A stretch of 47,723 nucleotides of DNA. Source: a virus. The notes beneath the pieces are model-generated. The model had not been told where the DNA came from and made no database searches. It saw only the letters and a list, made by a program, of their open reading frames with translations. The stretch is from IMG/VR virus record IMGVR_UViG_3300027752_001623, positions 1-47,723 of that record, one strand, 5' to 3'. Made by a program: the position numbers and the translations under genes. Numbering within the stretch: the first letter of the stretch is position 1; each line of letters begins with the position of its first letter. Shown piece after piece: positions 1 through 47,723 of the stretch.

Positions 1-675
1 ACGCATATATTTTTTAGTAAAATAGTTAAACTCACTAGCACCACCCGGTCTGTTATCCCAACCATGGAAATATTTTATGTTAACATTGTTTGCTTTGCAA
101 AATGTTGTTAGGTTTTGTAATGCCTCTATTGCTTCAATACAGTGCCAGTCGTCATCTGGGGACGCCTGATGTTTTTCCAGTTTGTCAAAACAAATGTCGT
201 CATAATGAGTGTGAAAGTAGTGAGGGTCAGCAGGGTCTATTTCAACCCATTCTACAAATTTTGTTTGTCGCTGAAATCCAGTAATCTGGAAGATACATGT
301 GTCTACTTCACCAGAAAAATGTTCTATAAAATGTATTACACTCCTGGCTATATCTGTATTTGAGTTAGCGCCTGAGCCTAAGATGTTTATGCTGAATTGA
401 TCTTTAGGTAATTTTCTTACATCATCCCAAATATGCTCGGGCTTAAAGTTTCTTATTCTATTTGGTGGATAATCTTTTAATCTCTCAGCATACATTTTCT
501 CAACATGTTCCTGGCTATGTCGTGTGCCGCCAAATTCTGTTCTTGTGTATGCCTTAGTTTTTTGCTCTATTTCTGCTTGGGTCTTGTTACGCTCGTCTCG
601 CCATGGATTAGAACAGTGTGCCCAACTGTCAGGCGCATGAGTAAAACTACAGCCTGCAAATATTAAATTCTTCAT
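1..675 (-). CDS. SGNH/GDSL-like hydrolase, 3' end cut by the window
   Basis: An open frame starts at an ATG at 673-675 and runs 225 codons to base 1 without a stop, so the C-terminus lies outside the window. The N-terminus reads MKNLIFAGCSFTHAP, where GCSFT matches block I of SGNH/GDSL hydrolases, including the nucleophile serine. Further on, GSGANSNTDI resembles block III with its Asn, followed by a CIFQITG strand typical of the fold. The same GCSxT opening recurs in two other proteins here (starts at 15979 and 35962), so this is one of three relatives. Substrate is unknown; phage members of the fold may act on cell-surface glycans or esters. The start abuts the stop of the zinc-ribbon gene at 676. 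The gene is clear; the fold is likely and the activity only inferred. Confidence 0.7.
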   Translation of the reverse strand, partial: MKNLIFAGCSFTHAPDSWAHCSNPWRDERNKTQAEIEQKTKAYTRTEFGGTRHSQEHVEKMYAERLKDYPPNRIRNFKPEHIWDDVRKLPKDQFSINILGSGANSNTDIARSVIHFIEHFSGEVDTCIFQITGFQRQTKFVEWVEIDPADPHYFHTHYDDICFDKLEKHQASPDDDWHCIEAIEALQNLTTFCKANNVNIKYFHGWDNRPGGASEFNYFTKKYMR

Positions 676-858
676 TTAGTAACCACCGCTTTTGAACCAG
701 CCGTTACCCTTTAATCGAAAGCCGCCACCAGCGACAATGATTTTCTTTAATTCGTCTTTATTACATTCAGGGCAAGTAACTAATACATCGTCACTCATTC
801 TCTGTATTATTTCGAAGCCGTGTTCGCATTTCTTACATTCATAACTATAGGTTGGCAT
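676..858 (-). CDS. FmdB-type zinc-ribbon small protein
   Basis: This 60-residue protein has the layout of the FmdB family zinc ribbon. It starts MPTYSYECKKC, has a second knuckle CPEC about 20 residues on, and ends in a glycine-rich tail GFRLKGNGWFKSGGY. The four cysteines form two CxxC pairs that should bind one zinc. FmdB proteins were named as putative regulators, but their biochemical role is poorly established; small versions are common in bacteria and occur in phages. It overlaps the upstream alpha/beta hydrolase gene by 14 bases and its stop abuts the start of the SGNH-like gene, so all three are probably co-transcribed. The family assignment is strong and the function open. Confidence 0.8.
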   Translation of the reverse strand: MPTYSYECKKCEHGFEIIQRMSDDVLVTCPECNKDELKKIIVAGGGFRLKGNGWFKSGGY

Positions 859-1723
859 CAGGCTCTCTTTTTAGTTTGCGAACTATGTCACTGATAATTC
901 GTTGTGTTGCCATAGGATCGAATGTGATTGTAGCATCAACTCTCTTCCATTTTGTGTCTTTCCAAATCATGCCTTTCTGTATGTACGCAAATGCATCTTT
1001 TAGTTTCGTAGGTACTGGGAACTCCGCATGATAGTTTACTATAACTTGTTCTGCAATTTCTTCATCGTAGCCGGGTTTACAAAATCCATGTGTACAACCA
1101 AAGAACTCTACAAACTCACTGTGCGTTTCTTTAGCAAAAGTTTTACCTCTTTCAGGACTAGTCCAGTTATCATCTGCTCCGTGATACAATGTTACATCTC
1201 TGTCTCTCGCATTATAGTACTCTGGCTCAAAGGGCCATAAGTTACCGTAACATAGTGCATAGAACGTCTCTGCCGGTAGTACGCCATCATAATGGGCAAA
1301 CACCTGTGCTATACTATCTGCACCCCAACTAAATCCAACACATGCAACTTTACTTAAATCCACTCCAGCAAATAAACTTTCGTGATTTTCTTGCAAGAAC
1401 TTAAACGCTTCAACTGTTTCGTATGCTCGTGCCCTTGGACTTACATAGCCTCCAAGTTCATTCCAATTTATATTGGTCATATTCCGTCCAGTAAAACTAT
1501 CTACACATAATGTGGCTATACCCGAGTCATTTAAAGCACTTACGAAATGTTCAGTGTCATTACCTAATCCACCTGAACCATGACTTATAATACACAACGG
1601 TTGGTCGCCATCAAACTTAAAAGGAATAGAAACTTCACATCCAATAGTGCAAGGTGACTGATCCCAGTATACATTTCTCATGCCTTCAACAGAGAATATT
1701 AACTTCTTTATATTCTTTTTCAT
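845..1723 (-). CDS. Dienelactone hydrolase-like alpha/beta hydrolase
   Basis: This 292-residue protein shows an alpha/beta hydrolase triad: nucleophile elbow GFSWG with Ser132, an acid in HGADDNW (Asp184 or Asp185), and His212 in CTHGF. An oxyanion strand PLCIISHGSGG lies near residue 45. The layout resembles dienelactone hydrolases and related esterases. No signal peptide is visible, so it should act in the cytoplasm or the virion. Its ATG overlaps the TGA of the upstream unknown gene as ATGA, indicating translational coupling. Sitting directly downstream of two fatty acid desaturase genes, it could hydrolyse an acyl thioester or ester, but that is inference from position. Fold and triad are well supported; substrate is unknown. 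Confidence 0.8.
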   Translation of the reverse strand: MKKNIKKLIFSVEGMRNVYWDQSPCTIGCEVSIPFKFDGDQPLCIISHGSGGLGNDTEHFVSALNDSGIATLCVDSFTGRNMTNINWNELGGYVSPRARAYETVEAFKFLQENHESLFAGVDLSKVACVGFSWGADSIAQVFAHYDGVLPAETFYALCYGNLWPFEPEYYNARDRDVTLYHGADDNWTSPERGKTFAKETHSEFVEFFGCTHGFCKPGYDEEIAEQVIVNYHAEFPVPTKLKDAFAYIQKGMIWKDTKWKRVDATITFDPMATQRIISDIVRKLKREPDANL

Positions 1724-2328
1724 ACAGAAAATTCCTTAAATTTCTCAAAGTTGATGTTCCAAATTACTTGAGGCACACTATAAAAATCTTGTATGCCTTC
1801 TGGAACAGCAATCCCTTTGCGTTTCCACCAATTACGTTTTATGTAATCAGTGATTGCGTTAGTGCTTTTGACATAATCGCCTGAGTATGTCTTGTTTGCT
1901 AGTGTTGTACCGAATGTTGCTTTAAAACCTGCCTGTTCATTTGCCCACTTGCAATTATAATATAGCAAGCCGTCAAACTCTGGCATCTCATGTCCTCTGC
2001 CGTATCGCACCATTTTAGTCATAGGTATATGTTCATTAGGTATGCGTGATAGCCTAGTCCATACTCGGTAATAACCGTCCTTGTATTCCGGCATGTACTG
2101 TACACCTGCTACAGCATATATCTCTTCTGTAGGTATGTGTACCATGCAATGGTATTTGATTGAGTCTACTTTCATTGCTTCGGGTGAAGCATTTTGTTTA
2201 AATCCTAAGTCTCCTGCAATTTTACAAAACTGTTCCAACTTCGGCATCCAGTAGTCATCTAGTTCTACACACCCGATTTTGCCGTCGAAAAAAGTTCTTA
2301 AGATTTTTTGATTGTTGCTATTAGCCAT
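1720..2328 (-). CDS. Unknown protein between desaturase and hydrolase genes
   Basis: The product is about 202 residues and I do not recognise it. It is rich in aromatic residues and has mixed alpha/beta character, with segments such as YAVAGVQYMPEYKDGYYRVWTRLSRIP and a basic NWWKRKG near the C-terminus. No signal peptide, membrane segment or metal-binding cluster is visible. The ATG at 2328 is preferred because TAGGCAG lies just upstream; an in-frame ATG at 2352 would add eight residues. Either start overlaps the desaturase gene, and its stop overlaps the hydrolase start. The tight coupling suggests a shared role with the lipid genes. A GNAT-like acyltransferase fold is conceivable, but I see no diagnostic motif. 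Confidence 0.75.
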   Translation of the reverse strand: MANSNNQKILRTFFDGKIGCVELDDYWMPKLEQFCKIAGDLGFKQNASPEAMKVDSIKYHCMVHIPTEEIYAVAGVQYMPEYKDGYYRVWTRLSRIPNEHIPMTKMVRYGRGHEMPEFDGLLYYNCKWANEQAGFKATFGTTLANKTYSGDYVKSTNAITDYIKRNWWKRKGIAVPEGIQDFYSVPQVIWNINFEKFKEFSV

Positions 2329-3065
2329 CTGCCTACGTCCAATTCGTACCATTTAGTATTAAAGTTTAATCTTGCTGGTCTATAATGATGATTGTTATGC
2401 AGGCTTTCGCCCCAACTAACAAACACTAACCAAGGATTGTTTGTGCTGTTGTTCTTAGTAGGATCTGTTTCGTATGTCAAACCTTTTAAAGGTAAGTGTC
2501 CAACGACATTAACGAGTCCACTAATCAACACAGCCGAGAAACTTGCATTTAAACTTGCAAGTACATACCTGCCCTCAAACCACCAACCAGTTAGTAAAGC
2601 AATTAAGACTAGATTTAAAATAATTAATAATATGTAATTTTTATGGCACCATAACGCATATGGGTCTAAATTCTTTCGCATTTTAAATAGTTCTGTTTGT
2701 GCAAATTGATGATTACTTCTATCAAAAATCCAGCCAAAGAAAGCATAAAATAATCCTTTCGTTGGGGTATGCACATCTTTTGCTGTGTCTGTGTGAGCAT
2801 GATGACTTCTGTTGTGTATAAGGCTCCATGTTACTGGAGATCCTTGTGCTCCTTGGCAACCTAAGTATAATACTAACTTGCGTATAGGCTCCCAAGTTTT
2901 AAAACTTCGATGACTGTGTAGTCTGTGGAATCCAACACTAACACCGTAACCACTATATAACACTGTAAATAATAATGTTGCAATCCATAGTGATGTTGTA
3001 CCGTAAAACAGTGAGTACCCAAAACTAATTGCGGCTAGTGGTAAGAATAGTAAGTAGAATAGCAT
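2298..3065 (-). CDS. Fatty acid desaturase (membrane, acyl-CoA/delta-9 type)
   Basis: This 255-residue membrane protein carries the three histidine boxes that bind the di-iron centre of membrane fatty acid desaturases: HRLHSH (residues 47-52), HNRSHH (84-89) and HNNHH near residue 220. Hydrophobic stretches near the N-terminus and around residues 140-190 should span the inner membrane. The family inserts a double bond into an acyl chain using oxygen and an electron donor. At 255 residues it is a compact member, without a fused cytochrome b5 domain. It begins one base inside the stop of a second desaturase gene, so the two form a tandem pair. Box spacing is typical of delta-9 type enzymes; regiospecificity cannot be read from sequence. 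Confidence 0.92.
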   Translation of the reverse strand: MLFYLLFLPLAAISFGYSLFYGTTSLWIATLLFTVLYSGYGVSVGFHRLHSHRSFKTWEPIRKLVLYLGCQGAQGSPVTWSLIHNRSHHAHTDTAKDVHTPTKGLFYAFFGWIFDRSNHQFAQTELFKMRKNLDPYALWCHKNYILLIILNLVLIALLTGWWFEGRYVLASLNASFSAVLISGLVNVVGHLPLKGLTYETDPTKNNSTNNPWLVFVSWGESLHNNHHYRPARLNFNTKWYELDVGRWLIATIKKS

Positions 3066-3889
3066 TATTTTTTGAGTCCTTTAATAACCCACCCACTCAT
3101 ATCAACTTCACTCCAATGGTGACTGTTGCTTTGTGCATTCCAATATCTGTGATGATTGTTATGTAGCATTTCTCCCCAAGTAAGTATAGCACCTACTCGA
3201 TTGTTCACACTGTTGTCTTTGGTCTCAAAGTTCTTGTACCCAAACCAACTGTAATGACTTAATGCTGTAACAGTACTTGTATTCATTAGTGTTGCCCATA
3301 TACCAAATACTATTCCGTATAATGCAACTTGCCATCCAAATAGTAACCATACTAGAGCAATTGCTCCATAGTTAATTGCCAAATAGTAATCATTTAAGAA
3401 TTGGTAATATTTGTCATTAACGAATCCACGTTTAATGTATGTAACTAATACACGCCTGTCAATGTGCATGTCGAAATACTTTTGTTCCCTGTGCCATGTT
3501 AAGAATGCATGCCAGAAACCTTGTAGTGGACTGTGTGGGTCACCATCTTTATCTGCGTTCTTGTGGTGCCCTGAAGTGTGTACCATAACCCAAGGAAAAA
3601 TTGCGCCGTATCCATTGAACACACTGCATGTTGTCATAATACGTTCTTTCCATTTAGGCATTTCAAATGCACTATGTCCCCAATACCTGTGTAAGCCAAC
3701 TGCCATTCCCACACAACCGAATAGGAAGTATGTAATAAGACCTAACCACAAGTAAGACCAATCGCCATTATATGCCATTATAGGAATTATGCACAATCCT
3801 ACTAACTGTATTGGCAAAGTGTACAACCAGAAGTTTGCTTTTGCTTTGTCTTTAAAAAAGTTTGTTAAGGAATTCAAAATTATTTTCAT
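3065..3889 (-). CDS. Second fatty acid desaturase
   Basis: This 274-residue paralogue of the neighbouring desaturase has all three histidine boxes: HRYWGH (67-72), HTSGHH (104-109) and HNNHH near residue 245. Strong hydrophobic segments occur at about 20-40, 44-66 and 170-200. The sequence differs considerably from the downstream copy, so this is not a recent duplication. The two enzymes may differ in the position desaturated or in substrate. Its start lies 38 bases inside the upstream gene, so it is translated from the same message. Like all such enzymes it needs iron, oxygen and host electron carriers. The family call is secure; the exact reaction is not. Confidence 0.92.
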   Translation of the reverse strand: MKIILNSLTNFFKDKAKANFWLYTLPIQLVGLCIIPIMAYNGDWSYLWLGLITYFLFGCVGMAVGLHRYWGHSAFEMPKWKERIMTTCSVFNGYGAIFPWVMVHTSGHHKNADKDGDPHSPLQGFWHAFLTWHREQKYFDMHIDRRVLVTYIKRGFVNDKYYQFLNDYYLAINYGAIALVWLLFGWQVALYGIVFGIWATLMNTSTVTALSHYSWFGYKNFETKDNSVNNRVGAILTWGEMLHNNHHRYWNAQSNSHHWSEVDMSGWVIKGLKK

Positions 3890-4808
3890 AATGCTTTTCT
3901 ATCATCTCTTTAAGTTTCGTGTCAACTTTAACTGTGTACTGTAAACTTGCATACTTCATAGTTAAAGGACCATAGGGCGACAACTTTTGTCTAAGTTCTT
4001 TATCGTATTTATCATGTCCAAAGAAACTTTTAAGTAATTCGATGCCAATTAGCTTTTGTGTTGTAGCTTTTATGTCAAAACCTGCTTGTTTAATTGTTCT
4101 CATCTCATACTGATAATACCTATGCGGTGCATTATCAACAAACTCTTGTGTAGGCAAGTTGAATACTTCACCATAACTTGGTGTGAAGAACCAACTGCTG
4201 TACATGTTTACATAATGCTCTTGGAAGTTTGTATACTCTAACCCGGCATGTGCCGCGGCATGTTCTTGTGTAGCATGAGGTACAAACGGCATAAAGCCAT
4301 TGTTCTTACTTCTTGTCCACTCACTGTTGCTAACGTGCATCATAAATCCAGGATACACTAAACAACAATCTGGTAGTAAGTCAAAGAACCTTCCCACAAT
4401 AGTCATTTGCGGTTGTGTAGTTGGAAAGTGCTGTCCCCAATATTCAAATCTCGGACCGTTAAAAAGTTCAGGTACATCTATGTAAAATAATTCATAAGGT
4501 ATATTTCTACTTTCGCAATATGCAATACTGCAATCGTTCTCACGTTTGCTCAAGTTATTACTTAAAACAGGTATTGCGGCTGTAAAGTCTATGTTAGCCA
4601 TTTTAAAAGCCTGCATGGCAAGTTGTGAGTACATGTGCTGTACACTATAGTCACACCATACATAAATATCCTTGGTGTACTTTTCTCTAATTGTTATTGC
4701 TGTTTTGACTGCTTCTTGCATTGGCGTGCCTGGCAGTGTGTCTGGTGCATGTAAAAACATATCAACATTTTTGCCACCGGCGAACTCACTAAATGTTATC
4801 CCTCTCAT
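3852..4808 (-). CDS. Unknown protein, possibly a degenerate PP-loop (N-type ATP pyrophosphatase) fold
   Basis: This 318-residue protein has no family I can name firmly. Residues 45-115 follow the rhythm of an N-type ATP pyrophosphatase: a strand ending in CDYSVQHMYS where the SGGxDS loop would be, a helix, then AIAYCESRNIPYELFYIDVPE, resembling the second strand-helix unit. The loop itself is degraded, so it may be inactive or bind something else. The C-terminal half is helical, with many aromatic residues and GIELLKSFFGHDKYD. It overlaps the first desaturase gene and its start overlaps the upstream TGA as ATGA. No signal peptide or membrane segment is visible. The gene is certain; the fold is a guess. 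Confidence 0.7.
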   Translation of the reverse strand: MRGITFSEFAGGKNVDMFLHAPDTLPGTPMQEAVKTAITIREKYTKDIYVWCDYSVQHMYSQLAMQAFKMANIDFTAAIPVLSNNLSKRENDCSIAYCESRNIPYELFYIDVPELFNGPRFEYWGQHFPTTQPQMTIVGRFFDLLPDCCLVYPGFMMHVSNSEWTRSKNNGFMPFVPHATQEHAAAHAGLEYTNFQEHYVNMYSSWFFTPSYGEVFNLPTQEFVDNAPHRYYQYEMRTIKQAGFDIKATTQKLIGIELLKSFFGHDKYDKELRQKLSPYGPLTMKYASLQYTVKVDTKLKEMIEKHYENNFEFLNKLF

Positions 4809-5947
4809 TCGTAACTCCTGTACAAATGCAAGTCATTTAGGTTGTACGTCCTAATAAAAGGGTCACCTGGTTCTAATAGTTTAACTGGGCGTGCCATAGG
4901 TACCCAATATTCTCTTAATGTGAATGGAGGCGCATCATATGGTCTATTAAAATAGTTTTCTCGTACTTCTTCAAAACTAGGTTTCGAATCTGCATCACAA
5001 CTAATAATATGATACTCAAATAATTGCCCATTTATGTCAGCAAGTATTCTATGGAACATTGCTTCTTTATACTTGAACGTACCATACAGCCATCCCACTG
5101 TGGGATCAAATGTTATTCCCCTAGGCATTTCTTGTTTCATGTCAACATGTTCCGGAGCTGAGAAACTGCTTAGTGCAACTGACCCACTTAATACACTAAC
5201 TGTGTCGCCTGGTCTGACTGGAAGTAAATGCTCGCCTGCAATATATCGTAAATTGGATACAGGACTAAACTCGTAATGTTTGTGACTGTTAGACGGCGTC
5301 TGTGCAAGTCTAAGAGGCCAAGGCGCACTACGGATGTGGCTTTCGCTGTAAAAGTCTAACTTGTATTCTAGTTCAAGTTCCTTATTAGCCATTAACTCAC
5401 AAACTCTATGCACTGCTTCATTAGAGCAGGTTATGCCAGGAACTGTAATGTCATATAAGTCTATCCAGTTTTGAAACTTGCCTTCATGTTTAAAACCACC
5501 TACCCTGACAACTCCATCTACTGCAACTGGGCTAATATCAAGTACTGGCAAATCATGATTGCCTCCAGCACAAACAACTGTGTGTCCTGCTTTTAGTAGC
5601 TCTGTAATTCTAAAATCAACTATGTAATTCCTGTCCATTTGCCAACTAATACACACAATCTGTGGTTCAGACATTGCTAGTAAGTCTAATTTTTCTATTA
5701 GGTGTGTTAGCTTATCCTCTGCTAGAATAACCGTGTATGACGTTGTAAGACGCTCTAAGACGTCAATATACGCACAATCATCGTTACTTTGCATACTTAC
5801 TACTTCGTAGTCACTAGTAATAGTGTTGATGTGCTCATAGTCTGTAAGTTGCACATCAAGTAAGTATGTGGAATGACGGAGGTACTGAATTACGTTAACT
5901 GGTAACGTATCAGTGTCTATGGTGTTCTTAAATTGTATTAGGACCAT
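4805..5947 (-). CDS. Degenerate subtilase-like protein with an Ig-like C-terminal domain
   Basis: In this 380-residue protein, residues 95-170 follow the subtilisin core around the oxyanion asparagine. There is a strand IVCISW, a helix, then GHTVVCAGGN (Asn130), followed by VVRVGG and DITVPGI, matching the order AAGN, VIxVGA and xxxAPG. No catalytic aspartate (DTG), histidine (HGTH) or serine (GTSMA) motif is present, so proteolytic activity is unlikely. Around residue 280, MPRGITFDPTVGWLYGTF matches the core of putative Ig (He_PIG) domains, common in virion proteins. It follows the PAAR gene by 28 bases, which favours a structural role near the baseplate or spike. The domain reading is by eye. 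Confidence 0.6.
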   Translation of the reverse strand: MVLIQFKNTIDTDTLPVNVIQYLRHSTYLLDVQLTDYEHINTITSDYEVVSMQSNDDCAYIDVLERLTTSYTVILAEDKLTHLIEKLDLLAMSEPQIVCISWQMDRNYIVDFRITELLKAGHTVVCAGGNHDLPVLDISPVAVDGVVRVGGFKHEGKFQNWIDLYDITVPGITCSNEAVHRVCELMANKELELEYKLDFYSESHIRSAPWPLRLAQTPSNSHKHYEFSPVSNLRYIAGEHLLPVRPGDTVSVLSGSVALSSFSAPEHVDMKQEMPRGITFDPTVGWLYGTFKYKEAMFHRILADINGQLFEYHIISCDADSKPSFEEVRENYFNRPYDAPPFTLREYWVPMARPVKLLEPGDPFIRTYNLNDLHLYRSYE

Positions 5948-5975
5948 GCATATACTTATCTACAAGCAATGTCGG

Positions 5976-6239
5976 TTAGCCTGCAAATACGGTTCCGGAT
6001 CCTGTACTGGTGTGACCGCAAGTAGCAGTATCGCCTTCTCTGGTAACTGGCTGACCTTCAGCGAATACTGTGCTACTTGCACTGTTTATTGTTGCACTTG
6101 TATGTGGTGCTGAACCATGCGGTGCTTGTTTGTCGCCTATAACAGACGTTGTTTGACCTTCTGTTATAACGGTAGGGGCACCTGGTCCTAAATTAGTTCC
6201 ACCTGCTGTATCGGCTAGTACCTTAGTTACCCCTGGCAT
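5976..6239 (-). CDS. PAAR-domain spike tip protein
   Basis: This 87-residue PAAR-like protein has repeated short beta segments with Pro, Ala, Gly and His at turns (NLGPGAPTVITEGQ, PHGSAPHTSATI, CGHTSTGSGTVFAG). In contractile phage tails and type VI secretion systems such proteins fold as a cone that caps the central spike and binds a metal ion; the T4 equivalent is gp5.4. Length and the histidine/cysteine content near the C-terminus fit. Its ATG overlaps the TAA of nrdB by one base (TAATG), so a spike component is translated with ribonucleotide reductase. No membrane-piercing lysozyme domain is fused. The assignment is strong. Confidence 0.88.
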   Translation of the reverse strand: MPGVTKVLADTAGGTNLGPGAPTVITEGQTTSVIGDKQAPHGSAPHTSATINSASSTVFAEGQPVTREGDTATCGHTSTGSGTVFAG

Positions 6240-7336
6240 TATAAACTAAATCCTTTGAATGAATCTTGGTCTACGTCTTGCTTTGTTCCGCCAATAACGT
6301 AACTGCTGATTTCAGTTTCTTGTGGTGCTACTTGTACTTCGCCACCGCTTATCCACTTCTGTGTCCAAGGTAGAGGGTTTGTACCAGTATTAAAATCTGT
6401 TTCTATTTGTGCCGCTCTCATACGTTTGCCTGCAATAAACTCTACATACTGCTTTAACAGTTCTGCATTAAGTCCGATGATACTACCATCTTTAAACAAG
6501 TAGTCTGCCCATGCCTTTTCTTGCTCTACAGCGTCTAGGAACATTTGCTTACATTCGTCTTTAGTCTCTTCCTTAATCTTAGCAAAGTCTTTGTCATCTG
6601 CTGGCAACAATTTTAACATTGTTTGTGTACTAGCTAAATGCACATTTTCATCTCTAGCAATAAACTTGATAATCTTAGCGTTGCCTTCCATTTTCTTGAG
6701 TTCAGCAAATGCCCAACTACATGCAAAGGATACATAAAAACGTACACCTTCAAGAATGTTAACACTCATAATACATAACCATAATGCTTTCTTATGCTCG
6801 TATTCATTGTAACTAACTAGTCCACGCTCTCGAGCATGATTAAACTCTATAAGTGCATCGTATGTTGATGTAATACTATCGGCACAATCTGCTATTTGCT
6901 TATTGTTAAGCATCTCATCAAATACTTTACTAGGATCTGGATACACATTTCTAATGATATGCGTATAACTTCTGCTGTGAATTGTTTCACTGAATGCCCA
7001 AGTTTCAATCCATGTCTCTAACTCTGGGATTCCTACTATAGGCAAGAAAGCAAGATTAGGTGAACGTCCTTGCACACTGTCTAGTATTATTTGCCTTTTA
7101 AGATTACTTGTAAAAATATGTCTTTCAAAGTCTGTAAGGTCTTTGAAGTCTTTAGCATCTTTTACAATGTCAACTTCCTCTGGTCTCCAAAAGAAACCTA
7201 GTTGCTTCTCTGTGAACTTTTCAAACTGTCTGTATTTAACAACATCAAATCGTTGTACGTTTGGCGTACCGCGTGAATCTAAAAACATTTTTGCTTTAGT
7301 GTGGTCTGCCTTATTTTTTATGTCTAATACGCTCAT
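6239..7336 (-). CDS. nrdB: Ribonucleoside-diphosphate reductase, class Ia beta subunit
   Basis: The 365-residue NrdB supplies the tyrosyl radical for class Ia ribonucleotide reductase, which makes deoxyribonucleotides from NDPs. It aligns end to end with the enterobacterial protein: GFFWRPEEVD, LDSVQGRSPN, the ligand helix ETIHSRSYTH with the radical tyrosine, and the second di-iron helix DENVH. The C-terminus NrdA uses for docking (DVDQDSFKGFSL) is present. The ATG at 7336 is chosen: a purine-rich AAGAGAAG lies just upstream, and the family starts here. An upstream TTG would add only a lysine-rich stub. It lies 48 bases downstream of nrdA, in the same operon. All radical-site residues I can recall are intact. 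Confidence 0.97.
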   Translation of the reverse strand: MSVLDIKNKADHTKAKMFLDSRGTPNVQRFDVVKYRQFEKFTEKQLGFFWRPEEVDIVKDAKDFKDLTDFERHIFTSNLKRQIILDSVQGRSPNLAFLPIVGIPELETWIETWAFSETIHSRSYTHIIRNVYPDPSKVFDEMLNNKQIADCADSITSTYDALIEFNHARERGLVSYNEYEHKKALWLCIMSVNILEGVRFYVSFACSWAFAELKKMEGNAKIIKFIARDENVHLASTQTMLKLLPADDKDFAKIKEETKDECKQMFLDAVEQEKAWADYLFKDGSIIGLNAELLKQYVEFIAGKRMRAAQIETDFNTGTNPLPWTQKWISGGEVQVAPQETEISSYVIGGTKQDVDQDSFKGFSL

Positions 7337-7384
7337 TCTTCTCTTTTTCTTTTTTTGCTTTAGCAAAGCATAGTTCCTTCTTGG

Positions 7385-9676
7385 TTATATTTTACAACTC
7401 TCACAATCTTCATCATCTACAAAAGTAGTCGTGGGTAGCGATTGTTGCTCGTCATCTTTGTTTATATCAATCTCGCCTTGTCCATCGTATGTGTTGTTGT
7501 AGTATAACTGCTTGCCACCATATTTATAAAACATAATAAGATGTTGTAGCAATACAGACAACGGTACTTTCTCATCTTCAAAGTGTTCTGGATTGTAAGA
7601 TGTATTTACCGAAATGCCTTGGTCAATGTACTTTTGTAGAACAGCCATTATCTTCAAATAGCCTTCTGGTGACTTCTGATCCCACAGTAAGTCGTACTTA
7701 TTTTTAAGTCTTGGATAGCCTGGCACTACTTGTTTAAGTACGCCATGCTTACTTTGTTTAATACTAACGTAACTGCGTGGCGGTTCAATACCGTTTGTGC
7801 TGTTACTAATCTGTGCTGATGTCTCTGCTGGCATAAGTGCCATTAGTGTTGAGTTACGGATGCCAGTTTCTTTAAGTTGCTTACGCAATCCTTTCCAGTC
7901 CATACGTTCTTGGTGCTTAACTAATTCGTCAACGTCTGTTTTGTATGTTTGGTTAGGTGTAATACCGTGTCCGTACTTTGTTTCCATGTTCTTACTAATT
8001 ACGCCTTTCTCAATGGCTAGGTTAGCACTTGCTTTAATCAAGTAATAACTCCATGCTTCGGCCCATTCGTCTACTAACTCTAAGTTAGGATCTTGGTATG
8101 TTGTGTCATTCTTTGCTAACCAATATGCAAAGTTAATAATACCAACACCTAGTGGGCGTCTACTCATTGTGCTTAGTTCAGCGGCTATTACTGGATACTC
8201 CTGGTAGTCCAATAATTCATCCAATGCCCTAACTGCCAAGTCGCATACTTTCTCAAAATCTGCTGGCTTCTTAATTGCACCCCAGTTAATTGCACTTAAA
8301 GTACATAAACTAATCTCACCTTCTTCATCGTTAATATGTGTTAACGGCTTAGTGGGTAAGTTAATTTCACAACATAGGTTGCTTTGTCTAATAGGTGCAA
8401 GGTCTTCTATGAAAGAGCCATGTGTGTTTGCATGGTCCACATTCATTAAGTAAATTCTACCTGTATCTTTTCTTTCTTGCATAAAGTTACTGAACAGATC
8501 AATTGCTTTAATAGTTTTAAAACGTATGTCTGTACGTTTTTCTGCCGCTTCGTATAACTCTTTAAACTCTTCTTGGTCTGCAAAGAATGCATCATACAGT
8601 CCAGGAACATCGCTAGGACTAAACAATGTAATATTGCCGCCACTAATAAGTCGCTCATACATTAACTTGTTAAACTGTACACCATAATCCATATGACGTA
8701 CTCTGTTATCCTCTGTACCTTTGTTGTTCTTTAGTACAAGCATGTCTTCGATTTCTAAATGCCAAATAGGATAATATAATGTTGCCGCTCCACCTCTTAC
8801 TCCACCTTGTGAGCATGACTTAACTGCTGACTGGAATAGTTTAAAGAATGGAATAACTCCTGTGTGGGTTGCATCTCCACTTCTGATAGCTGAGCCAATT
8901 GCTCTAATGCTTCCTGCACCAATGCCTATGCCTGCTTTTTGACTTACATACTTAACCACTGCACTACTTGTTGCATTGATACTGTCTAAACTATCATCTG
9001 TCTCAATTAATACACAACTACTAAACTGTCGTTGCGGTGTTCTTACACCTGCCATAACTGGCGTAGGCAAAGATATTTTAAAAGTACTGATAGCATCGTA
9101 ATATGCTTTAACATATCTCATTCTAGTTTCTGCAGGATACTTACTGAACAATGTAGCCGCTATCATTATATATGCTACTTGTGGTGTTTCAAATATCTCA
9201 CCAGTTGCTCTGTTTTGTACTAGATACTTACCACGGAATTGTTCCATTGCCGCATAAGTTAAATACTCATCTCTAGCATGGTCGATGTATTCTTGTAATT
9301 GATTTATTTCATCTTTAGTATATAGCTCAGTAAACTCTTTATCATAAAACCCGATGTCAATGTTCTTATCAATAATGTCGCATAAGCAAGGAGGAGTAAA
9401 CGTACCGTAAACTTCCTTTCTTAAATGATAATTAATAAGCCTGCCACCCACATATTGGTAGTTCGGTGACTCTTCACTAATGAGGTCTGCCGCACTTTTA
9501 ATAAGGGTTTCTTGTATATCGATTGATGAAATTCTATCGAAAAATTGGATATGTGAGTTAATCTCTACTTCTGACGCACTAACTCCTGTTATGCCTTCAA
9601 CGGCATACATAACAACCTTGTGTAACTTATCAATATTTAAGTCTTCTAGTTGCCCGTCTCTCTTCTGTACCTGCAT
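7385..9676 (-). CDS. nrdA: Ribonucleoside-diphosphate reductase, class Ia alpha subunit
   Basis: The 763-residue catalytic subunit matches Escherichia coli NrdA throughout. An ATP-cone-like N-terminus (MQVQKRDGQLEDLNIDKLHK) suggests allosteric activity control. Active-site cysteines occur in SSCVLIE, QSNLCCEI and ISLCTLSA, and GIEPPRSYVSIKQSKHG forms part of the specific core. The C-terminal redox tail ends CESCKI, a CxxC pair where E. coli has two more residues between the cysteines; thioredoxin or glutaredoxin should reduce it. A consensus promoter lies 54 bases upstream, followed by a tandem repeat and the ribosome site AGGATAAACA before the ATG. It heads the nrdA-nrdB-PAAR transcript. Confidence 0.98.
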   Translation of the reverse strand: MQVQKRDGQLEDLNIDKLHKVVMYAVEGITGVSASEVEINSHIQFFDRISSIDIQETLIKSAADLISEESPNYQYVGGRLINYHLRKEVYGTFTPPCLCDIIDKNIDIGFYDKEFTELYTKDEINQLQEYIDHARDEYLTYAAMEQFRGKYLVQNRATGEIFETPQVAYIMIAATLFSKYPAETRMRYVKAYYDAISTFKISLPTPVMAGVRTPQRQFSSCVLIETDDSLDSINATSSAVVKYVSQKAGIGIGAGSIRAIGSAIRSGDATHTGVIPFFKLFQSAVKSCSQGGVRGGAATLYYPIWHLEIEDMLVLKNNKGTEDNRVRHMDYGVQFNKLMYERLISGGNITLFSPSDVPGLYDAFFADQEEFKELYEAAEKRTDIRFKTIKAIDLFSNFMQERKDTGRIYLMNVDHANTHGSFIEDLAPIRQSNLCCEINLPTKPLTHINDEEGEISLCTLSAINWGAIKKPADFEKVCDLAVRALDELLDYQEYPVIAAELSTMSRRPLGVGIINFAYWLAKNDTTYQDPNLELVDEWAEAWSYYLIKASANLAIEKGVISKNMETKYGHGITPNQTYKTDVDELVKHQERMDWKGLRKQLKETGIRNSTLMALMPAETSAQISNSTNGIEPPRSYVSIKQSKHGVLKQVVPGYPRLKNKYDLLWDQKSPEGYLKIMAVLQKYIDQGISVNTSYNPEHFEDEKVPLSVLLQHLIMFYKYGGKQLYYNNTYDGQGEIDINKDDEQQSLPTTTFVDDEDCESCKI

Positions 9677-9684
9677 TGTTTATC

Positions 9685-9730
9685 CTGTTAAATATGTTCT
9701 CTGTTATATATGTTCTGTATCTATGTTCCT
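9685..9730 (-). repeat. Three tandem 16-bp repeats in the nrdA leader
   Basis: On the plus strand, copies lie at 9685-9700 (ctgttaaatatgttct), 9701-9716 (ctgttatatatgttct, 15 of 16 identical) and 9715-9730 (ctgtatctatgttcct, 11 of 16). They fill almost all the space between the -10 box and the ribosome site of nrdA. They could bind a regulator or form a leader structure. They do not resemble the NrdR box as I recall it. Confidence 0.6.
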
Positions 9731-9758
9731 ATTATAGCATATTTCAACTGAATGTCAA
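9731..9758 (-). promoter_or_regulatory. Sigma70-type promoter for nrdA
   Basis: On the minus strand TTGACA (9758-9753) and TATAAT (9736-9731) are both perfect matches to consensus, with a 16-bp spacer. The nrdA ATG lies 54 bases downstream of the -10 box. The site should be read by unmodified host RNA polymerase. Confidence 0.85.
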
Positions 9759-9760
9759 GA

Positions 9761-10186
9761 TTATATGATAGGAACTTCTATGTTTTTTAAGTCCTGAAGT
9801 ATAATGTACTTGTCTGTGTTATCCACAAATAATACCTTGTTACCAGGGATCAGATTATATGCAAATCCATCGGATATAAAGATTGCTCCATCCTTTCCTG
9901 TAACATGATTACTTATCACTTTCCACTCTGTTTCCGCAGGATCTATGAACTTTAAATTCGCCAGTACATTGTATAGCAGTATAGAAAGCCCTGTAGTACA
10001 AAAATATCCATTCTCAATAATATCAAATGGTGACATCCAATCTGCAGGAGACCAGTAGTCCAAGTACCTATTGTGTATTTTGATTTGGGAGAAGTATTCT
10101 AAGACATCTTCCTCGGTATTCGACTCGCGGCGGATAGTCCTGAACTCTTTCAGACGTTTTTCAACATCGGTAGTTTTATCGAACAT
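9761..10186 (-). CDS. Unknown 141-residue protein
   Basis: I do not recognise this protein. The N-terminal 40 residues are charged and helical (MFDKTTDVEKRLKEFRTIRR). A central segment GYFCTTGLSILLYNVLANLKF is followed by a possible His (SNHVTGKDG) and Asp (FISDGFAYN), the order of the Cys-His-Asp triad of transglutaminase-like or papain-like proteins; this is only suggestive. It sits between the tail-fibre-like gene, 10 bases upstream, and the nrdA promoter, so it is probably last in the late transcript. No signal peptide or membrane segment is seen. A chaperone or maturation role for the fibre is possible from position alone. Confidence 0.75.
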   Translation of the reverse strand: MFDKTTDVEKRLKEFRTIRRESNTEEDVLEYFSQIKIHNRYLDYWSPADWMSPFDIIENGYFCTTGLSILLYNVLANLKFIDPAETEWKVISNHVTGKDGAIFISDGFAYNLIPGNKVLFVDNTDKYIILQDLKNIEVPII

Positions 10187-10196
10187 ACTCTATTCT

Positions 10197-12872
10197 TTAT
10201 TGAGACTTCCACTTACGAACAACATATTTCATTACTGCGTTACTAGTAGGAGGTGTAACATTGTTATCTGCCGCTATAGAAACTGTACCGTTTGCCATGG
10301 CGCCTGAGAATACAATCTGACCTGAGTAATATGCGTTACCAGTGGATAAGTTTGTGTCGTGTGCTGAAGAAGATACATCCTGTAATGTCACTGCACCAGC
10401 AACATTGCCAGTAGCGTCTGTGCCTGCGAGTGGATTACCATTGTAAAATAATGTACCAGTTTGATTGTAGTACCTAGTTACAGCACTGTTGGCAGAGTCT
10501 AATGCCTGACCGACAATTGAATAGTCAATAAACAATGTGTCAATAGCAGTAGCGTCTGTGCCTAAGTCTGTAAGGGCAATACCTGAACCAGAGCCAATTG
10601 TTAATTGCTGTGGTTGTGAATAAAATGTTTCTGATTGTCCTGATTCTAATGATTGAGTTGTAAGCATCTCAATATTAGTTTTAATTGTTACCAATCCTCG
10701 TTTGTCGGGATCGTTAGTTTTAAAGTATAGTCTGTTAACTAGTTCTGCAAAAGCGCCTGCTTCATCACTGCTATCGAAGTTAACTTCACCGTTAGTAGTA
10801 TCAACATTAATTTTCCAAGTTTCCATTGCCTGGACATCTGCACTATCGCTGTATTTACTGTTTATATACACACCGCTAACTATGTTTACATCTTCGTCAT
10901 TTAGAATTTTATTTAACCAAACTTCTAATTTTGCTTTAACTGTGTTGAGTGATCTTGTTGCATGTGAACCACTAGTGAAACCTAGTTCACCAAATGAATC
11001 TATAGTATCTTGTGGATCATTAATTATTCTGTACTGAGTTTGATCATCACTAGTAATGTAAATCTCATCAGTTGTTCCTGGCTTTAAACTAAGACCGAAC
11101 CATTGATTCTTACCATTTACCAATGAGATCACACCGTTAACTGTTGGCTCACCGGAAATATCTAGTAAGTAAGCAGGTTTAATAGTTAACTCGTCATCAG
11201 CTACTACGGCTGAAACGTTTGGAGTGAGGCTACCCGTAACATTACCTGTTACTTCGGTAGTAGAATCTATATAAAATGTATTGTTAGTAACAACAGTGTC
11301 CGCTAAACTAAAAGTTGCATCTGCAATCTGTGCCGTAGTATCACTGCCTGTTATATTAAGACCTGTACTAGTGCTTGCCGCAAAACCATGTTCTGGACTG
11401 AATACCTGTATAGTAGTTGCACCACTTGATTGTCCTCTGTTAAAGAAGTCCAATCCAGATGTAATACCAACAGTCAATCCTGCTTCTGTAATTGTAAATG
11501 TACCTGTACCAGTGTTCACACCGGTTACTGGATATTCTGTTCCTACCAAAGTGGCGCTACCTGTAAACTCAACTTTGTCGCCTATTACAATACCTGAAAC
11601 GTTTGCAGTAAGTGTAACTGTACTAGAGGCATCAACTGCGGCTGTAACAGTTCTGCCTGTTGACCATGTATTTGATGGAAGTGTTACACTAAATGTATTA
11701 GCAACGCTGTTTGCAGAAATTGGTAAAAGTTTATTATGGTACCATGTAGTTCTTGATGGTGCTTGTGAGGCTGTGCCTATAACACCAATATGGCTTGCGC
11801 CTTCTGTCCATACATAGCCGTTATACCCTGCTGATGCATTTGGTAATGCTGTAAACACCAGGTTTTCTTGTCCAGTATCAAATGTAACAACTCCAGCTGT
11901 TGGCGTACCTGCTGTAACTCTACCGATACCACTATATACTGTGCTTGCGCCACTGCCTGTGATTAAACTCGGGTCTGCTGGGTCTTTAACAAACACAACA
12001 TTAGCGGCAGAAATACTACTAGTATTTGCAATACCAAGTCCTTCTGTAACTACGTCAATGTGTTTCTTTTCTAAGCCAATAAAGCCTGTGCCGATTTGTG
12101 GGTTAACCATTACTAAACTACTGTCAATATGTCTATAATCAGGAATACTCATGTTAGCATAGAAGCCAGTTGTAGCGGCTCCGCTTGCAATAACTGTATT
12201 TGATATAATGTGGTTAACATGTGTGTTGCCGTAATATGTAATAGCAACATCATCTGAATTTTGTGGGGCAAAACCTAAGTACAATGAATGATCCGCTGTG
12301 GAAGTATTAGCACTTACAAAGTTGTAATCATATGCTGTATTTACTAATGCACCTGTACCACTGCTATCACCATCTTGTTTTACTCCGTTAAGTAAAACTG
12401 TGATATCATCTGCTGTAAAGGATCTGCTTGTTTGGTTTTGGTTAATAGAGTTATTACCACTTACAATACTGTCAAACACAGTTCTAGCTAGACTGGTGCC
12501 CGCGGCATTTGTTAAGTTGGCTGTACCAATTAAAGTAGTATTTGCTTTCCATGATTTAGATTTACTTACACCGTCAAACTCTCCCGAGCCTTTCGTGTAT
12601 CTAATATGCGGAACTGTGAACTTAATAATCTGACTGTTTGCTAAACTAAGTGTTCTAGCAGAAGCACCCAGGGTGCCTTCTAATGTTACAGTCTTATTGT
12701 ATGTTGCACTGATGGCATCATTTGTGTCAGCGCCAATATAAACTTGTTTGCTATCTGTAGCAAAGCCAATCTCGCCAGGTCTAAGCGGATGTGGTAAATC
12801 CTGCTTTAATCCTCGCCTTTGTTGGATTCTGCTGATAATAATTTTTAAATTTGCATTGTCTTGATGTGACAC
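10197..12872 (-). CDS. Large tail-fibre-like virion protein
   Basis: This 891-residue protein is rich in Thr, Ser, Asn, Gly and Val and predicted beta-rich throughout. Near the N-terminus, QQRRGLKQDLPHPLRPGEIG then FATDSKQVYIGAD matches the motif found at the start of many phage fibre and tropism-determinant proteins (RRG...L.pGEigf..D...lyiG). The rest holds repeated beta segments such as VTLTANVSGIVIGDKVEFTG, typical of fibre shafts, without a recognised receptor-binding tip. The start is GTG at 12872, preceded by TTGGAG at 8 bases and by a late-type promoter octamer at 12903-12910. Attachment to the host surface is the likely role. Tail fibre or baseplate wedge attachment protein is a confident class-level call. 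Confidence 0.8.
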   Translation of the reverse strand: MSHQDNANLKIIISRIQQRRGLKQDLPHPLRPGEIGFATDSKQVYIGADTNDAISATYNKTVTLEGTLGASARTLSLANSQIIKFTVPHIRYTKGSGEFDGVSKSKSWKANTTLIGTANLTNAAGTSLARTVFDSIVSGNNSINQNQTSRSFTADDITVLLNGVKQDGDSSGTGALVNTAYDYNFVSANTSTADHSLYLGFAPQNSDDVAITYYGNTHVNHIISNTVIASGAATTGFYANMSIPDYRHIDSSLVMVNPQIGTGFIGLEKKHIDVVTEGLGIANTSSISAANVVFVKDPADPSLITGSGASTVYSGIGRVTAGTPTAGVVTFDTGQENLVFTALPNASAGYNGYVWTEGASHIGVIGTASQAPSRTTWYHNKLLPISANSVANTFSVTLPSNTWSTGRTVTAAVDASSTVTLTANVSGIVIGDKVEFTGSATLVGTEYPVTGVNTGTGTFTITEAGLTVGITSGLDFFNRGQSSGATTIQVFSPEHGFAASTSTGLNITGSDTTAQIADATFSLADTVVTNNTFYIDSTTEVTGNVTGSLTPNVSAVVADDELTIKPAYLLDISGEPTVNGVISLVNGKNQWFGLSLKPGTTDEIYITSDDQTQYRIINDPQDTIDSFGELGFTSGSHATRSLNTVKAKLEVWLNKILNDEDVNIVSGVYINSKYSDSADVQAMETWKINVDTTNGEVNFDSSDEAGAFAELVNRLYFKTNDPDKRGLVTIKTNIEMLTTQSLESGQSETFYSQPQQLTIGSGSGIALTDLGTDATAIDTLFIDYSIVGQALDSANSAVTRYYNQTGTLFYNGNPLAGTDATGNVAGAVTLQDVSSSAHDTNLSTGNAYYSGQIVFSGAMANGTVSIAADNNVTPPTSNAVMKYVVRKWKSQ

Positions 12873-12902
12873 TATGTAAACTCCAATATGTTCTTATAAA
12901 TG

Positions 12903-12910
12903 TATTTATC
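12903..12910 (-). promoter_or_regulatory. T4-late-like promoter GATAAATA
   Basis: GATAAATAC on the minus strand differs by one base from the T4 late -10 sequence TATAAATA. It lies 30 bases upstream of the GTG start of the fibre gene, leaving room for a leader with the GGAG ribosome site. Confidence 0.6.
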
Positions 12911-12929
12911 ACTTTGAGCAATTCTAGTT

Positions 12930-13958
12930 TCATATCCTGCACAAAGATTTACCAGAACGAGGAGTTTTTGGTGTAAAATGATCTACAAACTGTTGTGGCA
13001 TTGATTCGATGCCTTCGTACATAGTATTAACGCATTGTAACTCGTCAATATGGTCGTTTATAAATTGGTGGAATTCATCAGTCCAATTAAATTGCTGTTT
13101 CCATTCTTCGGAACCATACACTAAGTCTTTAGTCATATTGCAACCACGAATGGTTATATCTTTTGTTGTTAGGGCAAAAAGGTTAGGTCCACCGCTTGGC
13201 ACTATATTTTGATACAAAGACATTACGCCACAGTAGGACATTGTGCCGCTGTAAGTCATATTCTGCAAAGCACTAAAGAAATAATCGTTGCCGACATTCT
13301 CATGGTAAGCATCGAACGGCTCACACGCACCTGATATAATAGCTCGCATTTTCATTAAAGGTGTTTTACGAGGAACGACAACACCAGTGCCGCCTAACTC
13401 GTTTACTAAGTCTGCTTTTTCCTGTGTGCTAGTAAGTCCGTATACAGTACAGCCCATAAGATTTGCAAATTGTACAACCATATTACCAACACCACCTGTT
13501 GCTCCACTTACACCAACAGTATCCGAAACATTAACTTTTAATACCTTAGTTAAGGAATAGTATGCTGTTCTTCCTACTAGGCTATAAAACGTTAGATACT
13601 TTTCCATATCTGTGCCAGGAGTTAACTTAAAATGTTCGGTATCGCCATTACCTATTGCATGTGTGCGCCAACCCTTCTTATGCCACAAGTGTGTATGAAC
13701 TGGGAAGTCTGCATTTTTGCTTTCTATAACTCTGCCTACTGACTCGCCTGGTATCCCTTCATTGAGAGTTATCATCGGGTAGTTAGGAAACACTTCACCT
13801 GGGTTCATCGAAATACGCATGTAAGGATCTGTACCGCAATAGATATTTTCTATTAAGTATTCACCGTCTTTAAGTTCAGGTAATACAAGGTCGATAACAC
13901 CAAAATTATCTAGCCCAACTTCACCTATAGCATGTTGTACTAATACTACTTGCTTCAT
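12930..13958 (-). CDS. NADP-dependent medium-chain oxidoreductase (CurA/prostaglandin reductase-like)
   Basis: This protein of about 342 residues belongs to the zinc-independent medium-chain dehydrogenase/reductase group that reduces alpha,beta-unsaturated ketones and aldehydes with NADPH. It has the opening substrate domain (IYCGTDPYMRI, IPGESVGRVIES), a Rossmann dinucleotide site GVSGATGGVGNMVVQFANLMG followed by VYGLTSTQEKADLV, and a Tyr in YHENVGNDYF where this subfamily places NADP-pocket residues. The ATG at 13958 overlaps the nuclease TGA as ATGA; the open frame extends 16 codons further upstream but that start lacks support. Detoxifying lipid-derived aldehydes is a possible role in a virus with desaturases, but that is inference. 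Family call is firm. Confidence 0.85.
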   Translation of the reverse strand: MKQVVLVQHAIGEVGLDNFGVIDLVLPELKDGEYLIENIYCGTDPYMRISMNPGEVFPNYPMITLNEGIPGESVGRVIESKNADFPVHTHLWHKKGWRTHAIGNGDTEHFKLTPGTDMEKYLTFYSLVGRTAYYSLTKVLKVNVSDTVGVSGATGGVGNMVVQFANLMGCTVYGLTSTQEKADLVNELGGTGVVVPRKTPLMKMRAIISGACEPFDAYHENVGNDYFFSALQNMTYSGTMSYCGVMSLYQNIVPSGGPNLFALTTKDITIRGCNMTKDLVYGSEEWKQQFNWTDEFHQFINDHIDELQCVNTMYEGIESMPQQFVDHFTPKTPRSGKSLCRI

Positions 13959-14629
13959 AGAATAGACTGATAATATTGCTCTAAACGTTGTGCCCACAGA
14001 CCACAATAATGGTCAAACTGGTCACCTTCGATTGTATATTGTTTGAATTCAACATCTCTACTAACCATAAGAATAACACACTTTCTAATATTAGTGTCGT
14101 ACATCTCATTGTGTGCTAGTGCATAGGCACAGCACTGTAAGTAGTAGTCTTGAACCCACGCTTCTTTTTTAATTTTCTTACTAGTCTTAAAGTCAATAAT
14201 AGCTTCTTCGCCGCCATGTATTCCTACACAGTCAGTTGTTCCAGCATAGAGCCCAGGAGCAATTAAGCCAACCTCAGTTCCCCATACTTCGCTAACATCA
14301 CCGAAGCCTTCGTTAATCATTAGGTTAGTCATATCCCTTGCAAGTATACTTACAAAGTTATTTCCTTTGATTTCGTAGTCTTCTTCTAGAATGAACTTCT
14401 CTAACGCATTATGCACTTTAGTTCCTAAGCCAGCACTTTCGGTACTTACTCTATTTGCTTCAGCATCACCGACACGTTTACGCCATGCAATCAAGGCAGT
14501 CTTGTCAGATGTTTTATCAAGTACAGTGGTCACACTAGGTACAGGGACATTATCGTCTCCCACATAGCGTCTACCTTCTTTGGTAGTAATTCGTTCTAAA
14601 GTTTTATATTGAATCTTATCTATTAACAT
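13955..14629 (-). CDS. PD-(D/E)XK exonuclease of the RecB/Cas4 type
   Basis: This 224-residue protein has the motifs of RecB-family nucleases: His73 in GTKVHNALE, Asp133 in AGTTDCVG, the catalytic IIDFKTSK with Asp146 and Lys148, and the helix QDYYLQCCAYA with Gln160 or Gln165. No four-cysteine iron-sulphur cluster of the Cas4 kind is visible. Such phage enzymes process DNA ends in recombination or degrade host DNA. It has its own sigma70-type promoter 30 bases upstream and heads a transcript with the oxidoreductase, to which it is translationally coupled. Metal-dependent nuclease activity is well supported; polarity and substrate are not. Confidence 0.85.
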   Translation of the reverse strand: MLIDKIQYKTLERITTKEGRRYVGDDNVPVPSVTTVLDKTSDKTALIAWRKRVGDAEANRVSTESAGLGTKVHNALEKFILEEDYEIKGNNFVSILARDMTNLMINEGFGDVSEVWGTEVGLIAPGLYAGTTDCVGIHGGEEAIIDFKTSKKIKKEAWVQDYYLQCCAYALAHNEMYDTNIRKCVILMVSRDVEFKQYTIEGDQFDHYCGLWAQRLEQYYQSIL

Positions 14630-14659
14630 ATAATGTTATCCATTTTCCTATAAGTGCTT

Positions 14660-14688
14660 ATTATAACACCTTTGATGGTGTTTGTCAA
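14660..14688 (-). promoter_or_regulatory. Sigma70-type promoter for the RecB-like nuclease
   Basis: Minus-strand TTGACA (14688-14683) and TATAAT (14665-14660) are perfect matches with the optimal 17-bp spacer. The -35 box overlaps the stop codon of the FeoA gene. The spacer contains the palindrome ACACC...GGTGT, a possible operator. Confidence 0.88.
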
Positions 14689-14915
14689 CCTTTTTTGACT
14701 ATTATCTGTGTTGCTATGCCCTTTCCTATAGATATTTTGGTGTTATGCAATCTAACTGCAAGTGGGCCTCCAAAGGGTGCAATATTAGCCACTGATACCT
14801 TAGTACCAACTGCAAAGCCTTGCTCTAGCAACTGAGTAGCCATTCGTGTATTATTAGGCAATGCTTGTATGTATGCTGTCTTGTTGCATCCTAATTCAGC
14901 TAAAGTTAACGACAT
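14685..14915 (-). CDS. feoA: FeoA-domain protein
   Basis: This 76-residue protein has the SH3-like layout of FeoA: LTLAELGCNKTAYIQALP, then ATQLLEQGFAVGTKVSVANI, the conserved turn APFGGPLAVRL, and a closing ISIGKGIATQIIV. Length equals stand-alone bacterial FeoA. FeoA is a small cytoplasmic partner of the FeoB ferrous iron transporter, thought to modulate its activity; the same fold also occurs at the C-terminus of iron-dependent repressors. The ATG at 14915 is chosen because FeoA starts here; a start at 14945 would add ten unrelated residues. It overlaps the SGNH-like gene by 10 bases. No feoB is in the window, so it would act on the host transporter or a gene elsewhere. Confidence 0.8.
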   Translation of the reverse strand: MSLTLAELGCNKTAYIQALPNNTRMATQLLEQGFAVGTKVSVANIAPFGGPLAVRLHNTKISIGKGIATQIIVKKG

Positions 14916-15979
14916 TGCAATATCTCTGCGATTTTGCGGTGCCAATTGTGACCATAGTGTATCTTATCTCTGGCAACAGAATCAAGTATCTGCTCTTTTG
15001 TGTGCTTCTTAGGATTAACTGTTTCTAGTTTAGGTATAATAGCCTTTGCTGGTCTAAAAATTGGAGGACAAAGTAGTCCCCATTTATGATAATCTAGTTG
15101 TCCGCCAACAGTAAAGTTAGAGTACATTACTAGTTCGATGTTGTTTGCTTTACAAAAATGCTCTAATGCTTCTTGTACCACAATCAAAATCATGTTTTGT
15201 GTCTGTAGTGGATATCCGTCATCTACACCTTTAAACTCATTTAAGAATGCTGACGCTTGTGCATGGGCGCCGCCCTCGATAATGCCTTTCTTACTAACTT
15301 GTGACATACGTTCGTTGTGGGGTATAACTGCGTATGCTTTGTTGAACGGCTTCTCGTTGTATAACTGTGTTAATAACAAATAAACATCCATTATACCTGA
15401 ACCACATATACCTACATTAAATATAGGAAGAGATTCACTAAGTTTGTTATGCCACAAGTTCTCTGCTGGCATACCTAACCCAAATGTGTGACTACAACCA
15501 AACACTGGAATAAACTCATTAGGTACCAAGTCGTCTACTTCTAAGTCAGTACGCAAACCTAAACTGTTTATACGGTAAGTGATATCAGGGAAAGATGCAA
15601 ACCATTCCTCATCGTCCATTCCTACATCTAGTAGTTTGTCCCACACTCGCTCTTTCTGTTTTTTCTGCTCAGGCGTTAAGTCAACATCATTGTGTGTCAT
15701 TGCTAACACCTGTGCTGGCTTGCCGGGTGTGTCTAAAGATAGATGCTTATATACTGCGGGTATGTTGTTGTGGTCTATTAGTGAGTTATTGTACTTGTCA
15801 GTGGTTTGGGTACCTTCAAAGAAGTCCCATATACCGGGTGCAAAATCCGTTTGTTCGTAATATGTATCGTGAATATGTATCCTAGTGATACCTGCTGTAA
15901 ATCTCTTTACATACTCATCAAAAGGTAATTGCCTAATACTGGCGAATGGAGTTGCTAACTTATTAAGTTGTGTTGACAT
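14906..15979 (-). CDS. SGNH-fold hydrolase-like protein with N-terminal extension
   Basis: This protein has 357 residues. The first 150 carry no motif I recognise. From about residue 160, PVFGCSHTFGLGMP gives SGNH block I, followed by FNVGICGSGIMDVYLLL (block II/III region, with Gly where Asn is usual), a strand KAYAVIPHNERMS, and at the C-terminus DKIHYGHNWH, which could supply the Asp-His pair. It resembles the proteins starting at 675 and 35962. It may modify glycans on the virion or cell surface, or have lost activity given the altered block III. Its start lies about 10 bases downstream of an AT-rich ACTAAATA resembling a weak late promoter. Confidence 0.65.
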   Translation of the reverse strand: MSTQLNKLATPFASIRQLPFDEYVKRFTAGITRIHIHDTYYEQTDFAPGIWDFFEGTQTTDKYNNSLIDHNNIPAVYKHLSLDTPGKPAQVLAMTHNDVDLTPEQKKQKERVWDKLLDVGMDDEEWFASFPDITYRINSLGLRTDLEVDDLVPNEFIPVFGCSHTFGLGMPAENLWHNKLSESLPIFNVGICGSGIMDVYLLLTQLYNEKPFNKAYAVIPHNERMSQVSKKGIIEGGAHAQASAFLNEFKGVDDGYPLQTQNMILIVVQEALEHFCKANNIELVMYSNFTVGGQLDYHKWGLLCPPIFRPAKAIIPKLETVNPKKHTKEQILDSVARDKIHYGHNWHRKIAEILQCR

Positions 15980-15999
15980 TAAACATATTTAGTTTATGC

Positions 16000-16344
16000 T
16001 TATTGTGGGAGGTTGTCTTTTACGGCACCTAATGCTTGGTCATCTGCCATTGCACCAACATCAACGCCTTGATCTTCTGCATCTGGGTCAGTTACATCAT
16101 TGGCAATTTTGCCTTTAGGCACGATACTATTCTCGTCCGCACTATCAATGACTTCCATGTCATTGAGCGCCTTGATGAGTTCATCCGTGCTCATCAAAAA
16201 TCCGTCGTCTGCGAGGCTCTTACGGAATTCTTCCGTTGGTATCTCACTAACGTCGGACCCAACTTGCTGGACAATTCTGTCTTTAATAGCAAGTTGTAAG
16301 TCGTCGAAGTATAGTTCGAAGAGTAATACTTCGTTAATCTTCAT
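16000..16344 (-). CDS. Small acidic protein with capsid-targeting-like N-terminus
   Basis: This 114-residue acidic protein has no recognised domain. It begins MKINEVLLFELYFDDL, the N-terminal pattern shared by eight proteins in this half of the window; LFE at 8-10 is a possible prohead protease site like the T4 gp21 site (I/L)xE. The middle is helical (TDELIKALNDMEVI) and the C-terminus disordered and Asp-rich. It starts one base downstream of the larger tagged protein's stop, so the two are co-translated and may be packaged together. The capsid location is inferred from the N-terminus and the neighbours. Confidence 0.7.
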   Translation of the reverse strand: MKINEVLLFELYFDDLQLAIKDRIVQQVGSDVSEIPTEEFRKSLADDGFLMSTDELIKALNDMEVIDSADENSIVPKGKIANDVTDPDAEDQGVDVGAMADDQALGAVKDNLPQ

Positions 16345-16345
16345 G

Positions 16346-17623
16346 TTAAATCTCTACTGATGCTCTACCTAGTGGCTCATCTTCTGGGCCAGCCGCGGCA
16401 GGTACGTTATCCAATGCAGGCTCTTCTTCGCCGCCTAATGCAGGTTGTTCAAGTCCAGTGTCAAGTCCAGGTTCAGCTGGTGCATCCACCATGCCCGTTC
16501 CCTGTCCAGTTAGTCCAGCAATAACGCTGTCCAATCCGTCTTTACCTGCTTTGTTTCCATCTAATACTGATTGAAGCGTTTGCTCCATATTAGATTTCAT
16601 TTGAACTGCCTGTTCTGCGCCAAACTCTGCTTTCATTTGATCTACAATAGCAGGAAGGTCTTCGTTAATCATTCTGCCAATTCTTTCAACGTGGTCTTGT
16701 ACATCGTCTGCTAAGGCTCTAAGTGCCATAACCACTTCTGCTTGTTCCACTTCTACTTCTTCTGAAATCATGTCACCGATGATGTCATCGAACATGCTTT
16801 CTTTTGCTTGACTCTTTTCATCTTTAGTATCGCCAGTAATATCAAATTCTGTTCCGTCTACTTCAAAAGACTTTTTACCTTGTGCAATAGCATCTTTTCT
16901 AGCACCTGTAAATTTATTTTGTTCTGCAACTTTCTTACCAAACATTTGAATACCGTTTGCAACTGCATCTTCTTCTAAACCATTTAAGAAGCCTACAACA
17001 GACTCTCTGCTCTTGCCACTTACTTCAGCAAACATGCCTAGTTTTTCTTCAATTGCCTTTAATGCTTCAACGTTGTCTATTTCCATTCCAACTTCTTTTG
17101 CCATCTCTTGGAATAAGTATTCGTTGATATCTGTTTCTGGAAACTCTTGTTTAACTTCTTCGCTCATTGAGCTACATGCTTCCATGTAGTCTTTAGCCGC
17201 TTTAAGTACTATTGGCAGTACAAATTCGTCATCATGGGCATATCGGGTGTCCTTTCTGAATTTGTTCATGCACTCTTTACTTGCTTCGTCCATTGTGTAA
17301 CCGCCGTCCATTAAAGCCTTAACTTCGGATACAATGCCTGATTTCATTTCTTGCATTGCAGGACTTTCTGCATACATGCCTTCAGAAAGCATAACTTCGA
17401 TAACATCTCTTACGCCTAAAAACTTTGCGTATTCTGGATCTAAGTTAAACTTACGATTTGTGTTTCGTAATCTTATAAGAGTTTGTTCTGCTTTTTCTTT
17501 AATAGTTTCAAGTTTGGTCTTGCTGTGTAAGCCTTTGACTTGCACACCATGAGCCTCTTTAAGATAAGAATTAATTTGATTAATTCGTTTCTTTGGCGTT
17601 TGGTTAAAATTTGTAATTTTCAT
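16346..17623 (-). CDS. Acidic helical virion-type protein
   Basis: This 425-residue protein is mostly helical and acidic. The N-terminus MKITNFNQTPKKRINQINSY is basic, with LKEA at 22-25 as a possible prohead protease site. The core is long helices, for example ALRALADDVQDHVERIGRM near residue 305, and the last 60 residues are Pro/Glu/Gly-rich and disordered. That composition suits a scaffold, neck or internal protein, and I recall similar helical segments among virion proteins of T4-like marine phages, which I cannot verify here. A late-type octamer GATAAATA lies at 17657-17664, with GGGAAAG just before the ATG. The gene is certain and its role tentative. Confidence 0.75.
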   Translation of the reverse strand: MKITNFNQTPKKRINQINSYLKEAHGVQVKGLHSKTKLETIKEKAEQTLIRLRNTNRKFNLDPEYAKFLGVRDVIEVMLSEGMYAESPAMQEMKSGIVSEVKALMDGGYTMDEASKECMNKFRKDTRYAHDDEFVLPIVLKAAKDYMEACSSMSEEVKQEFPETDINEYLFQEMAKEVGMEIDNVEALKAIEEKLGMFAEVSGKSRESVVGFLNGLEEDAVANGIQMFGKKVAEQNKFTGARKDAIAQGKKSFEVDGTEFDITGDTKDEKSQAKESMFDDIIGDMISEEVEVEQAEVVMALRALADDVQDHVERIGRMINEDLPAIVDQMKAEFGAEQAVQMKSNMEQTLQSVLDGNKAGKDGLDSVIAGLTGQGTGMVDAPAEPGLDTGLEQPALGGEEEPALDNVPAAAGPEDEPLGRASVEI

Positions 17624-17656
17624 GTTCTTTCCCGATAAAAGTTAAATTGTTATTTG

Positions 17657-17664
17657 TATTTATC
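17657..17664 (-). promoter_or_regulatory. T4-late-like promoter GATAAATA
   Basis: GATAAATAC on the minus strand lies 33 bases upstream of the ATG at 17623. It is in a 77-base gap holding no other feature, and a GGGAAAG ribosome site lies between it and the start. Confidence 0.65.
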
Positions 17665-17700
17665 AAAAACTATAAAAAAGGGTATTGAAAAATCAACCGT

Positions 17701-18159
17701 TTAATAGGAGGTATGTATATGCGAATGCAAATGATCTTTAGAATCACGTAATTTCATCATAGACATGTCCGCTCTACTCTCAACAACATAGAATTTTTCA
17801 TTGTCGTCAGTAGTACGCATTGTATGTTTATAAAATATTAGATCATTATAATGCTTTGATACTTCATCCTGATACTGTCGAATTGCAGAATTAATTATAT
17901 TAATTGTAGGGGAGAGTTTTCTCTTAGCAGTAGTGTTTAATGTTGTTACGATTGTTCTTGCTGTTTCAGGCAAGTACACATTTTTACACACTGCTGTTCT
18001 ATTAGTAGCAAGTACAATATCAAAGTATCCATCATTTCTTTTCACAGAGAAGTACATACCTTTAGACAGAACATTTTTAGTTGCTGTTTCTAATTTCTTA
18101 GCAACTTGTTTGTTGTCTAATTTACCTTTGCTTGATTGCTTTGTATTTTGCTTTGCCAT
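17701..18159 (-). CDS. Unknown 152-residue protein
   Basis: I do not recognise this protein. It is basic at the N-terminus (MAKQNTKQSSKGKLDNKQVAKK), then mixed alpha/beta with a hydrophobic strand YFDIVLATN and helix TARTIVTTLNTTAKRKL, and ends in a His-rich tail HLHSHIHTSY that might bind metal. The ATG at 18159 is preferred for spacing to AAGAG; an ATG at 18165 would add two residues. It overlaps the upstream small gene by 38 bases and follows it in the same transcript. Lying among probable capsid proteins it may be virion-associated, though it lacks the shared N-terminal tag. Confidence 0.7.
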   Translation of the reverse strand: MAKQNTKQSSKGKLDNKQVAKKLETATKNVLSKGMYFSVKRNDGYFDIVLATNRTAVCKNVYLPETARTIVTTLNTTAKRKLSPTINIINSAIRQYQDEVSKHYNDLIFYKHTMRTTDDNEKFYVVESRADMSMMKLRDSKDHLHSHIHTSY

Positions 18160-18331
18160 TATCATTTACTCTTATTACTAGTCCACGTTGTCTTAATTGC
18201 TGGGCAGTGTATAACTCATTTTCATTGAGTTCGTACTCATATATACCTTTTTCGTGCGATAATTTGTCAAAGAAGTGAAACTCTTTTGAACTTACTACGG
18301 TTGGTCCGTTTTTGGATGCTAATACTTTCAT
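18122..18331 (-). CDS. Small protein, possible winged-helix-like
   Basis: This 69-residue protein has no named family. The second half (YELNENELYTAQQLRQRGLVIRVNDNGKAKYKAI) has a helix-turn-strand-strand order like the end of a winged helix domain, which would suit DNA binding, but this is weak. It starts one base after the stop of the tagged basic protein and overlaps the next gene by 38 bases. Coding is supported by tight packing on both sides. Confidence 0.65.
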   Translation of the reverse strand: MKVLASKNGPTVVSSKEFHFFDKLSHEKGIYEYELNENELYTAQQLRQRGLVIRVNDNGKAKYKAIKQR

Positions 18332-18332
18332 G

Positions 18333-18533
18333 CTATCTCTTTATGATACTTGATTCTTTCTTAGCTTTGGGACCTGGCTTTTTGTGAGCCCACTTAGTTT
18401 TCTTAGGCTTCTTTGGACGTTGGGCTATACGCTGTGCATCATTAGCTATCGGTTTTACCACAGTAGCTACTGCACCGGCACTCATGCCACCCATTGATGC
18501 AAATTCGTTTAATACAATGTCTGATATCTTCAT
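18333..18533 (-). CDS. Small basic protein with capsid-targeting-like N-terminus
   Basis: This 66-residue protein begins MKISDIVLNEFASMGGMSAG, with LNE at 8-10 as a possible prohead protease site. It ends in a strongly basic proline-rich tail (RPKKPKKTKWAHKKPGPKAKK) suited to binding DNA. This is the make-up of T4 internal proteins: a short cleavable tag and a basic body. The late-type octamer GATAAATA sits exactly 5 bases before the ATG, and no ribosome site intervenes, which predicts a leaderless mRNA. A packaged DNA-binding protein is the best guess. Confidence 0.7.
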   Translation of the reverse strand: MKISDIVLNEFASMGGMSAGAVATVVKPIANDAQRIAQRPKKPKKTKWAHKKPGPKAKKESSIIKR

Positions 18534-18538
18534 ACTGT

Positions 18539-18546
18539 TATTTATC
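18539..18546 (-). promoter_or_regulatory. T4-late-like promoter GATAAATA, 5 nt from the ATG
   Basis: GATAAATA lies on the minus strand with the five bases ACAGT before the ATG at 18533. If used as T4 late promoters are (octamer at -13 to -6), transcription would begin at the A of the ATG. It overlaps the stop region of the upstream gene. Confidence 0.5.
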
Positions 18547-19825
18547 TTTCTTTAAATATTTTCTCATAATCTGTGTACACTTTTAGCCAGCCATCTAAGT
18601 CTGTCTTAATGTTTTCCAGTATATATGATGAATTAGTTTGGAATAATGTATAATTATGTTCGGCGCACTCTTTACTTTGTGCTACTATGTCCTGCCATAG
18701 ACTCGGATTATCCTTTTTCATTTGCAATGTCTCTAGATTGTCCACTAGCATGTCTATTTTGTGTATAACATTTGTTTCGGTATCATACATTTGTATGTCA
18801 TCAAACAAATGGTCGTATGTTTTATATCCCATTTGTCGTAAATGCTGATACATTCTAGTTGGGCCTAACAACATAAACGGCTGTTTTTGTATTACAGGCT
18901 TAAAAACTTTCTCAGTTATGTATAAACAGTCGCCTACCATAGACTCAGTTACTAGTTGTATGTCACAATTGAACATGTTAGCATAAAACGAACTACTGTT
19001 ACTTACTGCTTTCATGTGTACAACATCTGCATCTCTGTCATCAAACTTTATAGGGTAATGCTGTGATAGTGCTTCTAAATAACTAACACCCTTCTTTATA
19101 TCTGCAATGCTGTTAAGGTTCTTACTAATGTAATCCATAGTATTGTGTGTAACTTCTTCAAAGGGAACATCTGGGCTACTTAGTATGTTATCCTGCAAAC
19201 TGTTTTTTATAAATGCGCCTAGTAATAACGCTCTATGTGGCTTAGGAGCATTGTTTAAACAATTAAATAGATGTTTTTTAGGTGTGTTAAAGTCGAATTC
19301 AGCAGTAATATCTAGCTGTAACATTATGTCTTCTTTATAGTTTCTAGTATAAAGCACCTTAAATGTGTCGTAATTAAACGTTTTAAACTTATCTGCTATA
19401 TTGACACAACTATTGCCGTAAAACACTGTAGCGAGCTTGTAAGACTGCTTAACTTGGTGAATAAACTCGAATATGTGCTTGTCACAATGCCCTTCTGCAC
19501 CGTTTTCAAACAGAACTACTGCATAAGGATTGTTCGTGATGTACTTAGGTATTAGAGTGTGTTCGCTGTTGTACTCTTGCCATGTATTAAATATCACATC
19601 TGAATCAAAGCCATCTAAGCTGATTACATACAGTAGTGGGTCCATGATACTCCGTTTCAGGAACTCAATGGTAACAGGACTGGTCCTATCTGCAGGTGGA
19701 GTCCATTCAAAACAGCCACTCATTGCAAACACAGAATCTCTCGATGTCGGAGGTACATGCGTGACATCAAGTCCACAGTCTTGCATAAATTGTCTAAATG
19801 GATTATTAATGTCCGCTATAAGCAT
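18542..19825 (-). CDS. Glycosyltransferase-like protein with TEK motif (paralogue A)
   Basis: In this 427-residue protein the N-terminal two thirds show alternating strands and helices but no sharp motif. Residues 290-340 read FYANMFNCDIQLVTES, then GDCLYITEKVFKPV, PFMLLGP and LRQMGYKTYDHLFDD. The TEK followed by a PF.L.G strand resembles the nucleotide-sugar site of exostosin- and fucosyltransferase-like GT-B enzymes. The same block recurs in the gene starting at 30768 (TEKSVHAIMGKKPFLIAGS, LKTMGFVLYDELFD), so these are diverged paralogues. Such enzymes could glycosylate virion proteins, host surface glycans or DNA. The perfect late octamer TATAAATA lies 5 bases before the ATG. Family by motif only. 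Confidence 0.6.
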   Translation of the reverse strand: MLIADINNPFRQFMQDCGLDVTHVPPTSRDSVFAMSGCFEWTPPADRTSPVTIEFLKRSIMDPLLYVISLDGFDSDVIFNTWQEYNSEHTLIPKYITNNPYAVVLFENGAEGHCDKHIFEFIHQVKQSYKLATVFYGNSCVNIADKFKTFNYDTFKVLYTRNYKEDIMLQLDITAEFDFNTPKKHLFNCLNNAPKPHRALLLGAFIKNSLQDNILSSPDVPFEEVTHNTMDYISKNLNSIADIKKGVSYLEALSQHYPIKFDDRDADVVHMKAVSNSSSFYANMFNCDIQLVTESMVGDCLYITEKVFKPVIQKQPFMLLGPTRMYQHLRQMGYKTYDHLFDDIQMYDTETNVIHKIDMLVDNLETLQMKKDNPSLWQDIVAQSKECAEHNYTLFQTNSSYILENIKTDLDGWLKVYTDYEKIFKER

Positions 19826-19830
19826 AGCAG

Positions 19831-19838
19831 TATTTATA
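19831..19838 (-). promoter_or_regulatory. Perfect T4-late promoter TATAAATA, 5 nt from the ATG
   Basis: This minus-strand TATAAATA is identical to the T4 late consensus. It is followed by CTGCT and then the ATG at 19825. No ribosome site fits between them, so the message would be leaderless. Confidence 0.65.
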
Positions 19839-19841
19839 TTA

Positions 19842-20807
19842 TTATTTTTTGAGGAGTTTTGATTTAAGTAAATCTTTAAAGTAATTCTCTGCCATTACTT
19901 GTTGCTCACTACTGGTATGTGAAAAGACTTGCATTACTTCTTCAATGTCTGCATCTATCATAATCGTTTTTACACGTTTAATACCTAATACATTTGCGGC
20001 ATCAAATCTATGGTGCCCATTAATCAAGTAACCCTTTTTGTCTACTATGAACGGTTTGTCTTCATTGTTTAAAAATACATCTCGAGATTTCTTTGCCAAG
20101 CCATCTACACGTTGAGTCTGTACTGGCTTAATCTTATCTATGGTCATCTCGCCTTCTTTATAGTTAAAGTCGGAATCTTGTATATGCTGTCTATTAATTT
20201 GCGGTAACTCGTTTCTAGCAAAAGTCTTTTCGTGTATTGGTCTAACATAACTTTCTTCTATGCCCTTTCTCAATCGTACAACACCACATGCTAATCTATC
20301 GCCAGCATTGCCTGTCTTAAGACTTTCATCGTCACCGCCTGTGCCTAAGTCATCTTCGCCTGCATGTATAACTATTGCTCTGCCAACAATACTACGCTCG
20401 CCAGTTAAATCCACACGCCTAGCAACAATCTTAAATTTTGCGATGCCGTCCTCGTTAGCAACAATGTTTCCTAAATCACCGATGTGTCCGTCAGACAATC
20501 CGCCATGCTCACTGTTATCTGGATTGTAATGTCCACCAGCACTTGCACAACCATCGCTTAGGTCACCAAATTCGTGTACATGGAATCCATGTTTACCCGG
20601 AGTAAGTCCTTTAATTATACCTCGTATAATAGTAGGGCTATCAGGTTCTTGCTTCATAACTATTGCACCAGTAATGTCGCCTTCAACATGTTCTAGTTGC
20701 ACTACTGCTTTAACTGTTTCTTGTGCTTCCTGGATAGTACTAACACTAGCACACTCGCACGTCTTTGCTTTTGTTCTAGGGCAACTTGTAAAGTCTGTTG
20801 TTCTCAC
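19842..20807 (-). CDS. Cu/Zn superoxide dismutase fused to a ParB-like domain
   Basis: This 321-residue two-domain protein has a complete Cu/Zn superoxide dismutase at residues 32-180. Metal ligands are His76, His78 and His148 (copper), bridging His93, and His101, His108 and Asp111 (zinc). Cys87 and Cys174 can form the structural disulphide, and GNAGDRLACGVV supplies the guiding arginine. Residues 200-300 form a ParB-like domain with the hallmark LINGHHRFDAANVLG after a strand KPFIVDKKG. There is no signal peptide, unlike most bacterial Cu/Zn enzymes, so it stays in the cytoplasm or enters the virion. The start is GTG at 20807, one base inside the TAG of the giant upstream gene, with AAAGGTG before it. 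No frameshift separates the two parts; both domains are confident, the purpose of the fusion is not. Confidence 0.88.
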   Translation of the reverse strand: MRTTDFTSCPRTKAKTCECASVSTIQEAQETVKAVVQLEHVEGDITGAIVMKQEPDSPTIIRGIIKGLTPGKHGFHVHEFGDLSDGCASAGGHYNPDNSEHGGLSDGHIGDLGNIVANEDGIAKFKIVARRVDLTGERSIVGRAIVIHAGEDDLGTGGDDESLKTGNAGDRLACGVVRLRKGIEESYVRPIHEKTFARNELPQINRQHIQDSDFNYKEGEMTIDKIKPVQTQRVDGLAKKSRDVFLNNEDKPFIVDKKGYLINGHHRFDAANVLGIKRVKTIMIDADIEEVMQVFSHTSSEQQVMAENYFKDLLKSKLLKK

Positions 20808-23800
20808 TATAGTACACCTTTGTTAAGACTTAACTGAGCCCATTGCTCTCTACCAGCGCCTGCTTGTGTTGGTATAACACTAATTGACGTTGACATTGAA
20901 TGTCCGCTACGTCTAAATGCAATCAAATCTTTTTCATTCTTAATCATTGCAGTTTTCATATTAGGTATACTTATTAGCAATAGCCCGTCAAAATCATCTC
21001 TGTTCTTATACCATAAGAAGTTTTGTGTTAAGTAAACATTTTCAAGTTGGGTTATATCCGTCTGCGTTGCTATAGCATCACATAATGGGCCAGCATAGCC
21101 TTCCATATCCATTGTGAATAGTTCCTGTGCTATTGCTTTTCTTACTTTCTGATTATTTACATCAGTTGCTGGTAAGTCTACGTTCAAACCGTTTATAAAT
21201 TTAGTCCAACCTAAACTTCCACCTTGTCCGCCAATGGATGACATAATAGTTGGAATGTATTCTGCGTACTTGTCGATAACTGCTCTCTTAGCCTTTTGAC
21301 TTCCGCCGCCGTAACCAATTCTTCCGCCTGTGCTACTAGTAGCCGCTTTAAGTTCTACTTTGCCTATGCCCTTGATCTCCAAGTCACCTTCACCTACTGC
21401 AAGGCTAATCTGATTACTTAAACATGCCAAGCCATATTCACCTGGACCTTTTTGGTTAACACCAACACCATATGATGTTAATGCCCTAAAGGCTGATATA
21501 GATATATCATCTCCGAACACTGCTTGGAAACTGTTAATAGGTTTGTTTAACTCTTTAATGTTTACTACAGTGCCTTGTTTCTCTAAACGTGCTATGAAGC
21601 CGCTCATTGTGCCATAGTCACTGTCTAGTCCGCCGATTATCCTTGTTACATCTTGTATAACTTTTAATTTTTGCTTATCTGATAGTGGCTCGTCCATTAA
21701 TGGAAAACTAAATGCTTTGTCTAACGTTTTACCAATATGGTCACTGTTAAGTAATTTGTAAATTCTATCTAGTATATTAGCATGTTGCTCATTGCTGGCA
21801 TCTAGTCCGCTAATAGTTTTAATAATAGTATCTTTTTCAACACCTAAGTCAGTATACTCGTTAATTAGTTTAGTAACGTGCTGTTTGCTCCATTCAGATA
21901 AATTAATCTGTGCTTTCGTTGCATCTGGTAATACACCTACAAACATCTGTAGTATATTTCTCGCACATGCATCGTCGCCGGCCTCTGCTCGCAACCTTCT
22001 AAAATTGTCTAGCATTGCAGGAACAGGTATTGCTTGGTAAGCCAACATTTGCTTTTTAAGGTCGCCTACAGGAAAATGGTCTGCTAGTAAATCATTTATT
22101 GTATCTACTTGCTTAAAGTCTGGTACATTTTCCTCAACTCCAACTCTATTTCTATCATGTACATATGAATCCGGGTCTTTCTTAAACTCTGTATCTTTAG
22201 CTTTTTTAAGTTCTCTTCGATCTTTAGTAAAACCTTTATTGCTAAATCCAAACGAGCCTTTAGGCTTTCGATTAGGCTGGCTCACTTTTTTTATACTTTT
22301 GATTCCCAATGCTTTCTTTTGCTTCTCCGGATGGCGCACCCCAGGTGCTAATTGTAGATAAACAGCATATGGACTTGACGCCATTACTTCTTTATTACTA
22401 CCATCTTTATATGCCACGTTCCATAGGTGTTGTCCACTAGGAATATCCTTTGATGCTTCGTAAATTTTATCAATTTTTTCTTTGCTAATTTTACTAATAA
22501 TGTTTATCTGCTCTTCCAACGGCAACTTATCAAATTTATCAAATACACTTTCTTTATTCATTGGGGTCTCTTCTGCTTTTATTTTTTTAGACAGTTCTGG
22601 GTTCTGTGAGGCCCATGCCGCCGCTGAACCTAAATCAAACGGTTCTCCGTGTGGGCCTTGTAAATACTGTTGTGGAATTAGTGGTGCGAAGTCATATGGC
22701 TTTCCGCCTATTCTGCCGTCACCCAGTTCATCTGTTATTGCAACTCTCTTTTGTTTTGTCAACTTTATTAAGGCAAGGTCTTGTTTCCAAGAAACATATC
22801 TACTGTTTAAATCTTTAAATTCTATCTCGTACACCATCTTGAACTTTGCAAGTATCCTTATTGATATATCGTATCTCCAGTTACTGCCGTAACGTTGAAC
22901 ATTGTCATAGATTTCCTGAGCCTGCAAGGCTGTAAATTTGTGGGCATGTGGCATTACTAACACATCGCGGTACTTAGACTTATGCATGGACGCATTCATA
23001 TCAAACGCATTTGAAATTTCCTCGTCTGTCATGTTTGCTAATTTGTTTGCGGATCCTACTGTACTCTTTGCATAATATACCTCTCCGCCATACGACCAAG
23101 CATTTAATTTTGCAAGTCGTTGCTCTCCATGCTTATCCATAAACTTCTTTTGCTTCTGCATTAATTGTGTTTTCTTGTCTACATCAATGTTAGCAGAATC
23201 AAATCCTAGTTTCTGTGATATTTTATCTACACCGTTTATAAAGTTAGATATTGCATCTGTTCGTGCCTTCAACAATACAGGTAACTTACCTGCATCGAAC
23301 ACATCGGCGCCGTATCGGTTCTTAGCTCTAAAGTGCCTGTCAAATACATCTCTTATATATTGTTGCATTAGATCTCTGACACGAGACATAGGTTCACTAC
23401 TAAATGGGTCAGGTGCTTCTTGGTTGTCAATAAGTGCAACAACTTTCATAAGTTCTTCTGTTGTTGAATATGTCATACCAAAATAGTCCAATCCGTCATC
23501 TGAGTCTCTATGAGGGTCTATATCGTTTAGTGCAGGATCAAAGTCCGTCATTGGGTGGTTTGGATTAGTAGTCAGCTTGGGAGTCATTGCCTTTATTAAC
23601 TCACTGACTTCAGCGGCTGAGTCGTAGTACATTGCAGGGTTTGTTTCTTTTATTCGTGTTAGTTCATCAAACCGTGCTCTTAGTTTAATTATCATCTTGC
23701 TTAATGCGTTATCAGTATAGTCGTCATCGCCAGTGCCGTTAGGATTATGTCCTACTGCAACTGGGTGGTCATAGTCTTCATAACTGTCCAAGTGCTTTAT

Positions 23801-26563
23801 TAGTTGTTCTACACCTTTTTCGTTAACAGGATTACCTACTTTAAACCAACTGCCGTCTTTGTTAATACCGGCGGAGTTATACGATCCGTTAACCAACGTC
23901 CTATAAAAAACCTTCCACTCTCGTTTAGGAAGTTGATCCCATGCATAAGCAATTGTCTCGTCATCTTGATTTGTTGCTTTAGCAATAGCTTTAAAGAACT
24001 TGTCACCTTGTTCGCCTGATGTTGTTGCTTCGCCGTTGCTTGCTCGCCATAGCCCTTTTATAATTTTCTCAACTTGTGGTGATGTTAAGAATGCAGGTAA
24101 TGTAACAATTGCCTTTTTAAACAATCTATTGACACCGTTTTGTATTCTACTGAGTAATGCTTGTTGTTCTATATCACGGTCTTTAGTAACATAGTCAGCC
24201 TGAGCGTTTACCATAGTATCAAGTTTGTTGTAATCAAGTTCAAAGTCTTTTAATGTATTTCGGAATACACCAATTGCTTTTGCATTCAGTGATCCTCTAT
24301 TTAAATTTTGGCTTAAATCATACCCAGCTTGTGCTATTGCATTTACAAAGGCTTCTTGTGCTTTCTTTAAAAATGCAGGTGCTTCTTTGCTAGGTGCTAA
24401 TTTTCTAGGTTTTGCATAACCCGTAATCGGTTCACCGTCAGTAGCTTCTTCTACATGCTTCGAACCTGTTTCTGTTTCCCATTTCTTAACTGCTTCTTTC
24501 CATGCCTCATCTGCGCCTGGACTAATTAACTTTCTGTAACGAGTTAAGTTGTTAACTGCTACAGCAACATGATCCATTGAATCAATATATCCGCCTTTTG
24601 AGAAAAATGGTTTAATTGTATCTACTATAGGAAGTTCAACATCGAATCTGCCTTTGATACGCTCTTCGTCTTTTGGATCAACTGCGTCTAAACTGTTAAT
24701 CAGTTTAAATAACGCTTTTGCATAATCGGTATTATGTGTTTGATCACTGTATGCCGAGCTCATTGTAGCCGCATAACGTATAACTGCTTTAGCGGCTATG
24801 TCAAAATTAGTGTGATAATCATCACCGCCACCGATTCTAAATTCAATTAAGTTGTTACCGGTTGTACCGTCTTTGTCAGTTTTGAAGTTAATACTACTAA
24901 ACTTGCCAGTACTAATACCGCTAGAGATTATTCTCTCAATCCCTTCTATAGACTTCATATCTTCTGGATTTGACTTTAATTTCTCTGCGGCTTTCTTTAA
25001 ATTATCGTATTGACTCTTGGCATAACTGTTACTGGATCTGCCAAATGTACTTAACAAATACTTGTCGCCTAATAACACAGCAAGTTTTACTTTGTTTACT
25101 TCTTGAGGAGTCTCGCTGTTTAAACTCATTGTTACATGTAGTCCACAACTTCTATTAGTTTCAACACCTTCGCCGGACATCCACTCAAACATGCTCTTCA
25201 TTTCGTGTAGCATGTCTCTAGGTGAATCATATACCGGACTAATAAGCTCTGCACCAGTGCCGCCGTCTGATTCAATTGAACTGTCATCTTCTACACGCCA
25301 GTACGTCTGGTCTGCTCCGTAGCCGCTGTGATATTCACCTGCTTCTACTTCTTTAAATTCACTGCTCTTGTCTGTCCAACGTGTTAGTTCAGCGGCAACT
25401 TCTTCTACGCCGCCGCCACTGTTTGGGTTATGCAGATATATGTCTAGCGAACTTAATGCACTCAGCCAGCTACCGTGTTCATCGCTGGCCCATGTGTCTA
25501 TAGGATACTCTTCTTCTGCTTGTTCAACGGCTTCTTCCATTGCTTCACCATTGTCTCTAATGCTTTCTTCGAGCCATTCTATAAGTTCATCTTCTTTTAC
25601 TTCTTCTGCATACTGTCTTGCAAATGCTTGAAGGTCCCAATCTGCAAACTCGTCTCTGTCATCAGCATCTACACTGGCTAAAAATGATTCTTTGTACTCT
25701 TCAACTTCATCCATGTCTAATTTATCGTCAACAAAAGCGTCTATATATTCTTCATCTTCTTTACGGTCTGATACCATACGTTGAATAATCTCGCTTTCGT
25801 ATTCGTATGCTTTATCATACATCCACTCTCTATACGATTCTTGCACTGCTTCTACGCTTCTGCTACCTTCTTGCTCGTACACATAGTCTTCGATGTTGTA
25901 CCAGTTTTCGTCATCTAACCAGTCTTCGTCATCAGAGCTATTAGCAACGTCATTCCAAACTGTTTCTGCTTCAAACCCACATTTAATGTTTACATCTAAT
26001 GCCGCTTTGGCTATGTCAGGTTTGTTAAAATTGATTTCAAATAATTGCTCGTCACCTTGTTCACGTAACTTAAATTTACGCACAAGTTTTTTCATGCCTG
26101 TTTTTATTTTGTTTAGTTTAAGATGCGATGAATTAGACTTACTTAACTTAGATAGTTTACTAGCATTAAGTACTTGTACTTCTTCATCTGGTTCGACCAG
26201 TTGATACTCACCCTTAGGATCTTGTACTACAACTTTGTCTGGATTCGGGGAGTTGCCAACTTTACTAATTACTTTGCCTACTACTTCGCCTTTATCATCG
26301 TGATACTCAGCATCTACTTCTATATCTTTGGCTTTAGTTTTTGTATATGTTGGTTCAACTTTCTCAGGCTCTACGTCTTTAACATCGAGGCCAGGAGTTA
26401 CAGTAGGACTACCTTTGTCTACTTTAGGCTTAGGTGCATTGCTTGTTGCATTTGCTTTTGCAGTTGCCCCTGTCTGTTGTTGACTAGTCGGTGTACTTGA
26501 ACCTGAATTCATTCCATATTCTACCAGTACACTTTCTAAAGTTCTAACATCTGTAAATTTCAT
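20807..26563 (-). CDS. Giant protein with amidoligase-like and nuclease-like regions, tagged N-terminus
   Basis: This 1918-residue protein begins MKFTDVRTLESVLVEYG, with LVE at 13-15 a possible prohead protease site, then a Ser/Thr/Pro/Lys-rich linker to about 150. Residues 196-600 carry the landmarks of the Amidoligase_2 family (COOH-NH2 ligases): CGFEAE (195-200), WRVEDDSS...GTGAELISP (422-443), TNRSCGLHVT (469-478) and NLIEFRIGGGDD (571-582). A very acidic insertion (205-355) splits the first two. Residues 600-1700 are mostly helical and unassigned, with a Lys-rich part near 1450. Residues 1720-1740 read GEGDLEIKGIGKVELKA, the order D...ExK of PD-(D/E)XK nucleases. T4 packages Alt in a similar way. 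Domain readings are by eye. Confidence 0.85.
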   Translation of the reverse strand: MKFTDVRTLESVLVEYGMNSGSSTPTSQQQTGATAKANATSNAPKPKVDKGSPTVTPGLDVKDVEPEKVEPTYTKTKAKDIEVDAEYHDDKGEVVGKVISKVGNSPNPDKVVVQDPKGEYQLVEPDEEVQVLNASKLSKLSKSNSSHLKLNKIKTGMKKLVRKFKLREQGDEQLFEINFNKPDIAKAALDVNIKCGFEAETVWNDVANSSDDEDWLDDENWYNIEDYVYEQEGSRSVEAVQESYREWMYDKAYEYESEIIQRMVSDRKEDEEYIDAFVDDKLDMDEVEEYKESFLASVDADDRDEFADWDLQAFARQYAEEVKEDELIEWLEESIRDNGEAMEEAVEQAEEEYPIDTWASDEHGSWLSALSSLDIYLHNPNSGGGVEEVAAELTRWTDKSSEFKEVEAGEYHSGYGADQTYWRVEDDSSIESDGGTGAELISPVYDSPRDMLHEMKSMFEWMSGEGVETNRSCGLHVTMSLNSETPQEVNKVKLAVLLGDKYLLSTFGRSSNSYAKSQYDNLKKAAEKLKSNPEDMKSIEGIERIISSGISTGKFSSINFKTDKDGTTGNNLIEFRIGGGDDYHTNFDIAAKAVIRYAATMSSAYSDQTHNTDYAKALFKLINSLDAVDPKDEERIKGRFDVELPIVDTIKPFFSKGGYIDSMDHVAVAVNNLTRYRKLISPGADEAWKEAVKKWETETGSKHVEEATDGEPITGYAKPRKLAPSKEAPAFLKKAQEAFVNAIAQAGYDLSQNLNRGSLNAKAIGVFRNTLKDFELDYNKLDTMVNAQADYVTKDRDIEQQALLSRIQNGVNRLFKKAIVTLPAFLTSPQVEKIIKGLWRASNGEATTSGEQGDKFFKAIAKATNQDDETIAYAWDQLPKREWKVFYRTLVNGSYNSAGINKDGSWFKVGNPVNEKGVEQLIKHLDSYEDYDHPVAVGHNPNGTGDDDYTDNALSKMIIKLRARFDELTRIKETNPAMYYDSAAEVSELIKAMTPKLTTNPNHPMTDFDPALNDIDPHRDSDDGLDYFGMTYSTTEELMKVVALIDNQEAPDPFSSEPMSRVRDLMQQYIRDVFDRHFRAKNRYGADVFDAGKLPVLLKARTDAISNFINGVDKISQKLGFDSANIDVDKKTQLMQKQKKFMDKHGEQRLAKLNAWSYGGEVYYAKSTVGSANKLANMTDEEISNAFDMNASMHKSKYRDVLVMPHAHKFTALQAQEIYDNVQRYGSNWRYDISIRILAKFKMVYEIEFKDLNSRYVSWKQDLALIKLTKQKRVAITDELGDGRIGGKPYDFAPLIPQQYLQGPHGEPFDLGSAAAWASQNPELSKKIKAEETPMNKESVFDKFDKLPLEEQINIISKISKEKIDKIYEASKDIPSGQHLWNVAYKDGSNKEVMASSPYAVYLQLAPGVRHPEKQKKALGIKSIKKVSQPNRKPKGSFGFSNKGFTKDRRELKKAKDTEFKKDPDSYVHDRNRVGVEENVPDFKQVDTINDLLADHFPVGDLKKQMLAYQAIPVPAMLDNFRRLRAEAGDDACARNILQMFVGVLPDATKAQINLSEWSKQHVTKLINEYTDLGVEKDTIIKTISGLDASNEQHANILDRIYKLLNSDHIGKTLDKAFSFPLMDEPLSDKQKLKVIQDVTRIIGGLDSDYGTMSGFIARLEKQGTVVNIKELNKPINSFQAVFGDDISISAFRALTSYGVGVNQKGPGEYGLACLSNQISLAVGEGDLEIKGIGKVELKAATSSTGGRIGYGGGSQKAKRAVIDKYAEYIPTIMSSIGGQGGSLGWTKFINGLNVDLPATDVNNQKVRKAIAQELFTMDMEGYAGPLCDAIATQTDITQLENVYLTQNFLWYKNRDDFDGLLLISIPNMKTAMIKNEKDLIAFRRSGHSMSTSISVIPTQAGAGREQWAQLSLNKGVL

Positions 26564-26566
26564 GTA

Positions 26567-26848
26567 TTATCGCCTGTTTAATGTTTTTAATCTTCGACTT
26601 GCTGGGTTAAGTCTTTTTGTTCTCTGCGACTTTCTTGAAAGCCTTGCACCCATACGAGCTTTAGTCTTTTTCAATGTCATACGCTTCTTCATATTGATTG
26701 GCGCTGAACATTGAGAAACATTACTGACTACTCTGCCCTTACGTCTGCCACTAGTACATCTAACGGCACGTTTAATCTTCTTACCACTTCTACGCCATAC
26801 CATCCTGGCTTCAGTGATTGTATCTTCTGTTAGTTCTGCTAATCTCAT
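26567..26848 (-). CDS. Highly basic small protein with capsid-targeting-like N-terminus
   Basis: In this 93-residue protein about one third of residues are Lys or Arg. It begins MRLAELTEDTITEARM; ITE/A at 11-14 fits the T4 gp21 cleavage rule (I/L)xE before Ala particularly well. The remainder (WRRSGKKIKRAVRCTSGRRKG onward) carries two cysteines, Cys31 and Cys47, and ends in Arg-rich repeats. This looks like a condensing DNA-binding protein processed and kept inside the head, as T4 internal proteins are. It starts at the stop of the coiled-coil membrane protein gene and is followed after 3 bases by the giant protein gene. Confidence 0.75.
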   Translation of the reverse strand: MRLAELTEDTITEARMVWRRSGKKIKRAVRCTSGRRKGRVVSNVSQCSAPINMKKRMTLKKTKARMGARLSRKSQRTKRLNPASRRLKTLNRR

Positions 26849-27096
26849 TACTTTCCAAACAAGTTAATAACTAAACCGATTACAACAGCAATAAGTGTTG
26901 TAAAACTTGTACCGACTATTGCTACAAGCCAATTCTCTAGTTTGTTAAGTCTTTGTTTTGTGTCGTCTTTGAATTCTCTTAATTCTGTCGTGATGCTCTC
27001 TATTCGGAGCATGTCCGCAATAATGTGTGCCTCAAGGTTACCCTTTTGTGCATACACTTCTTGTTCTACTGGCTGTGGTTGATTACGCTCATCCAT
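26848..27096 (-). CDS. Coiled-coil protein with C-terminal membrane anchor, holin-like
   Basis: This 82-residue protein has a charged N-terminus (MDERNQPQPVEQEV), a helical heptad-like stretch (ADMLRIESITTELREFKDDTKQRLNKLENW) and a single hydrophobic segment at about 57-80 (LVAIVGTSFTTLIAVVIGLVINLFG). This topology resembles small XhlA-type haemolysin/holin proteins, so a role in lysis or as an inner-membrane anchor is possible. The ATG at 27096 is one base after the upstream stop; an open frame to 27162 would add 22 residues inside the upstream gene and is not supported. No endolysin gene is next to it, which weakens the lysis idea. Confidence 0.65.
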   Translation of the reverse strand: MDERNQPQPVEQEVYAQKGNLEAHIIADMLRIESITTELREFKDDTKQRLNKLENWLVAIVGTSFTTLIAVVIGLVINLFGK

Positions 27097-27097
27097 T

Positions 27098-27502
27098 TTA
27101 CAATAAATCCTGTTTAGTAAATTCCATATTAATACCTGTTTTAGTATTAATAGTCCCTGCATTTAGTACCACAAGGTCTAGTTCGTCTATTAATGTTGAT
27201 GGTGTGTGTGCGCCGGGCTGTTCAGTTGCAAATTTAAAAATGTATCCTGCCCCGGTCATACTTGGTGCGCCGTAGTTTTCTAATAAGTTTGCACCGACTC
27301 CATTTAAAAATACAGGATTATTCATCACTGTAGGCATTGCCCGAAGTCCGATTACTTGTACTACACTTTCAAAATCTTTTTGTGTAGCATCTGCAAAATC
27401 ACCTGTTACGGTTATATCTAGACTTGTAAACAAAGTAAAGAATTCGATGTTACCAGTTAGTACTTCTACTGCTCCCATTGAGCCTGTTCTTGTCATTGGC
27501 AT
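27098..27502 (-). CDS. Small virion-type protein 1
   Basis: This 134-residue protein is beta-rich and nearly neutral (MPMTRTGSMGAVEVLTGNIE, then DLVVLNAGTINTKTGINMEF), with no cysteine pair, signal peptide or membrane segment. It is the last of three small genes that each have a late-type octamer and a strong ribosome site; here CGGAGACACACA precedes the ATG and GATAAATA is at 27527-27534. Such expression fits an abundant virion component. No terminator follows, so its transcript continues into the membrane protein gene. No family is recognised. Confidence 0.7.
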   Translation of the reverse strand: MPMTRTGSMGAVEVLTGNIEFFTLFTSLDITVTGDFADATQKDFESVVQVIGLRAMPTVMNNPVFLNGVGANLLENYGAPSMTGAGYIFKFATEQPGAHTPSTLIDELDLVVLNAGTINTKTGINMEFTKQDLL

Positions 27503-27526
27503 TGTGTGTCTCCGTGCTATTTGTAG

Positions 27527-27534
27527 TATTTATC
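27527..27534 (-). promoter_or_regulatory. T4-late-like promoter GATAAATA
   Basis: GATAAATAC on the minus strand lies 24 bases upstream of the ATG at 27502, with a GGAG ribosome site between. It directly follows the terminator of the preceding gene, so the downstream gene must use it or a site nearby. Confidence 0.7.
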
Positions 27535-27569
27535 TATATTGTCAAAAATACGAGCTCGGAACGATACTC

Positions 27570-27598
27570 AAAAAAAAGCACACCTAAGTGTGCCTTTT
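27570..27598 (-). terminator. Rho-independent terminator
   Basis: On the minus strand the stem GCACAC/GTGTGC with loop TTAG is followed by a run of eight T. It lies 23 bases after the stop of the 109-residue protein gene. The stem sequence is the same as in the terminator at 28022-28051. Confidence 0.85.
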
Positions 27599-27621
27599 AA
27601 AAATTGTTTAATTAGTTAAAA

Positions 27622-27951
27622 TTAAGCAACTCTATATTCACCTGCTGTTGCAGTTGCGTTAGCGCCTGAACCTGTTAATGAAGGTTGAATAGCTTCTAAT
27701 ACTCTAGCCGCTGTTGGTGAACCTTCTACTGCAACGTGCATTACTGTTGCTGATACTGAGGTAATAATTACTGGTGTACAAATTGTTGCTAAAGCTGTTA
27801 CTAATGCTTCACCTTTGTTTGGTACGCCTGCTGTGTGACCAAATGAACTAATGTCATCTACTCCGTCTACTTCGTCAATGACGAAATGACTTAAAGAACC
27901 TACTAATAGTTGTCCTTCTACCACTCCACCGTTTACTCTTGTCTGTGCCAT
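27622..27951 (-). CDS. Small virion-type protein 2
   Basis: This 109-residue protein has Ala, Val, Gly and Thr dominating (MAQTRVNGGVVEGQLLVGSL, then VIITSVSATVMHVAVEGS). It has no cysteine-rich site or signal peptide. It shares the MAQT opening and composition with the next gene upstream, suggesting a loose duplication. It has its own late-type octamer (28004-28011), ribosome site TTTAGGAGAAATAAC before the ATG, and its own terminator, so it is a one-gene unit. Such units usually make an abundant product; a capsid decoration or tail component is a reasonable guess. Confidence 0.72.
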   Translation of the reverse strand: MAQTRVNGGVVEGQLLVGSLSHFVIDEVDGVDDISSFGHTAGVPNKGEALVTALATICTPVIITSVSATVMHVAVEGSPTAARVLEAIQPSLTGSGANATATAGEYRVA

Positions 27952-28003
27952 GTTATTTCTCCTAAACTTGGTAGTATATCTATCGACATACTGTTGTTAC
28001 GTT

Positions 28004-28011
28004 TATTTATC
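28004..28011 (-). promoter_or_regulatory. T4-late-like promoter GATAAATA
   Basis: GATAAATAAA lies on the minus strand, 52 bases upstream of the ATG at 27951 and immediately downstream of the previous terminator. It leaves a leader containing the AGGAG ribosome site. Confidence 0.65.
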
Positions 28012-28021
28012 TATTTCAGTC

Positions 28022-28051
28022 AAAAAAAAGCACACATGAAGTGTGCTTTTT
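28022..28051 (-). terminator. Rho-independent terminator
   Basis: The stem AAAAAGCACAC/GTGTGCTTTTT with a five-base loop is followed by more T on the minus strand. It lies 22 bases after the stop of the 122-residue protein gene. The A-tract on the other side may let it stop transcription from both directions. Confidence 0.85.
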
Positions 28052-28072
28052 AATTGTAGTTATAGTGATATC

Positions 28073-28441
28073 TTATAGTTCGAAAGCGGCAACTGTAGCT
28101 AATGCTAAGTTAACACCGTCAACTGTTCCTAAAGAAATCGTAACGTCTTCTAAGTGAGCCGCTAAAGTCTCAGAATTAGTTCCATCATATGTGTCAGTAC
28201 CATGCGTACCTTCAAATAGAACTCTAAGTCCTTGTCCTGCTCCACCTGTTGCGTCGACTGTGCCAACTGCTACTGGTGTTAAGCCTTCGATGCCGAATGC
28301 TTTTAATAATACGTCTACAACGCCGTCGACAGCTAATTTAGCTGAAACGTCTGCGCCGAAATCAATTTGGATACCTGCTAAAGGTAGACCACTGTAGTGA
28401 CCTGCGGTTACTGCCGCTCCTGCGTTTTGAGTTTGTGCCAT
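28073..28441 (-). CDS. Small virion-type protein 3
   Basis: This 122-residue protein is rich in Ala, Gly, Val and Asp (MAQTQNAGAAVTAGHYSGLP, then GVDGVNLALATVAAFEL with some acidic turns), and is predicted beta or mixed. It shares its first residues with the 109-residue neighbour. A late-type octamer CATAAATA is at 28473-28480, TTTAGGAGAATAAA precedes the ATG, and a terminator follows, so it is expressed as a single gene. Likely an abundant virion component. No family is recognised. Confidence 0.72.
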   Translation of the reverse strand: MAQTQNAGAAVTAGHYSGLPLAGIQIDFGADVSAKLAVDGVVDVLLKAFGIEGLTPVAVGTVDATGGAGQGLRVLFEGTHGTDTYDGTNSETLAAHLEDVTISLGTVDGVNLALATVAAFEL

Positions 28442-28472
28442 TTTTATTCTCCTAAAATGTATTTGTTATGCT

Positions 28473-28480
28473 TATTTATG
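28473..28480 (-). promoter_or_regulatory. T4-late-like promoter CATAAATA
   Basis: CATAAATA lies on the minus strand, 31 bases before the ATG at 28441, with an AGGAG ribosome site between. It is one base from the T4 late consensus, in the short gap upstream of the third small gene. Confidence 0.6.
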
Positions 28481-28512
28481 CCTTTTGACATAAAAACAGT
28501 TTTAATTATTGC

Positions 28513-29004
28513 CTATTTCATCCTAGTATTCATTATGCCTGCAATCTTTTGTCCGATCTTTCCGCCTAGGTTTGCACCTGACTTAAAATTACCTTTTCCG
28601 GTTTTAGCTCTACTATATGATGTTTCAGCATCGGGCCCAATGCTTTTCATTGCTTTATCTTTTCTTAAATGCCCATGAGTTGTATCATCCCAGCCTTTAG
28701 CAATACCTTTTGGAGCTTGCTTTGCCATAGGATTAAATTTTTGTGTGCCAGCGACCTTGTCTACGTCACCTACACTTTTATTATCTGCCCTTACAATACC
28801 TTTAGCAATCGAAAATGCTTCGTCGGCACTTAAACCGCCTGCGGCATACATTGATCTAGCTTTTGCAATAACGTTAGGATCTTTTGCTGACGGAGAACCT
28901 ACTGCCGCTGATTTCTGTAAGAAGTCATTCATAACTTTGGGATCAGGTCGGTCAGTTCTGTGTGGTCTCGTTCCACGCGGTTCTACTATTTCGTTAATTT
29001 TCAT
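28513..29004 (-). CDS. Basic protein with capsid-targeting-like N-terminus
   Basis: This 163-residue Gly/Ala/Lys-rich protein begins MKINEIVEPRGTRPHR, where IVE at 6-8 is a possible prohead protease site. The middle holds a helical unit (SADEAFSIAKGIVRAD) and the C-terminus is basic and flexible (KTGKGNFKSGANLGGKIGQK). Composition and tag suggest an internal head protein. Its start overlaps the upstream gene's TGA as ATGA, so it is translated together with the 251-residue basic protein. No known family is recognised. Confidence 0.7.
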   Translation of the reverse strand: MKINEIVEPRGTRPHRTDRPDPKVMNDFLQKSAAVGSPSAKDPNVIAKARSMYAAGGLSADEAFSIAKGIVRADNKSVGDVDKVAGTQKFNPMAKQAPKGIAKGWDDTTHGHLRKDKAMKSIGPDAETSYSRAKTGKGNFKSGANLGGKIGQKIAGIMNTRMK

Positions 29005-29756
29005 ATTTTTTTCCTTCCACTTGCCCAGTAACCAGCAATCTTGCCTATACCTGAACCTGTTGTTCCTTGAATTTTAGCTTTAGGGATAGGTTTAGTATCC
29101 ACATACGCACTCTTTTTAGGCGTTTTTTGTGCATCAGTATATTCTTTCTCACGGGCCATAGCATTTAAATGTTCAAATGAATCACTTGCTTTGCCTCGTA
29201 ATATTTGTTGCTGTTGCATTAACTTAGATACTACAAACTGTCTCTGTGCATACTTTAAATCTGCCCAATCTATAATTAATCGTCTTAATTGCTTGAATAA
29301 TGAGTTCGACACTTTTAATTGTGTTTCTAATCGTACAAGGAATGCTGTTGTTTCACTTCTATTTGGTTCTCGCACAGCCATTCTCTTTACAAAATTAAAA
29401 TGTCTTCTGTTCTGAAATTGTAATGACTTTAATATCTTCTGTTCTCTATCTTTAATATTTAAACTTTGGTAGTCTGGGTTGTCTAATGCAAATGCCAGCA
29501 TGTAAATATCAGTAGTCGTTGTTCTAAATAATGCATAAGGACCAAACTGTGTTGTTTTCCTTGCATACGCAACAGAGTATGCTCGTTGCTTCTTATCCTG
29601 GTTGAACATAATCAATGCTAATGTCTGCAAATACAGTAAGTCTGCAATAGACCTGCCTCTGAGCATACCAAAGTTACTAGTTGTTCTGAGTAACTTGCTT
29701 TCACTTAGCTCTTTGTTAATTAGCGTAAGGGATTGTTCTAATTGTGCGTATATCAT
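29001..29756 (-). CDS. Basic helical protein of unknown role
   Basis: This 251-residue protein is largely helical and basic, with many Gln and Arg residues (FQNRRHFNFVKRMAVREPNR, FKQLRRLIIDWADLKYAQRQ). No enzyme motif, signal peptide or membrane segment is seen. The last 50 residues look disordered and end in ASGRRKKI. It overlaps the upstream glycosyltransferase-like gene by 41 bases and the tagged basic protein downstream by 4. The setting suggests a virion or assembly role, but it lacks the N-terminal tag. Function unknown. Confidence 0.72.
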   Translation of the reverse strand: MIYAQLEQSLTLINKELSESKLLRTTSNFGMLRGRSIADLLYLQTLALIMFNQDKKQRAYSVAYARKTTQFGPYALFRTTTTDIYMLAFALDNPDYQSLNIKDREQKILKSLQFQNRRHFNFVKRMAVREPNRSETTAFLVRLETQLKVSNSLFKQLRRLIIDWADLKYAQRQFVVSKLMQQQQILRGKASDSFEHLNAMAREKEYTDAQKTPKKSAYVDTKPIPKAKIQGTTGSGIGKIAGYWASGRKKI

Positions 29757-30768
29757 CTATTGCCTCTAGAAAAGATTTGTCTTCAAACATAATGGACGGT
29801 ATCTGCTTTTCTTCATTTACTATATTTATCATATTATTATGATTATGTTCTAATTTTTCATGTATGCTTTCTTTCAATTGCTTTAATTCATGTGGGGTTT
29901 TATGATAATATCTTTTAACTTGCAACACTAACTGTTCCATACGCTCGTCTAAGTCTTCTATATCGTCAAATGAGTAATCAAACAGTTCGTCATACAACAC
30001 AAATCCCATTGTTTTTAACGCTTGATGTTGTTTTTGAGAACCTGCTATTAAGAAAGGTTTCTTACCCATAATAGCATGTACAGATTTTTCCGTAAAAAAC
30101 GGAACCATGTATGAAGTTTCAGAAACAATTTGCATCCAAGACTGATTCCATTGTGTAGGTACTTCCTTATGTCCTATGCCGCCCAATCCAGATGGGTTTA
30201 ATCCTGCGTCTAAGTCCAGTGACCTGTATCTTAATTTAGGATGCCACCATTTAAATTGGTCATCGAGTTCTGGGTTAGAAACACACCAACTCCATGCGCC
30301 ATTATCTAACATATCGTGTTTACACAAATAGTCCATAGTACTTACTCTATGGGGTCTGTTGTCAGCGGCAAAATTCATCATTATGTAAGGGTAGGTTATT
30401 TCTGCGTCAGTGTAATCTAATTGAGCATGAGTCATTGTAAACCAGTAAGTAGGGAAATGACTTACTTTTATATACGGGTCAATTAGAGGATTTCTTATTA
30501 TAGAGTGATTGCCTACAACCAAATGCATTTTAATTGAACGCTCTTTGCAGTATGACGTTATATTATCCCATAGTAATTCAGGGCCAGCATCTTTAGTGTC
30601 TGGAAATAAAAAGTTGTCGCAATCGGGACCTATCTCTTGAGGCCAAAAGAAAACAATTTCATCACAATCTAATGAGGTGTTGTTTAATACAGCATGTTTT
30701 ATGAGTGTGTTATCGCAAGTTGTACCTCTAGAAAAGAAGTATGATACTAAACGTTTACTACTTGCCAC
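29716..30768 (-). CDS. Glycosyltransferase-like protein with TEK motif (paralogue B)
   Basis: This 350-residue protein shares with the gene starting at 19825 a C-terminal block: FFTEKSVHAIMGKKPFLIAG followed by ALKTMGFVLYDELFDYSFDD. This resembles the sugar-nucleotide binding region of exostosin- or fucosyltransferase-like enzymes, where a Thr-Glu-Lys precedes the strand that closes the pocket. The N-terminal half has Rossmann-like strands (DEIVFFWPQE, IKMHLVVGNHS). No ATG is available near the start; GTG at 30768 lies inside the end of the ligase-like gene. Likely a cytoplasmic enzyme that modifies virion or host surface glycans, though the activity is inferred. Confidence 0.6.
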   Translation of the reverse strand: MASSKRLVSYFFSRGTTCDNTLIKHAVLNNTSLDCDEIVFFWPQEIGPDCDNFLFPDTKDAGPELLWDNITSYCKERSIKMHLVVGNHSIIRNPLIDPYIKVSHFPTYWFTMTHAQLDYTDAEITYPYIMMNFAADNRPHRVSTMDYLCKHDMLDNGAWSWCVSNPELDDQFKWWHPKLRYRSLDLDAGLNPSGLGGIGHKEVPTQWNQSWMQIVSETSYMVPFFTEKSVHAIMGKKPFLIAGSQKQHQALKTMGFVLYDELFDYSFDDIEDLDERMEQLVLQVKRYYHKTPHELKQLKESIHEKLEHNHNNMINIVNEEKQIPSIMFEDKSFLEAIDDIRTIRTIPYAN

Positions 30769-32065
30769 CCGGTTTACCGGACCCGAAGTTTAATCTGCTA
30801 AACTCTAATCGGTCTACTAGTTTAAGAGCATTGCCTATTCTGTCTACAGCAACAAATCCCTCTTCTCCTGTTACTTCGTAACCTTTCTCTGTTTGTACAA
30901 AGGTCCCTATTTGCTTGATCTCTTCTAACTTCTTAATTATTTTTACTTTTGCTTCAATGAGCTTTAAGTATAAGTCGTATACTGCTACGATACCAGGCAC
31001 ATGTTCTTTAATAAACTTAACACCTTGTATCATTAATTCTGTTTTTGAATCTATAGTTTTCTGAGTTTTAACTTTTGCTATTTCTTTAGTCATAAAGTCA
31101 ATATACTTTTGTACAAAACCTTGTGCAAATTTAGTAGGCTCGTCAAATGATCCTTGCCTGACTTGATTGTTTGCATGTGCTTTTAATTGCTGTAAAAAGT
31201 TCTTACCAATTAAGTCTGTACCTTTTTCTAACCAACTAAATGTTTCTGCATCGATGCTTCCTAAGTAACTGTTTGCATCGGATATAGCACCCATAATATC
31301 AGTACTCTGTTGCTTAGTCATTGTAACTGTGCCGCTGAGATCTTTAATTAATGCATCTCTGTGCCATACTCCAGCTGGTGCTCCGTCGCCTAGTACACTA
31401 GCATCGAAGCCAAACTTGGCTTGCGTATCTGCTAATGTTGGGCCGCCAACATATTCTGTATGCCACACAATGCCAAAGCCTGCACTTAAAATTTGCTTTG
31501 CAAGGTCACTGTTCTTTGGAACAGCATACGCTATTGTGTTTGGTTTGAATACAATATGTTCTTCGCCATCTAGTGAAACTGTGCTAATATCTTCTTGTCC
31601 AGCAAATAACATGTCACCTTGAGCAACTGTATTCCAGTTCAAACGGCTAAGGTGTTTAAGTGCTAGTTTCATTTTTGTTCTTAACCCACTCGCATCCTTC
31701 TCTGGAGATGGGTCAGCGTGGTAGGTATCAATGTCTTTATCAGTGAAGTTTAGTTTTGGCTTATTTGCAAATACACCTTTGGTACCCACAAAGAACTTGC
31801 CTGAAGCTGGATCTATTCCTGCTACAATAGCCGGAGCGCCGTCCCATTTAGTTGTCATACTTATTGGTGCTTTACTGTTACCATCAAGCATATCATGTAA
31901 ACTGTATAGATAGTCTACTGCTTCTCTGGCGCCGGTATATCCTTTGTTAAAGATATTATCCTCTAAGTGTTCTAAGTGAGTGTTCTTACCGTCTTTAGAT
32001 TCTCGTAAAATACTTTCACTTAGAATCGATGTTACGAGCGGTTTCGATATCTCTAAAAACTTCAT
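30758..32065 (-). CDS. Ligase-like nucleotidyltransferase with capsid-targeting-like N-terminus
   Basis: This 435-residue protein begins MKFLEISKPLVTSILSESI, with LSE and LRE within the first 22 residues as possible prohead protease sites. It continues KNTHLEHLEDNIFNKGYTGA and MTTKWDGAPAIVAGI. The KWDG at 73-76 matches motif I (KxDG) of polynucleotide ligases and capping enzymes, whose lysine takes AMP or GMP. GKFFVGTKGVF, QGDMLF and HIVFKPNTIAY follow in the order expected of the later motifs. I recall a family in T4-like marine phages with this KWDGAPA signature (DUF6267). C-terminal helices contain long Lys-rich stretches. Packaged or injected end-sealing is a hypothesis. Confidence 0.7.
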   Translation of the reverse strand: MKFLEISKPLVTSILSESILRESKDGKNTHLEHLEDNIFNKGYTGAREAVDYLYSLHDMLDGNSKAPISMTTKWDGAPAIVAGIDPASGKFFVGTKGVFANKPKLNFTDKDIDTYHADPSPEKDASGLRTKMKLALKHLSRLNWNTVAQGDMLFAGQEDISTVSLDGEEHIVFKPNTIAYAVPKNSDLAKQILSAGFGIVWHTEYVGGPTLADTQAKFGFDASVLGDGAPAGVWHRDALIKDLSGTVTMTKQQSTDIMGAISDANSYLGSIDAETFSWLEKGTDLIGKNFLQQLKAHANNQVRQGSFDEPTKFAQGFVQKYIDFMTKEIAKVKTQKTIDSKTELMIQGVKFIKEHVPGIVAVYDLYLKLIEAKVKIIKKLEEIKQIGTFVQTEKGYEVTGEEGFVAVDRIGNALKLVDRLEFSRLNFGSGKPGGK

Positions 32066-32075
32066 AAATAAATCC

Positions 32076-33452
32076 CTACTGCATGCCTGCTAGTTTCTTA
32101 AGGTCCTGCAACTGAATCTGTTCTGTTAGCTCTGTTAATGCTGTAATCGGAGTTAAGAAAACTACATCAGATGCACCTTCGTGTAAACTAACTGTATATC
32201 CTACTTGTTCCCAAGTAAGGCCTGCCGCTTCTAATAGCTCATTAGCATACTCATATGCCTCTGTTCTCATTGCTCTGACTTGTTTTACAAACTGCCCATA
32301 AAATTCTGGAGCCGCTTTCTGTAAGCCTGATCGTTTAATAGCAGGAGTAATTGCTTGAACATATTTGTCAACATCATATTTTACATCATGCTTTTTCAAA
32401 ACGTTTAAAAATTCTTGTGCATGTTTAATTCTTTCGCCTGCTTCTTTGCTTTGATCTACCATGCCCTTTTGGTGCATGTTGATATCATTCATGTGATTAC
32501 CTTGCGTCGGTAAATCTGGTTTCGCTACTGCTACTGTTGGTCGTTTAATTGCCTTAGAGGCTAATCTACCAAGAGCCGCACCTGCAATACCACCGACCTT
32601 AGCGGCTGTACTTGCGTCTGGATCTTGCATAGTTTTAGTTGCTAAAGGTCCGCCCATTGCCTTAGTTGCTCTGTCTTTCATAGATTGTGCAAGGCCTGTA
32701 GTTGGTTCAACACCTTTTGCAATTGCCATTAAGTCTTGTGCTACACCATCAGTATCTTTTAAAGGATATGTTCCAGGTAAGTCTGTGATTATATCCTTTT
32801 CAGGTTCCCAGGCTTTCTTCTCACCCGGTTGTACTTTTTGACCAGGTCCTTTAAGTTCGATTGCCCTCCAGGCATATCTTCCATTTGGATTTGGTTCTGT
32901 TACCTGTTGTCCTTCTGCATCTAACACAGGTCGCATCTCACCTTCTTTTTCTGGATTCTGTTCCATTTTTGCTTGTTGTTCTTGTGGTTGATATTGATAT
33001 ACCACACCATTGGGATCAGACACTATAGCATTCTTTAAAGAATTTTTGAAAGTTCGTTGTTTAGCAAAGCCGCCGACATCACCCTGTTGTGTAGCCTTAA
33101 CTCGGTTATTACTAGCCTGCGTGTCAATTGCCTTTTGAGTTCTTTTTTGTTTTCCTACAGCTCGGTTATCTCTGGCGCCCATATCAGCATTACTTAACTT
33201 AGGTTTAACTGGTGCTGATCTACGGTTTCTTTCTACACCTCTGTCACCTGGAGTAAGCTCTTGAATGACTTCGTCTTCTTTGACCTTATCATTTCCCCAG
33301 TTAACTGGTTCTGGCTTCCATGCTTGGACGCCTTTGCCGTTACACTTTTGACATTTGCTAGGACCGTCTTCGGAATGATAATCTATCTTTCCTCTACCAC
33401 GACATATTTCGCACTTATCACCTTCAGCTTCTGTAACTTGAAAAATTCTCAT
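32076..33452 (-). CDS. Disordered protein with DnaJ-type zinc motif and capsid-targeting-like N-terminus
   Basis: In this 458-residue protein the N-terminus MRIFQVTEAEGDKCEICRGR contains VTE/A (6-9), a good fit to the T4 prohead protease rule, followed directly by two DnaJ-like CxxCxGxG knuckles, Cys14/Cys17 and Cys34/Cys37, that should bind one zinc. Residues 60-330 are low in hydrophobic residues and rich in Pro, Lys, Gln and Gly, probably disordered. The last 120 form helices (IKHAQEFLNVLKKH, MRTEAYEYANELLEAAG). If the tag is cut at VTE the zinc knuckle becomes the new N-terminus. Starts downstream of an 85-residue gene with one base between. Role unknown, likely internal to the head. Confidence 0.7.
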   Translation of the reverse strand: MRIFQVTEAEGDKCEICRGRGKIDYHSEDGPSKCQKCNGKGVQAWKPEPVNWGNDKVKEDEVIQELTPGDRGVERNRRSAPVKPKLSNADMGARDNRAVGKQKRTQKAIDTQASNNRVKATQQGDVGGFAKQRTFKNSLKNAIVSDPNGVVYQYQPQEQQAKMEQNPEKEGEMRPVLDAEGQQVTEPNPNGRYAWRAIELKGPGQKVQPGEKKAWEPEKDIITDLPGTYPLKDTDGVAQDLMAIAKGVEPTTGLAQSMKDRATKAMGGPLATKTMQDPDASTAAKVGGIAGAALGRLASKAIKRPTVAVAKPDLPTQGNHMNDINMHQKGMVDQSKEAGERIKHAQEFLNVLKKHDVKYDVDKYVQAITPAIKRSGLQKAAPEFYGQFVKQVRAMRTEAYEYANELLEAAGLTWEQVGYTVSLHEGASDVVFLTPITALTELTEQIQLQDLKKLAGMQ

Positions 33453-33453
33453 T

Positions 33454-33711
33454 TTAACTCTCTTTATTTTCGAGTACTTTTTTTATACCCCTGGAGAATT
33501 TTTTTGAATCGCCACTTTTAATACTGTTGATGAGCCTACGCTCTAAGTCCAATGCATCTTCTTCACTGTATGTTTCCCGCAACATCATCTTTAAATTCTG
33601 TACAGCAGACACGACATTTTCCACCCTATTCTCTAAAATATGGTGTTTATCCCTATCAACAGAAATCTGTTGTAGTTCTTCTAAGATTGTTCTAGACTTT
33701 TTTAGTGACAT
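33454..33711 (-). CDS. Small helical protein
   Basis: This 85-residue protein is almost wholly helical and charged (SRTILEELQQISVDRDKHHI, LDLERRLINSIKSGDSKKF). I recall similar short helical proteins beginning MSL.KS..ILEELQ in T4-like marine phages but know no function for them. A late-type octamer GATAAATA lies at 33734-33741, 22 bases upstream, with ATAGGG before the ATG. It appears to head the transcript for the tagged-protein block, which follows one base later. Confidence 0.7.
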   Translation of the reverse strand: MSLKKSRTILEELQQISVDRDKHHILENRVENVVSAVQNLKMMLRETYSEEDALDLERRLINSIKSGDSKKFSRGIKKVLENKES

Positions 33712-33733
33712 AATTAAATTCCCTATGTATCTG

Positions 33734-33741
33734 TATTTATC
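33734..33741 (-). promoter_or_regulatory. T4-late-like promoter GATAAATA
   Basis: GATAAATAC on the minus strand lies in the gap between the helicase stop and the 85-residue gene. It marks the change from replication genes to virion-type genes. Confidence 0.65.
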
Positions 33742-33743
33742 AA

Positions 33744-35126
33744 TTACAGGTCATTTTTTTTCATAAACTCTCGCATGTTTAATGCTGAGCTTATGGTATC
33801 TTGTTGTTCTGGCTCGTCTGCCTTGATACTTTTATTCCTGCTAAGTTGCTCTAATAACCCGCTTGACTGCACACTCATTGCGCCTTCATCACCTTCGTCT
33901 AAATCTTCTACCCTTAAGGTATCTGGATTAAACTTCAAATCTACCTTACTACCAACACCACTACTTGAACGTGTTTTCATAAACTGTATTTGATACCTGC
34001 CACGTTCTCTCATTGCATTACTTGTAAAGATACCGATAACATTATCTGCTGTTTGGATCTTACTAATACCACCTGCAATATGGTGGTGATCAAATTCAAT
34101 TTCTTCTACTGCACCCCTGTTCAACTGAGATGCTGTAACTAATATTACACCTGTCTCCATTGCTAAGTTACGCAATTCTTCAGATACAAACTTGTCTTTG
34201 ATAAACTGATCGTTAGCACTAATCTTACTATTAATAGGCATCATTAAGTCTAAGTAATCTACAAGAACTACATCGACTTTTATGTCTGAGTTAATCTCGT
34301 ACTCTCTTATAAATGCTCTAACGTCATTAGTTGTAACGCCACTGCTCATTTGTTTAACCCTAAACTTGCCTGCGCCTTTGCCTCTCATACGCACTTTAAG
34401 GTCAACATCATCCATGTTCTTCATAATCTCTCTAGTGCCATAGCCACTTACCATTGCATCTAAACGCATACTAATAAGTTGCTCACTAAGCTCTAAACTA
34501 ATGTATACAACATTAAGTCCTGCTAATGCCCAGTTAACACCCAAGTTCTGTAAGAACAAACTCTTACCTGCGCCTGAGCCTCCAGCAAAGATTGTAATCT
34601 CGCCCTTGTTTAAGCCGCCATATAATTTTCTGTCAACATCTCTCCAACCTGTGCTTGTTGCACCTGCTTGGCTTTTGATGTATTGTAACCGTTCTTTAGG
34701 ATTATCAAAATACTCTAGTCCCAAGTCTTTTACTAGACCTACTTGGCTTGCTTCTTTAATTAAGTTTTCTACTGCACCATAGTCTGCAGATTCCAATAAG
34801 TCTGTGCTTTCAAGGATTGCTTTTTCTAATGCTTTATGCCGACAGAATCTTTCAAAACTGTCTAAGAACCAATCAACGTGATTATCGTTAACTCCGTCTA
34901 TACGTTCTAAGTCAACATTAGTTGTAGCACTAATCTGGTCAATAGTAGGAATGCTACTATAGTCTGTTGCATGGTCTTTTAAGAACTTAACAGTTGCTTG
35001 GAACTTCTTATTAAACATATACGGTTCAATAATACCGTTTACCCTAACAAATAACTCTGGATCAGTAACTAAAAAGTTAAGGAATAACTGTTGTATTTCT
35101 TCGTTGTAATCTTGAATTTGATCCAT
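33744..35126 (-). CDS. Replicative DNA helicase, DnaB/T4 gp41 type
   Basis: This 460-residue ring helicase has an N-terminal helical domain (about 1-130), a linker, and a RecA-like motor. Walker A is GGSGAGKS (182-189), followed by YISLELSEQ. Walker B is VVLVDYLDLM, then a sensor strand VILVTASQLN, the GGISKIQTADNVIGI motif and the C-terminal IQFMKTRSSSGVG with probable arginine-finger residues. Length and the opening MDQIQDYNEEIQQLFLNFLV fit T4 gp41. It unwinds the fork 5' to 3' on the lagging strand and recruits primase. The primase gene is just upstream, separated only by an SGNH-like gene; all are coupled by overlapping starts and stops. Confident assignment. Confidence 0.93.
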   Translation of the reverse strand: MDQIQDYNEEIQQLFLNFLVTDPELFVRVNGIIEPYMFNKKFQATVKFLKDHATDYSSIPTIDQISATTNVDLERIDGVNDNHVDWFLDSFERFCRHKALEKAILESTDLLESADYGAVENLIKEASQVGLVKDLGLEYFDNPKERLQYIKSQAGATSTGWRDVDRKLYGGLNKGEITIFAGGSGAGKSLFLQNLGVNWALAGLNVVYISLELSEQLISMRLDAMVSGYGTREIMKNMDDVDLKVRMRGKGAGKFRVKQMSSGVTTNDVRAFIREYEINSDIKVDVVLVDYLDLMMPINSKISANDQFIKDKFVSEELRNLAMETGVILVTASQLNRGAVEEIEFDHHHIAGGISKIQTADNVIGIFTSNAMRERGRYQIQFMKTRSSSGVGSKVDLKFNPDTLRVEDLDEGDEGAMSVQSSGLLEQLSRNKSIKADEPEQQDTISSALNMREFMKKNDL

Positions 35127-35962
35127 TATAGTTTCATTTCCTTATTATAAAATTCTGTCTTTATATGTTTGTATATTAATTTATGTCCTTCTGCACTTGG
35201 GTGGCTGTCATCCTGGCTTACTTGATTTCCTTCCATCATGTGAGTCATCGGCACAGTTGTCCATCTTTCCATATCTATCTCTTTCAATAACTCTCGCTCA
35301 TACTCACATAGAGCGTCATCAACGCTAATACCGTCAAAGATGTTTCCGCCTCTTGCTATAGTAGGTATATGGGTACCGTTCGCCATACTTGTAAAAAGAT
35401 AAGGTATGTTTCGTTGCTGTAGTGCTTGTTGCATTGTCAACACAGTTTTAAAGTATTCTATCCTAAAGTCTTGTATAGACTTACCGTACATTAACTCTGC
35501 AGTCATAGCCTTGTTTGTTAGATCGAATGTTCGCTCTAAACCAATATTGGCAGTGGTATCGTCCGTGTACTTGGCATCGTCTGTGTGCCAATCATACAAA
35601 CTTGTTATCTTGTCTGAAACTTTACTGTAAGGATTATCAGTTTTCACTTTCCCTGTATTACAAAAGTTTACCCATTCTTTAATCATAGCACTGTAACGTT
35701 CTTGCCTATGCAATGCTGTCCACTGTATAATAACATAATCGTAACCAGGATCAGTTGGATCGTATAGTTCCTCAAATGCTTTACGGCATATCTTATCGTT
35801 GCTATTCCCACCTAATGCAACATTGTTAACATCGGCGTTGAATACACGGGTAAGATGGTCAACCCACGTGGGTTGTTCATTATCTATAATTAGTCCAGTT
35901 TCAGGGTGGTGTATTACTAGATCTCCTGCTGTAAAACTGCAACCACTAATTAATATTCTCAT
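35126..35962 (-). CDS. SGNH/GDSL hydrolase
   Basis: This 278-residue protein has all the SGNH landmarks: block I LISGCSFTAGD with the nucleophile Ser, block II/III VALGGNSNDKI with Gly and Asn, a strand YVIIQWTALHRQE, and block V DDSHPSAEGHKLI with the Asp-His pair. It is the most complete of three relatives in the window. The fold hydrolyses esters on lipids or sugars; the phage substrate is unknown. It lies between primase and helicase, with an ATGA overlap to the first and TAATG to the second, an odd place for a surface-acting enzyme. An alternative is removal of an acyl group from a virion or host glycan. Confidence 0.82.
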   Translation of the reverse strand: MRILISGCSFTAGDLVIHHPETGLIIDNEQPTWVDHLTRVFNADVNNVALGGNSNDKICRKAFEELYDPTDPGYDYVIIQWTALHRQERYSAMIKEWVNFCNTGKVKTDNPYSKVSDKITSLYDWHTDDAKYTDDTTANIGLERTFDLTNKAMTAELMYGKSIQDFRIEYFKTVLTMQQALQQRNIPYLFTSMANGTHIPTIARGGNIFDGISVDDALCEYERELLKEIDMERWTTVPMTHMMEGNQVSQDDSHPSAEGHKLIYKHIKTEFYNKEMKL

Positions 35963-36939
35963 AACATTTTACTCTGTACGCGGATCTTAATTTTGTTGTT
36001 TGTAGCAAAATCCACAATGCTCTTTACTGTTAATAATCTACCATATTGTTCTACCGCATCAGCGGCATCTTTTATATCGTCTTTCCATGGAGGGAAACTT
36101 ACTTCCCATCCTAATTCAACTGCTTGTTCAATAAGTTCTTTACCTGCATTGTCTCTGTCTGGGCATAGTATAACACGTTTATTAAGTTTGTCAATAAGGT
36201 GTGCTTGTTCAGGTGTTACTATATTTCCTAATACACTTATACCATCCACTTGTATTGCATCAAATATACCTTCAACAACAATAACAAAGTCTCTATCACT
36301 ATCTACAAATTTGTCAATGTTAAACACATACCCAGGTTGTGTATTTAGTATGTATTTTGCTGTTTCTTTATTAGGTGGGTTTACATGTCTGCCGGTCCAA
36401 CCGACTAACTGATTGTTATACATAAACGGTACTGTTAATCTTGCACGGTACACACTGTTGTTAATGTGTATTAACGGGCACTTACCTAGTAAGCCACGTG
36501 AGATAGCATATTGTTTTACTTTGTGATCATCCGGCAGGTCTTCTACTAAGGTAGTTTCTTCTGGCAAATTGTGTGTTGCAAACTCTGCCGCACTGTAAAC
36601 ATAACTATCAGCAGTATCCTCTACTTCTAATTCTTCACCGTACTTCATTAAGTTCAACACAACTTTATGTATATCTGTAATTGCAACACCTAGTGTCTCA
36701 ACTAACTTCTTAAACTTGCCGCCTAGTCTAGGAGCGGGTGCCCAACCAGTTGTGTAGTGACAATTAAAACAATGGAAACTTATTTTACTACCCGTTTGTA
36801 TTACTCCGGCACGTTTACGTCTGTCGTTACACATAGGACAATTGAACGTAGTCCATCCGCCTGGAGTCTTGCCACTTTGCAAAGGCAAGTTATCCATTAG
36901 GAGTCGGTGTACTTGGTCAACTAGTTCATGATGATGCAT
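35959..36939 (-). CDS. DNA primase, T4 gp61 type
   Basis: This 326-residue protein has a zinc-binding head with CPMC (34-37) and CFNC (57-60), then a Toprim catalytic core with FVIVVEGIFDAIQV and VILCPDRDNAGKEL, the metal-binding Glu and DxD. A core KYAISRGL/RLTVPFMYNNQLVGWTGR precedes the Toprim as in bacterial DnaG. It makes RNA primers for lagging-strand synthesis with the DnaB-like helicase encoded just downstream. A consensus promoter's -10 box lies only 7 bases before the ATG, so the message could be leaderless. Domain order and length fit T4 gp61 well. Confidence 0.92.
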   Translation of the reverse strand: MHHHELVDQVHRLLMDNLPLQSGKTPGGWTTFNCPMCNDRRKRAGVIQTGSKISFHCFNCHYTTGWAPAPRLGGKFKKLVETLGVAITDIHKVVLNLMKYGEELEVEDTADSYVYSAAEFATHNLPEETTLVEDLPDDHKVKQYAISRGLLGKCPLIHINNSVYRARLTVPFMYNNQLVGWTGRHVNPPNKETAKYILNTQPGYVFNIDKFVDSDRDFVIVVEGIFDAIQVDGISVLGNIVTPEQAHLIDKLNKRVILCPDRDNAGKELIEQAVELGWEVSFPPWKDDIKDAADAVEQYGRLLTVKSIVDFATNNKIKIRVQSKML

Positions 36940-36946
36940 AACAGTA

Positions 36947-36974
36947 ATTATAACACCTAATATCTAAAAGTCAA
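36947..36974 (-). promoter_or_regulatory. Sigma70-type promoter for primase
   Basis: Minus-strand TTGACT (36974-36969) and TATAAT (36952-36947) have a 16-bp spacer; one base differs from consensus. Only TACTGTT separates the -10 box from the primase ATG. Confidence 0.78.
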
Positions 36975-37805
36975 CTAGTTTCTGAGTAAAACTTGATCTA
37001 AAGTTCCTGAGGTTTGGTCAAATGTAACTCTGATCCAATTTGTGTTCACTGTGAAGTTAAACGGATCTACGCCACTTGTTGCTGTAACGTATGGAATTGC
37101 TGGATTACCAATATCACCTTGTGAGTTAATATCATACCAATCACTATCTTGTGTTGGTGCTGATTCTAATGCTGAGCCTTGTATTTTAACCGAGCCTACA
37201 AAGTTCGTCATGTAAAGTGCTATTGTGTGCCTGCTATGCCTAAAGTTCTTATCTTGGTTACCATACAACGAAGAGGTTGCAAAGGAATCTACACCATCCA
37301 CACCAAGGCTTGCTGTTCGTGTAAACACAGCGGCTGTTTGGGTTGGACTAGGATCGTACTCTAAACTACTTTTAACTTCTAAATCAGTTACAATTCTGTC
37401 GTTCTGATTTGCATACAAGGGAGTCTGTGTTGCGCCTGAATCTGCACTTTCACTAATTGCTATTTGATATAATCCAGGTATTAAGTCTTGTATATCACCG
37501 AGGTTTAAATCTAGCCTTGCTTCACCTGTTGTTCCGCCGCCCACTAATGTTAACGGCTTAAAAATAACACGTTTGCTTGTATTAGGATTAATAACTGTAG
37601 CATATAGTGTCTTGGTGCTAAGATTCTGCTTAACCCTGTCTCTATTTCTTACATGAAAGTTTAATTGATTGTTCAATCCCTTATGTACTACTAATTTTGT
37701 CTGATTCATTGGTCTATTATCCACATATATACCGTCCGCACTAAGAACTAAATCTACGGTCTGGTATCCTAAGTTATATAATGTATGTGCGGTTCCGCTT
37801 GTCAT
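36975..37805 (-). CDS. Virion structural protein, beta-rich
   Basis: This 276-residue beta-rich protein contains many Thr, Asn and Gly residues (GGGTTGEARLDLNLGDIQ, WIRVTFDQTSGTLDQVLL). No enzyme motif, signal peptide or membrane helix is visible. The C-terminal part resembles a jelly-roll or discoidin-like beta sandwich, ending SGTLDQVLLRN. A late-type octamer GATAAATA lies at 37830-37837, and the gene is followed directly by the primase promoter. I recall proteins of this style among virion proteins of T4-like marine phages, so a tail or neck accessory is likely, but I cannot name it. Confidence 0.7.
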   Translation of the reverse strand: MTSGTAHTLYNLGYQTVDLVLSADGIYVDNRPMNQTKLVVHKGLNNQLNFHVRNRDRVKQNLSTKTLYATVINPNTSKRVIFKPLTLVGGGTTGEARLDLNLGDIQDLIPGLYQIAISESADSGATQTPLYANQNDRIVTDLEVKSSLEYDPSPTQTAAVFTRTASLGVDGVDSFATSSLYGNQDKNFRHSRHTIALYMTNFVGSVKIQGSALESAPTQDSDWYDINSQGDIGNPAIPYVTATSGVDPFNFTVNTNWIRVTFDQTSGTLDQVLLRN

Positions 37806-37829
37806 TGTTCTTTACCATTATCTTTACTA

Positions 37830-37837
37830 TATTTATC
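37830..37837 (-). promoter_or_regulatory. T4-late-like promoter GATAAATA
   Basis: GATAAATA on the minus strand lies 24 bases upstream of the ATG at 37805, in the divergent gap it shares with the plus-strand octamer at 37847-37854. Confidence 0.6.
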
Positions 37838-37846
37838 ATATAGACA

Positions 37847-37854
37847 CATAAATA
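37847..37854 (+). promoter_or_regulatory. T4-late-like promoter CATAAATA, 5 nt from the ATG
   Basis: CATAAATA on the plus strand is followed by TCACG and then the ATG at 37860. As at 18539 and 19831, the spacing would place the transcription start on the ATG. It is the only promoter candidate for the lone plus-strand gene. Confidence 0.5.
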
Positions 37855-37859
37855 TCACG

Positions 37860-38231
37860 ATGACTAAAGAACAAGAGCTACAAGATAAATTTCCATTTTT
37901 GACTGGTTTGCTCTTTAGCGAAAAAGAGTTTGTCGGCATCGTACAAAACCAAGATAAAGCTATCATTAGTTTTTACGATATTGAACGTTGCAGAACCGAA
38001 GGGCATAAGAAACTTATGCTTGAATACGGTGAGCTTTGGTGGTGGGAGTCAAACAGACAACTACCAATCGACATATTCTTATTCCAAGAGATGCAACAAC
38101 TTCAGTACTGCTTGAGAACGTTTATTCTAAAAGAAACAGATGTTATATTTGGGCCTATTACAAGTATGCAGAATATCCTTAAGAAAAGAATAAAGCGAAG
38201 AAGTATTCAGTTGGTCAAGAAAACTATTTAA
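37860..38231 (+). CDS. Unknown protein, the only plus-strand gene
   Basis: This 123-residue protein reads MTKEQELQDKFPFLTGLLFS, then FVGIVQNQDKAIISFYDIER and GELWWWESNRQLPIDIFL, and ends in a basic KKRIKRRSIQLVKK. I recall marine T4-like phage proteins with a similar opening (KEQELQ.KFPFLT, then EYVGIIQN) but no function. The ATG at 37860 gives this conserved opening; the frame is open further upstream but runs into the opposite gene. It is transcribed against all neighbours and its stop overlaps that of the DnaE-like gene by 3 to 4 bases, tail to tail. Coding is well supported by sequence character. Confidence 0.8.
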   Translation: MTKEQELQDKFPFLTGLLFSEKEFVGIVQNQDKAIISFYDIERCRTEGHKKLMLEYGELWWWESNRQLPIDIFLFQEMQQLQYCLRTFILKETDVIFGPITSMQNILKKRIKRRSIQLVKKTI

Positions 38232-38794
38232 ACCTTAGATACCAATAGATTCAATTGGACTATAATTACCAGTGCGTATCCTATCGCATGGCTTTTCTTA
38301 AAGAAATAACCATCAGTTTGTTCCCATACTTCGTTTTCAACGACTTCCCAACTGTTGCCTACTAAGTACCTTTTACCAGGTCTAATCATAGCAAGTATCA
38401 TTGCCAGTTGTTCAACTGTTTGCGGTAAGTGTTGCTTGATAATGTCGTAATGATTACCTATGTGAAAAAGTTGCTTAACAATTTCTTCGTGCTGGAACAA
38501 CTCCCACATAGGTTCTTGTGCCAATAGTTTATCCAAGTGTGCTTCGTCATTGATGTCTTTGTAAACACTATTGTTCAATACGTCTACTTTAAAGTATCCT
38601 AATTCCTCTGCTTCCTTATGGTCTATTGTACTAAATCCCTCTAACGGAAAACAAGGGATAGGCTGAAAGTAAACTCCGGTGTTGTGTTTTTCATATGATT
38701 GCTCACGTTTGATACTAGCAGGTATAGGATTAAAAAGTTCTAAGAACTTATCCCTATTAGCCATATCAATATCAACATCGAAATTTATTTTCAT
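38228..38794 (-). CDS. Miniature DnaE-like (C-family polymerase palm-like) protein
   Basis: This 188-residue protein matches, in order, several landmarks of bacterial DNA polymerase III alpha. FDVDIDMANRD (5-15) corresponds to the first palm strand with two catalytic Asp; KHNTGVYFQP (36-45) to KHAGGVVIAP; IDHKEAEELGYFKVDVLN (57-74) to the FDKxDVExxGLVKFDFLG strand with the third Asp (Asp71). LAMILAMIRPG (130-140) corresponds to ALVALFRPGP, and FFKKSHAIGYAL (164-175) to FNKSHSAAYAL. Intact DnaE has over 1100 residues, so fingers, PHP and tau-binding parts are missing. Polymerase activity is doubtful; a relic or accessory nucleotidyl-binding protein is possible. The comparison relies on remembered DnaE sequence. 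Confidence 0.7.
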   Translation of the reverse strand: MKINFDVDIDMANRDKFLELFNPIPASIKREQSYEKHNTGVYFQPIPCFPLEGFSTIDHKEAEELGYFKVDVLNNSVYKDINDEAHLDKLLAQEPMWELFQHEEIVKQLFHIGNHYDIIKQHLPQTVEQLAMILAMIRPGKRYLVGNSWEVVENEVWEQTDGYFFKKSHAIGYALVIIVQLNLLVSKV

Positions 38795-39126
38795 TTTCTA
38801 CCTTTTATCTTGTTTAACATTAGTTGTATATTATACAACTCTTTGAGGGCATTGTCATCCTCTAAAGAATCTAATGCAGATAGCAATGCGTCTAGTTTTC
38901 GCAATCTATCCCCATCAAGCTCTTGTCCACCGACCTGAATTGAGCCTTTCCCATCGAAGCCATCATAGTACGACATTGTGTTTGCACTCGTGCCGTTGAT
39001 AGTAATTGCACCAGTGTTATTAGTGGTGTATATGCTGTTTGTACCGCTAGTTAACGGGGGATTACCCGTAATTGTCACAGTTGATGCAGACGGTGTGTAG
39101 ATGTGGGTTGGATTAGCCATATCCAT
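38791..39126 (-). CDS. Short virion-type protein with beta N-terminus and helical C-terminus
   Basis: This 111-residue protein has a Thr/Asn/Ser-rich N-terminal 60 residues (SASTVTITGNPPLTSGTNSI) predicted beta, and a helical, charged C-terminus (RLRKLDALLSALDSLEDDNA LKELYN). This beta-plus-coil layout is common in small phage fibre or spike-like proteins. The ATG at 39126 overlaps the upstream TAA as TAATG, with CGGAG at 4 bases. The stop overlaps the DnaE-like gene start as ATGA. No family is recognised. Confidence 0.68.
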   Translation of the reverse strand: MDMANPTHIYTPSASTVTITGNPPLTSGTNSIYTTNNTGAITINGTSANTMSYYDGFDGKGSIQVGGQELDGDRLRKLDALLSALDSLEDDNALKELYNIQLMLNKIKGRK

Positions 39127-39479
39127 TAATCTCCGAACTTGTAAATTACTTCAGTTTCTATTTTACTCTTAAACAGAGTAGTGTACTTAGTTTCTTCACT
39201 TTCGTACTTGGTCTTAAAGATCCAATTTCCTTTCTTTACCTTGTAACCCATCTCCATACTATGTCCGCCGGTCATAGGACCTGCTTCAATATACATGCCG
39301 TTAGCCATATACCCTAAACGCAAACTGTGTATTTCAGCCTGAGACTTAGCGTCTTCGAATGGTAGCTCATGTGCGTATGCGACATAAGTTGTTGCTTTTG
39401 CATCAGTAGTAAAGAATGCTAACACTAGAATTATCGCTAGTGTTAGCAAGCCTAAATGAATCTTGCTTCTCTGTGTCAT
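39126..39479 (-). CDS. Exported small protein, possible outer-membrane barrel fragment
   Basis: This 117-residue protein has a clear signal peptide: a basic start MTQRSKIHLG, a hydrophobic core LLTLAIILVLAFF and a likely cleavage after TTDAKA. The mature 88 residues show alternating aromatic and polar residues (IHSLRLGYMANGMYIEAG, MEMGYKVKKGNWIFKTKY, IETEVIYKF), like a short run of beta-barrel strands. A periplasmic or outer-membrane location in the host is expected. It sits in the same transcript as the TonB-dependent receptor, and might help alter the cell surface or exclude other phages. Function unknown. Confidence 0.72.
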   Translation of the reverse strand: MTQRSKIHLGLLTLAIILVLAFFTTDAKATTYVAYAHELPFEDAKSQAEIHSLRLGYMANGMYIEAGPMTGGHSMEMGYKVKKGNWIFKTKYESEETKYTTLFKSKIETEVIYKFGD

Positions 39480-40141
39480 TCGGTCTTCCCCGAATACTCA
39501 GCCGCCATTGGGAATATCTGTGTAATAGCGTCTGCTACTGCCCATGCTAACTCCATATGCTCTAACTGTGTGCCATTAGCACCACGTAATTCAATGTAAT
39601 GTATCCAACTACGCAATGTGCCGTTAACGTACAGTCTGCTTAGTGTGTTTCCTTCCGGTAGTACTACTCTTGCCTGCTCTTTAGCAATACCGTTGCTTAT
39701 AGCGTAATTGTATGCTTCTAAGGCGGTGTCAATTACCTTCTGTTGCAAGTCTGCCCATGCATGATTAAGCAATCCGTCATCTGTAGGAATACTGTTTTGA
39801 CGATTCTTAGTATCTTGTAATCGTGCTTGTCTAATTTCAAACTCTAAATCCTTTGTAGGGTCTGCATAACGTTGACTAAACTCCTGGAAACTAAAACTTC
39901 TGTGTCTCAACAGTTGTCTAGCAATGTCTCTGGTTGTTTCTACTTCCATACAAACACTTACCATCTCTAATGGACTCCAGTGTTTGTGCTTAATAAGATA
40001 CTTTACTAGTTTATCGTTTGTTGCAGTGTTATTCTGATTCTCTGGGTTGCTTACTCTTGCACAATAGGCGACCAAATCTAACAGATCCTGTGGCACTTCT
40101 GCTTTAGGGGTCTGGCTATAACTAATTATTTTCGTTTTCAT
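39476..40141 (-). CDS. thyX: Flavin-dependent thymidylate synthase
   Basis: This 221-residue ThyX carries the signature RHRSFSFQEFSQRY (79-92). ThyX makes dTMP from dUMP using FAD, NADPH and methylenetetrahydrofolate. SRLYVNGTLRSWIHYIELR near residue 170 matches the substrate-binding region, and the opening KIISYSQTP is usual for the family. Length is typical. Together with NrdA/NrdB it provides deoxynucleotides for replication. The start overlaps the zinc-finger gene's TGA as ATGA, and its own stop overlaps the exported protein gene. Assignment is firm. Confidence 0.96.
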   Translation of the reverse strand: MKTKIISYSQTPKAEVPQDLLDLVAYCARVSNPENQNNTATNDKLVKYLIKHKHWSPLEMVSVCMEVETTRDIARQLLRHRSFSFQEFSQRYADPTKDLEFEIRQARLQDTKNRQNSIPTDDGLLNHAWADLQQKVIDTALEAYNYAISNGIAKEQARVVLPEGNTLSRLYVNGTLRSWIHYIELRGANGTQLEHMELAWAVADAITQIFPMAAEYSGKTE

Positions 40142-40806
40142 ATTTTTGCTTCCTTACAAGCCTGTTTAATTTCATTAACTTCTTCTTTATTTGCAGTAAA
40201 CAGTTTCATCCAAAAAGGAGGTTCAATGACATCCTGTATCATCTTAACTTGTTCGCTGTTAAACCGTTCTAATAACTTATCACCTGATTCACTTAGGTAT
40301 ACTACCCAAGGACTTATTTTTGCACTCCGTAAATCATGTACTGCCCTATTAGGCGATACTTTAACAAAGTAATCTTGCCAAGGCTCGTTGTTTTCTTCGC
40401 CCCATCTTGCAAGATATATAACTGAACGTTCTAGTGCTTTTAGTCCAGGCTCTTTTCTAACATACAGTTTTAAATACTTGTCATACTCACTATCTGATGC
40501 CCACTTTTGTAACTTAACACCTGTCTTAATTAAATGCTCTGTGTACTTTACAGGATCTAACCACTCATTAACAGTACATGCTCTGCCGTACTTTACAAAC
40601 GCTTCGTAATACTGACTTACAATAAAGTCCTCTATAGTTTTAGGCTTTGTTGCACTAGTGTTTATCTCATAAAATATCTGAAATGCTCTGTGTGCCAGTC
40701 TAATATGGCTCATATCCTTGTCTGCAAATCTACGTTTCTTTACACACATATGAACTGCCAGAGTAGTCTCTGACTTAAACGACTTTTTACACCATCTGCA
40801 TTCCAT
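40138..40806 (-). CDS. Zinc-knuckle protein of unknown role
   Basis: This 222-residue protein opens with MECRWCKKSFKSETTLAVHM and a further Cys, giving Cys3, Cys6, His19 and Cys21, a C2HC variant of the classical zinc finger. The remainder is helical with many Lys and Trp residues (YLARWGEENNEPWQDYFVKV, IEPPFWMKLFT). The finger suggests nucleic acid or protein binding. It lies between the clamp-loader-like gene and thyX, in a replication and nucleotide block, with ATGA-type overlaps on both sides. No known family is recognised. Confidence 0.72.
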   Translation of the reverse strand: MECRWCKKSFKSETTLAVHMCVKKRRFADKDMSHIRLAHRAFQIFYEINTSATKPKTIEDFIVSQYYEAFVKYGRACTVNEWLDPVKYTEHLIKTGVKLQKWASDSEYDKYLKLYVRKEPGLKALERSVIYLARWGEENNEPWQDYFVKVSPNRAVHDLRSAKISPWVVYLSESGDKLLERFNSEQVKMIQDVIEPPFWMKLFTANKEEVNEIKQACKEAKI

Positions 40807-41270
40807 TATTTTAATAGTTCCTTAACTTCTTTATCGTCCCAACCATGTGCTAGTGCTAGTTCTTTTAAATCGTTGTCATCGTTCAATGTTAAGAACAGTT
40901 GCACTTCGTCACCTTTTAAGTGTGGCAATACTGAATGCACAAACTCACTTCGTTTGTTCTTCTTCTTTCTGCTGTTGGGCGGTTTAATATAAGGATGATG
41001 TTGTATTTTACCACTGCCTGCCGCTGTTAACAACAACCACTGTAACTCAGGGTGCTTACTGACATCCGAAAACTTGTGGTTGACCAGTTCATTGACCATC
41101 CATATATAGTCAGGTGCTGTACTACCTTGTACACTACTTGCATACCTCATCATCATCCAAGGACTAAATGCTTTTTTTCTTTCAGCATCTAGACGGTTAT
41201 ACCAGCCACGGTCTTTTTTGTCAATGGCTTTCATAACTTCTTGTAAAGGTATTTGCGGTTTCTTTGCCAT
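40806..41270 (-). CDS. Putative clamp-loader small subunit (T4 gp62-like)
   Basis: This protein is 154 residues from the ATG at 41270 (MAKKPQIPLQEVMKAIDKKD). The helical body includes WMMMRYASSVQG, VNELVNHKFSDVSKHPELQWLLL and a C-terminal VQLFLTLNDDNDLKELALAHGW. The order of a Phe-Ser-Pro-Trp start, an Asn-rich middle, a Lys-rich loop and a C-terminal helix resembles gp62 of T4-like phages, which with gp44 loads the sliding clamp. The likeness is weak and no gp44 is in the window, though an AAA+ protein ends at 47108. An open frame 11 residues longer exists but lies inside the upstream gene. Confidence 0.5.
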   Translation of the reverse strand: MAKKPQIPLQEVMKAIDKKDRGWYNRLDAERKKAFSPWMMMRYASSVQGSTAPDYIWMVNELVNHKFSDVSKHPELQWLLLTAAGSGKIQHHPYIKPPNSRKKKNKRSEFVHSVLPHLKGDEVQLFLTLNDDNDLKELALAHGWDDKEVKELLK

Positions 41271-41271
41271 G

Positions 41272-41397
41272 CTACTTCTTCTTCCCTTTGTGAAGTTCTG
41301 CAATACGCTTCGTCTGTTCGGCTATTTGTTTCTCCTGATCCTTAATTTGTTTCTCTTGGAACTTTAACTTTTGTTCCTGGTGCTCTCTACTGTCCAT
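41272..41397 (-). CDS. Tiny coiled-coil protein
   Basis: From the ATG at 41397 this makes 41 residues, MDSREHQEQKLKFQEKQIKD then QEKQIAEQTKRIAELHKGKKK, a single charged heptad-like helix. CGGAG sits 7 bases before this ATG; ATGs at 41400 and 41403 are also possible. A longer frame to 41490 overlaps the nucleosidase gene and is not supported. The gene is followed one base later by the gp62-like gene. The short size and one-helix form suggest an adaptor. Confidence 0.55.
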   Translation of the reverse strand: MDSREHQEQKLKFQEKQIKDQEKQIAEQTKRIAELHKGKKK

Positions 41398-41959
41398 CAT
41401 CATTCTCCGTATAGGCTTGTATATAATAAGGTTCGCCGTTAGAAACTGTCTCATGCCATTCAGCATTTGCATTTTCATCGGCACTATCACTTATATATTT
41501 AAAACATCTAAAGTCTACCCCATGATACTGGCAAGCCTTAGCGATAGCATACGCCTCCATATCTACAACATCTGCAGGTAACTCTAAGTCAGGATTATCA
41601 ACAAAGTTGTCGCCTGTACTGCATGTTAATCCTTCGTCTGGGTTGTCAAAACTAATTGTTATATAGTCTTCAAACGGGGTCATGCCTAAGTCAAATCCTA
41701 GTTCACAGCACCGCATGTCACGTTGAACAAAGTTACTAACTTCAACTAGGTCTTTACATGTAGGATTAATTCCGCCTGCTGTACCAAAGTTCCAAACTCT
41801 TGTTGGCTTGTGTTCTGTTATTAATGCTGATGCTCTTACAGCGGCATTAACTTTGCCTACACCCGTAAAGAACACGTTATCCCAACTCTGCATTTCAGGA
41901 GCTTCAGACTCCAATGCTATTAAAATAATGTCTTTAATACTATTCACCTTCAAATTCAA
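41387..41959 (-). CDS. Nucleoside phosphorylase/MTA-SAH nucleosidase family protein
   Basis: This 190-residue protein has the PNP_UDP_1 family features. IALESEAPE near the N-terminus matches the AMEEE motif, VWNFGTAGGI the glycine strand, VVDMEAYAIAKAC the VEMEGAA motif with the ribose-binding Glu, and KYISDSADE the catalytic-Asp motif VSDxAD. It is short for the family (about 230 residues), with a reduced middle. The family cleaves nucleosides such as methylthioadenosine or S-adenosylhomocysteine to adenine. Its start lies 20 bases inside the stop of apt, so adenine release and salvage are encoded together. Family is clear; the exact substrate is inferred from this pairing. Confidence 0.82.
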   Translation of the reverse strand: MNLKVNSIKDIILIALESEAPEMQSWDNVFFTGVGKVNAAVRASALITEHKPTRVWNFGTAGGINPTCKDLVEVSNFVQRDMRCCELGFDLGMTPFEDYITISFDNPDEGLTCSTGDNFVDNPDLELPADVVDMEAYAIAKACQYHGVDFRCFKYISDSADENANAEWHETVSNGEPYYIQAYTENDDGQ

Positions 41960-42494
41960 TTAATGTATTTACACTATAACCGTGTTTCTCTATTATAGCA
42001 CTTCCTTCTAAGCTGGGCAAGTCTATTACAGCCAATATTAAGATATTTTCTTTAGGCACATCAAAACATTCATGTACTAAGTCTGCACAGGCTATTGCTG
42101 TACCACCTGTTGCAATTAAATCATCTACAATAACAACTTTGTCATACTCGTTTATGTCAGTAACTTTTTGTATCTCTAAACTTGTACTACCATACTCTAA
42201 ATCAAAATCACGTTTGTGTGTTGGGTTAGGTAACTTGCCAGGCTTACGAGCCATTATAAAAGGCAAGTCTAAATCTCTGGCAACTGGTGTGCCAAACACA
42301 AACCCTCTACTTTCGATGCCAACCACTTTAGTTGCGCCGAAGCTCATTGTTAACGATGTTAAGTCTAGTAGAGATTTATTAAATGCCGATGGATTTTCTA
42401 TGAGGCTAGTTATGTCTCTAAACTGTATTCCAGGTATCGGGAAGTTTGGTACAGTTCTAATACAATCTTTTAAATCGATATTATAACTACTCAT
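41940..42494 (-). CDS. apt: Adenine phosphoribosyltransferase
   Basis: This 184-residue type I phosphoribosyltransferase has the PRPP-binding motif VVIVDDLIATGGTA (120-133). The APRT opening matches as well: IRTVPNFPIPGIQFRDITSL, then VVGIESRGFVFGTPVA and FIMARKPGKLP, with a hood that accepts adenine. It converts adenine and PRPP to AMP. Length matches bacterial Apt. It overlaps the nucleosidase gene downstream, giving a two-step adenine salvage route, and follows an acidic unknown by a short overlap. All key residues I can recall are intact. Confidence 0.96.
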   Translation of the reverse strand: MSSYNIDLKDCIRTVPNFPIPGIQFRDITSLIENPSAFNKSLLDLTSLTMSFGATKVVGIESRGFVFGTPVARDLDLPFIMARKPGKLPNPTHKRDFDLEYGSTSLEIQKVTDINEYDKVVIVDDLIATGGTAIACADLVHECFDVPKENILILAVIDLPSLEGSAIIEKHGYSVNTLIEFEGE

Positions 42495-43239
42495 CTAATA
42501 ATTCATCCTCGTAACATTCCCAAATTTCATTTTCTGTAAAAAACTCTTCAGTGTATTTTTCTTCTGAGTCATGCCATTTCATATTCATATAACCTACACT
42601 TGCATAGTAGCCTTTACCAGTAGTATCACAATTATCATAATCTTTGTCAATCAATTCTTTATCATACCACATGTCTTGAACTATTTCAGCTACCTGAGAT
42701 TCAACAGAACTAAATGCTACTTTCTTAGGGTTAAAATCTTCGCCTACTGTTTCAACAAACCATGCACCAAATCCGCCTTTCTCTCCACTGTGGAATTGTA
42801 ACACTGGTTTATAATTGGTCATGTCTTCTGGCTTCTTATCATCCATATATGCTTCTCTGCCATACAAATGATAAGCATCAAAATCAATTACAGTTTCATA
42901 CGCATAATCGTCGCTACCATCTGCAGGAACTTCTTCGTAACTCCACTGCCCGTCAGCGTATGCGCCATTTAGGTGTTCAATTTCAGTTGTTTCTGTCCAC
43001 GATTCAAAGTCTTCGTATGGTACTGGTATTGACTCGTCTACTTCATCCCAATCAAAACTGGTAACGAAATCTATTAAGTCGCCATCACCATCTTCTGGGT
43101 TTATAAAATGATCCACAAAGTCTGCATTAACTTTACCAATTCCGACTTCGCCACCTCGGTATCCTGCTTCAATTCTAAAACGCCTTTTTTTACCTTTCAG
43201 TTTCTGCGTCATCTTTTCTATGTCTTTATCTAAACTCAT
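42487..43239 (-). CDS. Very acidic unknown protein
   Basis: In this 250-residue protein about a quarter of residues are Asp or Glu (63 counted). The first 25 residues are basic (KMTQKLKGKKRRFRIEAGYR), and the rest shows repeated acidic aromatic stretches (FVTSFDWDEVDESIPVPYED, FFTENEIWECYEDELLDE). The split charge could let it bind DNA-binding proteins, as DNA-mimic phage proteins do, but that is only a possibility. The ribosome site GATTAGGAGAAATAT is strong, so it is likely well expressed. No domain is recognised. Confidence 0.72.
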   Translation of the reverse strand: MSLDKDIEKMTQKLKGKKRRFRIEAGYRGGEVGIGKVNADFVDHFINPEDGDGDLIDFVTSFDWDEVDESIPVPYEDFESWTETTEIEHLNGAYADGQWSYEEVPADGSDDYAYETVIDFDAYHLYGREAYMDDKKPEDMTNYKPVLQFHSGEKGGFGAWFVETVGEDFNPKKVAFSSVESQVAEIVQDMWYDKELIDKDYDNCDTTGKGYYASVGYMNMKWHDSEEKYTEEFFTENEIWECYEDELLDE

Positions 43240-43248
43240 ATATTTCTC

Positions 43249-43752
43249 CTAATCTAACAAGTCGCCAATGTCGATGTCACTAGGAATCTTGTTGGCTTCT
43301 TTTACAAAAAATGCACACCTAGGATTTGGTTTGTTTTCCAAGGGTGCTACTAATAAATGTCCATTCTTCAACTTGGGGAAGAACCATTTAACATCTTGAT
43401 AGATGTTAGTAATCTGAATTGGTTCAGCTTCAAGCATCTTCCTGCCTAACGGGTTCAGCGTTGCTGTTAAAAATCCCCTATTGTTTAAACTGGTTAATGG
43501 GATTACCTCGATAGCAGTCAAATCTTCATCTGTAATTACTATACTCCAGTCCATAGGCATTTGAATTGAGTTCTCGCCTATTTGTAAACATATAGCAGGA
43601 GCATAAAAACTCTCCAAGAAGATCAGTGGGAGGAAATAATAATCCATCCAGTCTGTTTCGGTTGTGTCAAAAACACAAAATCTTATATCATCTATTTCAT
43701 CAGGTACATGGTCAATCTCATATACATCGTTTTCTACTGTTAATATTTTCAT
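43249..43752 (-). CDS. Unknown protein next to UvsW
   Basis: This 167-residue protein is mixed alpha/beta and acidic (VFDTTETDWMDYYFLPLIFLESFYA, then ICLQIGENSIQMPMDW and DVKWFFPKLKNGHLLVAPLE). No motif of a known family is visible, and no signal peptide. Its start overlaps the UvsW stop as ATGA, so it is made with that helicase and may act in the same process. The sequence looks fully coding, with no sign of decay. Confidence 0.72.
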   Translation of the reverse strand: MKILTVENDVYEIDHVPDEIDDIRFCVFDTTETDWMDYYFLPLIFLESFYAPAICLQIGENSIQMPMDWSIVITDEDLTAIEVIPLTSLNNRGFLTATLNPLGRKMLEAEPIQITNIYQDVKWFFPKLKNGHLLVAPLENKPNPRCAFFVKEANKIPSDIDIGDLLD

Positions 43753-45206
43753 TTATACTCCACTTTGGTCACTTGGAACGGAAAACCTTGTTCTTTATAA
43801 AATGCCTTACGGGCAGTCAAGTGTTTCTTACTATACTTTAAATTACTCGTAATGTCAACAACATTTAAATAATCCTTGTCCTCGGCTTTACGAATGCCTC
43901 TACCTATCGATTGTATTACACGCACATAACTTTTTCCTGGCTCTAAAAGAACTAAGTTAAAAATCCTGGGTATGTTAATTCCTACTGCCGCTACACCATA
44001 TGTAGCAACAATAACTTTATTGTCCATCTCACTTACTTCCCTGTATTCCTTTTGCCTGTCAGACACTTTCATCTCACCGCTAATAAATACCCACTCAGGA
44101 AACATCTCAGATAATAATTGCCCTGTGGCAATCCTGTCAATTAAGACAAGTGTATTTCCTGTAATGCTGAGACTAGTAATAACTTTACTAACCTCGGTCA
44201 TTCTTTGTTTGTCTGTTACAAGCCACTTGAGTTCTTGTGCATAGTTATTAAAGCCTAACACACCATCTTGTAGTTGTAGTATATTAATATCTAACTTTGC
44301 TAGTACGCCTCTGTCTTGTAATTCCTTACTGCTTAACTTTCCAAGAACAGGTCCCAAACATGTAACACAGCCAACGGCTTCGAATTCATCTTTGGGGATA
44401 GTTCCTGTAAGTCCCCATCGGACAGGCACATTTCTAAATGCGCCTCCCAATAAGTTACGAAGCACATCAGCTTTTGCTTTGTGTACTTCATCGACCATAA
44501 TGCAAACAACATCCTCTAGAAATTCATCTATGGGGAAGTCTGCTTCATACTTCTTGCTTTTCTTTTCCATTATACTTAGACTCTGCCAAGTACAAATGGT
44601 GTGCGTTTTGTCGTACTGCTTTCTATCTCCAAACAACACACCTACATCAAGTCCTAAGTTCTTATAATCACGCTCTGTTTGTACTACCAAGTCTTTGTTA
44701 GGAACAATAACTATAGTACGCCCATGTGGTTCACACATACTGCTTAAGGCGGCTGTTATGAGCGTCTTACCGGCTCCTGTAGCTACTTCTTGGATACTTT
44801 GCGGATGCTTTAAAAAGTTATTAATAACATCTACTTGGTAATCCCTAAGTATAACAGGCTCACCTTCTGCAGGATGTCCTTTGGGCCAGGCTGTGTCTTC
44901 AAACCTAGTCTGTGATATTTCTTGGAAATCAAATGACCACTTACTTCGGTTATCTTGAACCTCAATTTCGTAGCCTGCTTGTTGTACGATTGGCAAGAGC
45001 TTATCAAGTAGGTTCATGTATGTCCTACCGCCGACATCACAATACCTAACACACCCATCCCACCGACCTAACTTGTAAGCCGGCATATGGAATGCGTATG
45101 GTAAAAAGTACTTTACAGCGTCTGATACGGTACGCCTAGTCTTAACATCAAGTCCAACGAACTTAACGTTTACTTCGTCACGTATTTCTAGAACACATTT
45201 TCCCAT
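43749..45206 (-). CDS. uvsW: UvsW-like DNA/RNA helicase
   Basis: This 485-residue superfamily 2 helicase has motif I VATGAGKT, motif Ia IVIVPNKDLV, motif II MVDEVHKAK, motif III WGLTGTIP, motif V VATYGVAAVGINIP and motif VI VIQSIGRGIRKAE. An N-terminal domain of about 110 residues precedes QVDVINNFL, the Q-motif region, as in T4 UvsW. UvsW unwinds branched intermediates and R-loops, controlling the switch from origin- to recombination-dependent replication. A consensus promoter and ribosome site AGAGGTTTCA precede the ATG at 45206. Confident assignment. Confidence 0.93.
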   Translation of the reverse strand: MGKCVLEIRDEVNVKFVGLDVKTRRTVSDAVKYFLPYAFHMPAYKLGRWDGCVRYCDVGGRTYMNLLDKLLPIVQQAGYEIEVQDNRSKWSFDFQEISQTRFEDTAWPKGHPAEGEPVILRDYQVDVINNFLKHPQSIQEVATGAGKTLITAALSSMCEPHGRTIVIVPNKDLVVQTERDYKNLGLDVGVLFGDRKQYDKTHTICTWQSLSIMEKKSKKYEADFPIDEFLEDVVCIMVDEVHKAKADVLRNLLGGAFRNVPVRWGLTGTIPKDEFEAVGCVTCLGPVLGKLSSKELQDRGVLAKLDINILQLQDGVLGFNNYAQELKWLVTDKQRMTEVSKVITSLSITGNTLVLIDRIATGQLLSEMFPEWVFISGEMKVSDRQKEYREVSEMDNKVIVATYGVAAVGINIPRIFNLVLLEPGKSYVRVIQSIGRGIRKAEDKDYLNVVDITSNLKYSKKHLTARKAFYKEQGFPFQVTKVEYK

Positions 45207-45230
45207 TGAAACCTCTATTTGCTTTTATGT

Positions 45231-45260
45231 ATTATACTACCAGTTGTAGCCTAATGTCAA
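45231..45260 (-). promoter_or_regulatory. Sigma70-type promoter for uvsW
   Basis: Minus-strand TTGACA (45260-45255) and TATAAT (45236-45231) are perfect hexamers with an 18-bp spacer. It lies across the 3' end of the receptor gene, whose stop is at 45237, and leads to the uvsW ATG after 24 bases. Confidence 0.8.
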
Positions 45261-46910
45261 GTTAATTTCTCTTCCACGGTTAGAATAAAAAGGAACAATC
45301 TCAACTTCTTCGTCTAAGGCATTCTCAACCTTCAACGAAAGTGTTACTTGTTCGTTTATATACCTAGTAAGATATAAGTTTAACTTGTTCATGTCCGGCA
45401 AGTACGGTCCATCAATTACATCATACGGACTTGGTGACCTGTCTACATTAACTGCATACTGCATCTGGAACTCATTTTTACCGTAACGTTGTTTCCAACT
45501 AACTGCTCCGGCATACTTTGCTACTCTTGGTTGCTCGGTGTCTGTGTACTTTAACATAACATTAAATGCACCAAACTCTTGCATATACCTAAAGCCCTGT
45601 GTAGTGAAGTCTCCTGCGTTGTAGTACTGTGGTTTGACGTATACATCGGCTAACATAAAGCCTGACTGATATTCAATAGTCTCTGAAAACTCGTACATGA
45701 ATAACTGAATTGCGCCAAAGCCAATCTCGTATCCTATACCTTCTTCTGGTTTCAGGTCTGCGTTACCTAGTACCCAATCGTCACCAAACTGTTCGTATAA
45801 GGTAGGCTTTCTAAAACTGTTGCCTACATTTAAATAAAACTGTCCTGATGTTAGACCGAATCTTAATGCATTTTGACCATCGTTGCCGAATCTAAAACCA
45901 AAGTTATATTCAAATACTGCTGACGCATTGATACTTAGGAATGCTCCATAGTTATCGTCATCGTATGTTTTAACTGTTGTTCCTGATTGTGTTGCATAGT
46001 ACAGTTGCTCTGCATCTATACCAAAGTCAATGTTAACTGCATTACTTAAATCCTTATGCTCTGCAATCCTAATGAAGTTCCTGTGACTTTCATTACTGTA
46101 AGTCTCCATCCCTTCAGTATAATACTGACTGTCAACGTATGATCTACCTAATGTAAGATAGTCGTTTCTAATACTAAAGTTATAACGGTCGCCGTCTTCT
46201 ACACATGCATTTGATGTACTGAAGTCTGCTGTATAACAATTATCATAGTCGTACTCATACTGTGCAATCTTACCGTCGAATGTCCAGTCGCCTGCATCAA
46301 CGGATACTTTTGCTTGTTGCATGTCGTACTCATCATATTCTGTATTATCATTACGGGCACTAAAGTTATTGTTTGACTTAAACTTAACAAACTCAATATT
46401 GTCAGTTGGTGCTAGTCTGAGGTATGAAGGCTTTGTACCTTCTGTCCTAACAGTTACACCTGAGTCAATAACATCTTCAATTAGTACTGTTCCAGCAATA
46501 CTGCCTGAACCATATAGTACTCCGTTTGCTCCAGAGATAATTCTCACGGATTCACCGGACACCATTTCATGTCCAAAGTTATACCAACCCGACCCGGGCT
46601 CATTTGCTGGTATGCCATTTGTGTACACTGTGGTGTGGACCGTTTGAGCTCCACGCTCATTGAAACCTATAAAGCCACCATAGCCGCCTGGACTATATGT
46701 GAACGCAGGCATTATTGCACTTATCAATCTAGTGCTTATGACTGGGTCCGTTTCAATCTTCTGTACTTGCTGGGCAACTACAGTGATTACTTCTATTTCA
46801 CTTTCTTCTGCTTGTACTTTAGAAATACCAAACGCTAGGATTAAAGGCAGTACTATTACGCCTGTAATCTTCAATGTGTGTTTGTTCCAAAGGTTTATTA
46901 GTTCGTTCAT
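45237..46910 (-). CDS. TonB-dependent outer-membrane receptor
   Basis: In this 557-residue protein a signal peptide (1-34, cut after KVQA) precedes a candidate TonB box EVITVVA (40-46). A plug domain follows to about 150, with FNERGAQTVHTTVYTNGIP, IISGANGVLYGSGSIAGTVL and other conserved plug strands. The remainder is an alternating aromatic/polar beta-barrel that ends REINLTLGYNW with the C-terminal aromatic needed for outer-membrane insertion. It is shorter than most receptors (600-750 residues) but BtuB-like in plan. The ligand is unknown; iron chelates and cobalamin are typical. It has a consensus promoter and the strong site AAGGAG, and heads the uvsW-thyX transcript region. Confidence 0.92.
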   Translation of the reverse strand: MNELINLWNKHTLKITGVIVLPLILAFGISKVQAEESEIEVITVVAQQVQKIETDPVISTRLISAIMPAFTYSPGGYGGFIGFNERGAQTVHTTVYTNGIPANEPGSGWYNFGHEMVSGESVRIISGANGVLYGSGSIAGTVLIEDVIDSGVTVRTEGTKPSYLRLAPTDNIEFVKFKSNNNFSARNDNTEYDEYDMQQAKVSVDAGDWTFDGKIAQYEYDYDNCYTADFSTSNACVEDGDRYNFSIRNDYLTLGRSYVDSQYYTEGMETYSNESHRNFIRIAEHKDLSNAVNIDFGIDAEQLYYATQSGTTVKTYDDDNYGAFLSINASAVFEYNFGFRFGNDGQNALRFGLTSGQFYLNVGNSFRKPTLYEQFGDDWVLGNADLKPEEGIGYEIGFGAIQLFMYEFSETIEYQSGFMLADVYVKPQYYNAGDFTTQGFRYMQEFGAFNVMLKYTDTEQPRVAKYAGAVSWKQRYGKNEFQMQYAVNVDRSPSPYDVIDGPYLPDMNKLNLYLTRYINEQVTLSLKVENALDEEVEIVPFYSNRGREINLTLGYNW

Positions 46911-46940
46911 ATTTTCTCCTTGTGTTATGACACAATACTA

Positions 46941-46968
46941 ATTATACACTCAGCACACTAGATGTCAA
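46941..46968 (-). promoter_or_regulatory. Sigma70-type promoter for the TonB-dependent receptor
   Basis: Minus-strand TTGACA (46968-46963) and TATAAT (46946-46941) are perfect hexamers with a 16-bp spacer. It lies 30 bases upstream of the ATG, with AAGGAG between, and just after a terminator, so the receptor is an independent, strongly expressed unit. Confidence 0.88.
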
Positions 46969-46991
46969 GTGTTTATTAGTTTTTTATTTGG

Positions 46992-47024
46992 AAAAAGGTG
47001 AAGCCCGGAGGGGATCCGGGCTTC
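46992..47024 (-). terminator. Rho-independent terminator of the AAA+ ATPase gene
   Basis: A perfect 10-bp stem GAAGCCCGGA/TCCGGGCTTC with a five-base loop (47000-47024) is followed on the minus strand by ACCTTTTT. It is the most GC-rich, strongest hairpin in the window and separates the ATPase transcript from the receptor promoter. Confidence 0.88.
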
Positions 47025-47107
47025 GTGGTCTACAAGTAGACCAAATATGGTGCTCTCTTTGGGGGATGACTAACAATCGAGCACCAGGGAACTGTCAGTG
47101 TTTCTGT
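47025..47107 (-). other. Structured 3' untranslated region with two more hairpins
   Basis: Between the ATPase stop and the terminator lie two perfect 8-bp stems. One is TGGTGCTC/GAGCACCA (47048-47055 with 47079-47086, 23-base loop). The other is TGGTCTAC/GTAGACCA (47026-47033 with 47036-47043), whose closing bases form a CUUG-type tetraloop. It could be a stable transcript end or a small RNA. No tRNA-like T-loop or CCA is present. Confidence 0.55.
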
Positions 47108-47723
47108 TTATATTGTACCTTTCATACAAGTAGTTCTTGCAAGTTTAGTCCAGTTAGCAGGATCCATTTTTCTAAGATCCGCAATCTTCAAAACCATTCG
47201 CAAACTAATCTCTCTAAGAGCATCTTGGTTCTCGGTCATAAAGCTAATGACTTCCGTGTCACCATCTTCGCCGAACTTGTATTCATCAAGCATACCATCT
47301 TTAACAATCTGGTTAATCCTCAAGAACTTATCTCTTGTAGAGTTCATTGTAAGATCCAAGTAGTGACACCTAGACATCAATGCCGCCAAATGATCCTTAA
47401 TCTTCTTGCTACGAACGTTCTCAAAATCAACGTTAGTAATAAAGATACAACCACCTTTGAACTCAAATCTGTCTGGAATGCCTTCTCTTCGCAATGCGTT
47501 AGATTCTGACTTCCAAGTAATGTAACGCTTCTTGCCTGAATCCAAAGTTGCTTTAAGCATGTTCAAACATACTTCATCAAATAACACACTATCACAATCA
47601 TCAAATACTAGTATGTTACCAGCAGATGAATTGTTATAAAGTGTTTGGAACAAACCAATCGGTGTTACCGAACCTTTTACTACTTCAGTTCTTGCAGGCT
47701 TGCCAGCAACCTCAGTAAGCATA
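47108..47723 (-). CDS. AAA+ ATPase, C-terminal part, start beyond the window
   Basis: At least 204 codons are open from the window edge to the TAA at 47108. The fragment has a Walker B motif NILVFDDCDSVLFDE and a sensor 1 strand GGCIFITNVDFENV, then arginines (LMSRCHYLDLTMN) that could act in ATP hydrolysis; Walker A must lie beyond the edge. The Met at the edge is internal, not the true start. It may be a remodelling ATPase; a clamp-loader large subunit (gp44) is possible but the fragment lacks clear features of it. It ends in a structured 3' region and terminator. Confidence 0.8.
   Translation of the reverse strand, partial: MLTEVAGKPARTEVVKGSVTPIGLFQTLYNNSSAGNILVFDDCDSVLFDEVCLNMLKATLDSGKKRYITWKSESNALRREGIPDRFEFKGGCIFITNVDFENVRSKKIKDHLAALMSRCHYLDLTMNSTRDKFLRINQIVKDGMLDEYKFGEDGDTEVISFMTENQDALREISLRMVLKIADLRKMDPANWTKLARTTCMKGTI

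Follow-up and report, generated by a model that had tools for sequence, protein, structure and literature searches.

Why would a phage carry a gene for FeoA, the small partner of the ferrous iron transporter FeoB, and leave the transporter itself behind? The question is raised by the IMG/VR record IMGVR_UViG_3300027752_001623, a linear virus sequence of 47,723 bases that was analyzed here over its full length (hereafter the window) and that, being linear, may be a fragment. A first-pass annotation of this DNA had proposed that a 76-residue FeoA-like protein is encoded between an SGNH-like gene and a nuclease, that no FeoB accompanies it, and that the protein might either modulate host FeoB or interfere with DtxR/Fur regulation. 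The coordinates of the genes that bear on these proposals are collected in Table 1.

Table 1. Positions of feoA and other features in the window
Feature	Position	Strand	Details
feoA, stand-alone FeoA-domain protein	14685..14915	-	76 aa; PF04023 59.8 bits
357-aa gene directly upstream of feoA	14906..15979	-	placed by coordinates; labeled 'SGNH-like' earlier
PD-(D/E)XK-type phage exonuclease, immediately downstream of feoA	13955..14629	-	phrog_298 184 bits
Class I ribonucleotide reductase, small and large subunits	6239..9676	-	phrog_86 475.6 bits, phrog_84 1023 bits; PF00268 165.5 bits
Two adjacent fatty-acid desaturases	2298-3065, 3065-3889	-	PF00487 62.5 and 56.7 bits
TonB-dependent receptor-like protein	45237-46910	-	557 aa; plug domain PF07715 33.5 bits
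Cu/Zn superoxide dismutase domain with ParB-like C-terminal part, one ORF	19842-20807	-	321 aa; 158 bits (dismutase domain)
Zinc-type/CurA-like oxidoreductase, immediately downstream of the nuclease	12930-14006	-
Protein with weak amidoligase domain match	20807-26563	-	1918 aa
PAAR-motif protein, adjoining the ribonucleotide reductase genes	5976-6239	-	87 aa; 34.7 bits

The viral protein and its genomic setting

The open reading frame is a true FeoA. Against Pfam-A the protein matches PF04023 alone (E value 2.8e-16), above the curated cut-off of 23 bits and over profile positions 2-73 of 74, and the window record contains no other FeoA match. When its sequence was compared with those of PDB entries by phmmer, FeoA-type chains took the first five places and seven of nine overall. 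The NCBIfam model for ferrous iron transporter A is matched only weakly, at 15 bits versus a cut-off of 102, and a PHROG search returned zero family matches. The frame opens with an ATG at 14915; an in-frame TTG at 14945 is an alternative start that would yield 86 residues, and cellular homologs begin at residue 3 of the 76-residue form.

The predicted structure agrees with this assignment. An AlphaFold2 model built from a 16-row alignment (pLDDT 89.9) contains strands and a helix at residues 23-32, in keeping with the FeoA architecture, in which roughly 75 residues form a single SH3-like barrel that bears a helical clamp. Foldseek ranked the FeoA structure 3e19 first, with TM scores of up to 0.91 to 3e19 and 7r7b. 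The profile match and this fold ranking together rule out another SH3-like family, and the earlier claim of a FeoA-like protein is borne out by both. A search of the BFVD structure library gave zero matches at E <= 0.001, which speaks only to the lack of an obvious relative in that library.

The same model also matches the C-terminal SH3-like domains of IdeR, ScaR, and manganese-dependent repressors, with TM scores (normalized to the query) of 0.71-0.91. Thus, the likeness to repressor C-terminal domains noted in the first-pass annotation stands for IdeR, ScaR, and MntR-type proteins. It does not extend to Fur, the usual iron regulator of gammaproteobacteria, which is not known to have a C-terminal SH3-like domain. 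Members of the DtxR/MntR/IdeR family carry an N-terminal winged helix and a dimerization domain, whereas the 76-residue viral protein has neither a DNA-binding nor a dimerization part and no Pfam match to the DtxR family. With FeoA providing both the best folds and the sole Pfam match, the suggested interference with DtxR/Fur regulation finds no support.

The long open reading frames of the window lie mostly on the minus strand, and feoA sits inside a long block of genes on that strand. The gene directly upstream and feoA share 10 bases, where the 3′ end of the former runs over the start of the latter, and so the two may be translationally coupled. The product of this upstream gene had zero matches in Pfam, PHROG, and NCBIfam, and its sole viral relative found belongs to the same phage population. 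Of the two flanking genes named earlier, then, the nuclease is confirmed by its PHROG family, whereas the SGNH-like label has no profile match behind it. The nuclease scores 21.1 bits against PDDEXK_1, just below the cut-off of 22.

The wider setting is that of a phage. Apart from the exonuclease and the ribonucleotide reductase genes (NrdA/NrdB), the window carries a DnaB-like helicase, a DNA helicase, a primase, and ThyX, so that feoA is part of a phage genome and has phage genes around it. A DUF6267 protein of the window is matched by 467 phage records, mostly of cyanophages but also of Methylophilales and Pelagibacter phages. The window overlaps two contigs from metagenome 3300027849, with 99.6-99.95% identity, and one overlapping contig of that metagenome bears a terminase large subunit and virion proteins. 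In the separately assembled IMGVR_UViG_3300027849_000043, the feoA arrangement is the same (99.95% over 13 kb) and the feoA copy is 100% identical. From this gene content, we read the window record as a fragment of a marine T4-like phage.

Other genes of the window deserve mention in their own right. The TonB-dependent receptor-like protein is unusual phage cargo, and a 98% identical copy of its gene is present in IMGVR_UViG_3300027849_000577. We set it aside as a second iron gene because Pfam recognizes only its plug domain and its match to a B12-receptor barrel (E value 4.9e-6) is far below the cut-off. A superoxide dismutase domain fused to a ParB-like part, the oxidoreductase beyond the nuclease, a very long protein with a weak amidoligase match, and a PAAR-motif protein complete this list (Table 1). 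A Fur-box search of the window gave a best match of 14/19 positions, and shuffled sequence gave 14-15, so there is no excess of such sites.

The transporter gene is missing from the viral records searched. The FeoB_C profile had 0 matches in the window record and in three further viral records, overlapping contigs included, and the same search was positive in three of three Colwellia genomes. No feoB lies beside or near feoA in these four records, which are linear and possibly fragments, and the earlier statement that FeoB is absent is therefore correct for the window record. The window, like most of the other viral records, is probably a fragment, so FeoB may be encoded elsewhere in the complete phage genome.

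Cellular ancestry and recurrence among phages

A second viral FeoA, 57-58% identical to the window copy in the viral scan, is encoded by IMGVR_UViG_3300004461_002028, a 17-kb fragment that also carries phage exonuclease, ATPase, and thymidylate-kinase-like families. By tblastx, feoA is the sole region that this fragment has in common with the window. A scan of genome contigs with these two viral proteins found 22 cellular loci at 50-59% identity, with one FeoA copy per genome. According to their record titles, 20 of the 22 are from Colwellia, one is from Litorilituus, and one is from an uncultured Alteromonadaceae bacterium. As the contig scan depends on peptide patterns derived from its viral queries, whole genomes were searched as well, in draws centered on a Colwellia genome. 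FeoA matches were present in 107 of 395 genomes from the family and in 96 of 394 from the order. In both draws, a set that includes the Colwellia genomes scored 49-80 bits and all others scored 37 bits or less. At every one of the 59 cellular loci examined (22 from the contig scan and 37 from the two draws, with some genomes counted twice), feoA has feoB as its neighbor.

A 43-row tree separates the Colwelliaceae-type group from the outgroup with support of 100/100; the viral pair is nested in this group and is itself supported at 84/84. A second, smaller tree recovers the Colwelliaceae-type grouping (100/99) and does not recover the viral proteins as sisters; with only 74 columns in either tree, fine placement is unsure. 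Therefore, either one or two acquisitions are possible. On this phylogenetic evidence, the window feoA is best described as a derivative of a cellular, Colwellia-type gene. The host may be a Colwellia-like gammaproteobacterium as well, with FeoA as the one gene behind this assignment. No tRNA genes that could point to the host were found. The oxidoreductase is uninformative as a host marker, with no more than about 30% identity to any protein from the family and class draws, and the TonB-dependent receptor has a weak match in one of 22 Colwellia-type genomes.

Stand-alone FeoA proteins are recurrent in unrelated phages and have more than one origin. With a Firmicute-type FeoA alignment as the query, at least 26 further viral loci emerged from IMG/VR. 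At 25 of them, a FeoA-like reading frame occurs without FeoB in the stretch, and the FeoB_C profile is absent from the whole records of these 25. The exception, L081 (IMGVR_UViG_2551306228_000002), has FeoB adjacent and was dropped as a stand-alone case. The single match among named phage records, MT835719.1 ('Bacteriophage sp.'), was likewise set aside as bacterial: FeoA and FeoB are side by side, and the translations, judged by eye, include glutamyl-tRNA synthetase-like and chemoreceptor-like genes. Because the viral and genome scans require short exact peptide patterns, all of these counts are lower bounds. When a different FeoA type, from the order sampled above, served as the query, zero viral relatives were returned.

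By shared DNA, the loci form seven groups (L083-L089 with L091-L093; L094-L097; L098 with L100-L105; and L082, L090, L099, and L106 singly). All nine proteins tested, at least one per group, score above the PF04023 cut-off, and so does the copy in one of the three further viral records searched for FeoB (G001). Two records in the first group are 372 kb long. The genes near feoA include those for PhoH, a phrog_298 exonuclease, and GroES at L100, RNA ligase and GroES at L085, UvsX at L106, and a weak portal match at L082. At L099 the neighbor is a DNA methyltransferase, which is not a phage hallmark, and at L090 the sole neighboring protein tested had zero matches. Thus, the viral nature of these two loci depends on the call made by IMG/VR itself. 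On a large-phage contig, L092, a nicotinamide phosphoribosyltransferase gene (94-2353) lies upstream of feoA and is preceded by a nucleotidyltransferase-like gene, recognized by eye from its N terminus.

L098 and L100, whose FeoA proteins fall in another part of the tree, likewise have feoA near a gene of the nuclease family that adjoins feoA in the window. Some viral copies are shortened (64 residues in L100) or have Cys/Arg-rich ends (L094 and L106). A single grouping of all 13 viral rows is rejected (p-AU 0.00017), so that on this tree, which has long branches and few columns and must be viewed with caution, FeoA entered phages at least twice. Perhaps unrelated T4-like and very large phages have independently taken only FeoA to seize host FeoB while encoding no transporter, although we hold this generalization only tentatively.

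Sequence constraint and a possible action on host FeoB

The window FeoA is under strong sequence constraint. Between the two Colwellia-type viral proteins, which are 57% identical, pN is 0.24 versus a pS of 0.79 that is saturated. Across 34 cellular rows, 23 columns show no variation; the window copy keeps 20 of these and the second viral copy 21. In the 50 variable columns, the cellular majority state is present in 22 and 24 cases, respectively. Thus, the viral changes fall mostly where cellular FeoAs vary too. Four residues (Y15, G37, K74, and K75) are common to both viral proteins and absent from the 34 cellular rows.

In the FeoAB protein of B. fragilis, a hydrophobic clamp of FeoA has been linked to the contact between FeoA and FeoB (PMC8980893). 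The corresponding residues, listed as viral/B. fragilis, are M25/F23, L29/I27, Q32/M30, I61/I59, and I63/L61. The viral protein is hydrophobic at four of the five, and its glutamine at the other position is also found in Colwellia. Together, the sequence of the window copy and its constraint point to ordinary FeoA function.

Given these features, the reading we favor, at about even confidence, is that a marine T4-like phage has kept a host-derived FeoA that acts on the FeoB of the host, so that ferrous import stays on. During infection, the viral protein would attach to host FeoB at its cytoplasmic GTPase domain and slow GTP hydrolysis there, and the Fe2+ channel would be held in a conducting state independent of host feoAB expression. 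The resulting rise in intracellular iron might serve viral enzymes, with the ribonucleotide reductase and the two fatty-acid desaturases as possible consumers. Both the small subunit of class I ribonucleotide reductase and the fatty-acid desaturases are diiron enzymes. Modulation of host FeoB, as first proposed for this locus, is therefore the best fit to the Colwellia-type feoA-feoB ancestry, the clamp residues, and the constraint. That viral FeoA is expressed, that it binds FeoB, and that it activates rather than blocks the transporter are steps that we infer.

The B. fragilis study describes a nucleotide-dependent contact of FeoA with the FeoB GTPase domain and GTP hydrolysis that is about 50-fold faster when FeoA is removed, and it suggests that the transporter is held in a 'turned on' state by FeoA (PMC8980893). 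The same article (PMC8980893) mentions two in vitro studies of stand-alone systems in which FeoA had virtually no effect on GTP hydrolysis, which argues against taking the sign of the FeoA effect as given.

It is conceivable, but quite improbable in our view, that the viral protein acts as a brake, occupying host FeoB or displacing host FeoA so that Fe2+ import is shut and less Fenton chemistry occurs during replication. The evidence for docking serves this idea equally well, and a viral Cu/Zn superoxide dismutase domain is encoded nearby. However, the clamp residues and most of the columns invariant in cellular FeoAs are kept, and the phage encodes enzymes of iron-dependent families. A change of partner is unlikely too, although it has somewhat more in its favor: the FeoA fold could be kept for binding another phage or host protein, such as a DtxR/MntR-type regulator or another GTPase. 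The kinship of the SH3-like fold with repressor C-terminal domains, the four residues restricted to the two viral copies, and the shortened or Cys/Arg-rich forms in other phages would all be consistent with this possibility. Against it, the window copy looks like an ordinary FeoA in sequence and constraint, and Pfam detects no regulator domain in it.

Because phages do pick up host genes, feoA might also be a functionless passenger. We consider this very unlikely, given that the observed constraint at 57% identity largely refutes it, that the frame is intact, and that stand-alone FeoA occurs in several unrelated phages for which one common origin is rejected. There is still less reason to suspect bacterial DNA or a chimeric assembly, even though MT835719.1, with FeoA next to FeoB, looks like just such a case. 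The window feoA has a phage exonuclease as its neighbor within a long one-strand block, the arrangement is present in two separately assembled contigs that are 99.95% identical over 13 kb, and an overlapping contig carries terminase and virion genes. Activation of host FeoB by a viral FeoA thus remains our preferred reading.

Significance and comparison with known systems

The window feoA can be classed as a host-derived, putative auxiliary gene, unusual in that a transporter's regulator has been acquired without the transporter. We found no report of a phage-encoded FeoA in the open-license texts of PMC. Since the phage carries FeoA and no importer, it may steer the host's own iron uptake during infection. 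Iron limits growth in large areas of the ocean, and phages have reportedly been cast as a 'Ferrojan Horse' that carries iron in their tails. If the proposal is true, then a viral regulator of the host Fe2+ channel would be another route from infection to altered iron flow. Furthermore, how FeoA affects FeoB is a debated question (PMC8980893), and natural FeoAs evolving apart from their FeoB could serve to test which surfaces matter.

The closest cellular relatives found for the viral protein are the FeoAs of Colwellia and Litorilituus, which are up to 59% identical to it, equal in length, and share most invariant residues. They differ in that feoB accompanies them at all 59 loci, whereas the viral feoA stands alone in a phage gene block. 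The FeoA domain of B. fragilis FeoAB (PDB 7R7B) resembles the viral protein in its SH3-like fold (TM 0.91) and in the hydrophobic character of four of five clamp positions, but it is fused to FeoB (PMC8980893) and is only about 23% identical. A functional parallel is found in phage auxiliary genes for nutrient uptake, such as that for the TonB-dependent SusC-type receptor of Mar_Mega_1 (PMC9723777). In both instances, a host-type gene in a phage is proposed to raise nutrient import during infection, although the viral FeoA would do so as a small regulator of a host transporter and for ferrous iron.

Follow-up and report, generated by a model that had tools for sequence, protein, structure and literature searches.

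The subject of this analysis is a giant polypeptide encoded in the window, i.e. the whole 47,723-base stretch, an IMG/VR virus record, in which a packaging-like N-terminal peptide, an amidoligase-like domain and a nuclease-like motif are joined. A first-pass annotation, made from the letters alone, had described a protein of 1918 residues with these three parts. The open reading frame is real and intact, running on the minus strand from an ATG at 26563 to a stop ending at 20807 (1918 codons), and the landmarks that had been named are all present: GFEAE at residue 196, GAELISP at 437, NRSCGLHV at 470 and IEFRIGGGD at 573, together with D1727...E1737-x-K1739 in GEGDLEIKGIGKVELKA. The layout of the protein and of its surroundings is given in Table 1. 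Near-identical copies of the gene were found in two other contigs (L002 and L003) and two full-length relatives have ~68% identity to the window protein, which appears to belong to a family of giant phage proteins that had not been described before. As read here, with a probability of about 0.6, the product would be a head-packaged, protease-processed effector polyprotein, its location in the virion, its cleavage and its activities being inferred.

Table 1. Features of the giant gene and of neighbouring genes in the window.
Feature	Position	Strand	Remarks
Tagged neighbour	16000..16344	-	MKINEVLLFE
Tagged neighbour	18333..18533	-	MKISDIVLNE
Cu/Zn superoxide dismutase fused to ParB-like domain	19842..20807	-	GTG start overlaps stop of giant gene by one base
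Giant protein gene, 1918 aa	20807..26563	-	Tag, amidoligase, helical backbone, linker and nuclease-like cargo
PD-(D/E)XK-like nuclease cargo, residues 1570-1918	20810..21856	-	Stand-alone tagged form of ~356 aa also exists
Putative active-site stretch, residues 1706-1748	21320..21448	-	GPGE..L..L...GD..I.G..vE.KA..SS.GGR (E1709, D1727, E1737, K1739)
Two [LI]xE sites at linker/cargo junction, residues 1555-1569	21857..21901	-	LSE, INE
Conserved linker module of ~80 aa, residues 1478-1557	21893..22132	-	C-terminus of cargo-less members
Variable region, residues 1333-1477	22133..22567	-	Longer inserts in other members, e.g. phrog_727- or phrog_3560-like
Conserved helical middle, residues 681-1332	22568..24523	-	Confident AlphaFold model
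Amidoligase_2 (GS-fold COOH-NH2 ligase) domain, residues 176-680	24524..26038	-	
Acidic helical insertion in amidoligase domain, residues 203-385	25409..25957	-	
Low-complexity spacer and short domain, residues 16-175	26039..26518	-	LRE (166-168) and LFE (174-176) adjoin amidoligase
Tag, residues 1-15	26519..26563	-	MKFTDVRTLESVLVE; LxE site at its end, then YG; LxE kept in 20/20 of family alignment
Upstream gene, very basic 93-aa protein	26567..26848	-	Tag MRLAELTED..ITEA; similar gene near 91/96 relatives
Neighbour with 26-aa N-terminal extension	30758..32065	-	Extension (..ILSESILRESKDG) missing from cyanophage S-CAM9 homologue

The Amidoligase_2 profile (PF12224) scored 23 bits against the full-length window protein and 26.9 bits against the domain alone, above the curated gathering cut-off of 22, and was matched independently by 17 of the 25 aligned relatives; PHROG 2443 ('amidoligase enzyme') also matches the window protein. 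In the alignment of 25 sequences, which takes in a 500-aa stand-alone protein of phage Atu_ph07 and in which identities fall to 22% (22-24% for the Atu_ph07 protein), the motifs GFExE, DxSI, ExxSP, TNxSxGxH, K, FxRxxNxY and EFRxxGG are invariant. The corresponding active-site set is carried by seven known phage amidoligases, except for the second His of THVH, which is replaced by T in the window protein, and comparison of the ligase family with these seven by hhalign gave 92% (E 7e-7). As judged by profile and motifs, the window protein is a member of Amidoligase_2. The first-pass annotation had made its amidoligase claim depend on profile support and on conservation of the site residues among homologues, and both were found. 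A pattern scan found no cellular relatives of the domain, and a sequence search of the PDB with the ligase and cargo profiles gave no meaningful match.

An AlphaFold model spanning residues 165-1345 (mean pLDDT 84) agrees with this assignment. When the model was searched against the PDB using Foldseek, 22 of the 24 top-ranking hits were glutamine synthetase (probability up to 0.87), the best of these having an E-value of 0.04 and no single hit reaching 0.001; gamma-glutamylcysteine synthetase stood lower in the same list. For the predicted fold, then, the hits are individually weak but their concordance is not. The very acidic insertion that had been said to split the ligase domain was recovered as well: its 183 residues contain 32.8% D+E and 6.6% K+R (net charge -48), and they are confidently modelled as a helical block that follows the GFEAE strand and precedes the remaining domain. 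For the helical middle that follows the ligase, the Pfam scan gave no match.

The amidoligases of phiEco32, PaP3 and O4 (PHROG 2443 and 7469) share with the window protein the motifs ExE, D-S, E, H and EFR and the predicted GS-like fold, but they are small and stand-alone, some of them adjoining amidotransferase or ATP-grasp genes, whereas the window protein has in addition the acidic insertion, the tag and 1,200 further residues. Its nearest match in a cultured phage, AUZ94978.1 of the Agrobacterium jumbo phage Atu_ph07, has the same motifs and likewise a long acidic stretch separating GFExE from DxS, but it comprises 500 aa and is without linker and nuclease cargo. That the known phage amidoligases are stand-alone and untagged favours a reading in which the window protein is synthesised during infection as an early or middle enzyme, which is probably also true of the phiEco32- and PaP3-like enzymes, and its N-terminal peptide has another role. 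This is judged improbable, given that no obvious amidotransferase or ATP-grasp partner gene adjoins the giant gene, unlike in, for example, J3S and O4, and that its tag is common to unrelated neighbours.

The tag, MKFTDVRTLESVLVEYG, is kept in almost every relative, and unrelated proteins encoded nearby have similar N-termini. Nearly all full-length relatives start with a tag of the type MKFxDxxTLExxLxEYG, and the layout is that of the N-termini of T4 IPII and IPIII (both MKTYQEFIAE) and gp24 (MAKINELLRE); gp22 of T4 starts with MLKEQLIAE. The consensus of the T4 head protease is (I/L)-x-E. T4-type proteases cleave after glutamate, and the T4 targeting peptides are 10-20 residues long (PMC5694885, PMC9958956). 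Among 280 non-redundant protein clusters from the surroundings of the giant genes, 29 have the tag pattern, which was devised after the window had been seen, compared with 4.4 in shuffles (maximum 11 in 300 shuffles); in the window alone the statistics are weak, with 4 occurrences against 0.74 expected and a shuffle maximum of 4. The 26-residue extension that sets the 30758-32065 neighbour apart from its S-CAM9 homologue is an independent sign of such tags. The packaging tag proposed earlier stands as a shared peptide at the N-terminus that has a T4-like [LI]xE site, while its action as a packaging signal is suggested by likeness. The superoxide dismutase-ParB protein begins with VRTTDF...STIQEA, which may also be a tag; its ParB-like domain is of the nuclease/partition type.

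In IMG/VR, dozens of relatives of about 1,550-2,350 aa share their type of N-terminal tag and their backbone, to which exchanged C-terminal cargo is joined. Residues 1 to ~1330 are common to the family and are followed by a variable stretch, a linker of ~80 residues, and then cargo or nothing. In the members L009 and L011, most blocks up to about residue 1500 show 95-100% identity, whereas their cargos are only 17-25% identical; conversely, the cargos of the window protein and L011 are 98-100% identical on backbones that are 35-86%, mostly near 55%, identical. In L018, L020, L045 and L054, the protein stops at the linker. Shorter tagged relatives of 720-941 aa with linker and nuclease also occur (L075:6624-9317, and L076, L077 and L080), and the middle of L075 matches phrog_727, which is found in cyanophages and annotated as a structural protein in S-E7.

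The cargos are partly related to one another. That of the L010 type is a remote homologue of the window cargo (hhalign 97.8%), and the idea that the cargo types are unrelated enzymes was rejected for the L009/L010 type. No relation of the L038-type cargo (L026, L038 and L124) to the window cargo was detectable by profile, and cargos of this type and that of L041 may be unrelated enzymes. That one cargo type is unrelated by profile was counted against the head-packaged effector reading. A layout GP[GA]E...D...[EL]xK, found by regular expression only, is present in the cargos of L010, L029, L122 and L126. The cargo of L041 (L041:12178-13518) includes KTDVYM...ISLKAG..KQFGQV, which by eye is like the D...SxK motif of restriction endonucleases and has no profile match.

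Relatives of the C-terminal module of the window protein (350 residues) are present in 79 fetched loci. Across the alignment of 29 modules, just six columns are invariant, G236, E239, G256, D257, E267 and K269, corresponding in the protein to E1709, D1727, E1737, K1739 and two glycines. By its sequence, this set is the catalytic pattern of PD-(D/E)XK nucleases, including the helix glutamate. The AlphaFold model of the cargo (pLDDT 82) has a helix, three strands, a helix, a helical insertion and a strand, an order predicted to be compatible with the alpha-beta-beta-beta-alpha-beta core of this fold. The nuclease claimed by the first-pass annotation was thus strengthened by highly selective conservation and by the order of strands and helices, but the search for restriction-endonuclease-like folds and profiles that it had proposed was negative: Foldseek found no significant match to the cargo model in the PDB, and no Pfam nuclease family was matched among the 29 modules at E<=1. 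The cargo is therefore named nuclease-like and not a member of the superfamily.

These negative searches, and the fact that the only strong fold matches were three uncharacterised phage proteins in BFVD (E 1.6e-14 to 1.3e-7), speak for the possibility that the cargo is not a nuclease and that its conserved E, D and ExK residues are part of a different fold. This is considered unlikely, as the sole invariant columns coincide precisely with the PD-(D/E)XK set, on a compatible secondary structure, and the PD-(D/E)XK fold is small and heavily decorated, such that Foldseek can miss it. The nuclease-like module is also found alone, in proteins of ~356 aa with a tag of their own, e.g. MRYKDLVEY or MRALDFIREY; the backbone was not found on these contigs, which are fragments.

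At the linker/cargo junction, [LI]xE is present in all 25 non-redundant sequences, with 43 motifs in total. When stretches of these proteins were drawn at random (2000 draws), the motif turned up on average in 6.1 sequences, with 7.1 motifs overall, and at most in 14 sequences and with 18 motifs. The junction sites of the window protein end at E1557 (LSE) and E1569 (INE); the whole protein has 14 [LI]xE sites, others of which end at residue 15 and before the amidoligase (168 and 176). The INE site lies in LINEYTDL, which aligns with LVEYEDL in the tag of a stand-alone nuclease, as would be expected if the junction motifs were relics of fusions with tag-bearing genes and the mature protein stayed in one piece. 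Against such an origin, the motif persists in every one of the 25 junctions, usually as two sites with one at the linker end, and the cargo-less L018 and L054 terminate in INLNEK; relic status is judged rather unlikely.

Counting against the effector polyprotein reading, a gp21-type protease (PF03420) and T4 Gp23 were not found in 14 family contigs, which are fragmentary, although the PF03420 search does detect T4, S-CAM9 and Atu_ph07; searches of family contigs for Peptidase_S77 and Peptidase_S78 likewise gave none. The contig G004 terminates in a tail sheath gene, and head genes may therefore lie beyond it. The tail sheath of a relative resembles that of PA5oct, and the replicative helicase encoded in the window is closest to those of jumbo phages such as PA5oct (53%).

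The neighbourhood of the giant gene is conserved. In 65 of 96 relatives, a count that includes redundant loci, superoxide dismutase and ParB-like genes, fused or separate, lie no further than 6 kb away, and the basic 93-aa tagged protein is a candidate DNA-binding internal head protein. The cargo-exchange family, the protease-site-like motifs at its junctions and this neighbourhood with its Cu/Zn-superoxide dismutase/ParB-like gene go beyond what had been noted for the locus. The frequency with which the small basic tagged protein is encoded just upstream, together with the match of the phrog_727 region of a tagged relative to cyanophage proteins annotated as structural, is in keeping with a virion-internal or core protein that is processed in the head and whose enzymes act not in the new host but in assembly or packaging, e.g. 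by cross-linking head proteins or trimming DNA; what is known of the tag and the [LI]xE sites speaks for the prohead only. As the cargo is exchanged, strongly diverged or absent on closely related backbones, which would be odd for an essential assembly enzyme, such a role is thought quite unlikely.

Other genes of the window, all on the minus strand, were noted in passing. A 557-aa protein (45237-46910) that starts with a signal-like sequence and contains a TonB-dependent receptor plug domain (PF07715, E 6.5e-8) is, by its predicted domain, a phage-encoded outer-membrane receptor-like protein. Two adjoining fatty acid desaturase genes (PF00487) lie at 2298-3889 in this phage genome. An 891-aa protein (10197-12872) whose N-terminal domain is of the Major tropism determinant type (Mtd_N, E 3.7e-7) is likely a fibre, and three adjacent small proteins whose starts are similar (MAQT.../MPMT...; 27098-28441) are possibly paralogous virion or decoration proteins.

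Under the effector polyprotein reading, the N-terminal tag would act like the capsid-targeting sequence of T4 and direct the protein to the core of the prohead. The maturation protease of the head would then cut after [LI]-x-E, which would strip off the tag and detach the C-terminal nuclease from the backbone, and might also cut just before the amidoligase. The cleaved products would exit the head along with the DNA. Once inside the new host, the GS-fold amidoligase would use ATP to join a carboxylate to an amine on a host protein, peptide or metabolite, and the PD-(D/E)XK-type cargo would cut DNA, either of the host or of a rival.

Ejected phage proteins are known in a few models (T4, N4, P1, phiKZ-like phages). 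If the proposed reading is correct, peptide-type ligation would be added to the chemistry available to a phage in the first minute of infection, the tag together with [LI]xE would make packaged proteins of uncultured phages recognisable from their sequence alone, and the exchange of weapon cassettes inside virions would have a testable case. The family is broad in IMG/VR, yet homologues of the window C-terminal module and of three other cargo types were not detectable in 50,697 deposited phage records. In the parts of the literature covered by our search, phage amidoligases are treated as separate, mostly auxiliary genes, and no description was found, in the literature searched, of an effector polyprotein that joins an amidoligase to a swappable nuclease cargo.

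Three known systems invite comparison. T4 Alt and IPI-IPIII are located in the head core and processed by gp21, and Alt and IPI are ejected (PMC9958956). The likeness lies in a short N-terminal tag that ends in a glutamate-type protease site, and the comparison with T4 Alt drawn by the first-pass annotation, which envisaged that a virion-borne ligase could conjugate amines to host proteins or cell-wall peptides at the start of infection, is reasonable as an analogy. Alt, however, is an ADP-ribosyltransferase of 682 aa, and the window protein had no Pfam hit to such a domain; none of the T4 internal proteins has an amidoligase or a swappable nuclease. The window protein may thus be like Alt in logic, but it is not an Alt.

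The polyvalent proteins are likewise large and multidomain, are thought to enter the host with the phage DNA, and often combine modifying enzymes, nucleases and ParB-like domains (PMC5512222, Iyer et al. 2017); an amidoligase is not mentioned in the text on them (PMC5512222). They differ in that a Pfam scan of the window protein shows none of their hallmark domains, LPD3 being matched by one family member at E 0.004 only, and in that packaging of the window protein seems, by analogy, T4-like.

With the polymorphic toxins, the family shares a constant N-terminal part and the exchange of C-terminal nuclease-like modules; those systems are bacterial and have immunity genes. Cargo swapped between phages in the same manner suggests an arms race over the target of the cargo. 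It is tentatively proposed, at somewhat less than even odds, that the head protease doubles as the releaser of a modification enzyme and of an interchangeable DNA-cutting warhead, and that lineages trade warheads, directed at hosts or at rival phages, behind the conserved [LI]xE junction, in a virion-borne counterpart of the bacterial polymorphic toxins.
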